From: Micromonospora peucetia
GTDB lineage: Bacteria; Actinomycetota; Actinomycetes; Mycobacteriales; Micromonosporaceae
Assembly (NCBI RefSeq): GCF_900091625.1
Contig: NZ_FMIC01000002.1
Span: 6,696,001-6,760,000 of the forward strand
Direction: 5' to 3'
Length of the DNA stretch: 64,000 nt
Within the stretch, counting starts at the first letter, position 1; the number at the start of each line of letters is the position of its first letter. The position numbers and the translations under genes were made by a program. Below, piece by piece: positions 1 to 64,000 of the stretch. The notes under the pieces are model-generated. The model made no database searches. It had not been told where the DNA came from and worked only from the letters and a program-made list of their open reading frames with translations.

Positions 1-515
1 CGCTTGGTCACGACCCCCTCGATGCCGGTCGCGACGGTCCATTCGGTCAGCCAGTCTGACACTTGCCCCATGTCCGTTGTCTGTGGCGTCAGCGTGAGCT
101 GGGCGGGGGCGCCACCGAGCAGGCGCTCCAGTTGTGCCCGCCGGTCCGATAGGGGCAGGTCCAGGACCGGCCGACCGTCGGCGGCGGCTAGCAGGTCGAA
201 CAGCACGTAGTGGGCCGGGTGGTCGTTGACCATGCGTAGTAGACCGCGACCGGCGGTGACTCGCCGCTGAAGCAGCGCAAAGTTTGTCCGGCCGCGTTCC
301 CAAACGATCAGCTCACCGTCCAGCACCACTCCGGGTGGGAGCGTTCGCACGGCCCGGGTGATGTCCGGAAAGTATGTGGTCAGGTTCCTGCCAGCACGCG
401 ACTGTAGGTAGACGCGGTCATCCTCGTGGAATGCGATGCACCTCCACCCATCCCACTTGGGTTCGTGGATTAGGTCGGTGCCTTCGGGTACAGCGTCGAC
501 TGGCGTGGCGAGCAT
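1..515 (-). CDS. ATP-dependent DNA ligase, 5' part (runs off the left edge)
   Basis: Seals nicks in duplex DNA through an enzyme-AMP intermediate. In actinobacteria such stand-alone ligases are LigC/LigD-like and linked to end-joining or repair. The visible 171 residues carry the nucleotidyltransferase motifs in order: the adenylation motif EPKWDGWR near residues 18-25 with lysine as AMP acceptor, LDGELIVW near 65-72, and EGVVTK at the edge. The ATG at 513-515 is chosen because the protein then opens MLATPVDAVPEG, the usual short lead to the KxDG motif in this family. The oligonucleotide-binding domain lies outside the window, so LigC cannot be told from the ligase domain of a multidomain LigD. 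No stop codon is present in this frame. Confidence 0.85.
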   Translation of the reverse strand, partial: MLATPVDAVPEGTDLIHEPKWDGWRCIAFHEDDRVYLQSRAGRNLTTYFPDITRAVRTLPPGVVLDGELIVWERGRTNFALLQRRVTAGRGLLRMVNDHPAHYVLFDLLAAADGRPVLDLPLSDRRAQLERLLGGAPAQLTLTPQTTDMGQVSDWLTEWTVATGIEGVVTK

Positions 516-688
516 CGGTGCGACGGGACGCCGTAGAGGCGGGTCTGTCGCACCGACCCGACGTTGCCCGAGGCTCACCGCCTTCCCGGGCTGTGAGTGT
601 TTCTCATCGCCGCCCCCTCGCCCATCGTGCGGGAGGGCCACCGACGAGGGGTGTAAATCGACTAAGTGCGTGTTTGAGATGGGGTTGA

Positions 689-838
689 TCAGGTCCGGTT
701 GAAGGTCAGGTCGAGGAAGATGTCGTTCGCGCCGGCGCCGCCGGCGATGGCGGCCGGCGATGAGTCGGACGGGATGATGGCCAGCAGGGGCGCGCCGCCG
801 GCTAGGGCCGCGGCGGCGATGTAGGTAAGTGTGCGCAT
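689..838 (-). CDS. Small putative secreted peptide (49 aa)
   Basis: Function unknown. The N-terminus MRTLTYIAAAALAGGAPLLA has a short basic start and a hydrophobic stretch like a signal peptide or membrane anchor. A polar C-terminus follows, ending in DIFLDLTFNRT. A good ribosome binding site (GGGAGG, about 5 nt spacing) precedes the ATG at 836-838. An in-frame ATG at 866-868 overlaps the permease stop and would add 10 residues. It is the last gene of the ABC operon on the same strand, so it is probably co-transcribed with the exporter, as an accessory or a substrate. It is also possible that it is not translated. Confidence 0.5.
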   Translation of the reverse strand: MRTLTYIAAAALAGGAPLLAIIPSDSSPAAIAGGAGANDIFLDLTFNRT

Positions 839-864
839 GGGGCCTCCCGTGGACGGCTTCGCGG

Positions 865-1854
865 TCATGCGACGCGGCGGATGCGGCGGACGGCGAGGTA
901 GAGCAGCAGGGCGGCGACGGCGACGAAGATGCCGGTCTCGATGCCCTGGAACAGCCAGAATCGGGTTCCGGGCTGGTAGAGCTGCCAGTTGTAGGCGCCC
1001 GAGGTGATGCCGAGGTCGGCGCCGCACGCGGCTCCCGGTCCGGTGGCGTCGGGTGCGCAGGCGATCTGCGCGTTGGCCGTGATCATCTTGCCGGAGGCGT
1101 CGCGGATGCCGTAGGACAGGATCCAGTCGCCGGCGGCCGGGTTGGTCTGCTCGGTGGCGTCCTTGAGCGGGAAGGTCACGACGCGGGCGGGCAGGTAGTG
1201 TGGCCGGGCGAGTGTCGTCAGGGCGATGCGCAGCCCGAGGAACCCGACGAGCGTGGCGGACATCGCGGGCAGCACCTTGGGCCAGATGGTGCCGGCGAAG
1301 ATGCCGAGCGTGACTGCGAAGATCGTGTAGCCGATCGGGGCCGTGCCCTGCATGTCGAAGAAGAAGATGTTGAAGCGGCCGTGCTGCCCGGCCTGGCTCA
1401 TCGGGTTCAGCCACCACGAGACGCCCAGTCCGTAGACCAGCGAGGCGACGAGCGCGACGGCGCCGGCGACCCCGAACTTGACCAGTGCCCAGTGTCCCCG
1501 GCTGACGCCCTGGGTCCAGACCATGCGGTGGGTGCCCTGCTCGATCTCGCGGGCGACCAGCGGCGCACCCCAGAACAGTCCGACCAGCAGCGGCAGGACG
1601 AGGAAGAGCACACCGATCATGGTCATCACGCCGTACTGGCCGTTGAACTGGATGGACGCCTTGCCGCAGGTGTCGGCGTCGGCCGGGATCATCGAGGCGG
1701 TACCCAGCGCGCGGACGCAGTCGTCCAGGCCCAGGTCGGCGAAGGTGTGCCGCATGGCCAGACCAGTGGGGACCATGAACACGGCGAGGAGCGCGAGGCC
1801 GATCGCGGTGAACAGTGCTTGCTTGCGGTGCTGCCGCCAGGCGAGCCAGATCAT
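865..1854 (-). CDS. ABC transporter permease
   Basis: Membrane subunit of an ABC-2-like exporter. The 329-residue protein starts MIWLAWRQHRKQ and has about six hydrophobic segments: near residues 18-38, 105-125, 145-170, 185-210, 220-240 and a C-terminal one ending in basic residues. A large extracytoplasmic section lies between the last segments, as in actinobacterial transporters of the YhfP/SCO type. The start at 1852-1854 overlaps the TGA of the upstream ATPase gene (ATGA), so the two subunits are translationally coupled. An upstream in-frame ATG at 1947 would lie inside the ATPase gene and adds only low-complexity Arg/Pro sequence. The substrate cannot be read from the sequence. The divergent two-component system suggests a cell-envelope stress or antibiotic-response role. 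Confidence 0.85.
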   Translation of the reverse strand: MIWLAWRQHRKQALFTAIGLALLAVFMVPTGLAMRHTFADLGLDDCVRALGTASMIPADADTCGKASIQFNGQYGVMTMIGVLFLVLPLLVGLFWGAPLVAREIEQGTHRMVWTQGVSRGHWALVKFGVAGAVALVASLVYGLGVSWWLNPMSQAGQHGRFNIFFFDMQGTAPIGYTIFAVTLGIFAGTIWPKVLPAMSATLVGFLGLRIALTTLARPHYLPARVVTFPLKDATEQTNPAAGDWILSYGIRDASGKMITANAQIACAPDATGPGAACGADLGITSGAYNWQLYQPGTRFWLFQGIETGIFVAVAALLLYLAVRRIRRVA

Positions 1855-2738
1855 GCCGGCACCTCCCACGCGGCGTGCGGCCGGGAGTCGCCCTCGCCGA
1901 GGTAGGCGAGGATGAGGTCTTCCAGAGTCACGTCGTACGCCTTCCATGCCGGATCTCGCAGCGCAGTGTTCGTGCGGACCAGCAGCGTGGACTGCCGATC
2001 GGTGTGCTCAGCCCGCACGACCTGCGCGACCCCGGCGGGCAGCGGGCCACCGTATCGAGGGCCGACCAGCTGCCGGTGCTCGGCGAGCAGGGCGCTGACG
2101 TCGCCGACGAGCTTCACCTGCGAGGCGTGCAGCACGATGAGGTAGTCGCAGGTACGTTCGAGGTCCGCCAGGATGTGCGAGGACAGCAGCACCGTGGTGC
2201 CCGTCTCGGCGACGACGCCCATCAGCGCTCGGAGGAACTCGCGCCGGGCCAGCGGGTCGATGCTGGCGACCGGCTCGTCGAGCAGAAGAAGCCGTGGGCG
2301 CTTGGCCATCGCCAGGGCGAGGGCGACCTGGGCCCGCTGACCGCCGGACAGCTTGCCGACCGGCTTGTCGCGCGGGATACCGATCTGCGCCAGCCGGCGG
2401 TGCGCCAGCGCCGTGTCGAAGCGCCGGTTCAGCTTGGCGCCCATGGTGAACAACTCGTCCGCCGTGAAGTCCCGGTACAGCGGCGTGTCTTGGGCCACGA
2501 AACCGACCTCGGACAGGACGGCGATGTCGTCGTACGGCGTCCGGCCGAAAACCCGTACGGCGCCGTCGTCCGGCCGCAGCAGACCGACCGCCAGGTGCAA
2601 CAAGGTGCTCTTGCCTGCCCCGTTGGGACCGACCAGCGCGGCCACCCTCCCGGCCGGCAGGCGCAGCGAGCAGTCCCGCAGCGCCCAGGCTCTGCCATAC
2701 GTCTTCCCAAGTCGGTCAGTCTCGAAGACGATGTCCAT
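1851..2738 (-). CDS. ABC transporter ATP-binding protein
   Basis: Nucleotide-binding subunit that powers the adjacent permease. The 295-residue protein has Walker A GPNGAGKS near residues 38-45, the signature LSGGQ, and Walker B LLLLDEP followed by VASIDPLARREFL. The H-loop lies in LLSSHILADLERT. The extra C-terminal domain of about 90 residues is typical of antibiotic or peptide exporters. The start MDIVFETDRLGKTYG is preferred because AAAGGG lies 7-8 nt upstream. Longer starts add Ser/Thr/Arg-rich sequence that would invade the divergent regulator's promoter. It is the first gene of an operon with the permease and the small peptide. Confidence 0.92.
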   Translation of the reverse strand: MDIVFETDRLGKTYGRAWALRDCSLRLPAGRVAALVGPNGAGKSTLLHLAVGLLRPDDGAVRVFGRTPYDDIAVLSEVGFVAQDTPLYRDFTADELFTMGAKLNRRFDTALAHRRLAQIGIPRDKPVGKLSGGQRAQVALALAMAKRPRLLLLDEPVASIDPLARREFLRALMGVVAETGTTVLLSSHILADLERTCDYLIVLHASQVKLVGDVSALLAEHRQLVGPRYGGPLPAGVAQVVRAEHTDRQSTLLVRTNTALRDPAWKAYDVTLEDLILAYLGEGDSRPHAAWEVPA

Positions 2739-2795
2739 CCGTAACCCTTTCATCCTGCTGACACGGTTTGCAGGTTTCGGTTCTACGCGGACGCC

Positions 2796-2836
2796 GGTGT
2801 CAGGACGGTGCCGCCGGGTGACACCGTTCTGACACC
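2796..2836. promoter_or_regulatory. Interrupted inverted repeat between ABC operon and two-component system
   Basis: The arm at 2796-2810 (GGTGTCAGGACGGTG) and the arm at 2822-2836 (CACCGTTCTGACACC) are complementary at 14 of 15 positions across an 11-nt spacer. The site lies in the 121-bp gap between the divergent ATPase gene (start 2738) and the response regulator (start 2860). It is a natural candidate for the operator bound by the neighbouring OmpR-type regulator. The link to that regulator is inference from position only. The dyad could instead be a transcript structure in the regulator's leader. Confidence 0.5.
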
Positions 2837-2859
2837 CGCGCCGTGGCAGGGTAGGGATC

Positions 2860-3522
2860 ATGCGCGTGCTGGTAGTCGAGGATTTCGAGGTGCTGGCCCG
2901 TACGGTGGGTGTCGGACTGCGTCGTGAGGGCATGGCGGTCGACGTGGTCCTCGACGGCGGCGCGGCCCTCGATCACCTGGCTGTGACCCGCTACGACGTG
3001 GTGGTGCTCGACCGCGACTTGCCGGGCGTGCCGGGTGACGAGGTGTGCCGGCGGATCGTGGGCGAGCACTCGGCGACCCGGGTGCTGATGCTGACCGCGG
3101 CCTCGTCGGTGAAACAGCGGGTCGACGGCCTGGGCCTCGGCGCCGACGACTACCTCGCCAAGCCCTTCGACTTCGCCGAGCTGGTCGCGCGGGTGCGGGC
3201 GCTCGGCCGGCGGCCGGGTACGGCCGTGCCACCGATCCTGGAGTACGGGGATCTCACGCTCGACCCCGGCCGCCGGGTCGCGACCCGCGACGGACGCCGG
3301 CTGGAGCTGAGCCCGAAGGAGTTCGCCGTCCTGGAATGCCTGCTCGCCGCGCACGGCCGGCTCGTGTCGGCGGAGGATCTGCTCGAACGGGTCTGGGACG
3401 AGGCGGCGGACCCGTTCACCACGGCGGTGAAGACCACCATCCGGCGGCTGCGGACCAAGCTAGGCGACCCTGCGCTCATCCACACCGTTCGCGAGGGCGG
3501 TTACCGGATCGGCGAACCGTGA
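2860..3522 (+). CDS. OmpR/PhoB-family response regulator
   Basis: DNA-binding partner of the sensor kinase encoded next. The 220 residues comprise a receiver domain (acidic pair ED at 7-8, phosphoacceptor Asp51 in VVLDRDLPG, conserved Thr in MLTAAS, Lys in AKPFDF) and a C-terminal winged helix with the recognition region TTAVKTTIRRLRTKLGD. AGGG stands before the ATG. The stop overlaps the kinase start (TGATG), so the pair is co-translated. It is divergent from the ABC exporter genes, which it probably controls through the inverted repeat at 2796-2836. That target is inferred from the layout. Confidence 0.93.
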   Translation: MRVLVVEDFEVLARTVGVGLRREGMAVDVVLDGGAALDHLAVTRYDVVVLDRDLPGVPGDEVCRRIVGEHSATRVLMLTAASSVKQRVDGLGLGADDYLAKPFDFAELVARVRALGRRPGTAVPPILEYGDLTLDPGRRVATRDGRRLELSPKEFAVLECLLAAHGRLVSAEDLLERVWDEAADPFTTAVKTTIRRLRTKLGDPALIHTVREGGYRIGEP

Positions 3523-4607
3523 TGCGCGTCCGGATTCCCCGGCGGAGCCTGCACGTCCAGCTCACGCTGCTCTACGCCGTACCCTTCCTGATCTCCGGCG
3601 TCGTGCTGCTCGCGATCCCGCTGCTGGGCAACAACGAGGCCACCCCGGTGGGCCCGGTCGCGGACCCCGTCGGCGTCCCCAGCGACGGCGGTCACCTGGA
3701 CCGGCAGTTCACCACCTCGGCGTGGGCCATAGCCGGCATGGTGGTGGTCTCCCTGCTGCTCGGCTGGTTCGTCGCCGGCCGGTTCCTGCGCCCTCTGCGC
3801 ACCATCACCGCCACCGCCCGGGAGTTCTCCGCCAGCGACCTGCACCGCCGGCTCGGCCGGACCGGTATACACGACGAGTTCACCGACCTGGCCGAGACAC
3901 TCGACGACCTGTTCCAGCGGTTGCAGGCCGCTTTCGAGTCGCAGCGGCACTTCGTCGCCAACGCCTCGCACGAACTGCGTACCCCGCTCACCGCCGAGCG
4001 GACGGTGCTCCAGGTGGCGCTCGCCGACCCGGACGCCACCGCCGAGACGCTGCGGGCGGCGTGCCACGAGGTCCTCGCGCTCAGCGACCAACAGGAACGC
4101 CTCATCGAGGCGCTGCTCACCCTGGCGCACGGCGAACAAGGCCTCCAAGTGCACACCCCACTCGACGTCGCCGGCACCGCCGCCGAGGTCCTCGCCGCCC
4201 GCCACCAGGACGCCGGCCGGCGAGGCATCCGGATGCACGCGGCCCTCGAACGGGCACCGGCGACCGGCGACCCCGACCTGATCGAGCGCCTGGTCGTCAA
4301 CCTGGTCGACAACGCCGTGCGACACAACGCACCGGGCGGCTGGGTCGAAATCAGCACGACAACCACCGCGACCGGCGCCGCCCTCCGGGTCAGCAACTCC
4401 GGCCCGGTAGTGCCATCCGGCGAACTCGACGCGCTGTTCCAGCCGTTCCGCCAGGTCGGCAACCACCGGACCAGACACCCCGACGGACACGGACACGGAC
4501 TCGGCCTGGCCATCGTCCGCGCGATCGCCGAGGCACACGGGGCGACCCTCGACGCCCAGGCCCGGCCCGCCGGTGGTCTCGACATCGAAATCGGGTTTCC
4601 CGGATAA
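3522..4607 (+). CDS. Sensor histidine kinase
   Basis: Membrane-bound kinase that phosphorylates the upstream regulator. The 361 residues contain a transmembrane helix near 12-34, an extracytoplasmic loop of about 30 residues, and a second helix near 66-85. HAMP (GRFLRPLRTITATAREF) follows, then the DHp helix with His150 in NASHELRTPL. The ATPase domain has N-box NLVDNAVRHN near 260-269 and G-box GHGHGLGLAIVRAI. The short sensor loop is like that of kinases which sense membrane-level events or a partner ABC transporter. The ATG at 3522 overlaps the regulator's stop. Longer readings upstream run through the regulator in another frame and are not real. Confidence 0.92.
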   Translation: MRVRIPRRSLHVQLTLLYAVPFLISGVVLLAIPLLGNNEATPVGPVADPVGVPSDGGHLDRQFTTSAWAIAGMVVVSLLLGWFVAGRFLRPLRTITATAREFSASDLHRRLGRTGIHDEFTDLAETLDDLFQRLQAAFESQRHFVANASHELRTPLTAERTVLQVALADPDATAETLRAACHEVLALSDQQERLIEALLTLAHGEQGLQVHTPLDVAGTAAEVLAARHQDAGRRGIRMHAALERAPATGDPDLIERLVVNLVDNAVRHNAPGGWVEISTTTTATGAALRVSNSGPVVPSGELDALFQPFRQVGNHRTRHPDGHGHGLGLAIVRAIAEAHGATLDAQARPAGGLDIEIGFPG

Positions 4608-4697
4608 ATCAGCCCGAGGACGGATCCTACCCAACTCAGAATGCGAGCGGCTGGCTTCGTGTGGCTGGGGTGCCGTCAGGTGCGGCGGGGATGCCTC

Positions 4698-4890
4698 TTA
4701 GGCGGCGGCGTTGATTGCGCCGGCAGCTTGCTTTACCACATCGGACCACCACCACGGATGATCGTTTACGAGGAGGCATGGCGCCGAGGCAATCGCCGTC
4801 ACGGGGCCGGACAACTGGATGCCGCGCTCGTGCAGCGCCTGCACGAAGACGTCGATGTTGTCTGGGGTTCTCCACTGGCTGGGGCCCCGG
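4698..4890 (-). pseudogene. C-terminal remnant of an unidentified protein
   Basis: The minus strand has an open frame of about 63 codons ending at TAA 4698-4700. It reads ...TPDNIDVFVQALHERG and later WWWSDVVKQAAGAINAA. The sequence looks like a genuine folded protein: balanced composition, amphipathic helix and conserved-looking Trp cluster. However, an in-frame stop (TAA, near 4891) lies directly upstream and no start codon precedes it. I read it as the tail of a gene whose front was lost when the decarboxylase-like operon arrived or decayed. The family is not recognised. Confidence 0.4.
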
Positions 4891-4906
4891 GTTGATTACC
4901 ACCTGG

Positions 4907-6091
4907 TTACCGTAGCCATGAGCTGTGGAAAGGATCGCTGGTAGCCGCAGCATGTCGGGCTGATCGGTAGGCGCGAAGGTGGTCGACGCTGTACTGCGCG
5001 AGGTCGGTCACGAACTGGTCGACGTGCTGGTAGGTCATGCCGGGGTGGCAGGTGATTCGGCTGATTCTGCCGTCGGTCAGCAGGGTCCATCGAGCGGTGA
5101 CGTCTGGTGGCGGTGTGGGCAGGACAACGGCTGGTGCGCCTGGGCGGCGCCAGTTCGGCCAGCCGATGTCGTGGAGTCGCTGTTCGGTGTAGGCGGCCAG
5201 GTCGATGCCGTACTGGACCCGTTCGCGGAGTCCCTGGCGGCCGAGGCGGGCGACGACATGCCAGAGCATGATGGTGGCCAGACCGCCGCGGGCGTCGATG
5301 AGGTCGCCGCTGCGGTTACTGCTTGTTAGGGCGGCTGTGGCGTGTCGGCGGCGAGTGACGAGGACGCCAGCCGGCACGGGTAGGCCGAGAACGCCGTTGC
5401 CGCTGATGCTGATGCTGTCGGCTCCGTCGGACAGGTCGAACGGTGGAGGGGCGTCGGTGAGGGCCAGCGGGATGCCGGTGCCTGCGGCGTCGCTGTGGAC
5501 GTGCCGTCTGATGATGGCGAACTGGTCCAGGCGTCGGTGGATCTCTGCGACGTCATCCGCGGCGTCGGTCCAGGGTGTGCCGATGCTCGCCACGACGATG
5601 GCCGCCGGGCCGCGGTGGTGGGCGAGTTCGTGGGTGAGGTGGTGGTAGTTCATTTCGCCGGTCTCGGTCGTCTGGATGGCGATGGAGTGCAGTCCGAGGA
5701 TCCGTGCCGCGTTCGGCACGCTGGGGTGCGCGGCGGCCGAGTGGTAGACGACTGCCGGGCCCAAGCGGATGCGTGCCAGGTGTAGGGCGCGCAGTGTGGC
5801 GTCGGCGGCGTTGTTGGTGACGCAGCCCCACCAGCGTTCGGGGGCGCGGAACAGCCCGGCGAAGAAGCTCACGGCTTCGCGTTCGAGGTCGTGGCAGTGG
5901 TTGAGGTGGGTGGGGTCGGAGTCGGTGTCGCCGCTGTTGTAGATCGCGAAATCGAGCAAGGGAGCAAGGGCGCGGAATCCGGTGGTGGCGGCGGTGCCGG
6001 TCAGGTCGGTTCGGCGTGCGGTGGTGAGTCGCTCGCACAGCGCGGCCAGCCGGGAGCCCAGGTCGGGATCAGGGTGAGCGGTGTGGGGCAT
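4907..6091 (-). CDS. Histidine-decarboxylase-like PLP-fold protein lacking the PLP lysine
   Basis: The 394-residue protein follows the group II PLP-dependent decarboxylase (bacterial histidine decarboxylase) pattern. It has DLEREAVSFFAGLF near 60, WGCVTNNAADATLRALHLAR near 85-104 (where active enzymes have a TNGGTEGN-type cofactor-contact region), and HVHSDAAGTGIPLAL near 205 with the pyridine-nitrogen Asp. It then has DSISISGNGVLGLPVPAGVLV. Active enzymes have SGHK in that last segment, and the lysine forms the Schiff base with PLP. Here the segment reads SGNG, confirmed by codons AGC GGC AAC GGC. The cofactor lysine is therefore absent, so ordinary decarboxylation is unlikely. The rest of the fold is intact with no frameshift, arguing for a maintained non-canonical function. 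GAAGGA precedes the ATG. It is last in the operon with MarR, the 53-aa peptide and the MFS exporter. Confidence 0.75.
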   Translation of the reverse strand: MPHTAHPDPDLGSRLAALCERLTTARRTDLTGTAATTGFRALAPLLDFAIYNSGDTDSDPTHLNHCHDLEREAVSFFAGLFRAPERWWGCVTNNAADATLRALHLARIRLGPAVVYHSAAAHPSVPNAARILGLHSIAIQTTETGEMNYHHLTHELAHHRGPAAIVVASIGTPWTDAADDVAEIHRRLDQFAIIRRHVHSDAAGTGIPLALTDAPPPFDLSDGADSISISGNGVLGLPVPAGVLVTRRRHATAALTSSNRSGDLIDARGGLATIMLWHVVARLGRQGLRERVQYGIDLAAYTEQRLHDIGWPNWRRPGAPAVVLPTPPPDVTARWTLLTDGRISRITCHPGMTYQHVDQFVTDLAQYSVDHLRAYRSARHAAATSDPFHSSWLR

Positions 6092-6123
6092 CAGTGTTCC
6101 TTCGTTGGTCGGGGGATGCCGTG

Positions 6124-7461
6124 TCAGGGGTGCAGGCGTGAGGCCGCGGCGGCGGCTGCGGCGGGCAGCAGCGCGGCGAGCGCCAGGGCGATGCTGGGCC
6201 CGCAGGGCTGCCACAGGGCGGCGCAGAGTGCGGTGCCGCCTCCTCCGCCGGTGAAGATCGCGAGCATGAGCAGGCCGGTGGCGCCGCCTCGCTGCTGTGG
6301 GCTCACGTGGCGGGTGACTTCTGCGGTGAGCAGCATCTGCGCGGTCGCCGAGGTGGCGAACGCGGCCGTGGCTGCTGAGGCGACGCCGAGCGGCCTGGGA
6401 TCGAGTGCGGCATAGCAGAGCGTGCCGGCGAGGAGCAGGCTGGCTGCCGACAGGACGTGCCGGGCGGGTAGCCGTCGGGCGGCGACGGCGGCACCTCGGG
6501 CCAGGCCGGCACCGACTGCGGCGCCGGGCAGCAGGAGCAGCCCGATGTCCATCGTGCTGTAGCCGAGCGTGGTCAACAGGTGGGGTGCGGCGTAGAGAAC
6601 GGCGAACAACCCTGCGTAGACGCCCGCGCCAGCGAGCGCCGCGCGCCGAAACCATGGGGCCGCCAGCACGCCGTCGACGACGAACCTGTCTGTGCGGCGG
6701 CGGCTGCGGATGGCGAGGGCCAGCGCGGCAGCTGCGGTGGCTGCCGCGGACGCCGCGATGGTGAGAGCACTGGTGTGCTGAGCAGCGGTCTGGGCGGTCA
6801 GGAGAGGTCCGGCTGCCACAGCGGCGAGTAGTCCTGCCCCGGGCCAGTCCAGCGATTGCCGCTGGCGTCGAGGGGTGGTCAGGGGCCAGCAGAGCGGGAT
6901 CGCGGCGATGGACAGCACGGGCAAAGCCAGGGCCACGCGCCAGGACCAGGCTGCCGCGAGTGCGCCGGCCAGCGGCGCGGTAGCGCCGAAGGCAGCCAGG
7001 CACGCGCCGAAGCGGGCCAACGCCGTAGGGCGTTGTGATGCGGGTAGGCGGGCTGCCGTTGCGAGGCTGGTGGCTTTGACCGCGCCGGATCCCACTGCCA
7101 GCAAGATGCGGCCCGTAACGGCGACGGCCAGGTTGGGAGCCACGACACAGGCCAGTGTTCCGGCGGTAAGCAGGGTGACGGCGATCAGAAGGACCGGTCG
7201 GTCACCCCACAGGTCGATCATGCGCCCACCAGTGACGGCGCCGACGCCGATGCCCACGGCGTAAGCGGTGAGCAGCCATGCCAGAGCTGGGCCGCTGGCG
7301 TGCAAATGCCGGGCGGCGTCCGGGAGCGCGACGGCCGCGGCGCTGACGCCGTAGACCGCAGGCCCGTACAACAGGCCCAACCGCCACCCCGCCCCTGCGG
7401 TGATGCGTCCGGCGATGACTCGGGCCGGCTTCGGGCTCGACAGTGTTACCTGTGTGGTCAT
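6124..7461 (-). CDS. MFS drug/metabolite exporter
   Basis: Proton-driven exporter of the major facilitator superfamily, 445 residues with about 12 hydrophobic helices. The loop between helices 2 and 3 carries GGRMIDLWGDRPVLL (the MFS GxxxDRxGRR-type motif A). Helix 4-5 sequences resemble DHA efflux pumps. It starts MTTQVTLSSPKPARV. The stretch from there to 8139 in the same frame is MarR shadow. It lies between the 53-aa peptide gene and the decarboxylase-like gene on the same strand. Export of the peptide, of an amine or of a toxic drug are all compatible. Control by the adjacent MarR protein is expected. Confidence 0.85.
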   Translation of the reverse strand: MTTQVTLSSPKPARVIAGRITAGAGWRLGLLYGPAVYGVSAAAVALPDAARHLHASGPALAWLLTAYAVGIGVGAVTGGRMIDLWGDRPVLLIAVTLLTAGTLACVVAPNLAVAVTGRILLAVGSGAVKATSLATAARLPASQRPTALARFGACLAAFGATAPLAGALAAAWSWRVALALPVLSIAAIPLCWPLTTPRRQRQSLDWPGAGLLAAVAAGPLLTAQTAAQHTSALTIAASAAATAAAALALAIRSRRRTDRFVVDGVLAAPWFRRAALAGAGVYAGLFAVLYAAPHLLTTLGYSTMDIGLLLLPGAAVGAGLARGAAVAARRLPARHVLSAASLLLAGTLCYAALDPRPLGVASAATAAFATSATAQMLLTAEVTRHVSPQQRGGATGLLMLAIFTGGGGGTALCAALWQPCGPSIALALAALLPAAAAAAASRLHP

Positions 7462-7487
7462 CGGATTCTCACTTCCGTAGCCACCGC

Positions 7488-7649
7488 TTAAGCGGGGGCC
7501 TGCATGGAGGCGGCGCCTTGGACAAGCGCCCCAACCAGCAATTCGGCCGGTACGGCACCGCTTACGGCCGAGGCCGGCGTGACGAGGACGCTGGGGCCGC
7601 GGACGGTGCTGACGCACGGGGCGGCGTGTTGGGCCCTGCGGCTGGTCAT
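7488..7649 (-). CDS. 53-aa peptide gene translationally coupled to marR (possible RiPP-type precursor)
   Basis: The ATG at 7647-7649 overlaps the TGA of the MarR gene (ATGA). A strong ribosome binding site, GGGAGGG, sits within the marR 3' end. The gene ends at TAA 7488-7490, 26 nt before the exporter start. The peptide begins MTSRRAQHAAPCVSTVRG, has one Cys (residue 12), and continues as a Ser/Thr/Val/Ala-rich segment ending SMQAPA. A charged front with a small, hydrophobic, hydroxyl-rich rear would suit a leader-core precursor peptide, but no known RiPP motif is recognised. The coupling and the placement in front of an exporter are the evidence that it is translated. Function unknown. Confidence 0.55.
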   Translation of the reverse strand: MTSRRAQHAAPCVSTVRGPSVLVTPASAVSGAVPAELLVGALVQGAASMQAPA

Positions 7650-8170
7650 CGCGTGTTCCCTCCCGTGGCAGGGGTGTCGTTGGGGTGGCTGCGGGTGGCC
7701 ACCACTCGCAGCACCTTCGTGAGGGCGTCTCTTGGTGGCATCCCTGGAGCGGCGAACAGTTCCGCCTGCTGTAGGTGGACGCGGTGTTGCAGCTCGCGTG
7801 CCAGTTCCACGCCGGCTTGTGTGGGTCGGACGACGATTCGTCTGCGGTCACGCTCGTGCAGTTGGCGACGCACAAGGTCGCGCTCGACAAGGTCGCGGAG
7901 CACTTTGGTGAGGGTGGCTTTGGCGATGCCGACTTCCACGGTGATGGCGCGGGTTTCGATGACGCGGTGGGTGCAGATGAGCACCAGCACGTCGTAGCTG
8001 GTCCAGGTGAGGTCGGCCTCGCGCAGCACGGTGCGTTCCAGCAGGGCGCGGACGCTGTTCGCGGTGCGGCACAGCTGTGCCACCGCGTCGGGACGCGGTG
8101 GTGCGACGGGGCGGGTGTTGACCGGTGGGCGGTAGACACCGGCGGTCTGCCGGCGGTGGCTGTGGTTCAT
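7646..8170 (-). CDS. MarR-family transcriptional regulator
   Basis: Dimeric winged-helix repressor typical of drug- or metabolite-responsive efflux operons. In the 174 residues, the wHTH spans roughly 60-115 (LTWTSYDVLVLICTH, then GIAKATLTKVLRDLVERDLVRRQLHERDRRRIVV). The DR-rich wing and the long dimerisation helices at both ends are family features. The start MNHSHRRQ at 8168-8170 overlaps the stop of a 45-codon ORF. An alternative ATG lies at 8182. Likely autoregulates the whole minus-strand operon, since no other promoter-sized gap exists downstream until 4907. Confidence 0.88.
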   Translation of the reverse strand: MNHSHRRQTAGVYRPPVNTRPVAPPRPDAVAQLCRTANSVRALLERTVLREADLTWTSYDVLVLICTHRVIETRAITVEVGIAKATLTKVLRDLVERDLVRRQLHERDRRRIVVRPTQAGVELARELQHRVHLQQAELFAAPGMPPRDALTKVLRVVATRSHPNDTPATGGNTR

Positions 8171-8304
8171 CGCGGCCTGCACAGGTGTCGTGGTCGGCGC
8201 AGGGTGTTGCGGTCGCGGCGCTGGCCCTTGCCGCCGGCACGGTCGGCCGGTGGCGGCGGTTGTGGTGTGGGCATGCGCGGGTGCCCGCTCTGATCGGTGC
8301 GCAT
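8167..8304 (-). CDS. Possible 45-aa Arg/Pro-rich leader ORF upstream of marR
   Basis: ATG at 8302-8304, preceded by GGGGGTG, opens a 45-codon frame. It ends in TGA exactly overlapping the marR ATG (ATGA). The product starts MRTDQSGHPRMPTPQPPPPA and ends in a run rich in Arg. The perfect stop-start overlap suggests a leader ORF that feeds ribosomes to marR. The composition is low-complexity, so this is only a candidate. Confidence 0.35.
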   Translation of the reverse strand: MRTDQSGHPRMPTPQPPPPADRAGGKGQRRDRNTLRRPRHLCRPR

Positions 8305-8354
8305 CTTCACCCCCGTGATTGGTGCGCTATCGATGTGCTGTTGAAGGCCCGGGT

Positions 8355-9431
8355 TTAGCTGCTGTCGCCGAGTGGGGCGCCGCGTTCACGCATGAACGGC
8401 ACCGGGTCGGTGGAGTTGGCGTTGCTGACGTCGCAGCGCGACTGGTCGCAGACCGCCTGGTGGGTTTCGAAGTGCAGGTGTGGGCCGGAGGAGTGGCCGC
8501 TGGTGCCGACCAGGCCGATGGGCTGGCCCGCCTGGACGGTGTCGCCGTCGCGGACGTCGGGGCGGCGGACCATGTGGCAGTAACGGGTGCCGTAGCCGCC
8601 GGCGTGCACGAGGTCGACGTACCAGCCGCATCCCCGGGTGCTCGGGCTGCCGTCGATGTCGCAGTTGCCGGTGCTCGGGTCGCAGCCGGACCACACCACC
8701 TCACCGGCGCTGGCCGCACGGATGACGGTGTTGCGGGGCACGCTGAGGTCCACGCCGGCGTGCAGCCGGCCAGCGCGCGGCCCGTAGCCGCTGCCCACTT
8801 TCGCGCGCAACGGCACGGTCCAGCCCGACGCCGCCACGTTCGGTGCGCTGCCGCAGGAGGCGAGACTCGCCCCGGGCAGCTCGCCGATCGCGTTGACGCC
8901 GACCACGGCCGCGACAACCTGCTCGGCGTCCTGCTCAAACTCGCCGTAGCGGTCGGGGAACGCCGAGACCTGTACCCGCTGCGCGGCAACGGTGAGCGGT
9001 ATCTTCTCCCAGCCGTCGATGCGCAGCAGCTTGTCGTAGAACTTGGCGCTGGCGTAGACGGGATCGAGGATCTGCGCGGGAGTGCCCCATCCTTGGCTGG
9101 GCCGCTGCTGAAACAGGCCAAGGGAGTCACGGTCGCCGCCGCGCAGGTTACGCAGACTGGACTCGACCATCGCCGTCGCTACCGCGATGACCCAACCTCG
9201 GGCAGGTATCCCCCGCTGCTGACCGACCGCGATGATCGTGGCCGCGTTGGTGACCTGCTCACTGGTCCACCGGCCGACTCCGCCATGAGCACCGGCACTG
9301 CTCGCGGTCTGCGCCGCTGTGGGGCCGCAGGCCGCCGCCGGCGCCTCGGTGATCACCGACGCCACCGGCAGCACGCACAGCAGCAGCGCGGCCACCACCG
9401 CTACGACGAGCCCGGCCCGGCCCCGGCTCAT
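8355..9431 (-). CDS. Bifunctional peptidoglycan hydrolase (lytic transglycosylase-like plus M23 peptidase)
   Basis: Secreted wall hydrolase expected to open the cell wall for the conjugation channel (VirB1 role). The 358 residues begin with a signal peptide or anchor (hydrophobic 7-30). A transglycosylase-like domain follows, with Glu90 in AMVESSLRNL and SLGLFQQRPSQGWG. The C-terminal M23/LytM domain has His224-x3-Asp228 in LHAGVDLS and His318/His320 in GPHLHFE, the zinc ligands and catalytic His. Its ATG overlaps the stop of the lipoprotein gene (ATGA at 9428-9431). It is the promoter-distal gene of the transfer operon. Confidence 0.9.
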   Translation of the reverse strand: MSRGRAGLVVAVVAALLLCVLPVASVITEAPAAACGPTAAQTASSAGAHGGVGRWTSEQVTNAATIIAVGQQRGIPARGWVIAVATAMVESSLRNLRGGDRDSLGLFQQRPSQGWGTPAQILDPVYASAKFYDKLLRIDGWEKIPLTVAAQRVQVSAFPDRYGEFEQDAEQVVAAVVGVNAIGELPGASLASCGSAPNVAASGWTVPLRAKVGSGYGPRAGRLHAGVDLSVPRNTVIRAASAGEVVWSGCDPSTGNCDIDGSPSTRGCGWYVDLVHAGGYGTRYCHMVRRPDVRDGDTVQAGQPIGLVGTSGHSSGPHLHFETHQAVCDQSRCDVSNANSTDPVPFMRERGAPLGDSS

Positions 9432-9919
9432 CGGCGGTTACCCGAGTTCCTGCCGACGGTGGCCACCAGCCACCGCTGGTCGTCGCGCACGCACACCACG
9501 CGGATCACGCCTGCGTCCGTGCCGACGTCGACCTCCGCCCGGGTGTCGCTGGCGGACACGACACGGGCGGGCGCGGTGATGCGGGTGGCGGGCACGTTGG
9601 CCGGGTCGACGGTGTCGAGCAGGTCCGCGTAGGCCGGCACCGCGTAGGGTCGCAGTTCAGCGCGCCACCGGGCGGCCGGCACTGCGGGGCGGGCCCAAAG
9701 TCCGACGAAGCGGGCCGCCGCGGTCGCGGCAGCCTGATCGGCAGCGGCGGAGCGGGTGGGCAGCACCCCGTCCGGGTCCGCCGCCAGTCCCGATGGCGGC
9801 TGACCGGCTGAGATGCTGGTAGCCGGCGCCGCTGGGGCCTGGTACGTCGGGTTCGCGCATCCGCCGGTCAGCAGCACGGCCGCCGCCAGGGCCTGGGCGG
9901 TGAGGTGGTCGCGGGTCAT
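9428..9919 (-). CDS. Lipoprotein of the conjugation operon
   Basis: Hypothetical 163-residue exported protein. The signal sequence ends in the lipobox LTGGC near residues 18-22, so the mature protein should be lipid-anchored at Cys22. The remainder has an Ala/Pro-rich linker and a compact C-terminal domain of about 100 residues. That domain (ATAAARFVGLWARP...EVDVGTDAGVIRVVCVRDDQRWLVATV) resembles the NTF2-like or VirB8-like fold of conjugation proteins. It overlaps both neighbours by 4 nt, which makes it a coupled member of the transfer operon. Exact role unknown; probably a wall-side channel component. Confidence 0.75.
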   Translation of the reverse strand: MTRDHLTAQALAAAVLLTGGCANPTYQAPAAPATSISAGQPPSGLAADPDGVLPTRSAAADQAAATAAARFVGLWARPAVPAARWRAELRPYAVPAYADLLDTVDPANVPATRITAPARVVSASDTRAEVDVGTDAGVIRVVCVRDDQRWLVATVGRNSGNRR

Positions 9920-10134
9920 GTCGGCTCCGCGGGCTCAGCGTCCGGGGCGGGCGCCGGGCCGAGCGCGGTGTTGACGCACTGTCCGAGCACACGTAGTTGG
10001 TGGTGCACGTCGACCAGCGCGGCGCGGCGCTGCGCCGAGAGTTGCCCGGCGGAGGCGTCAACGAAGTCGTTGATATCGATGTGCAGGTAGGTGAGGCTGG
10101 TGATGATCGCGGTGAGGCGAGCGTCGCGTGACAT
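9916..10134 (-). CDS. Small hypothetical protein of the conjugation operon (72 aa)
   Basis: Begins MSRDARLTAIITSLTYLHID and ends in an acidic Pro/Glu-rich tail. It is mainly helical with no membrane segment, presumably cytosolic. Its stop overlaps the lipoprotein ATG, and its start lies 5 nt after the next gene's stop, so it sits inside the operon. No family recognised. A longer reading starting at 10239 would run through the upstream gene and has shadow composition. Confidence 0.6.
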   Translation of the reverse strand: MSRDARLTAIITSLTYLHIDINDFVDASAGQLSAQRRAALVDVHHQLRVLGQCVNTALGPAPAPDAEPAEPT

Positions 10135-10139
10135 CGCGT

Positions 10140-10406
10140 CTACTCCTCGATGTCGCGGTGGTAGTCGCCGTCGAGGTAGCCGTCGCTGGCCCAGTCCAGC
10201 TCGGTGTTGCGTCGTGTCTGCTGGTCGATGTCCGTCCACTGCGGCTTCTCCTCGGGGTTGCGGCTGTTGCCGTATGCCTCGTTGGGGTCTTCACGCAGGC
10301 CGGTGATGAAGTCGTCGAGGGTGTCGACCCCGACGCGCAGCCCTGCCAGGGCAGCCTCGAAGCGCTGCCAGTCCCACACGTTGGTGATCTCGGCGGGATG
10401 TGTCAT
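10140..10406 (-). CDS. Small hypothetical protein of the conjugation operon (88 aa)
   Basis: Starts MTHPAEITNVWDWQRFEAAL at the ATG 10404-10406, which overlaps the stop of the upstream gene by 4 nt. The product is acidic, helical at the N-terminus and ends DGDYHRDIEE. It has no signal or membrane segment. Gene overlap and normal codon bias support translation. Function unknown; small acidic cytosolic proteins of this kind are common between transfer genes in actinobacterial integrative elements. Confidence 0.6.
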   Translation of the reverse strand: MTHPAEITNVWDWQRFEAALAGLRVGVDTLDDFITGLREDPNEAYGNSRNPEEKPQWTDIDQQTRRNTELDWASDGYLDGDYHRDIEE

Positions 10407-11008
10407 CGGCTGGTCTCTCCTTCCTGGGCTACCGCCGCGGCGGGCGCCGGGCGTGCGTCGATGTCGGCGCGCACGGCGTCTTCGGCCGGTGTCGGCCACG
10501 GCTGCGACCAGACGGCGTCCGGGCTGGGTTCGCTGTGCTGGCCGTAGCGGCAGCGGGTGTAGTCCCACTGCTGCCAGCGGGTGCGTGCGCGGTGCAGCGC
10601 CTCGTGCCAGCGCAGCGGCGCGTCAGGGTCAGCTGTGGTCGAGTAGGCGTGGTGCCACGACACCGCCAGGGCGGTCAGTTCCTCCACCAGCGGCGGGTGT
10701 GCCGGCCAGCAGGCTCCGAAGTCCTGGGCCAGCCCGTAGCGGTCGGACAGCCAGCGGGTCCACGCGATGAGCCACGCCCACAGCTCCCGGGCGCGGTCGC
10801 GGTCCAGCTCCCGCCAGCAGTGCCGTGCCGGCACGAAGCCAGTCGGTGAGTCGAGGGCGTCGACGCGCTCGGACAGCGTCACGTGGGCCTCGGCGAGTTG
10901 TTCCACCGAGCCGCGCAGCGTGTCGATCAGCGCGGCGAGTTCGGCGGTGGCGCGTTCCTGCGGTGACGCCTGCTCAGGGATGTGGAACAGGAAGGTGCGG
11001 TCCGGCAT
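10403..11008 (-). CDS. Hypothetical conjugation-operon protein with coiled-coil N-terminus and DUF4913-like body
   Basis: 201 residues. Residues about 15-55 form a predicted coiled coil (ATAELAALIDTLRGSVEQLAEAHVTLSERVDAL). A Trp-rich body follows (HCWRELDRDRARELWAWLIAWTRWLSDRYGL...CWPAHPPLVEELTALAVSWHHAY). Its appearance is like the DUF4913 proteins seen in actinobacterial conjugative elements; that assignment is from memory of the pattern. The start at 11006-11008 shares one base with the TraG-like gene's stop (TGATG), so it is co-translated. Probably cytosolic. Role unknown. Confidence 0.65.
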   Translation of the reverse strand: MPDRTFLFHIPEQASPQERATAELAALIDTLRGSVEQLAEAHVTLSERVDALDSPTGFVPARHCWRELDRDRARELWAWLIAWTRWLSDRYGLAQDFGACWPAHPPLVEELTALAVSWHHAYSTTADPDAPLRWHEALHRARTRWQQWDYTRCRYGQHSEPSPDAVWSQPWPTPAEDAVRADIDARPAPAAAVAQEGETSR

Positions 11009-12858
11009 CAGCTGGCCCTCCTCAACCGTGCGTTGAAGGCGTCCTGCGCGGTGTGGAATCGGTCGGCGTCCGGGCGTTCCCACCACGCCTGCTGCACCAC
11101 CTCGACCGGTGGCATGTTGCCCAGCAGCACCAGGGCGTGCCCGGTCGGCAGGGTGCGCAGTTCCGCCAGGTCGACCAGGTGCTCGCGGCGGGTGTTCTCC
11201 TGCACGCTCGCCTTCCCGCCACCCCAGGACGCGGACGAGGACAGTTCCTGTACCTGCCCGAGGAGGGCTTGGGCGTCTTTGAGGGCGTTGACGTCCTGCG
11301 TGCCGCCCATCACGAAGCGGGCGTTCGCGCCGTCTCGGAGGGCTTGGCCGCCGTCGCGGCCCCAGCGTTCTTCGAGTTGATGGGTGTTCTGGCAGGCGAT
11401 CGACAGGGCGATACCGGAGCCGCCGCCCTCGGACGCCAGCGCCGGTAGTGAGGGCAGCGGCGCGATGTTGGTGATCTCGTCGCCAACCAAATACAGGCAG
11501 GGCTCGACCCGGCCGCCCGGGGATACGAACGAGCGTTGCAGGGTGCGGTAGATGATGTCCTCAGCGATGGCGGCGAACAGCGGCGCGGTCAACGCCTGAC
11601 CGCTGCGGGTGCCAACCAGGTAGAGGGTGCCGGACTCATCCAGCCACTGCTCGGGGTCGAACTGCTGCCCGCGAGGCGGTGAGCAGGCGTGCAGGATACG
11701 GGGGTTGCTGAACGCATCAAGCGCGCCGAACACCACCGACTGGATGGCGTCACGGCTACGGCCGGAGGACTCGCGGTGGAAGGCGAGGCGATCGGCCCAC
11801 ACCGTCTGCCCGTGGTGGCGCAGGATCCGCTCGGCGCGCGGCACGCTCGGGTTGGCCGCCCAGCTCGCCACCTCGGTCATGGTGGCGTGCTCGTCGAGGG
11901 CGGCGGCGTGCAGCAGCCCACGGATGATCGCCGCCGCCTGGTCCTGGAAGTATTGACCGTTGTCGACGTTGCCCTTGAGCCCGGCACCAGCGGCGAAGCC
12001 CTTGGCGCGCAGTGCCGCGATGTCCGGGTCGTCCGCGCCGTCGATCGGTGACCAGCGCAGCCGAGGCACCCCCGGCACCTGGCCCTGCGGTTCGAAGATC
12101 CACGTCGGACCGAGCGCGGCACGCAGGTCGTAGGTGACGGAGGCGACGTCGAGGCGGGTGGAAGTGGTGATGACCGCGCCGCGAGCGTCGGCGACCCTCG
12201 GGATGATGTAGCGGGACGTCTTGTTCGCGAACCGGGCCGCTCCGGCGAGCAGCTCGGTGTACTCGTTGGCGAGATAGAGCGGTTCGCCAGTGAGGGCGTG
12301 CCGGCCGAGTAGCCGGGCCACTTCGAGGGGATCGCTGCGGCGGCGCTCCTTGACCGTCACCATGCCGGCAGAGTCCGTGTCGCGGATCGTCAGGCCAGGT
12401 CGCAGCACGTCAACGCGACGCAGCACCGCTTCGGCGGTCACCACCCGGTCCAGGTCCTTGCGGCCGGCGAACCCACGCCGCCGCGCCCACCGGCGAGCCA
12501 CCCACAGCGCCGGCACACCGACCCCGGCGAGAGCAGCGATGAACAGGACGATCCACAGCCCGTACAGCAGCGGGCCCGGCGGCAGGTCCTGGCGGGCTGC
12601 GCCCGGCCACGCCTGCTCGGGGTCGCCTGGCGCGGTGACGAACCGGGCGGCGATGCCGGGCATGTCGGCCGGTGAGCTGTCTGGCCACGCGGCGTGGGTG
12701 AGTAACCCGCCCACCTGCCCGGCCAGCCACAAGGTGACCGTCCCGGTCAGGACGAGCAGGACGGCGATGCCGGCCAGGGTCAGTCGGGCGAGGATGTCGG
12801 CGCGGGCCACCCCACGGCGGGGCAGCCGATGCCCGGGAGACATCAGCGAGCCGGCCAT
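11008..12858 (-). CDS. TraG/VirD4-like coupling protein with degenerate Walker A
   Basis: Coupling ATPase that would deliver the DNA-protein substrate to the secretion channel. The 616 residues have two N-terminal transmembrane segments (near 25-48 and 97-120). The C-terminal P-loop region carries VITTSTRLDV, LYLVGDEITNIAPLPSLPALASEGGGSGI (Walker B and the following motif) and SIACQNTHQLEERWG, the classic TraG signatures. The position equivalent to Walker A reads GAARFANKTSRYIIP. Lys-Thr is kept but the usual GK glycine is Asn and the loop is unlike GPPRSGKT. ATP use may therefore be altered, or this clade may use a variant loop. It overlaps both neighbours by 1 bp or more. Confidence 0.85.
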   Translation of the reverse strand: MAGSLMSPGHRLPRRGVARADILARLTLAGIAVLLVLTGTVTLWLAGQVGGLLTHAAWPDSSPADMPGIAARFVTAPGDPEQAWPGAARQDLPPGPLLYGLWIVLFIAALAGVGVPALWVARRWARRRGFAGRKDLDRVVTAEAVLRRVDVLRPGLTIRDTDSAGMVTVKERRRSDPLEVARLLGRHALTGEPLYLANEYTELLAGAARFANKTSRYIIPRVADARGAVITTSTRLDVASVTYDLRAALGPTWIFEPQGQVPGVPRLRWSPIDGADDPDIAALRAKGFAAGAGLKGNVDNGQYFQDQAAAIIRGLLHAAALDEHATMTEVASWAANPSVPRAERILRHHGQTVWADRLAFHRESSGRSRDAIQSVVFGALDAFSNPRILHACSPPRGQQFDPEQWLDESGTLYLVGTRSGQALTAPLFAAIAEDIIYRTLQRSFVSPGGRVEPCLYLVGDEITNIAPLPSLPALASEGGGSGIALSIACQNTHQLEERWGRDGGQALRDGANARFVMGGTQDVNALKDAQALLGQVQELSSSASWGGGKASVQENTRREHLVDLAELRTLPTGHALVLLGNMPPVEVVQQAWWERPDADRFHTAQDAFNARLRRAS

Positions 12859-14432
12859 CACCGCACCGCCTCGGCCTCGTCCGGCTCCCCCGGCGAGGCG
12901 GTCGCTGCGCGGGGGGTCTGCCGCATCCGACTGTCGGTGTCGACCATCTGCCGCTCGATGGCGGAGAGCTGGTGCTTGACGACGTAGGAGCGCAGCCCCA
13001 CCTTCCACAGCCCGACACCACGACGTAGGTGCAGCAGCAGGTTCGTCTCCACGTCGGTGGTGCCCAGGAACTCGCGGGCCGCGTCCAGGGAGCCGGGCGC
13101 CTGCCTGTAGGACACCCGCACACCGGTGTCCTCGATCAGGCCCCGGGCGATACGGACCTGCTCGGAGTCGGCGGCGCCGCTGGCGGCGAGGTCGGAGAAT
13201 CGGTGGAACGCGAGGATGTTGGCCGTGCCGAGGGCTCGGGCGAGCTTCAGCTGTTCGCGCATTCGCCGCATGAGCCCGAGGTGGCGGCTGACGAGGGCGA
13301 ACTCGTCGTAGAGGCAGACGCGGGTCGGGGCGTCCGGGCGGGTCAGCTCCGTCTCCAGCCACGACTGGGCGCAGGTCATCGCCATCGCCGTCATCTGGTC
13401 CGAGGCGCGCACCGCCCGCAGGTCCAGGATCGCGCCCGGCTGGTCGAAGTCGATTGTCAGCGTCGACGCGGCCGGGGCGTCGAAGATCCCGCCGAGCGCG
13501 CCGGTGATCAGCCGCTCCAACGCCAGGCGCACGCGGCGGCTGTCGGCGGTGAACTGGTCGACGTCGTAGTGCACGCCGGCCAGCCGGTGCGCCCACCGCG
13601 GCGGGTCGCCCATCGCGGCGAGGACCCGCGACAGCGTCGGAACATCCATCCGGTCCGGGCTGGTGCCGTCATCGGCGCGGGTCACCGCGTCGAGGGCGTA
13701 TTCGACCAGGGACCGTTCGGCCTCACCGAGCAGGCCGCCGAGCTGGATCTCCAGCAGCCCTTCCAGCAGCAGCAGTCGGCGGGCCCGCTGGAGCTGCAAC
13801 CACTCCGCCTCACCCTGCCCCGGCAGCCGGCGGATCCCCGCCAGAGGGTTCATCACCACCCCCGACCCCGGGCCGACGCGCACCGGGCGGATGCCGGCGG
13901 CGGTGGCGAGGGTGTCGTACTCGCCCTTGACGTCGACGATGTAGAACCGCACCCCGAACGGCACACCACGAAACGCGATGGTCTTGAGCAGCGACGACTT
14001 CGCCGACCCGATCTCCCCGGTCACCACCATGTTTGGGGCGCTCAGCACGCCCGCCCGGTACAGCTCGTGGATGCCGAAGACAAACCCGGCGCGGGAGTAC
14101 ACCTCCTGCCCGATCAGCGGCCCGTCCACCCCCAACCCCGGGTCCGCGACGAACGGGTACACGCTGCACAACTGCGCGCTCGTGGTCACCAGCGGCGGAA
14201 GCCGCAGCCGCCAATACACCCGCCCCGCCGCCCGCCCGAACGCGCCACGCCCATCCACAGACGGCGGACCCAGCAGCCGATCCGACAGCCGCCGCACCGC
14301 CCGCTGCTCCCGCACCAGATCCGCCTGCGCTGCCGCGAGGTCACGGCGGGCAGTCGAGTCGGCGAGGCGCTGCGACCACGACCCTTCCCGGCGCACCCGA
14401 GGCGCGGCACTCCCTTTTCCACGTGCGGTCAT
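12858..14432 (-). CDS. VirB4-like conjugation ATPase
   Basis: Energises assembly of the type IV secretion apparatus. The 524 residues include Walker A GEIGSAKSSLLK near 138-149 and Walker B VCLYDEFAL near 360. After it comes MRRMREQLKLARALGTANILAFHRFSDL, the motif-3 region of VirB4/TraC-type ATPases. The N-terminal 100 residues are a basic helical segment. There is no membrane helix, so it is probably membrane-associated on the cytoplasmic side. It overlaps the SCO6880-like gene upstream (ATGA) and the coupling-protein gene downstream (TGATG). In actinobacteria the VirB4 function is often shared between this protein and the neighbouring SCO6880-type protein. Confidence 0.88.
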   Translation of the reverse strand: MTARGKGSAAPRVRREGSWSQRLADSTARRDLAAAQADLVREQRAVRRLSDRLLGPPSVDGRGAFGRAAGRVYWRLRLPPLVTTSAQLCSVYPFVADPGLGVDGPLIGQEVYSRAGFVFGIHELYRAGVLSAPNMVVTGEIGSAKSSLLKTIAFRGVPFGVRFYIVDVKGEYDTLATAAGIRPVRVGPGSGVVMNPLAGIRRLPGQGEAEWLQLQRARRLLLLEGLLEIQLGGLLGEAERSLVEYALDAVTRADDGTSPDRMDVPTLSRVLAAMGDPPRWAHRLAGVHYDVDQFTADSRRVRLALERLITGALGGIFDAPAASTLTIDFDQPGAILDLRAVRASDQMTAMAMTCAQSWLETELTRPDAPTRVCLYDEFALVSRHLGLMRRMREQLKLARALGTANILAFHRFSDLAASGAADSEQVRIARGLIEDTGVRVSYRQAPGSLDAAREFLGTTDVETNLLLHLRRGVGLWKVGLRSYVVKHQLSAIERQMVDTDSRMRQTPRAATASPGEPDEAEAVR

Positions 14433-15895
14433 GCGAACCACCCCCGCATCGGCTTGAGCCCACGCGCCAGCGGCAACGCCCCGGCCCCGAACGCCTGGTC
14501 CTGCTCGCCGTAGAGCACGACCGCGTGGCAGCCGCAGCGGCCCAGCACCCGCCGCATCGCACGCACGTCGTGGCGCAGCTGCTCGGGACTGTCGGCGGTC
14601 ACGGTGACCAGCACCGCGTACCGATAGCGCACGTGCCCCGCGGCCTGCTCCCGGTCGACCTGCTCGACCGCGCGGGCCTCCTCGTCCTCGCGGGCGGTGC
14701 GCACCAGCCGCATTCGCCGCTTGGTCACCTCGTCCCCGGCACGGGCGACCTTGTCCCGCCGCGTCGCCAACTGCGCCAACTGCGCCGGCACCGGCTCCGC
14801 CACCACCGTCACCGCGCGCCGCCCGACCGTGCGGGTGAACAGCGGCGTCATCCACGTCATCGGCACCGCCTGCCGCGGCATCTCATACACCCACAGCGTC
14901 TGCGAGAACCCCGAGTCGTGCCGATACGCCGACCAGCCCACCGTCTCCGCCGCCACCGGCCCGCCCGCGTACGGCGCCACCTGCGCCTCGACGTCCTCCG
15001 GGTCGAACTGCCCGCGCAGCACCGCCGCATACTCACGCGGCGTCAACCAGCCACCAGCGTCGATACCGGCCTCACGCACCGCCGCCTGCACACCGGTCAG
15101 CTTGTCCAGCACCACCGCGGCGATAGCGGCGTCCGTGCCGCCCGCGTCCGCAACTTCCCCCGACAGCTTCCGCACATCGAACACCGCCGTGAGGAACACG
15201 TCGTGGCGTTGGGTGCCCGGCCCCGCCGCCGCAGTCAGCTCCGCCAGCGACCGAAACGCCCGCGTGCCCGTGTCCACCGCCTGACCGAGGTAACGCTGCG
15301 CCCGGTTCCCGACGTCCGGCACCGCCCGCGCCGTCACCGCCCACCGCACCAGGCCGCTGTCGGCGTACTCGGTGCCCAGCAGGTTCAACACGTCCGCCCA
15401 CGAGGCGAGGCGCTGCTGCTGCACCGCCGTGTCCGCCAAGACCAGGTTGCTGCCCGCGCACGATAACGTCGCGGTCACCGTGCCCTCCCGACGGTGATGC
15501 AGCAGCCCCACCTCCGTCAGCCCGTCGGCAGCCACCGCCGCCAACCACTGATAGCCCGCCGCCGGCCCCGGCAGATGCAGATGCGCGGTACCCGGGTTCG
15601 CCGCCCACACCGCCCCCCGGTAACGGTCCTGCCCCGCCGCCCGCTGCACCAACGCGCCCACGACGATCGGCGTCCACTCGGTGACCCGCCTACCCCGGAT
15701 CCGCAGCAGCCCCACGGTCAGCAGCAGCACCGCCGCCGCGAGCATCCCGGCAGCAGCGCCCTGCCGGCCCACCGCCAGAAGGTTCGCGGCAATGACCAGA
15801 CAGATCACTCCGGCAACCGCCGTGCCGATCTGCCCCCACGAGAACCCCAGCATCGACCCCCGCGTCGAGCGCGGCGGAAACTGGAACTGAGTCAC
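14429..15895 (-). CDS. SCO6880-family conjugation protein (PrgI/VirB3-VirB4 N-terminal type)
   Basis: 488-residue membrane protein of actinobacterial conjugative elements. The start MTQFQFPPRSTRGSMLGFSWGQIG leads into two closely spaced hydrophobic helices (about 22-42 and 48-66), the PrgI/VirB3-like membrane part. The rest is a soluble domain resembling the N-terminal half of VirB4. It ends in RYRYAVLVTVTADSPEQLRHDVRAM, the typical position where the separate ATPase gene then takes over. It has no P-loop of its own. Its stop overlaps the VirB4-like ATG, so the two are probably made as stoichiometric partners. Confidence 0.82.
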   Translation of the reverse strand: MTQFQFPPRSTRGSMLGFSWGQIGTAVAGVICLVIAANLLAVGRQGAAAGMLAAAVLLLTVGLLRIRGRRVTEWTPIVVGALVQRAAGQDRYRGAVWAANPGTAHLHLPGPAAGYQWLAAVAADGLTEVGLLHHRREGTVTATLSCAGSNLVLADTAVQQQRLASWADVLNLLGTEYADSGLVRWAVTARAVPDVGNRAQRYLGQAVDTGTRAFRSLAELTAAAGPGTQRHDVFLTAVFDVRKLSGEVADAGGTDAAIAAVVLDKLTGVQAAVREAGIDAGGWLTPREYAAVLRGQFDPEDVEAQVAPYAGGPVAAETVGWSAYRHDSGFSQTLWVYEMPRQAVPMTWMTPLFTRTVGRRAVTVVAEPVPAQLAQLATRRDKVARAGDEVTKRRMRLVRTAREDEEARAVEQVDREQAAGHVRYRYAVLVTVTADSPEQLRHDVRAMRRVLGRCGCHAVVLYGEQDQAFGAGALPLARGLKPMRGWFA

Positions 15896-15916
15896 AACCT
15901 CCCCCTCTCCACTGAT

Positions 15917-18100
15917 CTAGACCGGCACGATCGGAACCTCGGCAGCACCACCAGCGGCAACGCCCTGCCCACCGCTCCGGCCCGCCGCACCGCCACTGGC
16001 CCTGCCCTCGTCCTCGGGCGGCAGCGGGTCACCGCCAGAACTCGGCGGTCCCGCGCTCACGCCCGGCGGGGCAGAAGCCCCGCCGCCCACGCCAGCACCA
16101 CCAGGGCTGGACAGCGGCGCGCTGCCAGCGGGTACACCGGCGCCCGAACCGCCCGACGTAATCGCCTGGTCTTGGGACGCCGCTTCCCCATTGGCCCGTC
16201 CGAGGGTCTCGCTGTCGTCCGCGGGCTGCGACAGCGGACTCCCGCTAAGGCTCGGCGATCCTGCGCTCGGACCCGACGGGGCAGCAGCCCCGCCGCCCAC
16301 ACCGGTGCTGCCGGGGGCATCATCGCCCGAGCCGGCCGACGCGGACGCCTGTTTCTGAGCTTCCTGCGGTGTCACCGGCAGGGCACCTTGCTCGCCGGTG
16401 GCGTCACCCGGCATGGTGAGTTGCCCGCGCGTCACGTCACCCTGGGCGGTGCGGAAATCCCGCTGCACCCCGGCAGCCTCGTCGGCGTTTTCACCCCCAG
16501 CGTCCTGCTCGCCGCCCGTAGAACTTGCGGGCTGACCGAACTGGTCGCTGTCGCCCCTGCCGCGCAGTGCCTCCACCTCATCCGGCAGCCCCGCCAGCGC
16601 ACCAGCCGGGCCGGTGGGAGACGCCGGGATGGTGGGGATAGCGTCGGCGTTGCCCTGCATCAGCGACGCCGCATCCAGGTCGCCCCCACCGTCCGACGGG
16701 TCGGCTAGACGCCGCGACGCGGCGTCGAGCCCGACCGCCCCGGCTGCCGAGGTCAGGAACCCTCGGGCGTCGACATCGGCGAGATAGCCGTCCCACATGC
16801 TCGTCAACCGCAGCAGAATCCACGGCGCGAGAACCATCAACACGATGATGAACAGACCCCGCAGCACGTTGACCACGTTGTCGCTCTCATAGGTAGTGCG
16901 GGTGCCGTAGATCCACAACGCCGCGATAAAGAACTTCGACGCCGCCAGCGCGTTGCAGGTCCAGAACCACTTCCGACCCCACGCGCGGGTTTCAGTCATG
17001 ACCTGCCCGGTCATCGCCATCGCTCCGAACAACGCCGCCCCTGCGGCCAGCAACGAGCGAAACACCAGCATCACGAACACCACCACCAGGCCGAACACGC
17101 CGACCACCGCGACAACGAAGGCCAACAGAACCGTGCCCGTGTCCGCAGTCAACGCGTTCAAGGCGTCGACCCACATACTCGGCTGCCACTCCCGCTGCTG
17201 GTTACGGGCGATCAGCGCCAGCGTCGCCTCATCCCAAGCCGCCATCAGCAGATACGCGATGCCGCCGGCGAACGCGATGCCGAACATCGCCCGGACCAAC
17301 CCGCCCAGGCTCGACAGCGGTCCCGGCCCGCTCACCCGCAGCCCGTTGATCGCCGTGGAGATCACGAAGACGATCAGCACCATCACGATCAGCACGCCGG
17401 AGATGTCGTTGTAGACGCCGTAAAACGGCTCATCAACCACCGTCGACGACTGCGTAAACACGACCTCGGCGAGCTTGCCCAACGCCCACGCGAACCCCGC
17501 CACCGCGATATCGGCCAGGCCCTCGAACCCCGTGCGCGCCGCTTCCTTCACCTGGGCGCCGACCTTGCAGGACACGTCCAACGGCCCGCACTCCGACGAC
17601 GCCTTCAGCGACGACGACGCCACCAACACCGACCGTAGCGCGCGGCAACGCTCGGCCTTCGCCGTCCACCGCGACGCGTTCGGTACGTCCTGCGCTGCTT
17701 TCGCGTCCAGCCGCTCGCAGCGCACCGGCTGCTCACCGACGGTCGGCAGCCGCTCGTCGAGCACCGACGGCGTGCCGTCCGGCGGCGGGGACTGCACCGT
17801 CACCGCCACCGCGTCGCAGTGCTCCTGCTCGATGGTGCTGGCTGCCGCGCTGCACACGGTCGTCCAACTCTTCCCTGCCTGCCACCGGGCCCACGGCAGG
17901 CACCAAGCAACCTGCGGCTGTGTCAACGGCTCGGCGCCGGTGCCGGGCCGAGTGTCAACCGGCGGGGCCGGGCACGCCGGGCCTGACGATGACGGCGACG
18001 GCGTTGGTGCCGCTGCGGCGGACGCGGGGAAAACCAACGCGACCGTCGTCGACGACACCACCGCGAGCAGCAGACGCAGCACCACGGGCAGGGCAGCCAT
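15917..18100 (-). CDS. VirB6/TrbL-like polytopic conjugation protein with long low-complexity tail
   Basis: Inner channel component, 727 residues. A signal-peptide-like N-terminus (hydrophobic 5-30) precedes an extracytoplasmic Cys-containing domain to about 190. Seven or so transmembrane helices then run between roughly 195 and 450 (for example GVLIVMVLIVFVISTAI and TVLLAFVVAVVGVFGLVVVF). The C-terminal 250 residues are Gly/Ser/Pro/Asp-rich and look disordered, as in VirB6-type proteins with cytoplasmic tails. The tail contains repeated GGSGAG and GVGGGA stretches, so slippage could change its length. It starts 3 nt after the upstream gene's stop. Confidence 0.82.
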   Translation of the reverse strand: MAALPVVLRLLLAVVSSTTVALVFPASAAAAPTPSPSSSGPACPAPPVDTRPGTGAEPLTQPQVAWCLPWARWQAGKSWTTVCSAAASTIEQEHCDAVAVTVQSPPPDGTPSVLDERLPTVGEQPVRCERLDAKAAQDVPNASRWTAKAERCRALRSVLVASSSLKASSECGPLDVSCKVGAQVKEAARTGFEGLADIAVAGFAWALGKLAEVVFTQSSTVVDEPFYGVYNDISGVLIVMVLIVFVISTAINGLRVSGPGPLSSLGGLVRAMFGIAFAGGIAYLLMAAWDEATLALIARNQQREWQPSMWVDALNALTADTGTVLLAFVVAVVGVFGLVVVFVMLVFRSLLAAGAALFGAMAMTGQVMTETRAWGRKWFWTCNALAASKFFIAALWIYGTRTTYESDNVVNVLRGLFIIVLMVLAPWILLRLTSMWDGYLADVDARGFLTSAAGAVGLDAASRRLADPSDGGGDLDAASLMQGNADAIPTIPASPTGPAGALAGLPDEVEALRGRGDSDQFGQPASSTGGEQDAGGENADEAAGVQRDFRTAQGDVTRGQLTMPGDATGEQGALPVTPQEAQKQASASAGSGDDAPGSTGVGGGAAAPSGPSAGSPSLSGSPLSQPADDSETLGRANGEAASQDQAITSGGSGAGVPAGSAPLSSPGGAGVGGGASAPPGVSAGPPSSGGDPLPPEDEGRASGGAAGRSGGQGVAAGGAAEVPIVPV

Positions 18101-18103
18101 CGC

Positions 18104-18793
18104 TCACACCGTCCCCGGCGCCCACGACCGCACGCCGAGCACATCGACCAAGGGCTGCATGTCCCTCGGCCCGCCGTCACGGCGGGTGCCACGCTGATCC
18201 GGCGGCGGCACCGGCACCGCACGCTCCGCACCCACCAGACGCCACCGGCCCTGCACCCACCGCACCGTCGCCGACTGCACGTACCATCCGCCCGCCAACC
18301 CGGCGCCCGGGTCTCCTGGATTGCCGGTGTTGCCGCTCAGGGTGCAGACGAGCATCCGCACCGCCACGTCGCGGTCCTCGGGCACGACCACGTCGAGGTC
18401 CATGTCGGGCACCCACACCCGCACAACGACCGTCTGCGCAATCGTCGGCTCGTCGGCCGGCGGCCCAACGAGGGGCTGCACCGCTGGTGCGGCGCCCTTG
18501 GCGGCGATCAGCTCCACCAGGGCCTGCCGGCTCGTCACGTCCCGTGTACCGGCCGCCGCCAGCACCTGAGTGAAGGCCGCTGCCGCGTCCGCGCCACCGC
18601 GCGGTGTGGCAGGGAAACCGACCGGCACCCCGGACTGCATCCGCTCGACGTACCGGGCAGCCACCTGCTGCTGCCGAACGCTCGCGCGCCCGATAGCGAA
18701 CACCGCCGCGCCAATGACCATCACCCCGACCAGTACCGCCACGAGGGCACCTGGCCGGTGGCCGGTGCTCGGCTTGAACTCCGCTCGACTCAT
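18104..18793 (-). CDS. Conjugation protein, VirB8/TcpC-like topology
   Basis: 229 residues with one N-terminal transmembrane helix (about 17-38). An extracytoplasmic domain follows, carrying TIAQTVVVRVWVPDMDLDVVVPEDRDVAVRMLVCTLSG and WYVQSATVRWVQGRWRLVGAE. A single anchor plus a small alpha/beta outer domain is the topology of VirB8/TcpC proteins, which scaffold the channel. The assignment rests on topology, secondary-structure pattern and location next to the VirB6-like gene, not on a recognised signature. It is followed by that gene after 3 nt. Confidence 0.7.
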   Translation of the reverse strand: MSRAEFKPSTGHRPGALVAVLVGVMVIGAAVFAIGRASVRQQQVAARYVERMQSGVPVGFPATPRGGADAAAAFTQVLAAAGTRDVTSRQALVELIAAKGAAPAVQPLVGPPADEPTIAQTVVVRVWVPDMDLDVVVPEDRDVAVRMLVCTLSGNTGNPGDPGAGLAGGWYVQSATVRWVQGRWRLVGAERAVPVPPPDQRGTRRDGGPRDMQPLVDVLGVRSWAPGTV

Positions 18794-18805
18794 CGCCGCC
18801 CCCGG

Positions 18806-19174
18806 TCAGATTTCGCTGAGCAGGAACGCGATGATCGACGTAGCCGACCCGACCACAATCGCCACCAGACCGGCCTTCCACATCATCGACTTGCCACGGT
18901 CGCTGATGATGTGCGCGCCGAAGATCGGCCCAATCCCGAACGCGATCGCCCCCGCCGCCAACCCCGCCACCGCCGAGATGACCCCGAGGAACAGAGCAGC
19001 GTTCGCGAGCTTGTAGAACAGATCCGAGCGCGGCACTGCCGCCGGGTCCGGGCTGATCCGGCTGAAGTCGAAGCCGCCACCCGACGGTTCGGGCGTCGGC
19101 GTAGGTGTCGGCGCCAGAAGCGCCACCACGCCAGGGGCACGCACCGTCATGACAGCCGCAAGCTGATGCAACAC
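18806..19174 (-). CDS. Small two-helix membrane protein, VirB2-like/DUF6112-type
   Basis: Up to 122 residues from a GTG at 19172-19174, or 114 from an ATG at 19150. A hydrophobic N-terminus with a short Pro/Thr/Glu linker leads to two transmembrane helices (about 60-85 and 100-120) separated by DRGKSMMWK. Small proteins with this layout sit next to VirB6- and VirB8-like genes in actinobacterial transfer regions and are thought to fill the pilin or VirB2 position. It lies between the MinD-like gene and the VirB8-like gene, 12 nt from the latter. Confidence 0.68.
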   Translation of the reverse strand: MLHQLAAVMTVRAPGVVALLAPTPTPTPEPSGGGFDFSRISPDPAAVPRSDLFYKLANAALFLGVISAVAGLAAGAIAFGIGPIFGAHIISDRGKSMMWKAGLVAIVVGSATSIIAFLLSEI

Positions 19175-19176
19175 GA

Positions 19177-20235
19177 TTACTTCTCCCCGTTCGGGGCCGA
19201 CCTTGGGCCGTTGGCAGCCACAGGGTCAGCCGGACATCTGTCAACAACTGCCGCGGCGACCTCGGTCAATGCCGACCGTGTGGCCTTCGTCAACACCCGC
19301 GGGTCCAGTGGATCCGGGTGCACGAGCGTCGGGTCGTATGGCACGCGTACCAGCACCGCTGCAGATTGGCGCGCCAGCTGCTCTACCGCTCGCACCTCAC
19401 GCGCCACGGACGGCGACGTCGCCATGACGACCACCACGGCCCGGTCAGGCACCTGCGTCAGTCCCGCGGTGCGCATGTGTGCCAACAGCCGCAAGGTGTG
19501 CTGCACCGAGTCCACCGTCGCCCGCGACACCAACACCGGAACCGTCGCCCAACTCAACGCCCGCCACGTCGACGCGCTGTGCGCCGTCGGCAAATCCAGC
19601 AACGCCAACTGGAACACCGCGCGCAGATGAGCGACCACCCCGAACAGCTCCGGCCACGTCGGCGGTCGCCGCTTCGACGACAGTTTGCTTTCCCCCACCA
19701 GCACCCGCAGGCCCGTCGGACCAACCTGCGTCAGCCGCTCCGCTACGCTGCCGGCCGCCAGATCCGCGCCAGCCGTCACCGCGTCCCACACCGTCGATGA
19801 GCTACGGCGGACCACTCGGTGCTCCAGACCGCCCCACGCCCGCAACGTGGCGTCAACCGCGACCACCGGATCAGGCACCGCAAGCGCCAGGAGACCACCC
19901 AGCGCAGCGGTCAACGCAGACCGCCCCACCCCGCCGTCCGCCGACGACACGCAGACCAGTGGGCATCTTTCGCTCAGCAGCGCCGCCCGCCACCACAGTG
20001 ACTCCACCCGCCTGCCCGCACCGAACTCGCGGGGGATTCCCCGCCTCGCCGCCGCATCCGCACGGCGACGCCATTGCAAGGTCAACGCCTGAACCCGGGC
20101 GGCAATCTCTTCAGGGGTAGGCGCCGGCGGAAAGGTCCTCTGCCCCACCGCCGGCTCCCCCAGCCCGCCACCGCGCTCACCCAAAGGCACGCCAGCGGTG
20201 GCCTGTTCGGGCTGCCCGTCTGATGGATCTTGCAC
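19177..20235 (-). CDS. MinD/ParA-like ATPase of the conjugation module, deviant P-loop
   Basis: 352 residues, first gene of the long minus-strand operon. It starts at GTG 20233-20235 with GGGAGG six nt upstream. The SIMIBI-type core carries SSADGGVGRSALTAALGG near 95-112 where ParA/MinD proteins have KGGVGKT. The two lysines that bind phosphate are replaced (Asp and Arg), so ATP handling may differ. Switch-like sequences (VVAVDATLRAWGG, LALLDLPTAHS) are retained. Proteins of this kind are common at the head of actinobacterial transfer operons and may position the machinery. A role in partition of the excised element is an alternative. Confidence 0.75.
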   Translation of the reverse strand: MQDPSDGQPEQATAGVPLGERGGGLGEPAVGQRTFPPAPTPEEIAARVQALTLQWRRRADAAARRGIPREFGAGRRVESLWWRAALLSERCPLVCVSSADGGVGRSALTAALGGLLALAVPDPVVAVDATLRAWGGLEHRVVRRSSSTVWDAVTAGADLAAGSVAERLTQVGPTGLRVLVGESKLSSKRRPPTWPELFGVVAHLRAVFQLALLDLPTAHSASTWRALSWATVPVLVSRATVDSVQHTLRLLAHMRTAGLTQVPDRAVVVVMATSPSVAREVRAVEQLARQSAAVLVRVPYDPTLVHPDPLDPRVLTKATRSALTEVAAAVVDRCPADPVAANGPRSAPNGEK

Positions 20236-20554
20236 GTCCGCCTCCCGAAGGCTTGCCGTACAGCACTAGCCGCCGCCCACATCGAGGCGGCCGGTCCCCC
20301 GTTGCTGTCACGACCTGGACGCTGACCAAACGAAGCAGGCCCACAGAGTCCAGCGCAAACGCTCCAACGCCGACCTCCCACAAACCGAGAAGCCACCTCA
20401 CCGGCAGCGGCCCGATCCGCTACGCTCACCCAGCGCACTTCACCTGATGTGAAGTGCACTTCATGAGAGATACTGCGAGCTAAGCACGGACTACACAGCG
20501 AGGTCAACTAAAGTTCTGAGTTGCAGCTACAAGTGGTTGAAGTTGGGAGGCTCC
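20236..20554. promoter_or_regulatory. Divergent promoter region with nested palindromic operator
   Basis: This is the 319-bp gap between the MinD-like transfer operon (leftward) and the XRE regulator (rightward). At 20435-20457 the arms GCACTTCAC and GTGAAGTGC flank 5 nt. At 20450-20463 lies the perfect 14-bp palindrome TGAAGTGCACTTCA, overlapping the right arm. Three copies of the half-site ACTTCA/TGAAGT thus stand within 30 bp. This suits binding by a dimeric regulator, most likely the adjacent XRE protein, controlling the transfer operon and itself. No gene is seen in the gap. Confidence 0.6.
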
Positions 20555-21022
20555 ATGGAGGACAGACCAGCCGACCAGACCGAGGCCGCAACCTCCGAGC
20601 TCATCCAAAGCAGACTCCGCGCCCTCTTCGCCGCCAGCCCGCCGGGCAGGGCGCCATACACAGAACACGAAGTCGCAGTCGCACTCACCAAAGCCGGCCA
20701 CAAGATCACCGCGAACGGTATCCGCCACCTACTTAAGGCACCACGAATCAACCCCAAGGCCTCGACCGTCCGCGGCCTTGCAAAGTTCTTCAACGTGCCG
20801 GTCGGCTATCTCCTCGGCGACAGCAAACAGCCCGAGGATCCCAATCCAAGAGTCCGCGTGATGACACGATCCATCACAAAACTCTCACCCGCCGCTCAAG
20901 ACGGCCTCCAAGTGATCATCGACAACCTGCTCCGAGTCGAAGAGGACGCGCGCGGCGGCGAAAGCAGGATCGACACGCAACGGCCCGACCCCGATCGCCG
21001 ACAGGAAAGCACGGACCAGTAA
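20555..21022 (+). CDS. XRE-family transcriptional regulator
   Basis: 155-residue regulator with a helix-turn-helix near residues 30-85 (YTEHEVAVALTKAGHKITANGIRHLLKAPRINPKASTVRGLAKFFNVPVGYLLGD), the Cro/C1-type five-helix pattern ending in the usual VPxxYLL. The ATG at 20555 is preferred: GGGAGG lies five nt upstream. The in-frame ATG at 20537 lacks a good site. The C-terminal 60 residues are helical and polar, probably for dimerisation. It is divergent from the transfer operon and flanked by a palindromic operator, so it is probably the switch of the integrated element. The IS110 pair begins 51 nt after its stop. Confidence 0.85.
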   Translation: MEDRPADQTEAATSELIQSRLRALFAASPPGRAPYTEHEVAVALTKAGHKITANGIRHLLKAPRINPKASTVRGLAKFFNVPVGYLLGDSKQPEDPNPRVRVMTRSITKLSPAAQDGLQVIIDNLLRVEEDARGGESRIDTQRPDPDRRQESTDQ

Positions 21023-21073
21023 GGCTTTTCCCTGGATATTGCCGGTGCGAATGCCTACACCAGACAGCCCCCC

Positions 21074-21295
21074 GTTACCTTTTTGATTGTCCCCAGTCGG
21101 GGACCCTCGGTCGCCCGGCCCGGTATGACTTACTTCCCCTGTCGTGTGGATGATCCGGGGGGTGTTGTCGCCGGGTCGGGTGGCGTCGGCGGACCGCTGA
21201 TAGGGACACGGCCACCCGTGTTGGGGTAGGTCTCTTCGTAACGTGGCTGCCGGCAGTCCGACGCCTGACCAGCGGCCGGGGCCACGAGAGGATGC
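21074..21295 (+). ncRNA. Putative IS110 bridge RNA, copy A
   Basis: IS110 elements are known to express a structured RNA from the non-coding end next to the recombinase; its two loops pair with target and donor DNA. This 222-nt segment is G+C-rich and self-complementary (for example CCCCAG-TC-GGGGA at the start). Two stretches match the element's own ends: GGGGGGTGT at 21157-21165 is complementary to ACACCCCCC of the right end, and CGTAACG near 21237 can pair with CGTTAC of the left end. These would be donor-guide segments. The target loop would be the upstream part near 21126-21150, where the two copies differ. Boundaries are approximate. Confidence 0.55.
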
Positions 21296-22510
21296 GTGGA
21301 GGCGGGTGTGGTGCACGACGGTTACGGCGTCTACCTCGGGTTGGACGTCGGCAAAGAAGGCCATCACGCGGTCGGGTTGGGCCCGGACGGCAAGCGGCTG
21401 CACGACGCGCCGTTGCCGAATACCGAGGCCCGGCTGCGGCAGCTGTTCGACAAACTCGCCCGTCACGGCACGGTGTTGGTGGTGGTCGACCAGCCGGCCT
21501 CGATCGGCGCCTTGCCGGTCGCGGTGGCTCGGGCGTGTGGGCATCAGGTGGCCTATCTGCCAGGGCTGGCGATGCGTCGGATCGCTGACCTGCACCCGGG
21601 TTCGGCGAAGACTGACGCTCGTGACGCCTATGTCATCGCTGACGCGGCCCGCACCCTGCCGCACACGCTGCGGCGGGTCGACATCGGCGACGAGACCTTG
21701 GCCGAGTTGGAAGTCCTGGTGGGCTTCGACGACGACCTTGCTGGCGAAGCCACTCGAGTGTCGAACCGTATCCGGGGCCTGCTGACGCAGATCCACCCCG
21801 CCCTGGAACGGGTCCTCGGCCCGAAAGTGCATCACAAGGCGACCCTGGAGCTGCTGTCGCGCTGCGGCGGTCCGGTCGGGTTACGCAAGGCCGGCCGCCG
21901 CAAACTGATGTCCATCGCCGGGCCTCACGCACCACGCATGGGTGAGCGCCTCGTCGAGCAGGTCATGATCGCCCTCGACGAGCAAACCGTCACCGTCCCC
22001 GGCACCCAAGCTGCGGAGACGATCCTGCCCCGCCTCGCCGACAGCCTCCGCGACGTCCTACGACAACGCGACCAAATCGCCGACCAGGTCGAGAGGATGC
22101 TTGATGCGCACCCTCTTGCCCCGGTCCTGACCTCGATGCCCGGCATCGGCGTCAGGACCGCAGCCCGGATCCTGCTCGAAGTCGGCGACGGCACCGCCTT
22201 CGCCACCCCCGGGCACCTCGCCGCCTACGCCGGCCTCGCCCCGGTAACCCGACGATCCGGCAGCAGCATCCGCGGCGAACACCCACCGCGAGGCGGCAAC
22301 AAAAACCTCAAACGCGCGTTCTTCCTCGCCGCGTTCGCGTCCCTCGCCGACCCCGTCAGCAGGGCCTACTACGACCGCAAACGCGCCGAAGGCAAACGCC
22401 ACAACGCCGCACTCATCTGCCTCGCCCGACGCCGCTGCGACGTCCTCTACGCCATGCTCCGCGACAAGATCCCCTACCAACCCCGCCCCACCACACCCAT
22501 CGTCGCTTGA
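21296..22510 (+). CDS. IS110-family transposase (DEDD recombinase), copy A
   Basis: 404 residues from a GTG at 21296. The N-terminal RuvC-like DEDD domain shows LGLDVGKEGHHAVGLGPDG near 14-32, VVVDQPASIG near 62 and DARDAYVIADAART near 105. The C-terminal Tnp_20 domain has SMPGIGVRTAARILLEVGD near 270 and FATPGHLAAYAGLAPVTRRSGSS, which contains the conserved Ser region of IS110 enzymes. The first residues have alternative GTG starts. It differs from copy B by a single residue that I could find (Cys versus Ala in ARAxGHQVAYL) and a few silent changes. Confidence 0.93.
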   Translation: MEAGVVHDGYGVYLGLDVGKEGHHAVGLGPDGKRLHDAPLPNTEARLRQLFDKLARHGTVLVVVDQPASIGALPVAVARACGHQVAYLPGLAMRRIADLHPGSAKTDARDAYVIADAARTLPHTLRRVDIGDETLAELEVLVGFDDDLAGEATRVSNRIRGLLTQIHPALERVLGPKVHHKATLELLSRCGGPVGLRKAGRRKLMSIAGPHAPRMGERLVEQVMIALDEQTVTVPGTQAAETILPRLADSLRDVLRQRDQIADQVERMLDAHPLAPVLTSMPGIGVRTAARILLEVGDGTAFATPGHLAAYAGLAPVTRRSGSSIRGEHPPRGGNKNLKRAFFLAAFASLADPVSRAYYDRKRAEGKRHNAALICLARRRCDVLYAMLRDKIPYQPRPTTPIVA

Positions 22511-22534
22511 CGAAACCCATAGGGACACCCCCCC

Positions 22535-22756
22535 GTTACCTTTTTGATCGTCCCCAGCCGGGGACCCTCGGTCGCCCGGCCCGGTATGACTTCCTGCCCC
22601 TGTCGTTTGGATGATCCGGGGGGTGTTGTCGCCGGGTCGGGTGGCGTCGGCGGACCGCTGATAGGGACACGGCCACCCGTGTTGGGGTAGGTCTCTTCGT
22701 AACGTGGCTGCCGGCAGTCCGACGCCTGACCAGCGGCCGGGGCCACGAGAGGATGC
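22535..22756 (+). ncRNA. Putative IS110 bridge RNA, copy B
   Basis: Counterpart of the copy A non-coding segment. Over 222 nt I count five differences. Two are T-to-C changes in or beside the first hairpin. The other three lie within a 20-nt stretch: copy A has TTACTTCCCCTGTCGTGTGG and copy B TTCCTGCCCCTGTCGTTTGG. The remaining 140 nt up to the transposase start, including the two putative donor-pairing stretches, are identical. The pattern agrees with a conserved donor loop and a drifted or retargeted target loop. Confidence 0.5.
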
Positions 22757-23971
22757 GTGGAGGCGGGTGTGGTGCACGACGGTTACGGCGTCTACCTCGG
22801 GTTGGACGTCGGCAAAGAAGGCCATCACGCGGTCGGGTTGGGCCCGGACGGCAAGCGGCTGCACGACGCGCCGCTGCCGAATACCGAGGCCCGGCTGCGG
22901 CAACTGTTCGACAAACTCGCCCGTCACGGCACGGTGTTGGTGGTGGTCGACCAGCCGGCCTCGATCGGCGCCTTGCCGGTCGCGGTCGCTCGGGCGGCCG
23001 GGCATCAGGTGGCCTATCTGCCAGGGCTGGCGATGCGTCGGATCGCTGACCTGCACCCGGGTTCGGCGAAGACTGACGCGCGTGACGCCTATGTCATCGC
23101 TGACGCGGCCCGCACCCTGCCGCACACGCTGCGGCGGGTCGACATCGGCGACGAGACCTTGGCCGAGTTGGAAGTCCTGGTGGGCTTCGACGACGACCTC
23201 GCCGGCGAAGCCACCCGAGTGTCGAACCGTATCCGGGGCCTGCTGACGCAGATCCACCCCGCCCTGGAACGGGTCCTCGGCCCGAAAGTGCATCACAAGG
23301 CGACCCTGGAGCTGCTGTCGCGCTGCGGCGGTCCGGTCGGGTTACGCAAGGCCGGCCGCCGCAAACTGATGTCCATCGCCGGGCCTCACGCACCACGCAT
23401 GGGTGAGCGCCTCGTCGAGCAGGTCATGATCGCCCTCGACGAGCAAACCGTCACCGTCCCCGGCACCCAAGCTGCGGAGACGATCCTGCCCCGCCTCGCC
23501 GACAGCCTCCGCGACGTCCTACGACAACGCGACCAAATCGCCGACCAGGTCGAGAGGATGCTTGATGCGCACCCTCTTGCCCCGGTCCTGACCTCGATGC
23601 CCGGCATCGGCGTCAGGACCGCAGCCCGGATCCTGCTCGAAGTCGGCGACGGCACCGCCTTCGCCACCCCCGGGCACCTCGCCGCCTACGCCGGCCTCGC
23701 CCCGGTAACCCGACGATCCGGCAGCAGCATCCGCGGCGAACACCCACCCCGAGGCGGCAACAAAAACCTCAAACGCGCGTTCTTCCTCGCCGCGTTCGCG
23801 TCCCTCGCCGACCCCGTCAGCCGGGCCTACTACGACCGCAAACGCGCCGAAGGCAAACGCCACAACGCCGCACTCATCTGCCTCGCCCGACGCCGCTGCG
23901 ACGTCCTCTACGCCATGCTCCGCGACAAGATCCCCTACCAACCCCGCCCCACCACACCCATCGTCGCTTGA
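22757..23971 (+). CDS. IS110-family transposase (DEDD recombinase), copy B
   Basis: 404 residues, nearly identical to the copy A protein (Ala instead of Cys in ARAAGHQVAYL). The same DEDD residues and C-terminal Tnp_20 motif are present, and the frame is intact, so both copies look active. GTG start at 22757, with the same short spacing to the non-coding segment. Near identity at DNA level, including third positions, means the duplication is recent. Confidence 0.93.
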   Translation: MEAGVVHDGYGVYLGLDVGKEGHHAVGLGPDGKRLHDAPLPNTEARLRQLFDKLARHGTVLVVVDQPASIGALPVAVARAAGHQVAYLPGLAMRRIADLHPGSAKTDARDAYVIADAARTLPHTLRRVDIGDETLAELEVLVGFDDDLAGEATRVSNRIRGLLTQIHPALERVLGPKVHHKATLELLSRCGGPVGLRKAGRRKLMSIAGPHAPRMGERLVEQVMIALDEQTVTVPGTQAAETILPRLADSLRDVLRQRDQIADQVERMLDAHPLAPVLTSMPGIGVRTAARILLEVGDGTAFATPGHLAAYAGLAPVTRRSGSSIRGEHPPRGGNKNLKRAFFLAAFASLADPVSRAYYDRKRAEGKRHNAALICLARRRCDVLYAMLRDKIPYQPRPTTPIVA

Positions 23972-23995
23972 CGAAACCCATAGGGACACCCCCCC

Positions 23996-24351
23996 GAGGC
24001 GGCCGAGTTGGCGAGCCTGGACTTGACCATGCTCCTCGTCACGACCGAGTGACGCAGCAAATCCGCCGTGCGAGAACTACTCACCCAACAAGGCATCATC
24101 ACCGTAGAAATTGGCTCGCTACATCTACTACGAACGCCTCCACACCGCTTGCCCGACATTTCCGGGGCCGGTAGTCGGCCGCCGATCGAGGAAGAGAGAC
24201 GTGATTACACCAGCTTTTCGGAACAACTCGGACGCCACACTGAGCTGATCACCCATCAACCGCCACATTGGATGGGGCGTAAGTCCCGTACGACCCGAGC
24301 CGACACCACCGACGCAACACTCGCCACCGACACCCTGCTCACGCACCCCGC
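23996..24351. other. Intergenic region between IS110 pair and CRISPR array 1
   Basis: I see no convincing gene. If the two IS110 copies are removed at the C-tract, a short open frame runs on the plus strand from just after the XRE stop (about 21023) to the TGA near 24055, ending AAELASLDLTMLLVTTE. A small coding remnant may thus have been split by the insertion. A longer plus-strand frame (24068-24439) has weak composition and runs into the array leader, so I do not call it. Confidence 0.4.
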
Positions 24352-24457
24352 TAGGCTGAACTCAGCACCTCATCGCCTAGGTCCGGAAGGGACGATCTTG
24401 CAGGACCTAGTGAATGAAAACTGCCCTGTTGATCTCTAGAGCTGCAGGTCAGCAAGT
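24352..24457 (+). promoter_or_regulatory. Leader of CRISPR array 1
   Basis: TAGGCT at 24352-24357 looks like an actinobacterial -10 element. It is followed by about 100 nt ending directly at the first repeat. The last 30 nt (GTTGATCTCTAGAGCTGCAG, then GTCAGCAAGT) match the leader of array 2 (GTTGATCTATAGCGCCACAG, then GTCAGAAAGC). The shared GATCTTG and GTGAA...AAAAC blocks further upstream also match. Two homologous leaders on the left of both arrays show that both are transcribed and grow in the same orientation (plus strand). Confidence 0.75.
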
Positions 24458-25783
24458 CTGCTCCCCGCGCACGCGGGGGTGATCCCTACCTGACGTTCCT
24501 CCGGCAGCAAGGGCAAGCCTGCTCCCCGCGCACGCGGGGGTGATCCCGACTGCGCTGCTGATGCTGGCCAACCCGACCGACTGCTCCCCGCGCACGCGGG
24601 GGTGATCCCACCTCTGCGACGGGCAAGGCGCTGGCGCTCACCTGCTCCCCGCGCACGCGGGGGTGATCCGGTCGGTAGCTCGGCCGGGGAGCACGACGAC
24701 GACTGCTCCCCGCGCACGCGGGGGTGATCCCACGATTTGCGCGTGGCTGGCCTGGCAGAACCACTGCTCCCCGCGCACGCGGGGGTGATCCGTCTGCGGA
24801 CCGCGCTGCGGGCATCAGCGACGACTGCTCCCCGCGCACGCGGGGGTGATCCGGCGATCAGGTAGACGTACCCGCCTTCCCTGGTCTGCTCCCCGCGCAC
24901 GCGGGGGTGATCCGATCGGGGGCGGGTGTGGCTATCGGCGAGGGCTCTGCTCCCCGCGCACGCGGGGGTGATCCGCCGACGAGATACCGCTGGTCGCCGA
25001 CGCCCTCCTGCTCCCCGCGCACGCGGGGGTGATCCCCAGTTCGTCCAGAGGCTCTGCCTTGATCGCGACTGCTCCCCGCGCACGCGGGGGTGATCCCGGC
25101 GGTAAGCGTGTCCATCCAGCCGACAAGAGCTGCTCCCCGCGCACGCGGGGGTGATCCGTCCGTCACGGCTCACTCCAGGGACAGCTCGACCTGCTCCCCG
25201 CGCACGCGGGGGTGATCCGGGTCGAGCGGAGACGTCGCCGACGTGGAGGATCTGCTCCCCGCGCACGCGGGGGTGATCCGAGGAAGAGATGGATGCGAAG
25301 CAGTTCGCCGCGCTGCTCCCCGCGCACGCGGGGGTGATCCCTACTGACTTCCGTAGTTACTGACTTACTGAGCCTGCTCCCCGCGCACGCGGGGGTGATC
25401 CCCAGTGGAGCCCGCCGTGACCCTTCGGCAACTCCTGCTCCCCGCGCACGCGGGGGTGATCCTCCCCTGAAAGGTGGCCGCCTGGTCGATCTTGACTGCT
25501 CCCCGCGCACGCGGGGGTGATCCGGAGCGGAACCGCAATGCTTGCCAACAGGGTAGCTGCTCCCCGCGCACGCGGGGGTGATCCCGGCTTCGATGGGTTG
25601 AGCAAGATCCTCACCGGCTGCTCCCCGCGCACGCGGGGGTGATCCCGCTGAGACGGCGGCCGGCGACCGCAGCGGAATCTGCTCCCCGCGCACGCGGGGG
25701 TGATCCCTTGAAGCGGGTCGCCGACCAGGCCGACAAGACCTGCTCCCCGCGCACGCGGGGGTGATCCGGACCCGTACGCCAGC
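24458..25783 (+). CRISPR. Type I-E CRISPR array 1, leader-proximal segment (22 repeats)
   Basis: 22 near-perfect 28-bp repeats (first at 24458, last at 25740) with a 61-bp period and 33-nt spacers. The repeat is CTGCTCCCCGCGCACG, then CGGGGGTGATCC. It forms a CCCCGCG/CGCGGGG hairpin with a GTGATCC 3' handle, the Cas6e substrate typical of actinobacterial I-E systems. In 21 of 22 cases the first spacer base is G or C, consistent with a PAM-derived 29th repeat base. The last spacer is interrupted after 16 nt by the IS3-type element. Confidence 0.98.
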
Positions 25784-25841
25784 TGGGCCTGCCCCGTTTT
25801 GACGGACATCCAAGATCAGGGGACCTGGGGTCTCCGGGAGG

Positions 25842-26165
25842 ATGTCCATCATCATGGAGAGCATGGGGAAGAAGCGGCCGCGGCCTCGGCGTTCGTTCAC
25901 GCCGGAGTTCAAGGCCGAGATCGTCGAGTTGTGCCAGCGCGGTGACCGCACGCTTCGACAGGTCAGCCAGGATTTCGACCTGACCGAGACCGCGGTGCGT
26001 GACTGGGTCAAGCAGGCCGAACTCGACACCGGCGTCCGCGCCGACGGGCTGACCACCGGCGAACGAGACGAGCTCGCGCAGTTGAGGCGGGAGAACCGCA
26101 GGTTGCGCGAGGACGTGGACATCCTCAAGCGGGCGACGGCTTTCTTCGCGAAGGAGACCCGGTGA
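25842..26165 (+). CDS. IS3-family transposase OrfA
   Basis: 107 residues. The helix-turn-helix of the transposase-8 type is near 15-65 (RSFTPEFKAEIVELCQRGDRTLRQVSQDFDLTETAVRDWVKQAEL). A C-terminal leucine-zipper-like helix follows (ELAQLRRENRRLREDVDILKRATAFF). OrfA binds the terminal repeats. An internal ATG at 25863 (MGKKRPRPRR) is an equally plausible start. The stop overlaps the OrfB start (GTGA), so OrfB is made by coupling or by a -1 frameshift producing OrfAB. Confidence 0.93.
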   Translation: MSIIMESMGKKRPRPRRSFTPEFKAEIVELCQRGDRTLRQVSQDFDLTETAVRDWVKQAELDTGVRADGLTTGERDELAQLRRENRRLREDVDILKRATAFFAKETR

Positions 26166-27058
26166 ACGTGCACCCGTTCATCGAGGCGGAGCGAGCCGGC
26201 AAACACAACGTCAAGCGTGCGTGTGAGCTGCTCGAGGTCTCCAGGTCCGCCTACTACCAGCGCACATCCGGTGTCCAGTCCGTCCGTGGGCGCGTTGATG
26301 CCCAGCTCACCGAGAAGATCATCCAGGTTCATGCGGGGTCGAAGGGCACCTACGGGGCGCCACGGATCCACGCCGACCTCGCCGACGCCGGCATGCGGCA
26401 CGGCCGTAAACGCGTCGCCCGGCTGATGCGCGCCGCTGAACTGGCCGGTAAGAGCCCTCGCCGGTGGCGGGCCACGACGATCCCGGACCCGAACGCCAGC
26501 AGACGCCCTGACCTGGTCAGGCGTGACTTCACCACCGATCCGGCCGCCCTCGATTCCCGCTGGTGCGGGGACATCACCTACATCAACACCTGGCAGGGCT
26601 GGCTCTACCTGGCCACCGTTATCGACCTGGCTTCACGCCGCATCGTCGGCTGGGCCATCGCCGACCACCTCAAAACCGACCTGATCGACGCCGCTCTCAC
26701 CGACGCCCTCGTGCGGCGCCGACCCACGTCTGGACTGGTCTTCCACTCGGATCGCGGCGCCCAATACAGCAGCGCCCAGCACGCCCGCCTCGCGCAACGT
26801 CACGGCATCCGCCTGTCCGTCGGACGGCGCGGGCAGTGCTGGGACAACGCGGTCGCCGAATCGTTCTTCTCCACCATCAAGACAGAACTGCTGCACCGCC
26901 AGCCATGGCCCACCCATCAAGCCGCCCACCAAGCCATATTCGAGTACATCGAAGGGTGGTACAACACCCGCCGCCGGCACTCGACCCTGGGCTACCTCAG
27001 CCCCGCCGCCTTCGAAGCCACCGGCCCGCACCTGCAACCAGCCGTCCAGGCAGCCTGA
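26162..27058 (+). CDS. IS3-family transposase OrfB (DDE)
   Basis: 298 residues from GTG 26162. The N-terminal HTH_21 segment (YGAPRIHADLADAGMRHGRKRVARLMRAAEL) precedes the retroviral-type integrase core. The first Asp is in WCGDITYI, the second in VFHSDRGAQYSS and the Glu in WDNAVAESFFSTIKTELL (D-D-35-E spacing). The end, YNTRRRHSTLGYLSPAAFE, is the IS3 signature. The frame is intact, so the element may still be active. Transcription is in the same direction as the array. Confidence 0.95.
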   Translation: MNVHPFIEAERAGKHNVKRACELLEVSRSAYYQRTSGVQSVRGRVDAQLTEKIIQVHAGSKGTYGAPRIHADLADAGMRHGRKRVARLMRAAELAGKSPRRWRATTIPDPNASRRPDLVRRDFTTDPAALDSRWCGDITYINTWQGWLYLATVIDLASRRIVGWAIADHLKTDLIDAALTDALVRRRPTSGLVFHSDRGAQYSSAQHARLAQRHGIRLSVGRRGQCWDNAVAESFFSTIKTELLHRQPWPTHQAAHQAIFEYIEGWYNTRRRHSTLGYLSPAAFEATGPHLQPAVQAA

Positions 27059-27104
27059 CTAAGATCAACACATTGACCCTGTCCGTCGAAACGGGTCAAG
27101 CCCA

Positions 27105-28301
27105 AGCATCCTGCCCAAGACCACCTGCTCCCCGCGCACGCGGGGGTGATCCGGTCCTCCGGCCGGACTCGGCAGGCAAGGACGACTGCTCCCCGCGCAC
27201 GCGGGGGTGATCCGCCCTCGACGCCGTCCGCTGGCCCGCCGCCCAGCTGCTCCCCGCGCACGCGGGGGTGATCCCGGCATCGGCGCCCGGGTGCGGGAGG
27301 ACTGGGTCTGCTCCCCGCGCACGCGGGGGTGATCCCGATGTCCGCAACGTGTTCTACGCCGGCAAGGCCTGCTCCCCGCGCACGCGGGGGTGATCCGGTG
27401 CGGGTGCCGTCATCGCTGCTGCGCCGTCCCTGCTCCCCGCGCACGCGGGGGTGATCCGTCGGACATGAAGAAGGGGCCGGCAGTGGGAGTCTGCTCCCCG
27501 CGCACGCGGGGGTGATCCGGACTGATCAAGGTTTTGGTCGGCTACCGGCTCCTGCTCCCCGCGCACGCGGGGGTGATCCCACCGAGGCCGCGCCAGTAGC
27601 CGGCGTGGGCGACTGCTCCCCGCGCACGCGGGGGTGATCCCGGGGATGACCAGCTCCGCCAGCTCATCCTGGCCTGCTCCCCGCGCACGCGGGGGTGATC
27701 CCTACGCCAGCGGCGGCGCGGTCTACGTCAACGCCTGCTCCCCGCGCACGCGGGGGTGATCCGTGCCTGCTCGACTGCTACGTCAGCGGTAATAGCTGCT
27801 CCCCGCGCACGCGGGGGTGATCCCGGCGAGTCTCCGCCCTTGACGATCCAGCGCATCTGCTCCCCGCGCACGCGGGGGTGATCCCGCCTGCCGCATTGCC
27901 GGCACCGCCCTCACCGGCTGCTCCCCGCGCACGCGGGGGTGATCCACCGCTTTCCTCTGTCGCTTGTCGTACCACACCCTGCTCCCCGCGCACGCGGGGG
28001 TGATCCCACGCTCAGCGGTACATTGACTCACTTAACTGACTGCTCCCCGCGCACGCGGGGGTGATCCCCGCGGGGTGACGACGGCCGGCTGGATGATGGG
28101 CTGCTCCCCGCGCACGCGGGGGTGATCCGGGGGACAGAGGGGCCGAAGGCCCCATTACCCCCTGCTCCCCGCGCACGCGGGGGTGATCCTGATCGCCGTC
28201 AAGTTCGACCGGCCGTGCTCGGCTGCTCCCCGCGCACGCGGGGGTGATCCCGGCATCGTCTGGGCGGTCCGCCGGATCACCGCCTGCTCCCCGCGCACGC
28301 G
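27105..28301 (+). CRISPR. CRISPR array 1, middle segment (20 repeats, last one split)
   Basis: Continues the array after the IS3 element. Repeats start at 27125 and follow every 61 bp to 28284. The twentieth repeat is cut after its 18th base by the IS21-type element and resumes at 30844 after a 6-bp target duplication. Repeat sequence and orientation are unchanged. Spacers are 33 nt. The open frames reading GSPPRARGA in this region are artefacts of the repeat. Confidence 0.97.
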
Positions 28302-28415
28302 TGTCAACGGCCAATCAGATCTCCCCGTAGGCGGCCAGTAGTTTTCCCCGCTGGCGGCCATGGTTTCTCCCCAGTGGCGGCCAGATAGTTCCCCGCCTGT
28401 GGGGTGGTGCTGGGG

Positions 28416-29207
28416 TCAGTGCAAGGCTTTGACGCCCTGTCCGGCGGTGGCTTGGTTGAACCGGTAGCTGTCACCCTGGGTCACGACGACGTGGGCGTGG
28501 TGCAGGAGTCGGTCGACGGTGGCGGTGGCCAGGGTCTTGGGCATGATCTCGTCGAAACCGGACGGGTGCAGGTTCGAGCTGACCGCGAGGCTGCGGCGTT
28601 CGTAGGCGGCGTCGACGAGGCGGTAGAACCCTTCGGCGGCGTCCGGGGAGACCGGTAGCAGGCCGATGTCGTCGATGATGATCAGGTCGGTGCGGATCAG
28701 TCTGGCCATGGCTCGGGCGACGGAGTCGTCGGGGCGGTGGCGGCGGACCATGACGCCGAGGTCTTCGATGGTGAACCAGGCGACGGTCATGCCGGCCTCG
28801 ACGGCGGCTTGGCCGAGGGCTTCGCAGAAGTGGCTCTTGCCGGTGCCGGACGGGCCGCAGATGGACAGGTTCTCCTTGCGCTGCACCCATTCCAGGCTGC
28901 GCAGGGCGTCCTGGGTCGGCCGCGGGATCGAGGAGGCCTGCTCGTCCCAGTCGCCGAAGGTTTTGCCGGCGGGGAACGCGGCGCGTTTGCGCCGGGTGCG
29001 CAGGTTGGCCTGGTCCCGGCCGGCTGCCTCCTCCGCGAGGAGGACCCGCACGACTTCGGCCGGGTCCCAGCGTTGCGCTTTCGCGGTGGGGATGAGGTCG
29101 GCCATGGCCCGGCGCAGGTGCGGCAGTTTCAGCCGGCGGGTGAGCTCGATCGCTTCGGTCAGCGGGTCACCGGCTGCGCCGGTGACCCGCAACGGGGTGA
29201 TGGTCAC
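28416..29207 (-). CDS. istB: IS21-family helper ATPase IstB
   Basis: 263 residues from a GTG at 29205-29207 that overlaps the istA stop (GTGA). AAA+ ATPase with Walker A CGPSGTGKSH near 110, Walker B LIIIDDIGLLP near 175, and sensor residues in AVSSNLHPSGFDEIM. DnaC-like; it assembles on target DNA and stimulates the IstA transposase. Frames extending upstream to 30044 are antisense shadows of istA. Intact. Confidence 0.93.
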   Translation of the reverse strand: MTITPLRVTGAAGDPLTEAIELTRRLKLPHLRRAMADLIPTAKAQRWDPAEVVRVLLAEEAAGRDQANLRTRRKRAAFPAGKTFGDWDEQASSIPRPTQDALRSLEWVQRKENLSICGPSGTGKSHFCEALGQAAVEAGMTVAWFTIEDLGVMVRRHRPDDSVARAMARLIRTDLIIIDDIGLLPVSPDAAEGFYRLVDAAYERRSLAVSSNLHPSGFDEIMPKTLATATVDRLLHHAHVVVTQGDSYRFNQATAGQGVKALH

Positions 29208-30739
29208 TGTTCTCCAGTCGTCGTGCCGAAGGTTGACCAGGCAGAGGTGCCTGGTTGCAGGCTGTGGGTTTCGCTGGCCCGAGTGGGTGGGGTGTCGTCG
29301 TCGCGTTGGTGGGCCAGGATGCGGATCAGGTCGTTGTCGGCGAACCTGCCCGCCAAAGCGGCGGTGCCGAGGGCCCGGTCGACGTGGTCGACGCCGTGCA
29401 GCTTCGCGAGAGCGACGGCTTCGGCCATCTTGCGGCGCACCCCGCGGACCCCGGCGGCTGCGGCCTCGACCAGCCACGCGGCGGCGCCGGGGCCGAGAGC
29501 CAGGAACGCGGCCTCGTCGGCGGTGCGGGCCCGCGGCACCCGATCGGCGGTGTCGGACTGGCGTGATCGGGGCGGGTAGTGCTCGTCGAGGATCGACGGG
29601 CGGCCCGGCTGGGCCCGCTGGTGGCGGGCGACCTCGGCCGGCCCGTCCTCGCTGACGGCGGTGACGATGAGTTCGTCGCCGTGGAACCGGGCCCAGACCC
29701 GGGTGTCGACCAGGTGGTGCGGGACCGAGTAGCGGACTCCGTCGACGGAGATGGTGCAGTCCCAGTTCACTCGGCGGGTGGTGCCGAACGCGACGGTGAA
29801 CGGCTGCGCCGGCAGCGGATGCAGCCGGTCGCGTTCGTCCAGGAGGGCTTCGGCCGGGCGGCGTCGGGTGTCGCGGTGGATGCGGGCGTTGACCTCGTCG
29901 GTGAAGTCGCGGCAGGCCGCCTCCAGTTCCGCGAACGTGCGGTACTGGCCGAGCAGGTTCGCGCTGGTCGGGACCAGGTCCGCCTTGGCGATCTTCACGG
30001 TGTTCTCGGCGCCGCCCTTGGACTGCGGGTCCGCCGGCACGCAAGTGCGGATCGTCATCCCGTAATGCCGGGCCACCTGCACGATCTCCGGATTACGCAC
30101 GGCGATGTCCGCGACGTGCTCCACCGTGATCGTCTTCTCGTTGTCGGTCAACACATAGGCCGGCACCCCACCCAGGCGCCGCAGGGTGGCATCCAGGCAG
30201 GCCACGACCGTCGGCAGGGTCTTGTCCAGCACCGGGATCACGACCCGGAACCGGGACCAGGGCAGCCACGCGCACCACAACGTGGTCCGCCGGCCGCCGA
30301 TGCGTGGGCCTTCGCCCCAGTCGAACTGAAGCCACAAACCGGGCTCGGGGATCCACGGGCGGAACACCCGTCGCTGCCCGGCCTGCCAGGACTTCTTCAC
30401 CGCCGCGACCGCCCGGCGGGTGGTGCGCTCTCCGCCGGCGAAGCCCATCGTGGTGATCCGCCGGTGCACCACATCGGCGCGGACCCGGCCACCCGAGCGG
30501 GCCACCAACTCCTCGATCTTGTCCATGAACTCGTCGATCGGCCGAGCCCGCTGGGTCCGCTCCTCGGGGCTGCGTCCCTCGGCCCGCAACTTCACATACC
30601 GGGCCACGGTGTGGTGATCACACCCGGCCAGCTCGGCCGCCGCACGGTAACTACCCGTGAGGTCGTATGCCTCCAAAATTTCCACGATCTCCCTGCCGCG
30701 TTTCACGCCGCCGACCCTCGCCGACCAGCGTCTCGTCAT
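29204..30739 (-). CDS. istA: IS21-family transposase IstA (DDE)
   Basis: 511 residues. The N-terminal HTH is near 14-50 (EIVEILEAYDLTGSYRAAAELAGCDHHTVARYV). The DDE core has Asp in WLQFDWGEG, Asp in YVLTDNEKTIT and Glu in KGGAENTVKIAKADL. The C-terminal beta-barrel region follows, with VNWDCTISVDGVRYSVPHHLV. ATG at 30737-30739; a GTG at 30706 (VKRGREIVEIL) is possible. Together with istB the element looks complete, so it may still be mobile. Confidence 0.94.
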   Translation of the reverse strand: MTRRWSARVGGVKRGREIVEILEAYDLTGSYRAAAELAGCDHHTVARYVKLRAEGRSPEERTQRARPIDEFMDKIEELVARSGGRVRADVVHRRITTMGFAGGERTTRRAVAAVKKSWQAGQRRVFRPWIPEPGLWLQFDWGEGPRIGGRRTTLWCAWLPWSRFRVVIPVLDKTLPTVVACLDATLRRLGGVPAYVLTDNEKTITVEHVADIAVRNPEIVQVARHYGMTIRTCVPADPQSKGGAENTVKIAKADLVPTSANLLGQYRTFAELEAACRDFTDEVNARIHRDTRRRPAEALLDERDRLHPLPAQPFTVAFGTTRRVNWDCTISVDGVRYSVPHHLVDTRVWARFHGDELIVTAVSEDGPAEVARHQRAQPGRPSILDEHYPPRSRQSDTADRVPRARTADEAAFLALGPGAAAWLVEAAAAGVRGVRRKMAEAVALAKLHGVDHVDRALGTAALAGRFADNDLIRILAHQRDDDTPPTRASETHSLQPGTSAWSTFGTTTGEQ

Positions 30740-30837
30740 GATCAGCGGGGAGGTATCTGGCCGTCCACGGGGAGAACCCTGGCCATCAGCGGGGCGGTAA
30801 ATGGCCGCCTATGGGGATCTTTCACTGGCCGCCGACA

Positions 30838-33800
30838 CACGCGGGGGTGATCCCATGGCACCACCCAGCAAGGGGCTCCGGGGAAGCTGCTCCCCGCGCA
30901 CGCGGGGGTGATCCCTGCACCACCTGCATCTGCAACCCCTGCATGGACTGCTCCCCGCGCACGCGGGGGTGATCCGCGGTGGCTGGAGGCGTACGAGCGG
31001 GACGAGAGCTGCTCCCCGCGCACGCGGGGGTGATCCGAAACCCAAGCCGGTCAAGAAGGCGGCTGGGCGCTGCTCCCCGCGCACGCGGGGGTGATCCGTC
31101 GGCGCGGGCGAGGAAGTCGTTGGCGATGGCCTGCTCCCCGCGCACGCGGGGGTGATCCCGATGACCGACACGAGCGGTGACATGTCGAACGCTGCTCCCC
31201 GCGCACGCGGGGGTGATCCCACACCGACCGATCGCACGGACTCGGCCGCCTCCTGCTCCCCGCGCACGCGGGGGTGATCCGTCGGAGGTCCGTACGGCCA
31301 TCGCGTCGCAGCACTGCTCCCCGCGCACGCGGGGGTGATCCCGACGTCACGCCCTGGTCGACGAACCGGGCGTACTGCTCCCCGCGCACGCGGGGGTGAT
31401 CCCGTGTGGGAAGGCGCGGTCCGGAGCAGCAAGACCTGCTCCCCGCGCACGCGGGGGTGATCCCTGGGTCGCCCACTGCAACATGGCGTTCGTGCGCTGC
31501 TCCCCGCGCACGCGGGGGTGATCCTGATGGTCAACGAGCTCGCCGGTGCAGGCGGACCTGCTCCCCGCGCACGCGGGGGTGATCCTCAACGACCCGGGTG
31601 CCAGACGAGGCAGCTCCCCTGCTCCCCGCGCACGCGGGGGTGATCCCTGGTGGAGGACCACGGCAATCTGCTGGCCTACCTGCTCCCCGCGCACGCGGGG
31701 GTGATCCCGCGGCGAGCAGCTCGTCGGCGTCCTTCTCCAACTGCTCCCCGCGCACGCGGGGGTGATCCCATGCGCCGCGCCCACTCCATCTGCCAGTGGT
31801 ACTGCTCCCCGCGCACGCGGGGGTGATCCAGACCCGACCGGCAACGCCGTCCTCGTCACCCTCTGCTCCCCGCGCACGCGGGGGTGATCCCGAATCCGGC
31901 GACACGGTCCTTGCCGTCGGGGGCTGCTCCCCGCGCACGCGGGGGTGATCCCATCCGTGCCGTACGGGGTCAGGCGCGGCTTGACTGCTCCCCGCGCACG
32001 CGGGGGTGATCCCGTCCTGAGCGAGACGCTCACCCTCGCCCGGACCTGCTCCCCGCGCACGCGGGGGTGATCCCTCGAGTTCGAGTTCTTCCTCGCCGAC
32101 CGGTTGCTGCTCCCCGCGCACGCGGGGGTGATCCGGGCGCCGCGGCCGGCGAGATCGGCAGGGTGCTCTGCTCCCCGCGCACGCGGGGGTGATCCCGAGG
32201 CGCAGGGGCCGATCAACGACCAGGGCTGCTGCTCCCCGCGCACGCGGGGGTGATCCCGCCTTCCACTTCTTGCGGGGCATCGCCCGCAGCCTGCTCCCCG
32301 CGCACGCGGGGGTGATCCCAGGCAACATGCCGCTATCCCGGTTGCGCGTTGCTGCTCCCCGCGCACGCGGGGGTGATCCGAACCCGCCAACGGCAGCCGC
32401 CGCGCCAGCGAGCTGCTCCCCGCGCACGCGGGGGTGATCCCGCCTTGTTGGTCTTCTCGCCGTCGGCGACGTACTGCTCCCCGCGCACGCGGGGGTGATC
32501 CCCCCGATGGTGTACGGCGAGGGCGAGACGTGGACTGCTCCCCGCGCACGCGGGGGTGATCCCGCCGCCGGCTCGACGCCGAGCACCACGCTGCTCTGCT
32601 CCCCGCGCACGCGGGGGTGATCCGGTGCGCGCCTCGCGGACGTTGCACGAGCGGCACTGCTCCCCGCGCACGCGGGGGTGATCCTCGGGTCTTTGCCCGG
32701 GCGCGCGGCGACTCCGTCTGCTCCCCGCGCACGCGGGGGTGATCCACGATCGCCCCGTTGCAGGAGCCGGTCGAGGTCGCCTGCTCCCCGCGCACGCGGG
32801 GGTGATCCCTGGGCCGGCGACGCCACCGCCGAGTACGCCGTCTGCTCCCCGCGCACGCGGGGGTGATCCCTTCGGGTGACGCTCCATGGGTGTCACCCCC
32901 CGCTGCTCCCCGCGCACGCGGGGGTGATCCCTCTTCACTCGCGCATCGCCTTGCGCGTCATGACTGCTCCCCGCGCACGCGGGGGTGATCCGTAGAGCTG
33001 GGTGTTGGCGGCGGTCTTCACCGTCTGCTCCCCGCGCACGCGGGGGTGATCCTCGCGGGACGCGACCGAGCCGTCACCGTAGATCCTGCTCCCCGCGCAC
33101 GCGGGGGTGATCCTGCCCTGGTACGCCTCGGGCTTGCCCTGCTTGTCTGCTCCCCGCGCACGCGGGGGTGATCCCGCGCTGCTCGTGCACCGCGTGCCTT
33201 CTGCTGCCTGCTCCCCGCGCACGCGGGGGTGATCCCACGTCGTGTGTGGATAATGCCAGTTATCCACACTGCTCCCCGCGCACGCGGGGGTGATCCCACC
33301 TGGGCAAAGCTCCTGGGGGTGTGACGGTGCTGCTCCCCGCGCACGCGGGGGTGATCCCATCAATCTCCCGTGGCCGGCCCCCGGCCGGCCCTGCTCCCCG
33401 CGCACGCGGGGGTGATCCCGTTGAACAGTTCTTCCGTGGCTAGTCCGGTTGCTGCTCCCCGCGCACGCGGGGGTGATCCTGTCCACCTAAGTTGATCGCC
33501 GGCCGCCCACGCCTGCTCCCCGCGCACGCGGGGGTGATCCCCGCCGTCTTTGCCCGCTGATCCGGTCCGCAGACTGCTCCCCGCGCACGCGGGGGTGATC
33601 CCTGGCGGCGGGCCTCCAGCACGATCGTCTGTCCCTGCTCCCCGCGCACGCGGGGGTGATCCCCGCTCGTACTCGTCGCCGAGCGCGCCGGCGTACTGCT
33701 CCCCGCGCACGCGGGGGTGATCCCCCCGGGTGGCCTGCCTCGACCCGGGCCTGTCCCTGCTCCCCGCGCACGCGGGGGTGATCCCAAGGCCGAGGCGGTG

Positions 33801-36529
33801 TGGCCGATTGCCGAACTCTGCTCCCCGCGCACGCGGGGGTGATCCCGCGGCCACGGACACCGTGAGGACGCTCAGCGACTGCTCCCCGCGCACGCGGGGG
33901 TGATCCCAGGGCCACGCCGGCCGCGTCGCGGGCAATCGGCTGCTCCCCGCGCACGCGGGGGTGATCCGGTCACGGCGCGCGAAGTCACCGCCGACCAGCT
34001 CTGCTCCCCGCGCACGCGGGGGTGATCCCGCGGGACCAGCGACGCTCGCCAAGATGCGGACCTGCTCCCCGCGCACGCGGGGGTGATCCCTCCCCGCGGA
34101 CACGAGGCCACCGAAGAACCACCTGCTCCCCGCGCACGCGGGGGTGATCCCACCGCGCCGGCGATGCCCATGAAGTTCTCGGCCTGCTCCCCGCGCACGC
34201 GGGGGTGATCCGTACGAGGAGACGGGCAGCGTCAAGGCCGCGAACTGCTCCCCGCGCACGCGGGGGTGATCCCACGTTCACGGCCGTGAGGCCGGAGAAG
34301 TGACTCTGCTCCCCGCGCACGCGGGGGTGATCCCGGGCAGGTCAACGTCGTCAGGCCACACGGTCACTGCTCCCCGCGCACGCGGGGGTGATCCCCCCGA
34401 GGTCACGTCGACACACCGACCAACGGTCTGCTCCCCGCGCACGCGGGGGTGATCCGGTGGCGCACGACCCGGGCGCGGCCCGCCCGGCCTGCTCCCCGCG
34501 CACGCGGGGGTGATCCAGAGGCGGAGACGGTCTACATGTACGCCCAGGCCTGCTCCCCGCGCACGCGGGGGTGATCCGCCACAGACCGGCTGCCGCGAGC
34601 AGGGCCGCCCCTGCTCCCCGCGCACGCGGGGGTGATCCCTCGCGGCGATCCGGACTGGCGTCCGCAACCAACTGCTCCCCGCGCACGCGGGGGTGATCCC
34701 GGTCAACATGTGCCGCGACCGGCCCCATTGGACTGCTCCCCGCGCACGCGGGGGTGATCCCGGAGGAGCGCGCAAGGGCGGCGGAGCAGGAGCCTGCTCC
34801 CCGCGCACGCGGGGGTGATCCTGGGCGATCCGGCAGGCTGCGGAATGAGTTCCGCTGCTCCCCGCGCACGCGGGGGTGATCCCACGATGGCCGCCGAGGC
34901 CGGCAAGATCCAGATCTGCTCCCCGCGCACGCGGGGGTGATCCGTCGAGATCGCGGTGGTGCGGGGCACGGCCCTCCTGCTCCCCGCGCACGCGGGGGTG
35001 ATCCCACGCTGCGCACCCAGCGGCCGCCGGTCTTGGCCTGCTCCCCGCGCACGCGGGGGTGATCCGTTGTTCGGCCGGTGAGCGGCTGGACTAACGACCT
35101 GCTCCCCGCGCACGCGGGGGTGATCCTCGCGCAGAATGAAGATGAGATTCCGCACCGGGCTGCTCCCCGCGCACGCGGGGGTGATCCGGCCGGTGCCGAC
35201 GCCCGGGCCCGGCGGTACCCCTGCTCCCCGCGCACGCGGGGGTGATCCCTCGGCCTGGCCGGCCTTGTCGAGGCCGTTGACCTGCTCCCCGCGCACGCGG
35301 GGGTGATCCACGCGGCAGCCCACGCCTCGCGGTTGCGCAGTCGCTGCTCCCCGCGCACGCGGGGGTGATCCGCCGGCCACCGCCAGATACTGCGCTGCCT
35401 CGTCCTGCTCCCCGCGCACGCGGGGGTGATCCCCGGCCCGCCCAGTAGGCCCGGCCGACGTCAACCTGCTCCCCGCGCACGCGGGGGTGATCCCATGATG
35501 TCGCGAAACGCCTGAATAGCCGGGGACTGCTCCCCGCGCACGCGGGGGTGATCCCGCGATTGCCGGGCTGTGGAATCGGACCGTGGGCTGCTCCCCGCGC
35601 ACGCGGGGGTGATCCCGACAACGTCAACGCCCGTAAGCTGCGGAAACTCTGCTCCCCGCGCACGCGGGGGTGATCCGTCCAGGGCGAGACGCTTCGTTCG
35701 ATCCGCTCTCTGCTCCCCGCGCACGCGGGGGTGATCCGCAGACCGGCCGGCGCCACTTCGAGGCCCCCGACTGCTCCCCGCGCACGCGGGGGTGATCCGT
35801 CGTTAGGGAATCGCCCAGCCGCGCCGTAGTGCTGCTCCCCGCGCACGCGGGGGTGATCCGACCTCGGCGGCCCCGGCCGCCACGAAGAGCACCTGCTCCC
35901 CGCGCACGCGGGGGTGATCCTGTTGTTGTCGACGATGACCGGGGTGCCGTTGGCTGCTCCCCGCGCACGCGGGGGTGATCCCGTGCTGCCGCCAATGCCG
36001 GTCACATCCGTGTACTGCTCCCCGCGCACGCGGGGGTGATCCCGACTCGGTGATCGTGGGGCGGGCGGCGTCTGGCTGCTCCCCGCGCACGCGGGGGTGA
36101 TCCGTCGGCCAAGTAGCGGGTGCATCCGGGCTTGTGCTGCTCCCCGCGCACGCGGGGGTGATCCGGTCACCCACCGGCGCGGCGCCGCCAAGCTGGCCTG
36201 CTCCCCGCGCACGCGGGGGTGATCCGTCCAAGACCCCGCCCGAGGCGGCGCGCCACGACTGCTCCCCGCGCACGCGGGGGTGATCCCGCAACAGGGGCAG
36301 ACGCCCGTAGCGGATGCCTCTGCTCCCCGCGCACGCGGGGGTGATCCGTTCTCCCCCGGTCTGATCCCGGTCCCGACACACTGCTCCCCGCGCACGCGGG
36401 GGTGATCCCGAAGCCGTCTTCTCGCTGTTGGTCGCCCTTCACTGCTCCCCGCGCACGCGGGGGTGATCCCGGTCTACATCTACCGCGACCGGCCCCATTG
36501 GACTGCTCCCCGCGCACGCGGGGTGATCC
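30838..36529 (+). CRISPR. CRISPR array 1, distal segment (about 93 repeats)
   Basis: Begins with the 3' part of the split repeat, then full repeats from 30887 to 36503 at 61-62 bp. The last repeat (36503-36529) lacks one G of its 3' stem, the usual decay at the trailer end, so the leader is on the left. With the other segments the array has about 135 repeats. One spacer (31647-31679) is identical to one in array 2. Spacers at 34700-34732 and 36470-36502 differ at only 3 of 33 positions. Confidence 0.98.
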
Positions 36530-36540
36530 CAGGTGGCGGG

Positions 36541-36720
36541 CCGCAGTGCACGGCGTCAGTGCTGGGCCGGCTGCGGAAGAACTCCCGGTCCCAGGCGGCC
36601 TGGACCTGGGGCCGACGGGCAGGCAGACGCAGTGTCTGCAGGTCGTCAGCGAGCAGGCCGTAGTCCTATCCAGCCGATTGATCGGTCTTCATGATCAGAT
36701 TCCGCACCAGCACGGGGCAT
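36541..36720 (-). pseudogene. casB (cse2) relic at the distal end of array 1
   Basis: Minus-strand translation gives VLVRNLIM...DYGLLADDLQTLR...QVQAAWDREFFRS. This aligns with SLVRLLRD...DYGVLAEDLVALQ...QVRGRWGRDFYRQ of the intact CasB at 40712-41392. A TAG stop lies directly before DYG and the N-terminal two thirds are missing, so it is dead. It ends about 12 nt from the last repeat of array 1. The relic is too diverged to be a recent copy of the resident casB, and suggests a second I-E operon once stood here. Confidence 0.65.
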
Positions 36721-36755
36721 GATCACATCTCATCTAACAGGAGACGCTATAGAAA

Positions 36756-37166
36756 TCAACTACTTCTTTTTCCTTCGCTTTGCGTGGGGATCGTCGGCAC
36801 TCCGTCGCTGGCTTCTGGGACCCGGCGGCCAAACCTGCGGCGTTTGGAGGCTTTGCTCCACCCGGAGGACAGCGCAGGGTTGTACGACTTCCGTTCTGTC
36901 GGCCGGCGCATCAACGTGACCCCGTCAAAATCTACGGGTTCCCAGTGGTGGTCGTGCACCTTGAAGGAAAGCCGCTGCTCGCCCGGCTGTTGATAGACGA
37001 GCAGCGCCCGGCCCGGTCCGGCCATTTCGAGGACCTTGGCCCAGAGTCGGCTACGGATCCGACTGCTTATGTATCCCACGTATACCCCGGCGGAGATCTC
37101 CAGTAGCCACTGCGTCAGGTGCCCTCGAAGCCCTTCGGGGCACGCAGTGAGGATGATGACGGTCAT
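36756..37166 (-). CDS. cas2: CRISPR-associated endoribonuclease-fold protein Cas2 (type I-E)
   Basis: Structural partner of Cas1 in the spacer-integration complex. 136 residues starting MTVIILTACPEGLRGHLTQW, followed by LLEISAGVYVGYISSRIRSRLW, the I-E (Cas2e) ferredoxin-like signature. The usual protein is 95-110 residues. Here a basic, Ser-rich extension of about 35-40 residues follows RRPTERK. The ATG at 37164-37166 overlaps the cas1 stop. It is last in the cas operon; its stop is 36 nt from the casB relic. Confidence 0.95.
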   Translation of the reverse strand: MTVIILTACPEGLRGHLTQWLLEISAGVYVGYISSRIRSRLWAKVLEMAGPGRALLVYQQPGEQRLSFKVHDHHWEPVDFDGVTLMRRPTERKSYNPALSSGWSKASKRRRFGRRVPEASDGVPTIPTQSEGKRSS

Positions 37167-38134
37167 CAGAAGTCCACGTCTCCGCTGTAGTTCCGGCCAC
37201 CGGCCAGCTCGAAACCGCCTTCGTCCCAGAGGCGTACGGTGTCGTTGCCGGCTTGCTCGTCGACCTCTTCCTCGTCGATCGGCCCGGCAGATCCGTCGGT
37301 AAGCAGCAGACTTCGGATGTCACGGGCGCAGCGGCCGAGGAGTGCGCCGTCGTGCACCCGGTCGCGCACGGCCCGGCGTGTGTCAGCGCCGATGTCAGTC
37401 GACTCGCTGGCCGCGATCTCGAAGGCAACCGGGATGGTGATCTCGGCCTTGTAGAGGTCGGCGATGTCGTAGACGAATGATCGTTCGTGGCCGGTGTGGA
37501 CAAAGCCGAGTCCGGGTGAGGCCCCGAGGGCGACGATGACCGCGTGCACTATCCCGTAGAGGCAGGCATGAGCCGCTGACAGCGCCTGATTGACCGGGTC
37601 GCTGCCGGAAAAGTCGTCCGGGTCGTACTCACGGTTGTTCCAGGCCACACCGGTCCGCAGGGCGTGCTCGCGGTAGGAGCGGCGTACCCTCGCACCCTCC
37701 TTGCCACGCAACTGCTGCATGGTGAGGTTGGTGGTGTCCTCGCCGGGGAACCGCATCCGGTACATCGCTCGCGCGACCTGGAGCCGTCGGTCGCGGTGCG
37801 ACACGGCGGCGGCCTGGGCTACGAGGAGTCGGCTCGACCGGGCGAGGGTACGACCGTGCGCGTAGTAGCGGACGCCGTGCTCGCCGACCCAGACGACGGT
37901 GGCGCCGTTGTCGGCGATCAGCATCATCGCCTGCTGCGTGATGCTGGTGCCCGGCCCGAGCATCAGGGCACCGAGGGTAGCCGCCGGAATGTGCACGATT
38001 CCCTTCTCGTCGGTGGCCGTGATCGCGTTGCTGTCTCGATGGATGACGCAGCGTTCGAGGTAGACGAAGCTGATCCGATCCTGCGCACGGCTGAGATCCG
38101 GCAACTCGGCCGGCGGCACGCCGGGGATCTTCAC
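37166..38134 (-). CDS. cas1: CRISPR-associated endonuclease Cas1 (type I-E)
   Basis: Integrase that inserts new spacers at the leader-repeat junction. 322 residues from a GTG at 38132-38134 that overlaps the cas6 stop (GTGA). The N-terminal beta domain starts IPGVPPAELPDLSRAQDRIS. The helical catalytic domain has the metal ligands Glu in LRGKEGARVRRSY, His in GFVHTGHERSFVYD and Asp in YDIADLYK. The C-terminal tail is acidic (DEEEVDEQAGND). The long upstream in-frame reading to 38506 is cas6 antisense shadow. Intact, so adaptation is probably functional. Confidence 0.96.
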   Translation of the reverse strand: MKIPGVPPAELPDLSRAQDRISFVYLERCVIHRDSNAITATDEKGIVHIPAATLGALMLGPGTSITQQAMMLIADNGATVVWVGEHGVRYYAHGRTLARSSRLLVAQAAAVSHRDRRLQVARAMYRMRFPGEDTTNLTMQQLRGKEGARVRRSYREHALRTGVAWNNREYDPDDFSGSDPVNQALSAAHACLYGIVHAVIVALGASPGLGFVHTGHERSFVYDIADLYKAEITIPVAFEIAASESTDIGADTRRAVRDRVHDGALLGRCARDIRSLLLTDGSAGPIDEEEVDEQAGNDTVRLWDEGGFELAGGRNYSGDVDF

Positions 38135-38814
38135 GGGGCGACCTCGGCGGGGGCGAGGGTCAGCAACCCACAGCCGTATGCGCGGGCGTGCCCGATGCCC
38201 CGGGTGAGTACGCCCCGGAACAGGGTCGGGTCGTTGACTTCGAGAACGCCGTCGTAGGTGGCCGTGACCAGGGTGACCGGGCGTTGACCGTGGTTGCGGG
38301 TGAAGCGGTGGACCTGGCGGTTGTAGGTGACGAGGTTGAGTTCCCCGTCGGCCTGCCGGACGACGGTGAACCCGTTGCGTTCCGTGCGCCTGGTCAACCA
38401 TTCGACCTGTTGAACGGGGGTGACATGACCGTACCGCTGGGTCGTCGGGGTGTCCTGGTTCCGGCGTCCGGTCCGGGTGGGATTCGCGGTGAGCCGGAAG
38501 GCCCATCGCTGGCCCTTGTCGAGGGATTCGAGCAGTCGAGCGTACGGTCGGGTTTCCCAGGTTTCGGCGCTGCTCGGCCAGCCGGCCTGCTCGACCATGT
38601 GGGTCAGGTCGGGTGCGGTCGGGCTGACGACGTAGAGCATGACCTTCCGGTCCCGTCCCTGGTCAAGGCGCCACAGGGTACGGGCGTCGTCGCGGGTGTG
38701 GTCCTCGAGGCGGGGGAAGCCGGACAGGACAGCGGCGTGCATTGCCTGCGGTGAGGCGAGCAGTTTGCGCGCGTCCCGTCGGGCCGGATTCACGAGGAAT
38801 CGGGTGAGGTACAT
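38131..38814 (-). CDS. cas6e: CRISPR repeat endoribonuclease Cas6e (CasE/Cse3)
   Basis: Cuts the pre-crRNA at the base of the repeat hairpin and stays bound in Cascade. 227 residues from the ATG at 38812-38814, with GGG 6 nt upstream; an ATG two codons earlier (38820) is also possible. It starts MYLTRFLVNPARRDARKLLASPQAMHAAV, with the conserved His in the HAAV region. The Gly-rich loop GVLTRGIGHARAYGCGLLTLAP at the end is typical of RAMP proteins. It is followed by cas1 with a 4-nt overlap. Confidence 0.95.
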   Translation of the reverse strand: MYLTRFLVNPARRDARKLLASPQAMHAAVLSGFPRLEDHTRDDARTLWRLDQGRDRKVMLYVVSPTAPDLTHMVEQAGWPSSAETWETRPYARLLESLDKGQRWAFRLTANPTRTGRRNQDTPTTQRYGHVTPVQQVEWLTRRTERNGFTVVRQADGELNLVTYNRQVHRFTRNHGQRPVTLVTATYDGVLEVNDPTLFRGVLTRGIGHARAYGCGLLTLAPAEVAP

Positions 38815-38823
38815 CGTCATCCC

Positions 38824-39546
38824 TTACAGCGCCGCAAGCGGATCGTGGTAGGCCGGCGCATGGGCGCCGGGGGCTGCGGTGGCAACCGGAGGACGACCGT
38901 CGGGGTTCGGCACGACGACCCGGGTCCGGATGACCGCCCGCCACGCGTACTGCCGGTGGGCAGGGTCGAAGCTGATCGGCTGGTCCGGCAGAGTTTCGGT
39001 GACTTCCGCCCCGGGTGGCGCGTCGCTGAGCACCTCTAGCGGAACGGTCATTTCACCGCGCTCACGGAGGCGTTTCGATGCCTGCCACGGCCAGTCGCCG
39101 AGCACCTCGGCGACTGTGCCGGAGTGGACGCCGAGGGAGATCGGTGCCACCGGAGGGCAGGAGCGGCGGCCGAGATAGAGCGGGAAGTGCGGCCGGCGTA
39201 CCGCTTCGTGCAGCCCGTCGAGCAGCGTCTGGTCACCGCCGATCGCGGCGAGGAACACCGCGTCGGAGAGGTAGTAACGGTGGGTCAGCGGCATGCTGTC
39301 GCGGCCGTCGAGGGTGCGCGCGACCTGGAAGTCGCGCAGTATCTGGCCGGGCTGGTCGATCCGAACCCCGAAGTCGAGGCGGAGCAGTTCGGTAAGGGGG
39401 TCGGTACGCCGCAGTCCCCGGGCTGCGGCCAGCATCCCGATGACTCCGCTCTTGGTGGGGGCGACCTCGGTGTGCCGCTGGGTGAAGCGGCTGGTCGCGC
39501 CCCAGGACTGGAGCGGACCGGCCAGCCGCAGCAGCAGGACGTTCAT
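38824..39546 (-). CDS. cas5e: Cascade subunit Cas5e (CasD)
   Basis: RAMP protein that caps the crRNA 5' handle in Cascade. 240 residues: MNVLLLRLAGPLQSWGATSRFTQRHTEVAPTKSGVIGMLAAARGL is the family N-terminus, with GPLQSWG and the PTKSGVIGMLAAA segment. The Gly-rich RAMP elements are present (LYLGRRSCPP). It overlaps the cas7 stop by 4 nt (ATGA) and ends 9 nt before the cas6e start, so it is co-translated with its complex partners. Confidence 0.95.
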   Translation of the reverse strand: MNVLLLRLAGPLQSWGATSRFTQRHTEVAPTKSGVIGMLAAARGLRRTDPLTELLRLDFGVRIDQPGQILRDFQVARTLDGRDSMPLTHRYYLSDAVFLAAIGGDQTLLDGLHEAVRRPHFPLYLGRRSCPPVAPISLGVHSGTVAEVLGDWPWQASKRLRERGEMTVPLEVLSDAPPGAEVTETLPDQPISFDPAHRQYAWRAVIRTRVVVPNPDGRPPVATAAPGAHAPAYHDPLAAL

Positions 39547-40709
39547 GCCGGCGTACCGAGACGGTCGGCGACCGCCGCCCCGACAGCGTCGACCAGTCCG
39601 GGCAGCGGCAGCACCTCGCCGAGGGGTGCCAGGGTTGCGGTACGGCTGCCGACGTGGGTGACCCAGGCGGCGACAGCAGGGTCGCCATACGCCTGCTCGA
39701 CCTCGGTCGTGTGCGCGGCGAGCTTCTCGGCGGCGGCGGTGACCACGCCGGACCGGTCGCCGAACTGCCTCTCCCGGACAGGCTCCTCGAAGGCCCCGAC
39801 CAGGTTGATCGACTGGGTGTCGCGCAGCCGCACCATGACCGCGTCGGGGCGAGTGCCGTTGGCGAAGGTGTTCCGCTTGCCGGACGGCATGCTGGTGGTA
39901 AAGGCGAGCAGGAACGCCTCCACGGCCTGTCGGGTGGCGGCGAGGTCGCCGAGGGTGTCGTGCAGCCGGTCGACGTCGACGGTGGCGTACCGGTAGAGGG
40001 TGGAGGAGTTGAACTCGATCGTGCCGATCATGCCGGCACCGGTTTCCTGGTTGTCGTGCTTACGGTCGTCGACTGCGGTGTAGTAGTCGAATTCGTTGTC
40101 GACGGCGTGCACGCTGAGGGCGTGGGCGACCTGGACGGCCGCATCGACGTTCAGGTCGGGCACCTCGGCGACCATCCGGCCGAACATGGCGATGTCGATG
40201 GAATGGTCGGTGTCGGCCAGCTTCTGGAGCTGCTTGGCGTCGAGCTTCGCACCGGTCCGCTCGGCCTCGATCGCGGCCCGCGCCAGGTTCTCCTGCTGGC
40301 GGTGGCTGAGGAAGAGGAGATAGCCGGACTCGACATCGGTGCCTTGCCCCGGCTCCTTGCCCTTCTTCGCCGCCGCCTCCTTCTTGGCTGCTGCTTCCTT
40401 CTTCACCAGGCCGGCGGCCTTGAGGACCTCTGCCGCCAGGACGGAGGCCTTGTCCTTCAGCTCGGGGTCGAGGTCGGCGATCCGGGCGGCGACGGCTTCC
40501 CCGACACGCTTGGTGCGCTCGCCGAGCTGGGCGTCGTCGAGAGAGTCGGCGAACGCCAGCCGCACCGCCCGCTTCCACGCCTGGGACGAGACCCGGGCCC
40601 GGCGGACCCCGCCATAGGTGGCGGTCTTGGGGGAGCCGGAGTCGTCCCTGTTGACGTTGCTCGGCGGCAGGGTGTGCAGGATGTGGACGTCCAGGATGGT
40701 CCGGGTCAT
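39543..40709 (-). CDS. cas7e: Cascade backbone subunit Cas7e (CasC/Cse4)
   Basis: Six copies form the crRNA-binding backbone, whose thumbs flip every sixth base. 388 residues from the ATG at 40707-40709 with GAGGAG upstream. It starts MTRTILDVHILHTLPPSNVNRDDSGSPKTATYGGVRRARVSSQAWKRAVR. The longer frame to 41438 is a casB shadow. Compared with the E. coli length (about 363) there is an insertion near residues 102-122 that contains VKKEAAAKKEAAAKKGKEPG, an EAAAK-type rigid helix. Spacing to casB is 2 nt. Confidence 0.95.
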   Translation of the reverse strand: MTRTILDVHILHTLPPSNVNRDDSGSPKTATYGGVRRARVSSQAWKRAVRLAFADSLDDAQLGERTKRVGEAVAARIADLDPELKDKASVLAAEVLKAAGLVKKEAAAKKEAAAKKGKEPGQGTDVESGYLLFLSHRQQENLARAAIEAERTGAKLDAKQLQKLADTDHSIDIAMFGRMVAEVPDLNVDAAVQVAHALSVHAVDNEFDYYTAVDDRKHDNQETGAGMIGTIEFNSSTLYRYATVDVDRLHDTLGDLAATRQAVEAFLLAFTTSMPSGKRNTFANGTRPDAVMVRLRDTQSINLVGAFEEPVRERQFGDRSGVVTAAAEKLAAHTTEVEQAYGDPAVAAWVTHVGSRTATLAPLGEVLPLPGLVDAVGAAVADRLGTPA

Positions 40710-40711
40710 GG

Positions 40712-41392
40712 TCACTCCTCGGTGGCGGTCTGGTTGGGTGCCGGGTCGGTGGCGTTGGCCTCGTGGCGGTCCTTGGGATCGGGCTGGCGGTAGAAGTCGC
40801 GGCCCCACCGGCCGCGAACTTGGGCCGGCCCCCACGGCTTCTGCAGAGCAACCAGATCCTCGGCGAGCACCCCGTAGTCGAGGGGTATCCGCTTGTCCCG
40901 CAGGAGCCGGACCAGGCTGCGCAGGTGGGTGGTGGCGGAGGGGTACGTGGTAGCGGTGCCGAGGGCGGCGAAGCGACGGTGTACGGCCTCGGCGCTGGCG
41001 GACTGCCGGGCCAGCAGGCTGACCGCCGCACCCAGGCCGATGCCGTCCTGATGCATGGGAAGATCGCGGATCGACTGCTGGTGCACCGCGTACAGGGTGA
41101 GCACGGTGTGCATGGCCTGTTCGGTGTGGGTCACGGTGTCGTCGCTGAGCCACCCCTGGTCGAGGTGGTCCTCCGTCACCCGGGTCTGTTCCAGGATCGT
41201 GAAGTCGGCGGCAGGTTCCCGGCCGACCGCGCGACGCAGCCGGGCCAGGACGGCCACGGCGGAGCTGGATTCCCTCAGGTAGCCGTCCTGCAATCCCGCG
41301 ACCTTCGCGGCGACGTACCCGCCGAAGGGGCCTCGGCGACGGGCATGGCGGACGGTGGGGCTGTCGTTGTCGGCGGGGACTGTAACGGTCAC
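40712..41392 (-). CDS. casB: Cascade small subunit Cse2 (CasB, Cas11e)
   Basis: Helical protein present in two copies in Cascade; it stabilises the R-loop. 226 residues from a GTG at 41390-41392 overlapping the casA stop (GTGA). The conserved basic helices are seen in SSSAVAVLARLRRAVGREP and HLRSLVRLLRDKRIPLDYGVLAEDL. The C-terminus, GRWGRDFYRQ, marks the family and is also seen in the relic at 36541-36720. An extra acidic tail of about 25 residues is present. The frame up to 42004 is shadow. Confidence 0.93.
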   Translation of the reverse strand: MTVTVPADNDSPTVRHARRRGPFGGYVAAKVAGLQDGYLRESSSAVAVLARLRRAVGREPAADFTILEQTRVTEDHLDQGWLSDDTVTHTEQAMHTVLTLYAVHQQSIRDLPMHQDGIGLGAAVSLLARQSASAEAVHRRFAALGTATTYPSATTHLRSLVRLLRDKRIPLDYGVLAEDLVALQKPWGPAQVRGRWGRDFYRQPDPKDRHEANATDPAPNQTATEE

Positions 41393-43068
41393 GCCGGCAC
41401 CTCCTGGGAAGCGGACGGGGTGGCGAGGGTGGTGGCAAGCGGCAGCGCCCGGCGCATGGCGTCGCGAAAGAACCTGTCGGCCAGTGGGCTGCTGAGGTGC
41501 TTTTTCTTTTCCGAATCCACGTAGCGGCCGGCCCAAGCCTGCGGTCCGGACCACTCGACCAGGTTGCTGCCGAGGCTCCAGACGCATCGCCTCACCTGCG
41601 TCTGCCACTGGATGCGGGCCTGCGTCGGGTCGTCGGCCGGGCCGAGGCCGGCCAGCCACTGCCGGAACAGGACGTCCAGTTCGGCGTAGGCGAGTTCGGC
41701 GGCCCGGTCCGCGGCAATGGCCGGGGGGTCTTCGGACCTGTCCCCGTACCCGCCACCGGCCCGGCAGAGGTTGGCGGCGAGCCCGCGCAGGACCTTGACG
41801 GCGGCCTCGGCGTCGGCCGCGCCGTCGACGATGGTGGTGGTGAGCGGACCGGCCGGGTCGAATGCCTGCACGGTCATGGTCAGCCCGTCGTGGTAGATCT
41901 CGTCCACCACCGACATGTTGTTGCCGTAGACGACGCCGACCGCGCGGGTGGTGACCCGGTATCGATCGTCGATCAGCCCTTTGATCCGCAGCCGGGCCAG
42001 CCACTGGCTGACCGCCGGTGGGCGCCGGGCCGGAGCGTCGGCACCCGGTTTCTCGGCACGCGCCGGCAACAGCCGGTCCAGCCCGCGCCAGAGGGCCCGG
42101 GTGTGGTCATGCAGGCCGGGCAGGTAGACGACGGGGAGCCCGAGCTTTTTCTCCTGGTTGGGGCTACGCCGCCAGCCGCTCATCGGTTCCTGGCGGTGCA
42201 GATTCGTCCAGGCGATCCGGTCACCGTTGGCGATCATGGCGCCGGTGATGCCGGTCTGGTCGCCGAAGAGCCGGATCCGCCGGGACTGCCAGGTGTAGAG
42301 GTTGAGCACGCCGTGTGGACCCCGCTCCCGCTCGCCCTCCTCGGCCGGGCCATGCGGGTCGCGTTCCCAGACCGGGGAGTCACGCTCGGGATCCTGCTGG
42401 AGATAGGCGCTGTCGAGGGGGACGAGGTTGAGCAGCAGGGTCTCGCGAAGCGTCCGGCCTTCGAGGTAGATCAGGCCCAGGGAGCCACCGGACGCGGGGC
42501 CGATGGGGTAGCCCTTGCCGCCGCTGACCCGGTCGTCGCCGACCGCCCCGGACTTGATGCCGGAGGTGTCGTACGCCTGGCAGTGCACCAGCCACACGGC
42601 GGCCTCCGCCAGGGTCAGCCGTTCCAGGCCGGGTCCCAGCCGGGTGGTCAGGTATGGCGCGTTGTTCGGCACGTCGGCGATGAACCGTTGCAGGCCGAAC
42701 ACGTCGTTCTGCTTCTGCGTGCGCAGGCCGGCGACCTGATAGAACGGCGTGACCGGGTGTAGCAGGTCGAAGCGGTCCCGGTATTCGTCGAGGTAGCTGG
42801 CGATGTCGCCGGCCGGCAGGCCGGGCTGCCGCCACAGATCCTGCCAGGCGCGTTCGTCCTCGGGGCCGCCGACTGCGCGGTGCAGGACGGCGAGCAGGAG
42901 TCTTAAGATCGCGGACGTCTGCGTCGGCAGGTCACCGGCGACGGCTCGCAGCTCCGCCGCCTGGGCGAACAACTCGGGGAGGGAAGTCAGGCGACGGCGG
43001 CCGGCCAGGTCGAGCACCGGGATCCAGGGTTGCCCGATCAGGGAAAAGGAGGGCGTAGGTTCCGACAT
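41389..43068 (-). CDS. casA: Cascade large subunit Cas8e (CasA/Cse1)
   Basis: Recognises the PAM and recruits Cas3. 559 residues. The start MSEPTPSFSLIGQPWIPVLDLAG is chosen because GGAG then has a 7-nt spacing; an ATG at 43074 is too close to it. Typical segments: LTSLPELFAQAAELRAVAGDLPTQTSAILRLLLAVLHRA, FYQVAGLR (L1 area) and AVWLVHCQAYDTSGIKSG. The 249-bp gap to the cas3 stop is the only large gap in the operon. It holds the degenerate repeats and their putative target, so casA probably has its own regulated promoter. Confidence 0.95.
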   Translation of the reverse strand: MSEPTPSFSLIGQPWIPVLDLAGRRRLTSLPELFAQAAELRAVAGDLPTQTSAILRLLLAVLHRAVGGPEDERAWQDLWRQPGLPAGDIASYLDEYRDRFDLLHPVTPFYQVAGLRTQKQNDVFGLQRFIADVPNNAPYLTTRLGPGLERLTLAEAAVWLVHCQAYDTSGIKSGAVGDDRVSGGKGYPIGPASGGSLGLIYLEGRTLRETLLLNLVPLDSAYLQQDPERDSPVWERDPHGPAEEGERERGPHGVLNLYTWQSRRIRLFGDQTGITGAMIANGDRIAWTNLHRQEPMSGWRRSPNQEKKLGLPVVYLPGLHDHTRALWRGLDRLLPARAEKPGADAPARRPPAVSQWLARLRIKGLIDDRYRVTTRAVGVVYGNNMSVVDEIYHDGLTMTVQAFDPAGPLTTTIVDGAADAEAAVKVLRGLAANLCRAGGGYGDRSEDPPAIAADRAAELAYAELDVLFRQWLAGLGPADDPTQARIQWQTQVRRCVWSLGSNLVEWSGPQAWAGRYVDSEKKKHLSSPLADRFFRDAMRRALPLATTLATPSASQEVPA

Positions 43069-43110
43069 GAGCATTCTCCGTCGCGTTGACCAGCAGAGAC
43101 GGGATAGACG

Positions 43111-43128
43111 AAGTTTTCACTACGAATA
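43111..43128 (+). promoter_or_regulatory. Putative Cascade target (PAM plus protospacer) upstream of casA
   Basis: AAG at 43111-43113 is followed by TTTTCACTACGAATA at 43114-43128, 43-60 nt upstream of the casA start. The guide between the degenerate repeats reads TTTTCGCTACGGATA after its first G. Identity is 13 of 15, with the two mismatches at guide positions 6 and 12. The PAM is the canonical I-E trinucleotide. On the minus strand a TATCCC about 10-15 nt nearer casA could be a -10 element, which would put this site at or beside the -35 region. Confidence 0.7.
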
Positions 43129-43148
43129 GCTCGACCGAGGGACTCTAA

Positions 43149-43226
43149 CCGTTCCCGCCTTACAGCGGGGTGATCCGTTTTCGCTACGGATATTCGCCGT
43201 GCTCCCTGCGTATGCAGGGTTTCGGC
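43149..43226 (+). ncRNA. Putative CreR-type guide RNA: two degenerate CRISPR repeats around a 22-nt spacer
   Basis: Degenerate repeat 1 (43149-43176) keeps the hairpin CCCGC-cttaca-GCGGG and the exact 3' handle GTGATCC of the array repeats; about 18 of its 3' 26 bases match. Degenerate repeat 2 (43199-43226) keeps a perfect stem, CCCTGC-GTAT-GCAGGG, but has lost the handle. Between them is GTTTTCGCTACGGATATTCG plus CC (43177-43198), 22 nt instead of 33. Cas6e could cut both hairpins to give a crRNA-like RNA with a short guide. Orientation is that of the arrays (plus strand), antisense to the cas operon. The 5'-most 15 nt of the guide match the casA upstream site at 43114-43128. Confidence 0.75.
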
Positions 43227-43317
43227 AGGTCAGCGCGGCGGCAGTGACGCCCACCCGCGCCGAACCGGCCTGCTTCGCCGGCTCTTGTCCGGTATCGGAC
43301 AGTCGGCGGCTGATCAC

Positions 43318-46251
43318 TCACCGGCCGACCTTCTCGACCCGTAGACCGCTGTCCTGGTCGTAGGTCAGGCCGAAGTCGGTGAGCCGACTTCGGCCCTGTT
43401 CGTCGAGGTCAAGGATCAATTCCCCGCCGAGAAGCCGGTCCTTCTCCCAGGCCGGGAACGTGTTCCGCTGCTCCAGTTCGGCGATGACCCGATCGATGCC
43501 CCCGTTGACGGTTACCGCTCGCGGCAGTGGCAGGGCACAGCGCAGCATGGTGCGAGCCACCGTTCGAGGTGCCTCGAAGTCGATCGGCACCTCGACGTCA
43601 CCGCCCCGGTCGAGCCACGGCGGGGTCACCAGCTTTTCGCCTCGGCGTATCAGGATCAGCACCTCCAGCGCCTCGGCCCCGTCGTCACGGACGTGGGCCC
43701 GCCCACGCCGCTCGTTGCCGTTCGCGGCCTCGCTGTCGCCCACGCTGGAGTCGAGCCAGCTCACCAGGCTCGCCCCCGGCGCCCGGACCGGCCCGACCCG
43801 GAAGGTGTCCGCCCGTTTGCGCGCCGCCTCGGCGCGGTCGTCGGCCTGGATCGCCGCCTCGGCCAGTGCTGCCTGCCACGACGGCGGACCCACCGGCCCG
43901 GTGCCGTACGCGGTCTGCACCAGGGGGGCGATGTCCTGCGGCAGGCCCAGTGCCCGGCCGCCGTCGAGATGCGGCAGCAGGACGGCGGCGGCCCGGAGCA
44001 GGGCGTGGTGCTGATACACCCTGGCCGACCCGGGGACCGGGGTGGGCGGGACCGTCGTCCAGTCGGCGCCGGTCACCAAACAGCGGGGCTGTGCCAACCC
44101 GGCGGGGCGGCCGGAACGCCGGTGCCGGTGCAGGCGTCCGAGTCGTTGCAAGATCAGGTCCACCGGTGCCAGGTCGGTCACCAGCAGGTCGAAGTCGATG
44201 TCCAGGGACTGCTCGGCGACCTGGCTGGCGACGACGACGTGGCAGGTGGGCCGGGTCCGTCCCAGCTTCGCGAGATGCTCGGGCGGACCGAAGGTGTCCC
44301 GTAGCCAGGTGTCCTTGGCGGCCCGATCAGCGGCCATGAAGCGGGAATGCGCCACGCTGACCGGGATTCCCGGACCAAGTTGCCTCCGCAACTCGTCGGC
44401 GGTTTCCAGCACGCGGGCGACGGTGTTGCGGATGACCAGGACACATCCGCCGTCGGCGAGGTCGGTCCGGAGTCGGTCGGCGAGGACGGCCAGGTCGTCG
44501 TCCGTGCGTTCCAGCCGTACGTCGAAGCTCCGGCCGGACGCCTCGCACCCGGCCACGGCCGGCACCCGGTCCACGCCCGAGACGCTGAGCAGCGGATACC
44601 GTTGCTCGTCGCGGAGCACCTGATACTCGTCGGCGATTTCGCCGCCCCCCACACCGGACCGATGCCGGCGGCGTACACCTCGGCGGGGGCCGAGCCGGCC
44701 GATGTCGTACGCCCGCATCATGTCCGCCCGCCGACGAGCCGGGAGGGTCGCGGAGAGAATGACCACCGGTACGCCGTGCGCGCCCAGCCACTCCAGGGCC
44801 CGGTCGAGATACTGGCTCATGTAGACGTCGTAGGCGTGGGCCTCATCGATGACAACCACCTTGCCGGCCAGACCAAGATGCCGCAATGCCACGTGACGGG
44901 CCTGCAACGCGGCGAAGAGCAACTGGTCGACGGTGCCGACCACGAAGCTCGACAGCATCTTCCGCTTACGCCCGGCCAGCCAGCCGTGCGCGGCGGTGGC
45001 CGTGCCACCCTCGTCCACCCCGATGGCGCTGGGCAGCACACCGCGATAGAGGCGAGAGTGTTCGTCGTTGAGAATCGCCTTGCCGTGAGCCACCGCCGCA
45101 TCCCGGGCACCCCGGCCGCGGTCAGCGTCCGGCAGCCGGCTCAACCAGCCAAGCACCCGGCTGAACATCGCGTCACTCGTCGCCCTGGTGGGCAGCGCCA
45201 CAAAGCACCCGCCCGCCCCGGTACGTGCGGCGATGATCTCCACGGCCGCGAGGGCAGCCTCGGTCTTCCCCTCGCCCATCGGCGCCTCGACGATCAGCAG
45301 CCCCGGCAGCGGCATGATGCGGGCCTGCTCCACCACCGCCGCCTGCACCGGGTACGGCTGGGACCCGGCCGGCATCTCGAACCGCCGGGAGAAGAAGGTT
45401 GCCACGTCAAGGTTGACGGTGTCGACGGCCTGCCACGGGGTGGGCAGATCCAACTCCTCCCACGCCTGCTCAAGCCGATCGGGAGCATCCTCCTGCCGGA
45501 AGCCGTACGGGAAGAACTGCTCATTGCTGGCGATCCAGTCGGCGACGATGACGATCGCGGTTAGCAGCACCTGTACCGGCTGCGGCAGAATCACCTCCCG
45601 CCACGCGGCCAGCCGGTCAGCGGCGGCAACGCGACGGGTCATCCAACCGAGTAGTTCGTCCTGCACGCCGGGCCAGATCCCGCCCACACCGAGCAGGTAC
45701 GGCCGATCGCGGATCTGCAACAGATCGGCGTCGGTCGGCGGGACCCCGTGGTGACCGCCGACCACCACCGTGTACGTCTCGGCATGCGCCCGGTCCCAGC
45801 CGTGCCGGGCGGTCAGCCAGTCGGTGAGAACGACCTGCCCGGCCGCCCCGTGCGGTGCAAGCAGACGGCTCGCCTCGACCTGACGGTCGAAGGTGAAACC
45901 GTGGTCCCGCATCGTCTTCCGTAAAGGCTCGACCTGCCAGGTAAAAGCGGGTGTGGCCTTTCCGATGTCGTGAATGCCGGCGAGCCAACGCACCAGGATG
46001 CGCCCGTCGTCAAAGCCGCCGGGAAGCGGCCCGGCGATGTGCTGCCGCACCGTGGCCGGCAGCCAGACGTCCCACAAGAGCCCGGCCACATCGGAGCTGT
46101 CAGCGAAGTGCCGGAACAGCGGCAGCCAGACCAACCCTCGGTCGCGGTTCGTTTTACCCCAGACGAGACGCGCAGTCTCGCTAAGGCCACCCCAATCGGT
46201 CACGCCAGACAGAAAACCAGAGGGGTGTGACAATACGAACCACCTCAGCAT
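43318..46251 (-). CDS. cas3: CRISPR-associated helicase-nuclease Cas3 (HD plus DExH)
   Basis: Degrades target DNA after Cascade binding. 977 residues. The N-terminal HD nuclease has His in WLPLFRHFADSSDVA, the HD pair in LAGIHDIGKATPAF near 92-95, and later VVGGHHGVPP. The SF2 helicase has Walker A EAPMGEGKTEAALAA near 325, DEAH in VVIDEAHAYDVYMSQYLDRAL, SATLPARRRADMM and QLGRLHRH-type motif VI (LQRLGRLHRHRRSG). Neither the ATG at 46249-46251 nor the GTG at 46201-46203 (VTDWGGLSETARLVWGK, closer to family starts) has a clear ribosome binding site. It is divergent from array 2. Confidence 0.95.
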   Translation of the reverse strand: MLRWFVLSHPSGFLSGVTDWGGLSETARLVWGKTNRDRGLVWLPLFRHFADSSDVAGLLWDVWLPATVRQHIAGPLPGGFDDGRILVRWLAGIHDIGKATPAFTWQVEPLRKTMRDHGFTFDRQVEASRLLAPHGAAGQVVLTDWLTARHGWDRAHAETYTVVVGGHHGVPPTDADLLQIRDRPYLLGVGGIWPGVQDELLGWMTRRVAAADRLAAWREVILPQPVQVLLTAIVIVADWIASNEQFFPYGFRQEDAPDRLEQAWEELDLPTPWQAVDTVNLDVATFFSRRFEMPAGSQPYPVQAAVVEQARIMPLPGLLIVEAPMGEGKTEAALAAVEIIAARTGAGGCFVALPTRATSDAMFSRVLGWLSRLPDADRGRGARDAAVAHGKAILNDEHSRLYRGVLPSAIGVDEGGTATAAHGWLAGRKRKMLSSFVVGTVDQLLFAALQARHVALRHLGLAGKVVVIDEAHAYDVYMSQYLDRALEWLGAHGVPVVILSATLPARRRADMMRAYDIGRLGPRRGVRRRHRSGVGGGEIADEYQVLRDEQRYPLLSVSGVDRVPAVAGCEASGRSFDVRLERTDDDLAVLADRLRTDLADGGCVLVIRNTVARVLETADELRRQLGPGIPVSVAHSRFMAADRAAKDTWLRDTFGPPEHLAKLGRTRPTCHVVVASQVAEQSLDIDFDLLVTDLAPVDLILQRLGRLHRHRRSGRPAGLAQPRCLVTGADWTTVPPTPVPGSARVYQHHALLRAAAVLLPHLDGGRALGLPQDIAPLVQTAYGTGPVGPPSWQAALAEAAIQADDRAEAARKRADTFRVGPVRAPGASLVSWLDSSVGDSEAANGNERRGRAHVRDDGAEALEVLILIRRGEKLVTPPWLDRGGDVEVPIDFEAPRTVARTMLRCALPLPRAVTVNGGIDRVIAELEQRNTFPAWEKDRLLGGELILDLDEQGRSRLTDFGLTYDQDSGLRVEKVGR

Positions 46252-46380
46252 CTACCGTGAAATGGTGTTCGCACCACCCGTAGAGGTCCTACGGGCGATC
46301 CGCTGCCCCCAACCTCACGTCTACGTCCAATGCGCGTTACGCGCGTGCAATTCACGAACCCCAGGAGCATGACCGACCGA
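46252..46380. other. Intergenic region between cas3 and the array 2 leader
   Basis: Short divergent region expected to hold the cas3 promoter (leftward) and the upstream part of the array 2 promoter (rightward). A short self-complementary stretch, CGCGTTACGCGCG, is near 46334. No gene is seen. Confidence 0.5.
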
Positions 46381-46496
46381 TAGGCTGACCCGAGCGGACA
46401 GCACCAACCCCCGCGCGATCCACACGATCGGTGATCTTGGGAGCCAAAGTGAACAAAAACCAGAAAGTTGATCTATAGCGCCACAGGTCAGAAAGC
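46381..46496 (+). promoter_or_regulatory. Leader of CRISPR array 2
   Basis: TAGGCT at 46381-46386 as a -10-like element is followed by 110 nt to the first repeat. The terminal 30 nt, GTTGATCTATAGCGCCACAG plus GTCAGAAAGC, match the array 1 leader at most positions. So do the upstream blocks GATCTTG and GTGAACAAAAAC. The conserved leader end is where Cas1-Cas2 would integrate new spacers. Confidence 0.75.
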
Positions 46497-47394
46497 CTGC
46501 TCCCCGCGCACGCGGGGGTGATCCAAGGGATAAGAAAAAGGCCCCCGAAAGCTCGGGCTGCTCCCCGCGCACGCGGGGGTGATCCCGAGGCGCAGGATGG
46601 CGTCATCACCTTTTCGTTCTGCTCCCCGCGCACGCGGGGGTGATCCCTTGACCTCGTGCTGGTCGTCGCTGCCCCACTTCTGCTCCCCGCGCACGCGGGG
46701 GTGATCCGGTGGAGCAGGTGATCGACCGCTATGACGCTGCCTGCTCCCCGCGCACGCGGGGGTGATCCGGCGCAGCGGGAGAACTGGAAGGCACGCAAGC
46801 GCTGCTCCCCGCGCACGCGGGGGTGATCCGGTGGGCCGCTCGAAGGCGAAACCAACGACCAGCTGCTCCCCGCGCACGCGGGGGTGATCCATGAGGTGGG
46901 CGACCTGCGCGCGGTTGAAGGTCCTGCTCCCCGCGCACGCGGGGGTGATCCCTCGAAGCCGGGCGACACCCTGTCGGAGCACGTCTGCTCCCCGCGCACG
47001 CGGGGGTGATCCCCGCTCGCGGGCGGATCGGCCATGGCCGGCCTGCTGCTCCCCGCGCACGCGGGGGTGATCCCCGCCGCCTGCATTTCCGCCTCGGTGC
47101 TGGCGTCTGCTCCCCGCGCACGCGGGGGTGATCCGGCACAGTCATCATCGACCGCACCAGCCGGTACCTGCTCCCCGCGCACGCGGGGGTGATCCACGTC
47201 CGTAGTCGGCGATGCTGGTCGAATCCTCCTGCTCCCCGCGCACGCGGGGGTGATCCCCCGGGTGAGGGCCTGTCGATGTACACCCCGGTCTGCTCCCCGC
47301 GCACGCGGGGGTGATCCGGCGTGGGGACACGACATCACGGGCGTGTGGAACTGCTCCCCGCGCACGCGGGGGTGATCCCTGTAGTGGGTACCTA
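46497..47394 (+). CRISPR. CRISPR array 2, leader-proximal segment (15 repeats)
   Basis: Fifteen perfect or near-perfect 28-bp repeats from 46497 to 47351, spaced exactly 61 bp, with the same repeat as array 1. The final spacer is interrupted after 16 nt by the IS5-type element. The array lies just upstream of cas3 and is transcribed away from it. Its freshest spacers are next to an intact leader, so this is the likely active acquisition site. Confidence 0.98.
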
Positions 47395-48272
47395 AGGGAC
47401 GTCTCGTAACTGGGTGAAGGCGTTGCCTGGGACGGGGTCGGCGGTCAGCCGGCGAGGATGATGTTGTGGAGGTTGGCGATGCCGGAAGCGGCGTCGGCCA
47501 ATGTGTGGGCGGCGCGGCGGTAGTCGCGCAGGATCTTGAAGCACTTCATCCTGGCCAGGGCGTGTTCGACCCCCGCTCGGACGGTGCGGTGTTCGACGTT
47601 GAGGGCTTCCTTCCAGGTCGGCAGCGAGCTGCCGTCGGCGGGCTTGCGGTACGGCATGATCACCTCGGGGTTACCTCGGTAGCCGCCGTCGGCCATCACC
47701 GGCCGCCCGTTCAGCTTCTGGTCGATGTCTGAGGTGCGGTAGACGATCGTGTCGTTGCGGTTGCCCGGCTGCGGATCGCCAACGGCGATGACCAGGCGGG
47801 TGCTGGCGTCGATGGCGACCTGCAGGTTCGTCGAGTAGCGGTAGTTCTTGCTGCGGGCGGCCAGGCGGTGATCGCGGGTGGGGATCAGGGTGCCGTCGAC
47901 GATGGCGATCTGTTCGACCGGCCGTTTACGCACTGGTGCCAGGGCCAGTAGCGGCGCGAGGGTGTCGATGACCCGGTGCGCCGCGGAGTGCGACACCCCG
48001 AACAGCGGGCCGATCTGCCGCATCGTCAGGTTCGTACGCCAGTAGGCGGCCACCAGCAACACCCGATCCGGGAGGTCGAGGGCCCACTGCCGGCCCGGCC
48101 GGCCGTCGGCGATGCCGTCACCGCCGCGCTCGGCGACCAGCCGGACCAGCCTGCGGAACTGGGCGGGCTGCAACCCGGTGAACGGAAAGACCCACTCCGG
48201 ACGGGCTGCCGAGATCACCTGCACCCCACCATGATCCACGATGGACGCGAGACCCAGTTACGAGACGTCCCT
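47395..48272 (-). mobile_element. IS5-family insertion inside a CRISPR spacer
   Basis: 878-bp element with near-perfect terminal inverted repeats beginning AGGGACGTCTCGTAACTGGG on both ends. It is flanked by a TA duplication (47393-47394 and 48273-48274). Removing it with one TA restores a spacer of exactly 33 nt (16 + 17). Size, TA target and the single DDE transposase fit the IS427-type branch of IS5. Confidence 0.9.
47445..48239 (-). CDS. IS5-family transposase (DDE_Tnp_4 type)
   Basis: 264 residues. An N-terminal helix-turn-helix is near 30-95 (FTGLQPAQFRRLVRLVAERGG and LTMRQIGPLFGVSHSAAHRVIDTL). The catalytic core has Asp in AIVDGTLIPT, Asp in VMADGGYRGN and Glu in RAGVEHALARMKCFKILRDYRR. 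The frame is complete. It starts at ATG 48239 inside the right terminal region. Confidence 0.93.
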   Translation of the reverse strand: MDHGGVQVISAARPEWVFPFTGLQPAQFRRLVRLVAERGGDGIADGRPGRQWALDLPDRVLLVAAYWRTNLTMRQIGPLFGVSHSAAHRVIDTLAPLLALAPVRKRPVEQIAIVDGTLIPTRDHRLAARSKNYRYSTNLQVAIDASTRLVIAVGDPQPGNRNDTIVYRTSDIDQKLNGRPVMADGGYRGNPEVIMPYRKPADGSSLPTWKEALNVEHRTVRAGVEHALARMKCFKILRDYRRAAHTLADAASGIANLHNIILAG

Positions 48273-50700
48273 TAGGCAGGCTGACAAGCCCCTGCTCCCC
48301 GCGCACGCGGGGGTGATCCCCGGCTGGCGCAGATCGAGCGCCGCCGGCAGGACTGCTCCCCGCGCACGCGGGGGTGATCCCTCGCGGGACGCCCTGGCGG
48401 AGGTGCGGTCGCTCTGCTCCCCGCGCACGCGGGGGTGATCCCCGGAGTGGTCGTGTCGGCCCCCTCGCCGACCGCTGCTCCCCGCGCACGCGGGGGTGAT
48501 CCCGGGGGGCCCGCCGTGGTCTACCGCGCCAACCCCTGCTCCCCGCGCACGCGGGGGTGATCCTGTCAATGACGGTCGATTCGGGCTGAAACCCTCCTGC
48601 TCCCCGCGCACGCGGGGGTGATCCCTCGCGGGGCTGGTGGGTCAGGTGCTGTCCACCCTGCTCCCCGCGCACGCGGGGGTGATCCGTCGGGGTGTGTGGC
48701 GACGTGAACGGGTGCGGTCTGCTCCCCGCGCACGCGGGGGTGATCCGGTCAGGCCGAGCTTGACGGCGATCTCGGAGACCTGCTCCCCGCGCACGCGGGG
48801 GTGATCCGTACCCGCAGCCCGTCGACGAGCTGCTGCCGAACTGCTCCCCGCGCACGCGGGGGTGATCCGTGGGCACGTGCCCTCAACCACCGCATCGTTC
48901 TCTGCTCCCCGCGCACGCGGGGGTGATCCCAGCGACAAGACCCGCCGACCCACCGGCCGCACCTGCTCCCCGCGCACGCGGGGGTGATCCCTGGTGGAGG
49001 ACCACGGCAATCTGCTGGCCTACCTGCTCCCCGCGCACGCGGGGGTGATCCGGCCGTCCGGGCGGCCGTCGAGGACGGCATTTTCTGCTCCCCGCGCACG
49101 CGGGGGTGATCCCGCCGTGAGTGTGCCGATCCCCCTGGCGGTGGCCTGCTCCCCGCGCACGCGGGGGTGATCCCGAGATCACGGCCTGCCGCTCCGCCCG
49201 CAGGCCCTGCTCCCCGCGCACGCGGGGGTGATCCGCCGTCCCGCTTGTGCCAGATACGGCCGTTGTACTGCTCCCCGCGCACGCGGGGGTGATCCCGTCA
49301 TCAACCCGCTTGTGCGGCTGGGTGGTGACTGCTCCCCGCGCACGCGGGGGTGATCCCGCGTCGAAGGCCCCGTTCAGGGTCGGCCCGGCCTGCTCCCCGC
49401 GCACGCGGGGGTGATCCCATGCCGCCACTGGGGGCGTCGGGCGCGCTCGCCTGCTCCCCGCGCACGCGGGGGTGATCCGGCCGTCCGGGCGGCCGTCGAG
49501 GACGGCATTTTCTGCTCCCCGCGCACGCGGGGGTGATCCCGCCGTGAGTGTGCCGATCCCCCTGGCGGTGGCCTGCTCCCCGCGCACGCGGGGGTGATCC
49601 CCGGACGCCCCGCACGCCGTGAAGACGCCGGTGCTGCTCCCCGCGCACGCGGGGGTGATCCCTCGTCGGCGCGCTCCTTGGCCCGCGTGATGCCCTGCTC
49701 CCCGCGCACGCGGGGGTGATCCCGAGATCACGGCCTGCCGCTCCGCCCGCAGGCCCTGCTCCCCGCGCACGCGGGGGTGATCCGCCGTCCCGCTTGTGCC
49801 AGATACGGCCGTTGTACTGCTCCCCGCGCACGCGGGGGTGATCCCGTCATCAACCCGCTTGTGCGGCTGGGTGGTGACTGCTCCCCGCGCACGCGGGGGT
49901 GATCCCGCGTCGAAGGCCCCGTTCAGGGTCGGCTCGGCCTGCTCCCCGCGCACGCGGGGGTGATCCCATGCCGCCACTGGGGGCGTCGGGCGCGCTCGCC
50001 TGCTCCCCGCGCACGCGGGGGTGATCCCGGCACCACCCACCCCACCGGACGGTCGTGGGAACTGCTCCCCGCGCGCGGGGGGGTGATCCGACGCCATCCG
50101 TCCGGCCGCATGGGAGCAACAACTGCTCCCCGCGCACGCGGGGGTGATCCCACCCTCTGCGTCAACCCGTGGCACCTGGAGCCCTGCTCCCCGCGCACGC
50201 GGGGGTGATCCGCAGGGACACGCGCGGATGGCTGAGCGGTTCGTCTGCTCCCCGCGCACGCGGGGGGTGATCCGTCGGCTATCCGCTGGTCGCGGGGACT
50301 TCGGGCCTGCTCCCCGCGCACGCGGGGGTGATCCCACCGAGGCGGGTCGCAAGAACATGGCCATGCTCTGCTCCCCGCGCACGAGGGGGTGATCCCTGTT
50401 CAGGCCCGGCCCGGTGTATGCCCGCTACCTGCTCCCCGCGCACGCGGGGGTGATCCCTCCCGCCGACGCCCCGCCGTGTCGTGGTCCTGCTGCTCCCCGC
50501 GCACGCGGGGGTGATCCCTCGCGTTGGATGTTGCGCCACAGATCGAAGTCCTGCTCCCCGCGCACGCGGGGGTGATCCCGCCCACGGGTTGGCCTGCGGA
50601 TGCCGTTCCCCCTGCTCCCCGCGCACGCGGGGGTGATCCGGCCTGCAAGGAATCCAGCAGCCCGGCCGGTGACTGCTCCCCGCGCACTCGGGGGTGATCC
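48273..50700 (+). CRISPR. CRISPR array 2, distal segment (40 repeats)
   Basis: Repeats from 48292 to 50673 at 61 bp. The last ten or so include several variants: 50062 (GCGCGCGGGGGGG), 50246 (an extra G), 50371 (ACGAGG) and 50673 (ACTCGG). This is trailer-end decay that confirms the leader at the left. Seven spacers occur twice (49052-49450 and 49479-50000), and the second block has two additional spacers. The spacer at 48991-49023 is identical to that at 31647-31679 in array 1. Confidence 0.98.
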
Positions 50701-50764
50701 CACACCAACCACGTTCACATATCCGCCTACCAATTACTCTCCGCGCCCGCCACAACCGTCCGCC

Positions 50765-50886
50765 GCCGGCAGGAGTAGCCAGGTGCGCTGGGATCTCCCC
50801 GGTATCAGACCTTCGCATGCAGCGACAGGATCGCCTTGTGGAACCTGTCCAGGCGACGGGCATGCTTGGGCCCGATGCGCGGCACT
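50765..50886 (-). pseudogene. Fragment of an IS256/Mutator-type transposase
   Basis: Minus-strand translation reads RIGPKHARRLDRFHKAILSLHAKV followed by a stop. In the adjacent frame it continues SDTGEIPAHLATP. Together they resemble the IS256 segment around LYAKGLTTGEIQAHL. It is a frameshifted relic of 35-40 codons with no ends recognised. It lies between the trailer of array 2 and the integrase stop. Confidence 0.5.
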
Positions 50887-52013
50887 CACCCTCCCGACAG
50901 CAGGGCATTCTCCATGAGTTCGGCTGCTCTTCGTTCGGCGTCCGGAAGGACGTGGGTGTAGACCATTCTGGTCATCCGACCCTCGGCGTGACCGAGCCGA
51001 TGTTGCATCACGTGCTCAGGCACGCCCCCATCCGCCCCGGCGGTAGCCGACGTGTGACGCGCATCGTGCAAAGCAATCACAGGCAGGCCTGCCGCCCGGC
51101 ACGCGAGCTCCCACTTGTCGGTGAAGTACTTCGGGTAGTACGGCTTGCCATCCTCCCGGCAGAAGACGTAGCCCAGATCCTGATAGGCAATGCCCGCCGC
51201 AGCCTTCTCGGCCAACTGTGCTTCGTGATGAGCTTCGAGAACCGCGACAACGAGGCCTCCGATCGCGATGGGTCGCGTACTCCTGCCCTTCGGGCTCTTC
51301 TCCACCACGCCCGCGCTCGTCGTCGTCCGTTGCCAGTCCACGAACAGAACTCCACGCGCAAGGTCAAGCCTCGCCCATTTCAAGCCGGCCAGCTCACCGC
51401 GCCGCATGCCCAGTACGACAGCGAGCACCCAGGCCGCGTGAAGTCGATGCGTCACGTGGAACTTCAGGAAGACGGCGGCTTGTGGTGCCGTCCACACACC
51501 TTTGCGGCCCATCGTCGGCCGCTGAACCTTCTTGGGCTGACGCACACCTTCGATGCTGATACCGAGGTCCTTGAGGGCCTTCATGAGGACCCGATGGACA
51601 ATGCGGACGGTCGTGGCCGACAGCGGTCCGCCTTTCTTGTTGCCCGAGCGGAGCAGCGTCTTGTAGAACTCGTGGATGACGCGCTTGTCCAAGGCGTAGA
51701 GCTGCCGAGAGCCGATGTGTGGATTGACGTAGCACCGGATGAGGTCACGGTAGTTGCACAGCGTGGTTTCTTCGACGTCGAGTTCACGTTCGTCCAGCCA
51801 GCCCTGCAGTTCAGCGGCGACGCTGCCGTCGGCGGCCAGGCCTGCATGCCCGAAGGACTGCAGCGCGGCCTTCTCGGCAGCCGCTGCGGCTTTCTGACTG
51901 GGGAAACCTCGGCGCTTCTGCTGGCGCCGTTTCCCGTCCTGCCCTGCCGGCAGATCGATGACGTAGTACCAGGCCGTCTTCTTACTCGCGAGACGGTAGC
52001 TGCTGACGGTCAT
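50886..52013 (-). CDS. Tyrosine recombinase (integrase) of the accessory element
   Basis: Site-specific integrase, 375 residues. An N-terminal AP2-like arm-binding segment (SYRLASKKTAWYYVIDLPAGQDGKRRQQKRRGF) and a SAM-like core-binding domain (70-170) precede the catalytic domain. That domain has Arg in VLGMRRGELAGLKW, His-x-x-Arg in ALHDARHTSATAG, His in HRLGHA and the nucleophile Tyr in MVYTHV. Intact. It starts 117 nt from the 3' end of a tRNA-Pro gene and reads away from it, the standard arrangement for an element integrated into a tRNA 3' end. Confidence 0.93.
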   Translation of the reverse strand: MTVSSYRLASKKTAWYYVIDLPAGQDGKRRQQKRRGFPSQKAAAAAEKAALQSFGHAGLAADGSVAAELQGWLDERELDVEETTLCNYRDLIRCYVNPHIGSRQLYALDKRVIHEFYKTLLRSGNKKGGPLSATTVRIVHRVLMKALKDLGISIEGVRQPKKVQRPTMGRKGVWTAPQAAVFLKFHVTHRLHAAWVLAVVLGMRRGELAGLKWARLDLARGVLFVDWQRTTTSAGVVEKSPKGRSTRPIAIGGLVVAVLEAHHEAQLAEKAAAGIAYQDLGYVFCREDGKPYYPKYFTDKWELACRAAGLPVIALHDARHTSATAGADGGVPEHVMQHRLGHAEGRMTRMVYTHVLPDAERRAAELMENALLSGG

Positions 52014-52129
52014 GAGGACACCCCCGTGGTCACGACGTGAGACCTACGGTTCAACCGTAGCGATCACTGTGACCACGTCCGTGACCACAAGATCATCGAT
52101 GATCTTGTGGGTGCCCTGCTCAATACCCG
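52014..52129. promoter_or_regulatory. Putative attachment-site region between integrase and tRNA-Pro
   Basis: Dense repeats: GTGGTCAC at 52026-52033 and its inverse GTGACCAC at 52069-52076 and 52081-52088. The 17-nt palindrome CTACGGTTCAACCGTAG lies at 52044-52060. A perfect 26-bp palindrome lies at 52085-52110 (half CCACAAGATCATC). Such clusters suit integrase arm sites and the integrase promoter/operator. The crossover site should be in the tRNA 3' end beside it. I found no second copy of the tRNA 3' end inside the window. Confidence 0.5.
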
Positions 52130-52203
<74 letters not shown>

Positions 52204-52354
52204 ATACTCCCGCGCGAATCTCCCCGCGGCAGCCGGTACAGCTTAGCGCAGGATCTTCACGCCGTCCGCACTGCCCCTCCCGGGGCCGGTAACGCATCGT
52301 CCATCCCACTACCCCTACGGCGTCCTAGGAGGATAGGGAAGTTGGCGGGGCGGC

Positions 52355-52392
52355 AAAAAGCCGGGTGGGAGCACGCTCCCACCCGGCTTTTT
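52355..52392 (-). terminator. Bidirectional intrinsic terminator after der
   Basis: AAAAA, then the stem GCCGGGTGGGAGC (52360-52372), a 2-nt loop, GCTCCCACCCGGC (52375-52387), then TTTTT. The symmetric A/T tracts make it work on both strands. It lies 12 nt after the der stop on the minus strand. Confidence 0.9.
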
Positions 52393-52403
52393 GAACGAGC
52401 GGG

Positions 52404-53807
52404 TCAGCCGTGCGCCTTGCCCCGGCCGCCCGGGCCGAGCTTCTTGCGGGGGCGTACGGAGATCTCGATCGGGCTGCCCTCGAAGCCGAACTCCTCGCGC
52501 AGCTTGCGCTCGACGAACCGCTGGTAGCCCGCGTCCAGCGGAGCGGTGGTGAACAGCACGAAGCGCGGCGGGGCAACGCCCGCCTGGGTGGCGAAGAGAA
52601 TCTTCGGCGCCCGTCCGCCACGCACCGGGTGCGGGGTGGCCTGCACCAGCGCGGTCAGCCACGCGTTGAGCTGCGCGGTCGGCACCCGGGTCTCCCAGCT
52701 GGCCAGCGCCTTGCGCAGCGCCGGCGCGAGCTTGTCGACCGCCCGGCCGGTCTGCGCCGACAGGTTGAGCCGGATCGCCCACGGGATCCGCCGCAGCTCG
52801 CGATCGATCTCCTTGTCCAGGTAGTACCGACGGTCGGCGTCGACCAGGTCCCACTTGTTGAAGGCGATCACCAGCGCCCGACCGGTCTCGGTGACCATGG
52901 ACAGGATCCGCTGGTCCTGCTCGCTGATCGGCTCGCTGGAGTCCAGCAGCACCACGGCGACCTCGGCGGCCTCGATCGCCCCGGCGGTCCGCAGGCTGGC
53001 GTAGTACTCGGTGCCGCTGGCCTGGCCGACCCGCTTGCGCAGGCCCGCCGTGTCGACCAGCTGCCAGGTCTCCCCGCCGATCGCGACCAGGCTGTCGACC
53101 GGGTCGACTGTGGTGCCGGCGACCGCGTCGACGACCGCCCGTTCCTCTCCCGAGAAGCGGTTGAGCAGGCTGGACTTGCCAACGTTCGGCCGGCCGACGA
53201 GGGCCACCCGGCGCGGGCCGCGCGGGCGGTTCTCGACGATCTTCGGGGCCTCCGGCATCGCGCTCATGATGGCGTCGAGCAGGTCACCGGAACCGCGCCC
53301 GTGCAGCGCCGACACCGGGAACGGCTCACCCAGACCCAGCGACCACAGCGAGGTGGCCTCCATCTCGATGGCGGTGTTGTCGGCCTTGTTCGCGACCAGG
53401 ATGACCGGCTTGGCGCTGCGGCGCAGCATCCGTACGGCCGCCTCGTCCACGTCCGTCGAGCCGACCATCGCGTCGACCACGAACAGCACCACGTCGGCGG
53501 TGACGACCGCCGTCTCGGCCTGCGCCGCGATCGCGGCCGCCCGATCCTTGGCGTCGGGCTCCCATCCGCCGGTGTCCACCACGGTGAACTGCCGGCCGCC
53601 CCACTGCGCGTCGTACGGGACGCGGTCCCGGGTGACGCCGGGGACGTCCTCGACGACCGCCTGGCGGCGACCGATGATCCGGTTGACCAGGGTCGACTTG
53701 CCCACGTTGGGGCGGCCGACCACAGCCACGACCGGCTGCGGACCGGTCGGCTCCTCGTTGGCGGCGTCCGGCTCCCGCAACTCGACCCACCCGTCGATGT
53801 CGGTCAT
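52404..53807 (-). CDS. der: Ribosome-assembly GTPase Der (EngA)
   Basis: Double-GTPase that assists 50S subunit maturation. 467 residues. First G domain: G1 [10 protein letters not shown] near 31, DxxG in VDTGG, NKAD. Second G domain: [15 protein letters not shown] near 206, [17 protein letters not shown]. The KH-like C-terminal domain is [50 protein letters not shown]. It overlaps the cmk stop by 4 nt. The N-terminus has about 25 extra acidic residues, common in actinobacteria. Confidence 0.97.
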
Positions 53808-54484
53808 GCCACTCCCCGATCGGTCAGCAGGTCGCGCAGCCGCGCGACGACCTCGTCGATGCCCAGCTCGGTGGTGTCCAGCACCACGGCGTCGGCGGCC
53901 TGGGCCAGCGGATGGGCCTTGCGGGTCGAGTCGAGCCGGTCCCGCCGGGCCAGGTCGGCCGCGGTTGTCGCCACGTCGGTGGCGTCCTCGGCGCTGCGCC
54001 GGGCGGCCCGGGCCGCCTCGGAGGCGGTGAGGTAGACCTTCAGGTCTGCGTCCGGGGCCACCACGGACCCGATGTCGCGGCCCTCGACCACGATCCGGCC
54101 CGCATCGGCGATGATCTCGCGCTGCCGGGTGACCAGCAGCACACGCACCGCCGGCACGGCGGCCACGGCGGAGACCGCTCCGGTCACCTCCGGCCCGCGG
54201 ATCTCCGCGTCGACGGTCACGCCGTCGGCGGTCACGCCGTACCCCTTCGGGTCGGTGCCGATACGCAGGTCCACCTCGCCGGCGACCTTGGCCACCGAGC
54301 CGGCGTCGGCCAGGTCGATCCCCGAGCGCAGCACCGCCCAGGTGATGGCCCGGTACATGGCGCCGGTGTCGAGATAGCGGGCACCGAGGCCGACGGCGAG
54401 CCGCCGGGAGACGGTGGACTTACCTGAACCGGACGGCCCGTCCACAGCGACCACACATCGCCCGGCCCGTTCGTTTTCCTCCAC
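53804..54484 (-). CDS. cmk: Cytidylate kinase
   Basis: Phosphorylates CMP/dCMP. 226 residues from a GTG at 54482-54484, with GAGGAGG about 5 nt upstream. The frame up to 54604 is Arg-rich and shadow-like. P-loop [17 protein letters not shown] near 12-28; CMP-binding region [16 protein letters not shown] and [20 protein letters not shown]. Translationally coupled to der. Confidence 0.95.
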
Positions 54485-54639
54485 CGTTGTCCTCCTCAGC
54501 CCGTACCTCACGACACGCCCAACGCGTCCCGCAAGCGGTTGTCCAAACGCTCTCAATGATGCCCGGGCGTCGCGCGGAAGGCGCCACCGGCGCCGGGCCG
54601 CCACGGAGCCTACCGGCAGCCGTACCCCGAACCCGGGGG

Positions 54640-55416
54640 TCAGTCACCCACGGCCTTGAACAGGGCGGCGACCTCCGCGTTGGTCAGCCGCCGCGTCCGC
54701 CCCGCGCGCAGGTCGCCCAGCCGGATCGGCCCGATCGCGGTACGCACCAGCCGGCTCACCGGGTGGCCGACCTCACCGAGCAGCCGGCGGACGATGTGCT
54801 TGCGCCCCTCGTGCAGGCTCAGCTCCACCTGGGCGCTGCGTCCCAGCGTGTCCACCACCCGGAAGGAGTCGACCTTCGCCGGGCCGTCCTCCAGCTCCAC
54901 GCCGGCCATCAGCTTCTTGCCGAGGTTACGCGGGATCGGCCCGGACACCTCGCACAGGTACGTCTTCTGCACCCCGTACGACGGGTGCATCAGCTTGTGC
55001 GCGAGGGTGCCGTCGTTGCTGAGCAGCAGCAGGCCCTCGCTGTCCGCGTCGAGCCGCCCGATGTGGTAGACGCGCTGCTCCACCCGGTTGCCGAGGAAGT
55101 CCGCGAGTGCGGTGCGCCCCTTCTCGTCGGCCATCGTGGAGACCACCCCACGGGGCTTGTTCATGGCCAGGTACACCAGTCGGGTGTCGGCGACGAGGCG
55201 CTCGCCGTCGACGTGGATCACGGCGGTGGCGGGGTCGACCTTGTCGCCGAGGTGGGCGACCCGGCCGTCGACGGTGACCCGGCGGCGGAAGATCAGGTCC
55301 TCGCAGGCGCGCCGGGAGCCCACGCCGGCGGCGGCCAGCACCTTCTGCAGGCGCTCAGCCCCCTCGTAGGCGGGCGCGTCGGGGCGGGGCGTGCGGTCAT
55401 CGCGTGGCATCGGCAA
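54640..55416 (-). CDS. rluB: 23S rRNA pseudouridine synthase RluB-type
   Basis: Modifies a uridine of helix 89 or nearby in 23S rRNA. 258 residues. The S4 domain (RLQKVLAAAGVGSRRACEDLIFRRRVTVDG) precedes the catalytic domain with GRLDADSEGLLLLSNDGTLAHKLMHPS, in which Asp is the nucleophile of the RluB/RsuA group. Either ATG 55416 or 55410 may be used. It overlaps the scpB end by about 20 nt. In actinobacteria this gene sits in a conserved scpA-scpB-rluB-cmk-der row, as here. Confidence 0.94.
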   Translation of the reverse strand: MPMPRDDRTPRPDAPAYEGAERLQKVLAAAGVGSRRACEDLIFRRRVTVDGRVAHLGDKVDPATAVIHVDGERLVADTRLVYLAMNKPRGVVSTMADEKGRTALADFLGNRVEQRVYHIGRLDADSEGLLLLSNDGTLAHKLMHPSYGVQKTYLCEVSGPIPRNLGKKLMAGVELEDGPAKVDSFRVVDTLGRSAQVELSLHEGRKHIVRRLLGEVGHPVSRLVRTAIGPIRLGDLRAGRTRRLTNAEVAALFKAVGD

Positions 55417-56512
55417 GCTCTTCTACGTCGTCGGGAAGGAACGGGGCCAGCGGCGGGAGGTCGTCGACGCTGTTCAGCCCGAGCTTCTCCAGGAACATCG
55501 TGGTGGTCCGGTAGAGGAACGCCCCGCTGTCCGGTTCGGTGCCGCACTCCTCGACCAACCCGCGGGAGACCAGGGTACGGATCACCCCGTCGCAGTTGAC
55601 ACCCCGGATGGCGGAGATCCGCGACCGGGTGACGGGCTGCTTGTAGGCGACCACGGCCAGTGTCTCCAGCGCGGCCTGGGTCAGTCGCACCGACTGCCCG
55701 TCCAATACGAACCGTTCCACGTAGGTGGCGTATTCCGGCCGGGTGTAGAGACGCCAGCCACCCGCCGCCCGGCGCAGCTCGAAGCCGTGCCCGGCGGCCG
55801 TGTAGCCCGCGGCGATCTCGTCCAGCATCGGCCCGATCCGCTCGGGGGACTGCTCCAGCACCTGGGCGAGCGTCAGCTCGCTGACCGGCTCGTCCACCAC
55901 CAGCAGGATCGCCTCCAACGCCCCACGCAGCTCGGCGTCGTCGAGCTCCGGCGCCGGCTCGGGCGTCGCCCGCCGCCGCCCCGTCGGCCCCTTCGCCGGT
56001 ACGCCCCCCGTCGGCCCCTTTCCCGCCGGTACGCCTCCAGCGCCGCGCTCCCCTTCGGCCCCCTCCGGCCCCGCTGCCCCCGCCTGGCCTGCTGGCTCCG
56101 CCGGCTGCCCCTCGGTCTCGGTCGGCTCCTCCGACCCCGCCGGCTCCTTCGGCTGACCCGAGGCCGCGGTCGGCTTCTCCGGCCCTACCGGCTCCTCCGA
56201 CTGACCCGCGGTCGCGGTCGGCTCCTCCGGCCCCGCCGGCTGACCCGCGGTCACTGTCGCGAATCCCGAGCCCACCTCCACCTCGAACGCGGCCCCGGCC
56301 CCCTCGAAGCCCGCGCCCAGCTCCGCCGCGTGTGCGATGTCGGGGTCTCCGGCGATCTTGGTAGGTTCTGGCCCCTCTAGGGGCTCGGAGCTACCAAGAT
56401 CGCCGGTGTCGGGGGTGTCGGGAGCGACGGAGGGAGGCGTGGGGCGCTGCCAGGGTGGTACCCAGGCAGCGGCCTGGTCGGCCAGGGAGTCCCGACGTTC
56501 GTCGCTGCTCAT
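55397..56512 (-). CDS. scpB: Segregation and condensation protein B with long disordered N-terminus
   Basis: Winged-helix kleisin partner in the SMC condensin complex. The 371 residues include a normal ScpB core of about 190 (ELRGALEAILLVVDEPVSELTLAQVLEQ ... RLTQAALETLAVVAYKQPVTRSRISAIRGVNCDGVIRTLV). It is preceded by about 170 residues rich in Pro/Glu/Gly/Ala with near-repeats of the type GQPxEPxGxEEPT. Within this extension lies a palindromic DNA element (56349-56406). The ATG overlaps the scpA stop (ATGA). Confidence 0.93.
   Translation of the reverse strand: MSSDERRDSLADQAAAWVPPWQRPTPPSVAPDTPDTGDLGSSEPLEGPEPTKIAGDPDIAHAAELGAGFEGAGAAFEVEVGSGFATVTAGQPAGPEEPTATAGQSEEPVGPEKPTAASGQPKEPAGSEEPTETEGQPAEPAGQAGAAGPEGAEGERGAGGVPAGKGPTGGVPAKGPTGRRRATPEPAPELDDAELRGALEAILLVVDEPVSELTLAQVLEQSPERIGPMLDEIAAGYTAAGHGFELRRAAGGWRLYTRPEYATYVERFVLDGQSVRLTQAALETLAVVAYKQPVTRSRISAIRGVNCDGVIRTLVSRGLVEECGTEPDSGAFLYRTTTMFLEKLGLNSVDDLPPLAPFLPDDVEELADATR
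56349..56406. repeat. Long-stem palindromic element inside scpB
   Basis: Arms CCGGCGATCTTGGTAG (56349-56364) and CTACCAAGATCGCCGG (56391-56406) are perfect 16-bp complements. A smaller stem, GCCCC-TCTA-GGGGC, at 56371-56384 lies between them. The element keeps the scpB frame open in the disordered extension. It looks like a small dispersed palindromic repeat that landed in a tolerant coding segment. Confidence 0.7.
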
Positions 56513-57552
56513 CCCGCTCGCTCCTCCGTCGTCGCCGCCCCGCTTTCGCCCGCCACCACACCCGGCGCCGCACCGCTGTCCTCCGCCGCCGCACCCGACG
56601 TCGGATCCGGGCGCGGGCCGGAGCCCGGCGGCTCCGACGGGGGCGAGGCCGACTCGGACGGGGTGCCCGCGTACTCGTCGATGTGCAGGTCGGGGCCGCT
56701 GTCGGCGGGACCGGTCCAGCGTACGGTCAACTCCTCCAGCGCCTGCTCCTGGACGAAGGCGACCAGGCCCTCCCGGTAGAGCTCCAGCAGCGCCAGGAAC
56801 CGGGCCACCACCTCCAGGGTGGCCTCACAGTCGGCGCAGAGCAGCGAGAAGGTGGCCGTGCCGGCCCGGCGCAGCCGCTCGCTGAGGATGGCCGCGTGCT
56901 CCCGGACACTGACCCGGACCATGTGCACGTGGGCGATGGACACCTCGGGCACCGGCCTCGGCGTCATCGCCCTGATCGCCAGCTTCAGCAGCCGCTCGGG
57001 GCCGATGCCGAGCACCAGGTCGGGCAGCGCGTCGGCGTACCGTGCCTCCAGGGTCACCGCCCGGGGGTAGCGCCGGCCGCCGACCTCCTCCAGCGCGGCG
57101 ATGTGCGCCGCCGCCTCCTTGTACGCCTTGTACTGCAACAGCCGGGCGAAGAGCAGGTCCCGCGCCTCCAACAGGGCGAGGTCCTCCTCGTCCTCGACCT
57201 CGGCGGCGGGCAGCAACCGGGCCGCCTTCAGGTCGAGCAGGGTCGCGGCGATGAGCAGGAACTCGCTGGCCTCGTCCAGGTCCCACTGGTCGCCCATCGC
57301 GCGGATGTACGCGATGAACTCGTCGGTGACCCGGTGCAGCGCCACCTCGGTGACGTCGAGCTTGTGTTTGCCGATCAGTTGGAGCAGCAGGTCGAACGGG
57401 CCGGTGAAGTTCGCCAGCCGGACGGTGAACCCGCCGCTTCCCGTCGCCCCGGGCACACCCGCCGGGTCTGTCGGCACCTCGGCGGCGGCCTCGGCGGCCC
57501 GCACGGGCGGCTGCTCCGGCGTCGTCGGAGGGTCGAGGGGTGGCGCGGTCAC
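56509..57552 (-). CDS. scpA: Segregation and condensation protein A (kleisin)
   Basis: Bridges SMC heads with ScpB. 347 residues from a GTG at 57550-57552 (a GTG at 57570 is possible). The kleisin N-terminus FTVRLANFTGPFDLLLQLIGKHKLDVTEVALHRVTDEFIAYI leads to the SMC-binding helices. The C-terminal winged helix is near 225-290 (FSLLCADCEATLEVVARFLALLELYREGLVAFVQEQALEELTVRWTG). A Ser/Gly/Pro/Ala-rich tail of about 60 residues follows. It is separated from parA by 53 nt. Confidence 0.94.
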   Translation of the reverse strand: MTAPPLDPPTTPEQPPVRAAEAAAEVPTDPAGVPGATGSGGFTVRLANFTGPFDLLLQLIGKHKLDVTEVALHRVTDEFIAYIRAMGDQWDLDEASEFLLIAATLLDLKAARLLPAAEVEDEEDLALLEARDLLFARLLQYKAYKEAAAHIAALEEVGGRRYPRAVTLEARYADALPDLVLGIGPERLLKLAIRAMTPRPVPEVSIAHVHMVRVSVREHAAILSERLRRAGTATFSLLCADCEATLEVVARFLALLELYREGLVAFVQEQALEELTVRWTGPADSGPDLHIDEYAGTPSESASPPSEPPGSGPRPDPTSGAAAEDSGAAPGVVAGESGAATTEERAG

Positions 57553-57605
57553 CGGAAGACCGTAGTCCACGTCCCGCCCGGCACGGCGCGAAGGTGCATC
57601 CCGGC

Positions 57606-58529
57606 CTACCGCTCGGCCTGGGCGGCGATCACCTCGCGGGCCAGCTGGCGGTAGTTGCGGGCGCCCGACGAGGCCGGGTCGAGCGTGGTGATCGGGGCAC
57701 CGGCGACCGTGGACTCGGGGAACTTGACGGTCTTGGTGATCACCGTCTGGTAGACCTTGTCGCCGAACGCCTCCACCACCCGCTGGAGCACCTGACGGCA
57801 GTGGGTGGTGCGGCTGTCGTACATGGTGGCGAGGATGCCCTCGAGCTCCAGGTCGAAGTTGAGCCGCTCGCGCACCTTGTCGATCGTGTCCAACAACAGG
57901 GCCACACCGCGCAGGCTGAAGAACTCGCACTCCAGCGGGATGAGCACGCCGTGCGCCACGGTCAGCGCGTTGATCGCCAGCAGGCCCAGCGAGGGCTGGC
58001 AGTCGATCAGGATGTAGTCGTATTCCTTTCGGACCGACCGGAGCACGCGGGCCAGGGCCATCTCCCGGGCGACCTCGTTGACCAGCTGGATCTCGGCCGC
58101 GGAGAGGTCGATGTTGGCCGGCAGCAGGTGCAGCCCCGCCACGTCGGTCTTGATCAGGACGTCCTCGGCGGTGACGTCGTCCTGCATGAGCAGGTTGTAG
58201 ACCGACAGGTCGAGGTTGTGCGGGTTGACCCCCAGCCCGACCGAGAGGGCGCCCTGCGGGTCGAAGTCGACCAGCAGCACCTTGCGGCCGTACTCGGCCA
58301 GCGCGGCGCCCAGGTTGATGGTCGTGGTGGTCTTGCCCACGCCACCCTTCTGGTTGGCCATCGCGATGATCCGCGCCGGGCCGTGCCGGTCGGTCGGCAT
58401 CGGCTCGGGAATCGGCTTACGCATCGTGTATGCCGCTGGATCCGCCGGACCGAGACCCGCCCCGAGCGTGGCCTGCTGCTCGCGGAGTTCCGTCGTCCAG
58501 GTCTCGGCACGGTCACCATTGCCCGCCAT
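57606..58529 (-). CDS. ParA/Soj-family ATPase
   Basis: 307 residues. Deviant Walker A NQKGGVGKTTTTINLGAAL near 59-77, switch I/II with LLVDFDPQGALSVGLG and ILIDCQPSLGLLAINAL, and the C-terminal KTVKFPESTVAGAPI. It sits upstream of scpA-scpB, a position conserved in actinobacteria and distinct from the parAB pair near the origin. A role with condensin in chromosome organisation is inferred. The N-terminal 50 residues are variable; a later ATG (MRKPIPEPMPTDRHGPARIIAMANQKGG) could also serve. Confidence 0.93.
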   Translation of the reverse strand: MAGNGDRAETWTTELREQQATLGAGLGPADPAAYTMRKPIPEPMPTDRHGPARIIAMANQKGGVGKTTTTINLGAALAEYGRKVLLVDFDPQGALSVGLGVNPHNLDLSVYNLLMQDDVTAEDVLIKTDVAGLHLLPANIDLSAAEIQLVNEVAREMALARVLRSVRKEYDYILIDCQPSLGLLAINALTVAHGVLIPLECEFFSLRGVALLLDTIDKVRERLNFDLELEGILATMYDSRTTHCRQVLQRVVEAFGDKVYQTVITKTVKFPESTVAGAPITTLDPASSGARNYRQLAREVIAAQAER

Positions 58530-58795
58530 GTGCTCGTTGCCCCCTCCCGACGACCACCCGGCGTCGGAGCCGTCCGACGTCCCTCGCGGCGCCGCTGCGC
58601 ACCCCGGTCTGCATCACCATCGCCCCAGGAGGTCCGCGCCGATGCCGACTGTACGCCACCGGCCGGCGGCCCGGTCGCACCCGCTCGGCGTGTCGCCGCC
58701 CCCGCCGAGCAGGCCAGCCGCCGGTGACGTCCACGGCGGACCACCCCGGGCACCGACTCCGCCGCCGGCGGCCACCCCGGCGGTCCGGCCCGCGC

Positions 58796-59788
58796 TCAGC
58801 CGCGTGCCCGGGGGTGGGCGGTGGCGTACACCTCACGCAGCCGCTCGACCGTCACCAGGGTGTAGACCTGGGTGGTGGTCACCGAGGCGTGGCCCAGCAG
58901 TTCCTGCACCACCCGCACGTCCGCGCCGCCGTCGAGCAGGTGGGTGGCGTAGGAGTGACGCAGGGTGTGCGGGGAGACCGCCTCCGGCCCGTCCACCGGC
59001 AGCCCGGCCCGCTGGGCGGCGCGACGCAGGATGGTCCAGGCGCCCTGCCGGGACAGCGCACCGCCGCGGGCGTTGAGGAAGACCGCCGGGGTGCCCCGGC
59101 CGGCGGCGGCCAGCCCGGGCCGGGCCCGGACCAGCCAGGCCCGCACCGCCTCGATCGCGTACCCGCCGATCGGGACCAGCCGGTTGCGGCCCCCCTTGCC
59201 GCGCAGCAGCACGGCACCCTCGTCGACGTCCAGGTCGTCCACTGCGGCACCGACCGCCTCGGAGATCCGCGCCCCGGTGCCGTACAGAAACTCCAACAGC
59301 GCCCGGTCACGCAGCGCGAGCGACGCACCCTCGCCGGCAGCGGTCACCGCGCCGGCGGTCTCCAGCAGCCGCACCACGGCGTCGACCGGCAGTGCGCGGG
59401 GCAGCCTGCGCGGCGGGGTGGGTGGGCGGACGTCCCGGCTCGGGTCGGCGCCGGTCAGCCCCTCGCGCAGCGCGAACCGGTGCAGCCCGCGTACCGCGCT
59501 GGCGGCCCGCGCGGCGGAGGAGACCGCGAGCGGCGGGTGCTCGTCGTCGCCGGCGCGCAGCCGGGCCAGGTGCGCCTCGACCTGCCCGGGGCCGACGGCG
59601 GCCAACTCCGGCACACCGGCCGCCGCCAGAGTGTCCAGGTAGCGCTCCAGATCCCGCCGGTACGACGACAGCGTGTTCGCCGACAGTCCCCGTTCGACGG
59701 TGAGGTGGTCGAGGTAGCCGCGCACGGCACGGCGCAGGGCCGGCGCGGGCTCCGCGCCCGCGCCGGCTCCGTCCGGTGTGCCGGTCAG
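58796..59788 (-). CDS. xerD: Site-specific tyrosine recombinase XerD
   Basis: Resolves chromosome dimers at dif. About 330 residues. The core-binding domain [35 protein letters not shown] precedes the catalytic domain with Arg in [12 protein letters not shown], Lys in [12 protein letters not shown], His-x-x-Arg in [14 protein letters not shown], His in [11 protein letters not shown] and Tyr in [14 protein letters not shown]. No ATG or GTG opens the family-like N-terminus (xTGTPDGAG). The best placed codon is CTG at 59786-59788, with GAGGGG 7 nt upstream. Internal starts would remove part of the first helix. Confidence 0.92.
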
Positions 59789-59799
59789 CCCGCCACCCC

Positions 59800-60915
59800 T
59801 CAGGCCAGCGCGTCGGCCAGCGCGAGGGTCGCCATGCCGTGCGCCTCGCCGACCGGGCCGTAGGTGACCTGGCCGTCGTGGGTGTTGAGGCCCAGTGCCA
59901 GCGCCGGGTCGCGACGCAGCGCCTCGCGCCAGCCGTGGTTGGCCAGCTCCAGCGCGTACGGCAGGGTGACGTTGGTCAGCGCGTAGGTGCTGGTGTGCGG
60001 CACCGCGCCCGGCATGTTCGCCACGCAGTAGAAGATCGATTCGTGCACCTGGTAGGTCGGCTCGGCGTGCGTGGTGGGACGTGAGTCCTCGAAGCAGCCG
60101 CCCTGGTCGATGGAGATGTCGACCAGCACGCTGCCCGGCTTCATCCGGGAGACCATCTCGTTGGAGATCAGGGTCGGGGCCTTCGCGCCGGGCACCAGCA
60201 CCGCGCCGATGACCAGGTCCGCGTCCAGCACGGCCCGCTCGATCTCGTACGCGTTGGAGGCCACCGTCTGCAGGTGGCCGCGGTAGATGGCGTCGGCCTG
60301 GCGCAACCGGGCCACGTTCTTGTCCAGCAGCAGCACCTCGGCCTGCAGGCCGAGCGCGATCGCGGCGGCGTTCATGCCGGAGACACCGGCGCCGATGACC
60401 ACCGTCTTCGCGGCGTACACACCGGAGACGCCGCCCATCAGGATGCCGCGCCCGCCGCCCTGCCGCTGGAGGTGGTAGGCGCCCACCTGCGGGGCGAGCC
60501 GACCGGCCACCTCGGACATCGGGGCGAGCAGCGGCAGCGACCGGTCGGGCAGCTCGACGGTCTCGTACGCGATGCCGGTGACCTTGCGGTCGACCAGCGC
60601 GTCGGTGCACACCTTCGAGGCGGCCAGGTGCAGGTAGGTGAAGAGCACCTGCCCCTCGCGCATGCGGTGGTACTCCTCGGCGATCGGCTCCTTGACCTTG
60701 AGCACCAGCTCGGCGGTTTCCCACACCTCGTCGGCGGTGGCCAGGATCTTGGCCCCGGCGGCGGCGAACTCGTCGTCGCTGATGCTGGACCCGACCCCGG
60801 CGCCGGACTCGACGAAGACCTGATGACCACCGCGGACGAACTCGTTGACGCCCGCCGGCGTGATCGCCACGCGGTACTCGTGGTTCTTGACCTCGCGGGG
60901 GATTCCGACCTTCAC
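59800..60915 (-). CDS. ald: Alanine dehydrogenase
   Basis: NAD-dependent reversible oxidative deamination of L-alanine to pyruvate and ammonia. 371 residues, the standard length, from a GTG at 60913-60915: [40 protein letters not shown]. The pyruvate/substrate residues are in [10 protein letters not shown] and TYLHLAA. The Rossmann fold is [18 protein letters not shown] near 170, and [26 protein letters not shown] carries the catalytic Asp/His region. The frame extending to 61068 has no family similarity. Divergent from the TM2 gene across a 292-bp gap. Confidence 0.97.
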
Positions 60916-61207
60916 GATGCAGACACCTCTCTTCGGGGCTGCGCTCCCCCGACTGCGCGGCGCCACGGCGGCCCCTTTGCCGCCGCGGTCCACCGGTCCC
61001 GCCGGCGGCAGTCTAGGCGCGCCGCCGCCCCCGTTGAGGCAGCACAGTGACATCCGGTGCCCGTGCACGCTGACGATGTGTCAGGTGTCAACCAGGGCCG
61101 CCGGAGGGACGTCACCTCAGCCGTCAGGACAGTGTTCATCCATTATCGTCCCACTCTTCGGGTGCCGCTGCGGACAGGAGGCCGGTGGATCACTAGGGTG
61201 TCGCCTC

Positions 61208-61465
61208 ATGACCACTCCTCCTTACCAGCCCGGATACCCGTCGGGCGTCTCCGACAAGAGCAAGATCGTTGCGGGTCTCCTCGGCATCCTGCTCGGCACC
61301 TTCGGTGCCGGCCGGTTCTACACAGGTCACACCAAGCTCGGTGTCCTGCAGCTCGTGGTGAGCCTGGTGACCTGCGGCGCCGGCGGGCTCTGGGGCCTCA
61401 TCGACGGCATCCTGATCCTGGTCAACGGCGGCACCGACGCGCAGGGACGCCCGCTGCGCGACTGA
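61208..61465 (+). CDS. TM2-domain membrane protein
   Basis: 85 residues. A short Pro/Gly/Tyr-rich cytoplasmic head (MTTPPYQPGYPSGV) precedes two transmembrane helices joined by a tight turn. The TM2 signature is KSKIVAGLLGILLGTFGAGRFYTGHTKLGVLQLVVSLVTCGAGGLWGLIDGILIL. The DRF-like motif is in the GRFYTG stretch, and an Asp sits in the second helix. Small proteins of this family are common in actinobacteria; function unknown. Followed by a strong terminator after 18 nt. The upstream in-frame extension to 60845 is antisense of ald. Confidence 0.9.
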   Translation: MTTPPYQPGYPSGVSDKSKIVAGLLGILLGTFGAGRFYTGHTKLGVLQLVVSLVTCGAGGLWGLIDGILILVNGGTDAQGRPLRD

Positions 61466-61483
61466 TACCGACAACCGATGACC

Positions 61484-61515
61484 AAGGGGCCGTGCGGCGA
61501 ACCGCACGGCCCCTT
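61484..61515 (+). terminator. Intrinsic terminator after the TM2 gene
   Basis: Perfect 14-bp stem AAGGGGCCGTGCGG (61484-61497), tetraloop CGAA, CCGCACGGCCCCTT (61502-61515). It lies between the TM2 gene and the convergent NUDIX gene and may serve both strands, although no long T-run follows. Confidence 0.8.
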
Positions 61516-61575
61516 CCGTCGTACCCCCGTCGGCGGGCCGCCGGAGGATGGCCCGGTGGCTCGCCGACGGCTCGC

Positions 61576-62181
61576 TCAGCGCGGCAGCGGCGCGTCGGCC
61601 CGGCGCAGCGCCGACCAGCCGGTGTCGCGGGCCCGGGCGGCGGCGAGCAGCCCGGCCACGCAGGAGGCGTTGGTGATCTCGCCCGCGAGGACCATGCCGA
61701 CCGCCTCGTCCAGGTCGACCCGGACCACCTGGAGGTCGGCCTCCTCCTCGCGCCGCTCGTGCCGCCGCTCCGCCGGCACGTCCGCCAGGTCCCGGGCCAG
61801 GAACACCCGGACCAGCTCGTTGGTGAAGCCCGGCGAGCTGTGCAGGTCCACCAGGACGTCGAGCCGCCCGGCGGTCAGGTCGACCTCCTCACCCAGCTCC
61901 CGCACGGCGGCGGCGGCCAGGTCCTCGCCGGAGACGTCGGTCAGCCCGGCGGGCAGCTCCCACAGATGCCGCCCGACCGGATGCCGGTACTGGCGGATCA
62001 GCACCACCTGACCGGCCGCGTCGAGCGCCACCACGGCGACCGCGCCGACGTGCCGGACGAAGTCACGGACCCCCGTCCCGCCGCCCGGCATGGTCACCTC
62101 CTCGCTGACCACGTCGAAGACCGGGCCCCGGTAGCGCTCGGTGCGCGACCGCACCTCGTAGCGGTGCTCGACGGCGCTCAC
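61576..62181 (-). CDS. NUDIX hydrolase (ADP-ribose pyrophosphatase type)
   Basis: 201 residues. The family layout is YEVRSRTERYRGPVFDVVSEEVTMPGGG, VVALDAAGQVVLIRQYRHPVGRHLWELPAGL, then the NUDIX box GEDLAAAAVRELGEEVDL. The RE-x2-EE metal-binding core is intact, while the leading Gly is shifted and the last Gly is Asp, as in many ADP-ribose pyrophosphatases. It lies directly after pyrG on the same strand (67 nt), the common actinobacterial arrangement. It probably cleaves ADP-ribose or related sugar nucleotides. Confidence 0.92.
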   Translation of the reverse strand: MSAVEHRYEVRSRTERYRGPVFDVVSEEVTMPGGGTGVRDFVRHVGAVAVVALDAAGQVVLIRQYRHPVGRHLWELPAGLTDVSGEDLAAAAVRELGEEVDLTAGRLDVLVDLHSSPGFTNELVRVFLARDLADVPAERRHERREEEADLQVVRVDLDEAVGMVLAGEITNASCVAGLLAAARARDTGWSALRRADAPLPR

Positions 62182-62248
62182 GACGCCCCTCCACTCCGCG
62201 TGCCGGCGTCGCGAGGCGCCCCGCCGCGCTGCCCGATGGTTCGCCCGC

Positions 62249-64000
<1,752 letters not shown>

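Follow-up and report, generated by a model that had tools for sequence, protein, structure and literature searches.

The 64,000-nt stretch of DNA that we analyzed (hereafter referred to as the window) is part of contig 2 of a two-contig genome of 7.37 Mb and contains a type I-E cas operon on the minus strand (Table 1). The plus strand of the window carries 184 perfect copies of a 28-nt array repeat (CTGCTCCCCGCGCACGCGGGGGTGATCC), mostly at a period of 61 nt, and very large arrays were located at 24473–36457 and 46512–50627. The base following the repeat at the 185 array repeat ends in the window was C in 109 cases, G in 56, T in 12, and A in 8.

Table 1. Coordinates of the cas genes, the mini-CRISPR, and its predicted target in the window.
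Feature	Position	Strand	Remarks
cas2e	36756..37166	-	TIGR01873
cas1e	37166..38110 (start approximate)	-	TIGR03638
casE/cas6e	38131..38820	-	TIGR01907; predicted processing nuclease
casD/cas5e	38824..39546	-	TIGR01868
casC/cas7	39543..40700 (start approximate)	-	TIGR01869, 277.7 bits
casA/cse1	41389..43074	-	TIGR02547, 212.7 bits; first gene behind the target; gene of the Cascade operon presumed to be regulated
Intergenic stretch with target	43075..43148	.	putative location of divergent casA (-) and creR (+) promoters
PAM AAG	43111..43113	+	directly precedes the target
Predicted Cascade target (protospacer) TTTTCACTACGAATA	43114..43128	+	40 nt upstream of the casA start codon
Degenerate repeat R1 CCGTTCCCGCCTTACAGCGGGGTGATCC	43149..43176	+	19/28 identical to array repeat; stem TCCCGC/GCGGGG; 5' handle GTGATCC
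Spacer GTTTTCGCTACGGATATTCGCC, 22 nt	43177..43198	+	base 29 = G (unpaired with target); guide begins at 43178 (TTTTCGCTACGGATA...)
Degenerate repeat R2 GTGCTCCCTGCGTATGCAGGGTTTCGGC	43199..43226	+	18/28 identical to array repeat; stem CCCTGC/GCAGGG kept; 3' handle lost
cas3	43318..46251	-	TIGR01587, TIGR01596; upstream of the mini-CRISPR gap

The 243-nt gap between cas3 and casA contains a mini-CRISPR of 78 bases on the plus strand (43149–43226). The first-pass annotation of this DNA had described two decayed repeats with paired stems, an exact R1 handle, and a 22-nt spacer, and all of these features were confirmed; the stems of R1 and R2 consist of six pairs each, including one T-G pair in R1. 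The R1 handle is exactly GTGATCC, and R2 has lost its handle and kept its stem. The parts that are kept (the stem and handle of R1 and the stem of R2) are those that would be expected if a single RNA, cut after each stem, were sufficient. With repeat identities of 19/28 and 18/28 and a 22-nt spacer as opposed to a period of 61 nt, the unit does not qualify as a canonical array, and a mini-CRISPR with degenerate repeats adjoining a cas operon is the arrangement expected of a CreR locus. The predicted RNA fold of the mini-CRISPR contained both hairpins (z -2.9; 2 of 200 shuffles folded equally well), and the predicted stems and handle are compatible with processing by Cas6e and loading into Cascade. 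Within the same predicted fold, at 43171–43192, the handle bases AUCCG pair with the guide bases CGGAU; GGATC-like guide bases were also present in the related loci L092 and L113.

Following base 29, the guide (TTTTCGCTACGGATA) pairs with 43114–43128 at 13 of 15 positions, and the only mismatches are at positions 6 and 12. The letters bear out the earlier claim of an AAG-flanked match at this site mismatched at these two positions alone. The target is separated from R1 by 20 nt and from the casA start by 40 nt; the guide of the window therefore partially matches a PAM-flanked sequence located upstream of a cas gene, as expected of a CreR. The stretch from casA to the end of R1 contains eight AA-flanked sites, and only 2 of 300,000 shuffled guides matched one of these at each of the 13 read positions; none of 2000 shuffles of the window guide reached 10/10 seed positions within 400 nt. 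A search of the whole 7.37-Mb genome with the gapped motif AANTTTTCNCTACGNATA, allowing up to two mismatches, retrieved only the target and the guide itself. The mismatches at positions 6 and 12 are uninformative in the window pair alone, because three of four random bases mismatch, and become telling through the pairs of relatives. A promoter scan around the gap recognized no sigma-70-type promoter for casA or creR. Inspection by eye of L006, L008, and L092 showed a possible -35 element directly next to the PAM and, some 17–18 nt further on, a -10 element TAGACG.

We searched for CasA in 201 relatives, of which 29 yielded a match, and in 354 genomes of the family, of which 70 did so at an E-value of 1e-20. 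The casA-upstream regions examined numbered 85, of which 77 belong to the family of the window and 8 to other families within the order; outside this set stand L017 and L031 (both fragments), the casA place G658, and the second piece of G100:C1. Units with their own guide and their own AAN-flanked target were found in 14 of the 85 regions, all in the family of the window, by a search that imposed neither the handle nor an exact spacer length. Judged from the position of the R2 stem, the spacer was 22 nt in eight of these intact gap units (the window, L004, L006, L007, L008, L086, L092, and L113), 21 nt in five (L089, L094, L096, L109, and L132), and approximately 32 nt in L130, the unit of which adjoins a divergent casA. 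The R1 stem was kept, with varied sequence, in all 14.

The other regions differed in state. At L129, 10/10 seed positions matched, with mismatches at positions 6, 12, and 13, and neither repeat was recognized, which leaves this locus doubtful. Two sister loci were decayed: in L085 the R1 stem is gone, the handle reads GTTATCC, and GAC stands in place of AAC, and L003 has no perfect R1 stem and a site that is one base short at position 6 or 7. Cascade might or might not tolerate such a single-base loss at a flipped-out position, and comparison of L003 with L085 by eye showed position 10 still altered alike in guide and site. A 10/10 match inside cas3 at L110 was dropped, as it lacked repeats. 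No recognizable unit was present in the remaining 68 of the 85 casA regions, and none with a target was recognized upstream of a second, divergent casA-like gene (37% identity) on the 96-kb contig of the window's own genome (G000:C1:74994-76574). The regulator is patchy in distribution, and the 68 regions without a unit, together with the two lesioned loci and the doubtful one, indicate that the unit is dispensable. By rough estimates from open frames, the cas3–casA gap measured 171–331 nt in the 13 unit loci recognized first (L003 included) and less than 100 nt in 43 of the 72 others, which include the later-found L085, L089, L129, and L132; the unit therefore tends to occupy an opened cas3–casA junction.

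For 36 of the 68 loci that lacked a gap unit, the search was extended to the region upstream of cas3. It yielded a single clear unit, at L183 from another family, with mismatches at positions 6, 12, 15, and 17 of 17 and a target between cas3 and the unit. The same scan gave 0/36 on reversed sequence, recovered the 14 intact gap units, and missed L129, L003, and L085. Five further 9/10 matches upstream of cas3 were dropped as array repeats or coding sequence by eye.

Scanning a genome-contig collection for the degenerate unit, with a 26-nt spacing imposed, yielded 25 loci, seven of which (L033, L036, L041, L045, L046, L047, and L051) were arrays or N-filled sequence and were not carried into the target search. 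An AA-flanked target was found in 16 of the remaining 18, including six already found via casA; in L038 and L042, which resemble array ends, the best target lacked an AA flank. The ten loci from other lineages belong to Microbacterium, Propionibacteriaceae, Nonomuraea, Chlorobiota, Propionibacterium, Aeromicrobium, Bifidobacterium (two loci), Acetobacter, and a Clostridiales MAG, and cas3 or casA was encoded within the same 8 kb in all of them except Nonomuraea. A scan of the same collection for CasA proteins retrieved no relative. In 397 genomes of the order, a pattern search gave 26 matches, two of which were recognized as units of the casA search (the window and G031). A strict pattern applied to 48 casA genomes returned five known units and a place in G508 resembling an array repeat; this pattern misses several known units, so that absence there means little. 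At L039, from the Propionibacteriaceae MAG (4415–5243), the target is situated approximately 46 nt before a 260-aa ORF that is DUF3800-like by eye and overlaps cas3, and this accessory ORF may share the control of the unit.

The unit of Nonomuraea montanisoli (L153, 6440–6810; the same unit is found in L040 at approximately 440–810) has an AAC-flanked site with a mismatch only at position 12 among positions 1–13. The site lies between an array and an ORF that appears integrase-like by eye, approximately 15 kb from cas3, and is followed after approximately 40 nt by a hydrophobic ORF of 66 aa. By its sequence, this unit is a candidate I-E module of the CreTA/CrePA type. A module of this type, in which the guide RNA acts as an antitoxin repressing a toxin gene behind the target, would share with the window its anatomy of degenerate repeats and a short match, and the 66-aa ORF of the Nonomuraea relative could be such a gene; for the window itself, however, this explanation is extremely unlikely, as the 40 nt between target and casA start and the 20 nt between target and R1 leave no room for a toxin gene.

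To compare guide–target pairing by position, targets were chosen on positions 1–5 and 7–11 with an AA flank, and positions 6, 12, and 13 were left free. The 25 pairs consisted of the 14 gap units, the ten pattern loci of other lineages, and L183, with L129 left out. The numbers of mismatches at positions 1–17 were 0, 1, 1, 0, 0, 17, 0, 1, 2, 2, 2, 20, 3, 8, 11, 12, and 13. Positions 6, 12, and 13, all left free, thus mismatched in 17, 20, and 3 of the 25 pairs, respectively (position 12 versus 13, Fisher p = 2e-6). Positions 6 and 12 combined mismatched in 37 of 50 cases, which is about the three-quarters expected of unread positions, as compared with 22 of 75 for positions 13–15 (Fisher p = 1.3e-6). 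The profile was similar in the 14 gap units alone (10, 12, and 3 mismatches at positions 6, 12, and 13; positions 6 and 12 versus 13–15, Fisher p = 0.003), with one pair per obvious cluster (12, 15, and 1 in 18 pairs), and in an alternative count that included L129 and omitted L183 (17, 20, and 4). When the PAM was not demanded, AA still preceded 17 of 20 best hits.

Guides were specific to their own sites. Among 22 pairs, a guide and its own target matched at a mean of 9.64 of 10 seed positions, as compared with 2.98 for swapped combinations, only 3 of 462 of which reached 9. In per-locus shuffles (2000 each), 21 of the 22 retained pairs were reached by at most 0.2% of shuffles; the weakest member, L052 (8/10 seed positions), was reached by 2.4%. 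The decayed loci L003 and L085 had no AA-flanked match, and 85% and 34% of their shuffles, respectively, did equally well. Base 29 equaled the third PAM base in just 7 of 22 pairs, which places it outside the guide.

The first-pass annotation had proposed comparing related I-E loci for covariation of guide and target at all positions except 6 and 12. In our comparison, the guides differed and each fitted its own AAN-flanked site, and independent divergence of the two was not seen; as expected of a CreR, the match was kept in relatives while both partners changed, with the lesioned L003 and L085 as exceptions. Two clusters of related loci allowed nine overlapping, non-independent comparisons, in which guide and target had changed together at 21 of the 24 seed positions that differed; the other three were all position 9 of L086. 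None of the differences at position 6 or 12 was compensated.

These data bear on two other explanations of the unit. It might be a non-functional array remnant with a self-derived spacer, consistent with its decayed repeats, with the lesions in stem, handle, PAM, or target at L003 and L085, and with the 68 of 85 casA regions without a recognizable unit. We consider this very unlikely, since a remnant should lose match and stem alike, yet the seed positions co-change and all 14 intact gap units retain their stems; moreover, the decayed part of R2 in the window is the portion that is unneeded in the mature RNA. The guide might also be part of a plain antisense RNA that pairs with the casA 5' leader independently of Cascade, given that it lies on the strand opposite casA and could reach the leader if transcription started upstream of the site. 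Antisense pairing would not be expected to show mismatches at six-base intervals from the handle or an AA beside the DNA site, and in L032, L044, L048, L052, L054, and L055 the target is on the coding-sense strand of the following cas gene, such that the guide cannot pair with the mRNA; this explanation therefore appears highly improbable.

The sequence data instead make it likely that 43149–43226 encodes a CreR-type RNA, which would load into the type I-E Cascade of the cell and repress the casA operon via 43114–43128. The mini-CRISPR would be transcribed from the plus strand and cut by Cas6e after each stem, giving an RNA with the 5' handle GUGAUCCG that would load into a shortened Cascade. 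With a short match, this Cascade would bind without attack by Cas3 and block RNA polymerase at casA, so that casA would be held down in proportion to free Cascade; competition by array crRNAs for Cascade, or loss of Cascade, would lift the brake and raise casA expression. The complex bound 20 nt before R1 might brake creR too, and cas3, on the far side, would be outside this control unless it shared another promoter. One could suppose that the bound complex chiefly controls the promoter of creR and not casA, as the window target ends 20 nt before R1, where the creR promoter would lie. The probability of this arrangement appears very low, because the target of L007 (M. andamanensis) lies away from R1, with its start approximately 118 nt ahead of the guide, and those of several other lineages lie beyond R2, toward cas3 or casA.

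Published work on Cascade offers points for and against repression of casA by the predicted RNA. According to PMC5904413, an AAG PAM and as few as five seed pairs are enough for binding by E. coli Cascade, every sixth base is flipped out, and interference requires long pairing. The same paper counts against repression in that off-target binding of Cascade in E. coli left local expression unchanged, and in that promoter repression is cited as greatly reduced once six PAM-distal bases mismatch; a shorter guide may lessen the latter loss. It also gives position 6 as matched in 45% of E. coli off-target sites, which is above chance and suggests that this position may be read in the first contact. 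In type I-B, adjustment of crRNA length is reported to switch the system between cleavage and repression (PMC10551041). From the biochemistry of Cascade, the position needs of CreA (see below), and this length switch, we infer that CreR holds casA down and that depletion of Cascade would derepress it.

Across 25 pairs from several lineages, pairing was kept at the positions that Cascade reads and lost at those that it flips out, which looks like selection acting through Cascade. If this is true, no experiments would be needed to find CreR regulators, and a direct test of whether actinobacteria meter Cascade with their own guide RNA could draw on the natural variants in which the unit is intact, decayed, or absent. 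We put forward, as a tentative and rather doubtful extension, that a single Cascade site between divergent promoters shuts off casA and the guide gene and spares cas3, forming a self-limiting Cascade meter, and that free drift only at every sixth base allows Cascade-read sites to be recognized by sequence in different phyla, with some I-E guides silencing small hydrophobic proteins, as in Nonomuraea, rather than cas genes.

This kind of regulator, type I-E included, is already described, and the unit of the window is a probable further case. The review PMC13131331 credits CreR autorepression in types I-B, I-E, and V-A to Liu et al. (2023; Cell Host Microbe 31:1481); PMC12737573 describes CreR in type I and V-A and its competition with crRNAs, and PMC12948488 cites Liu et al. 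(2023) without naming types. The first-pass annotation placed CreR-like RNAs in other CRISPR types; type I-E, too, belongs among those described (PMC13131331). We found no dedicated paper in an open-licence library on CreR units in Micromonospora or Actinobacteria or on type I-E mini-CRISPRs.

The unit shares the handle GTGATCC and the repeat fold with the type I-E crRNAs of the adjoining arrays, and C and G predominate at base 29 of these arrays (109 and 56 of 185), as they do at the third PAM base of targets. The arrays differ in their 61-nt period (28 + 33) and near-identical repeats, whereas the unit has a single 22-nt spacer and decayed repeats. According to PMC8501985 on CreTA of H. hubeiense, CreA needs positions 1–5 and 7–11 and not 6 or 12, and it resembles the window unit in its divergent, degenerated repeats and its unread positions 6 and 12; its PAM is inside the promoter region, where that of the window would putatively lie too. 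CreA represses a toxin, whereas the window has no fitting toxin gene. With CreR, as portrayed in PMC13131331 and PMC12737573, the unit would share a crRNA-like RNA from a mini-CRISPR with partial complementarity to a putative cas promoter.
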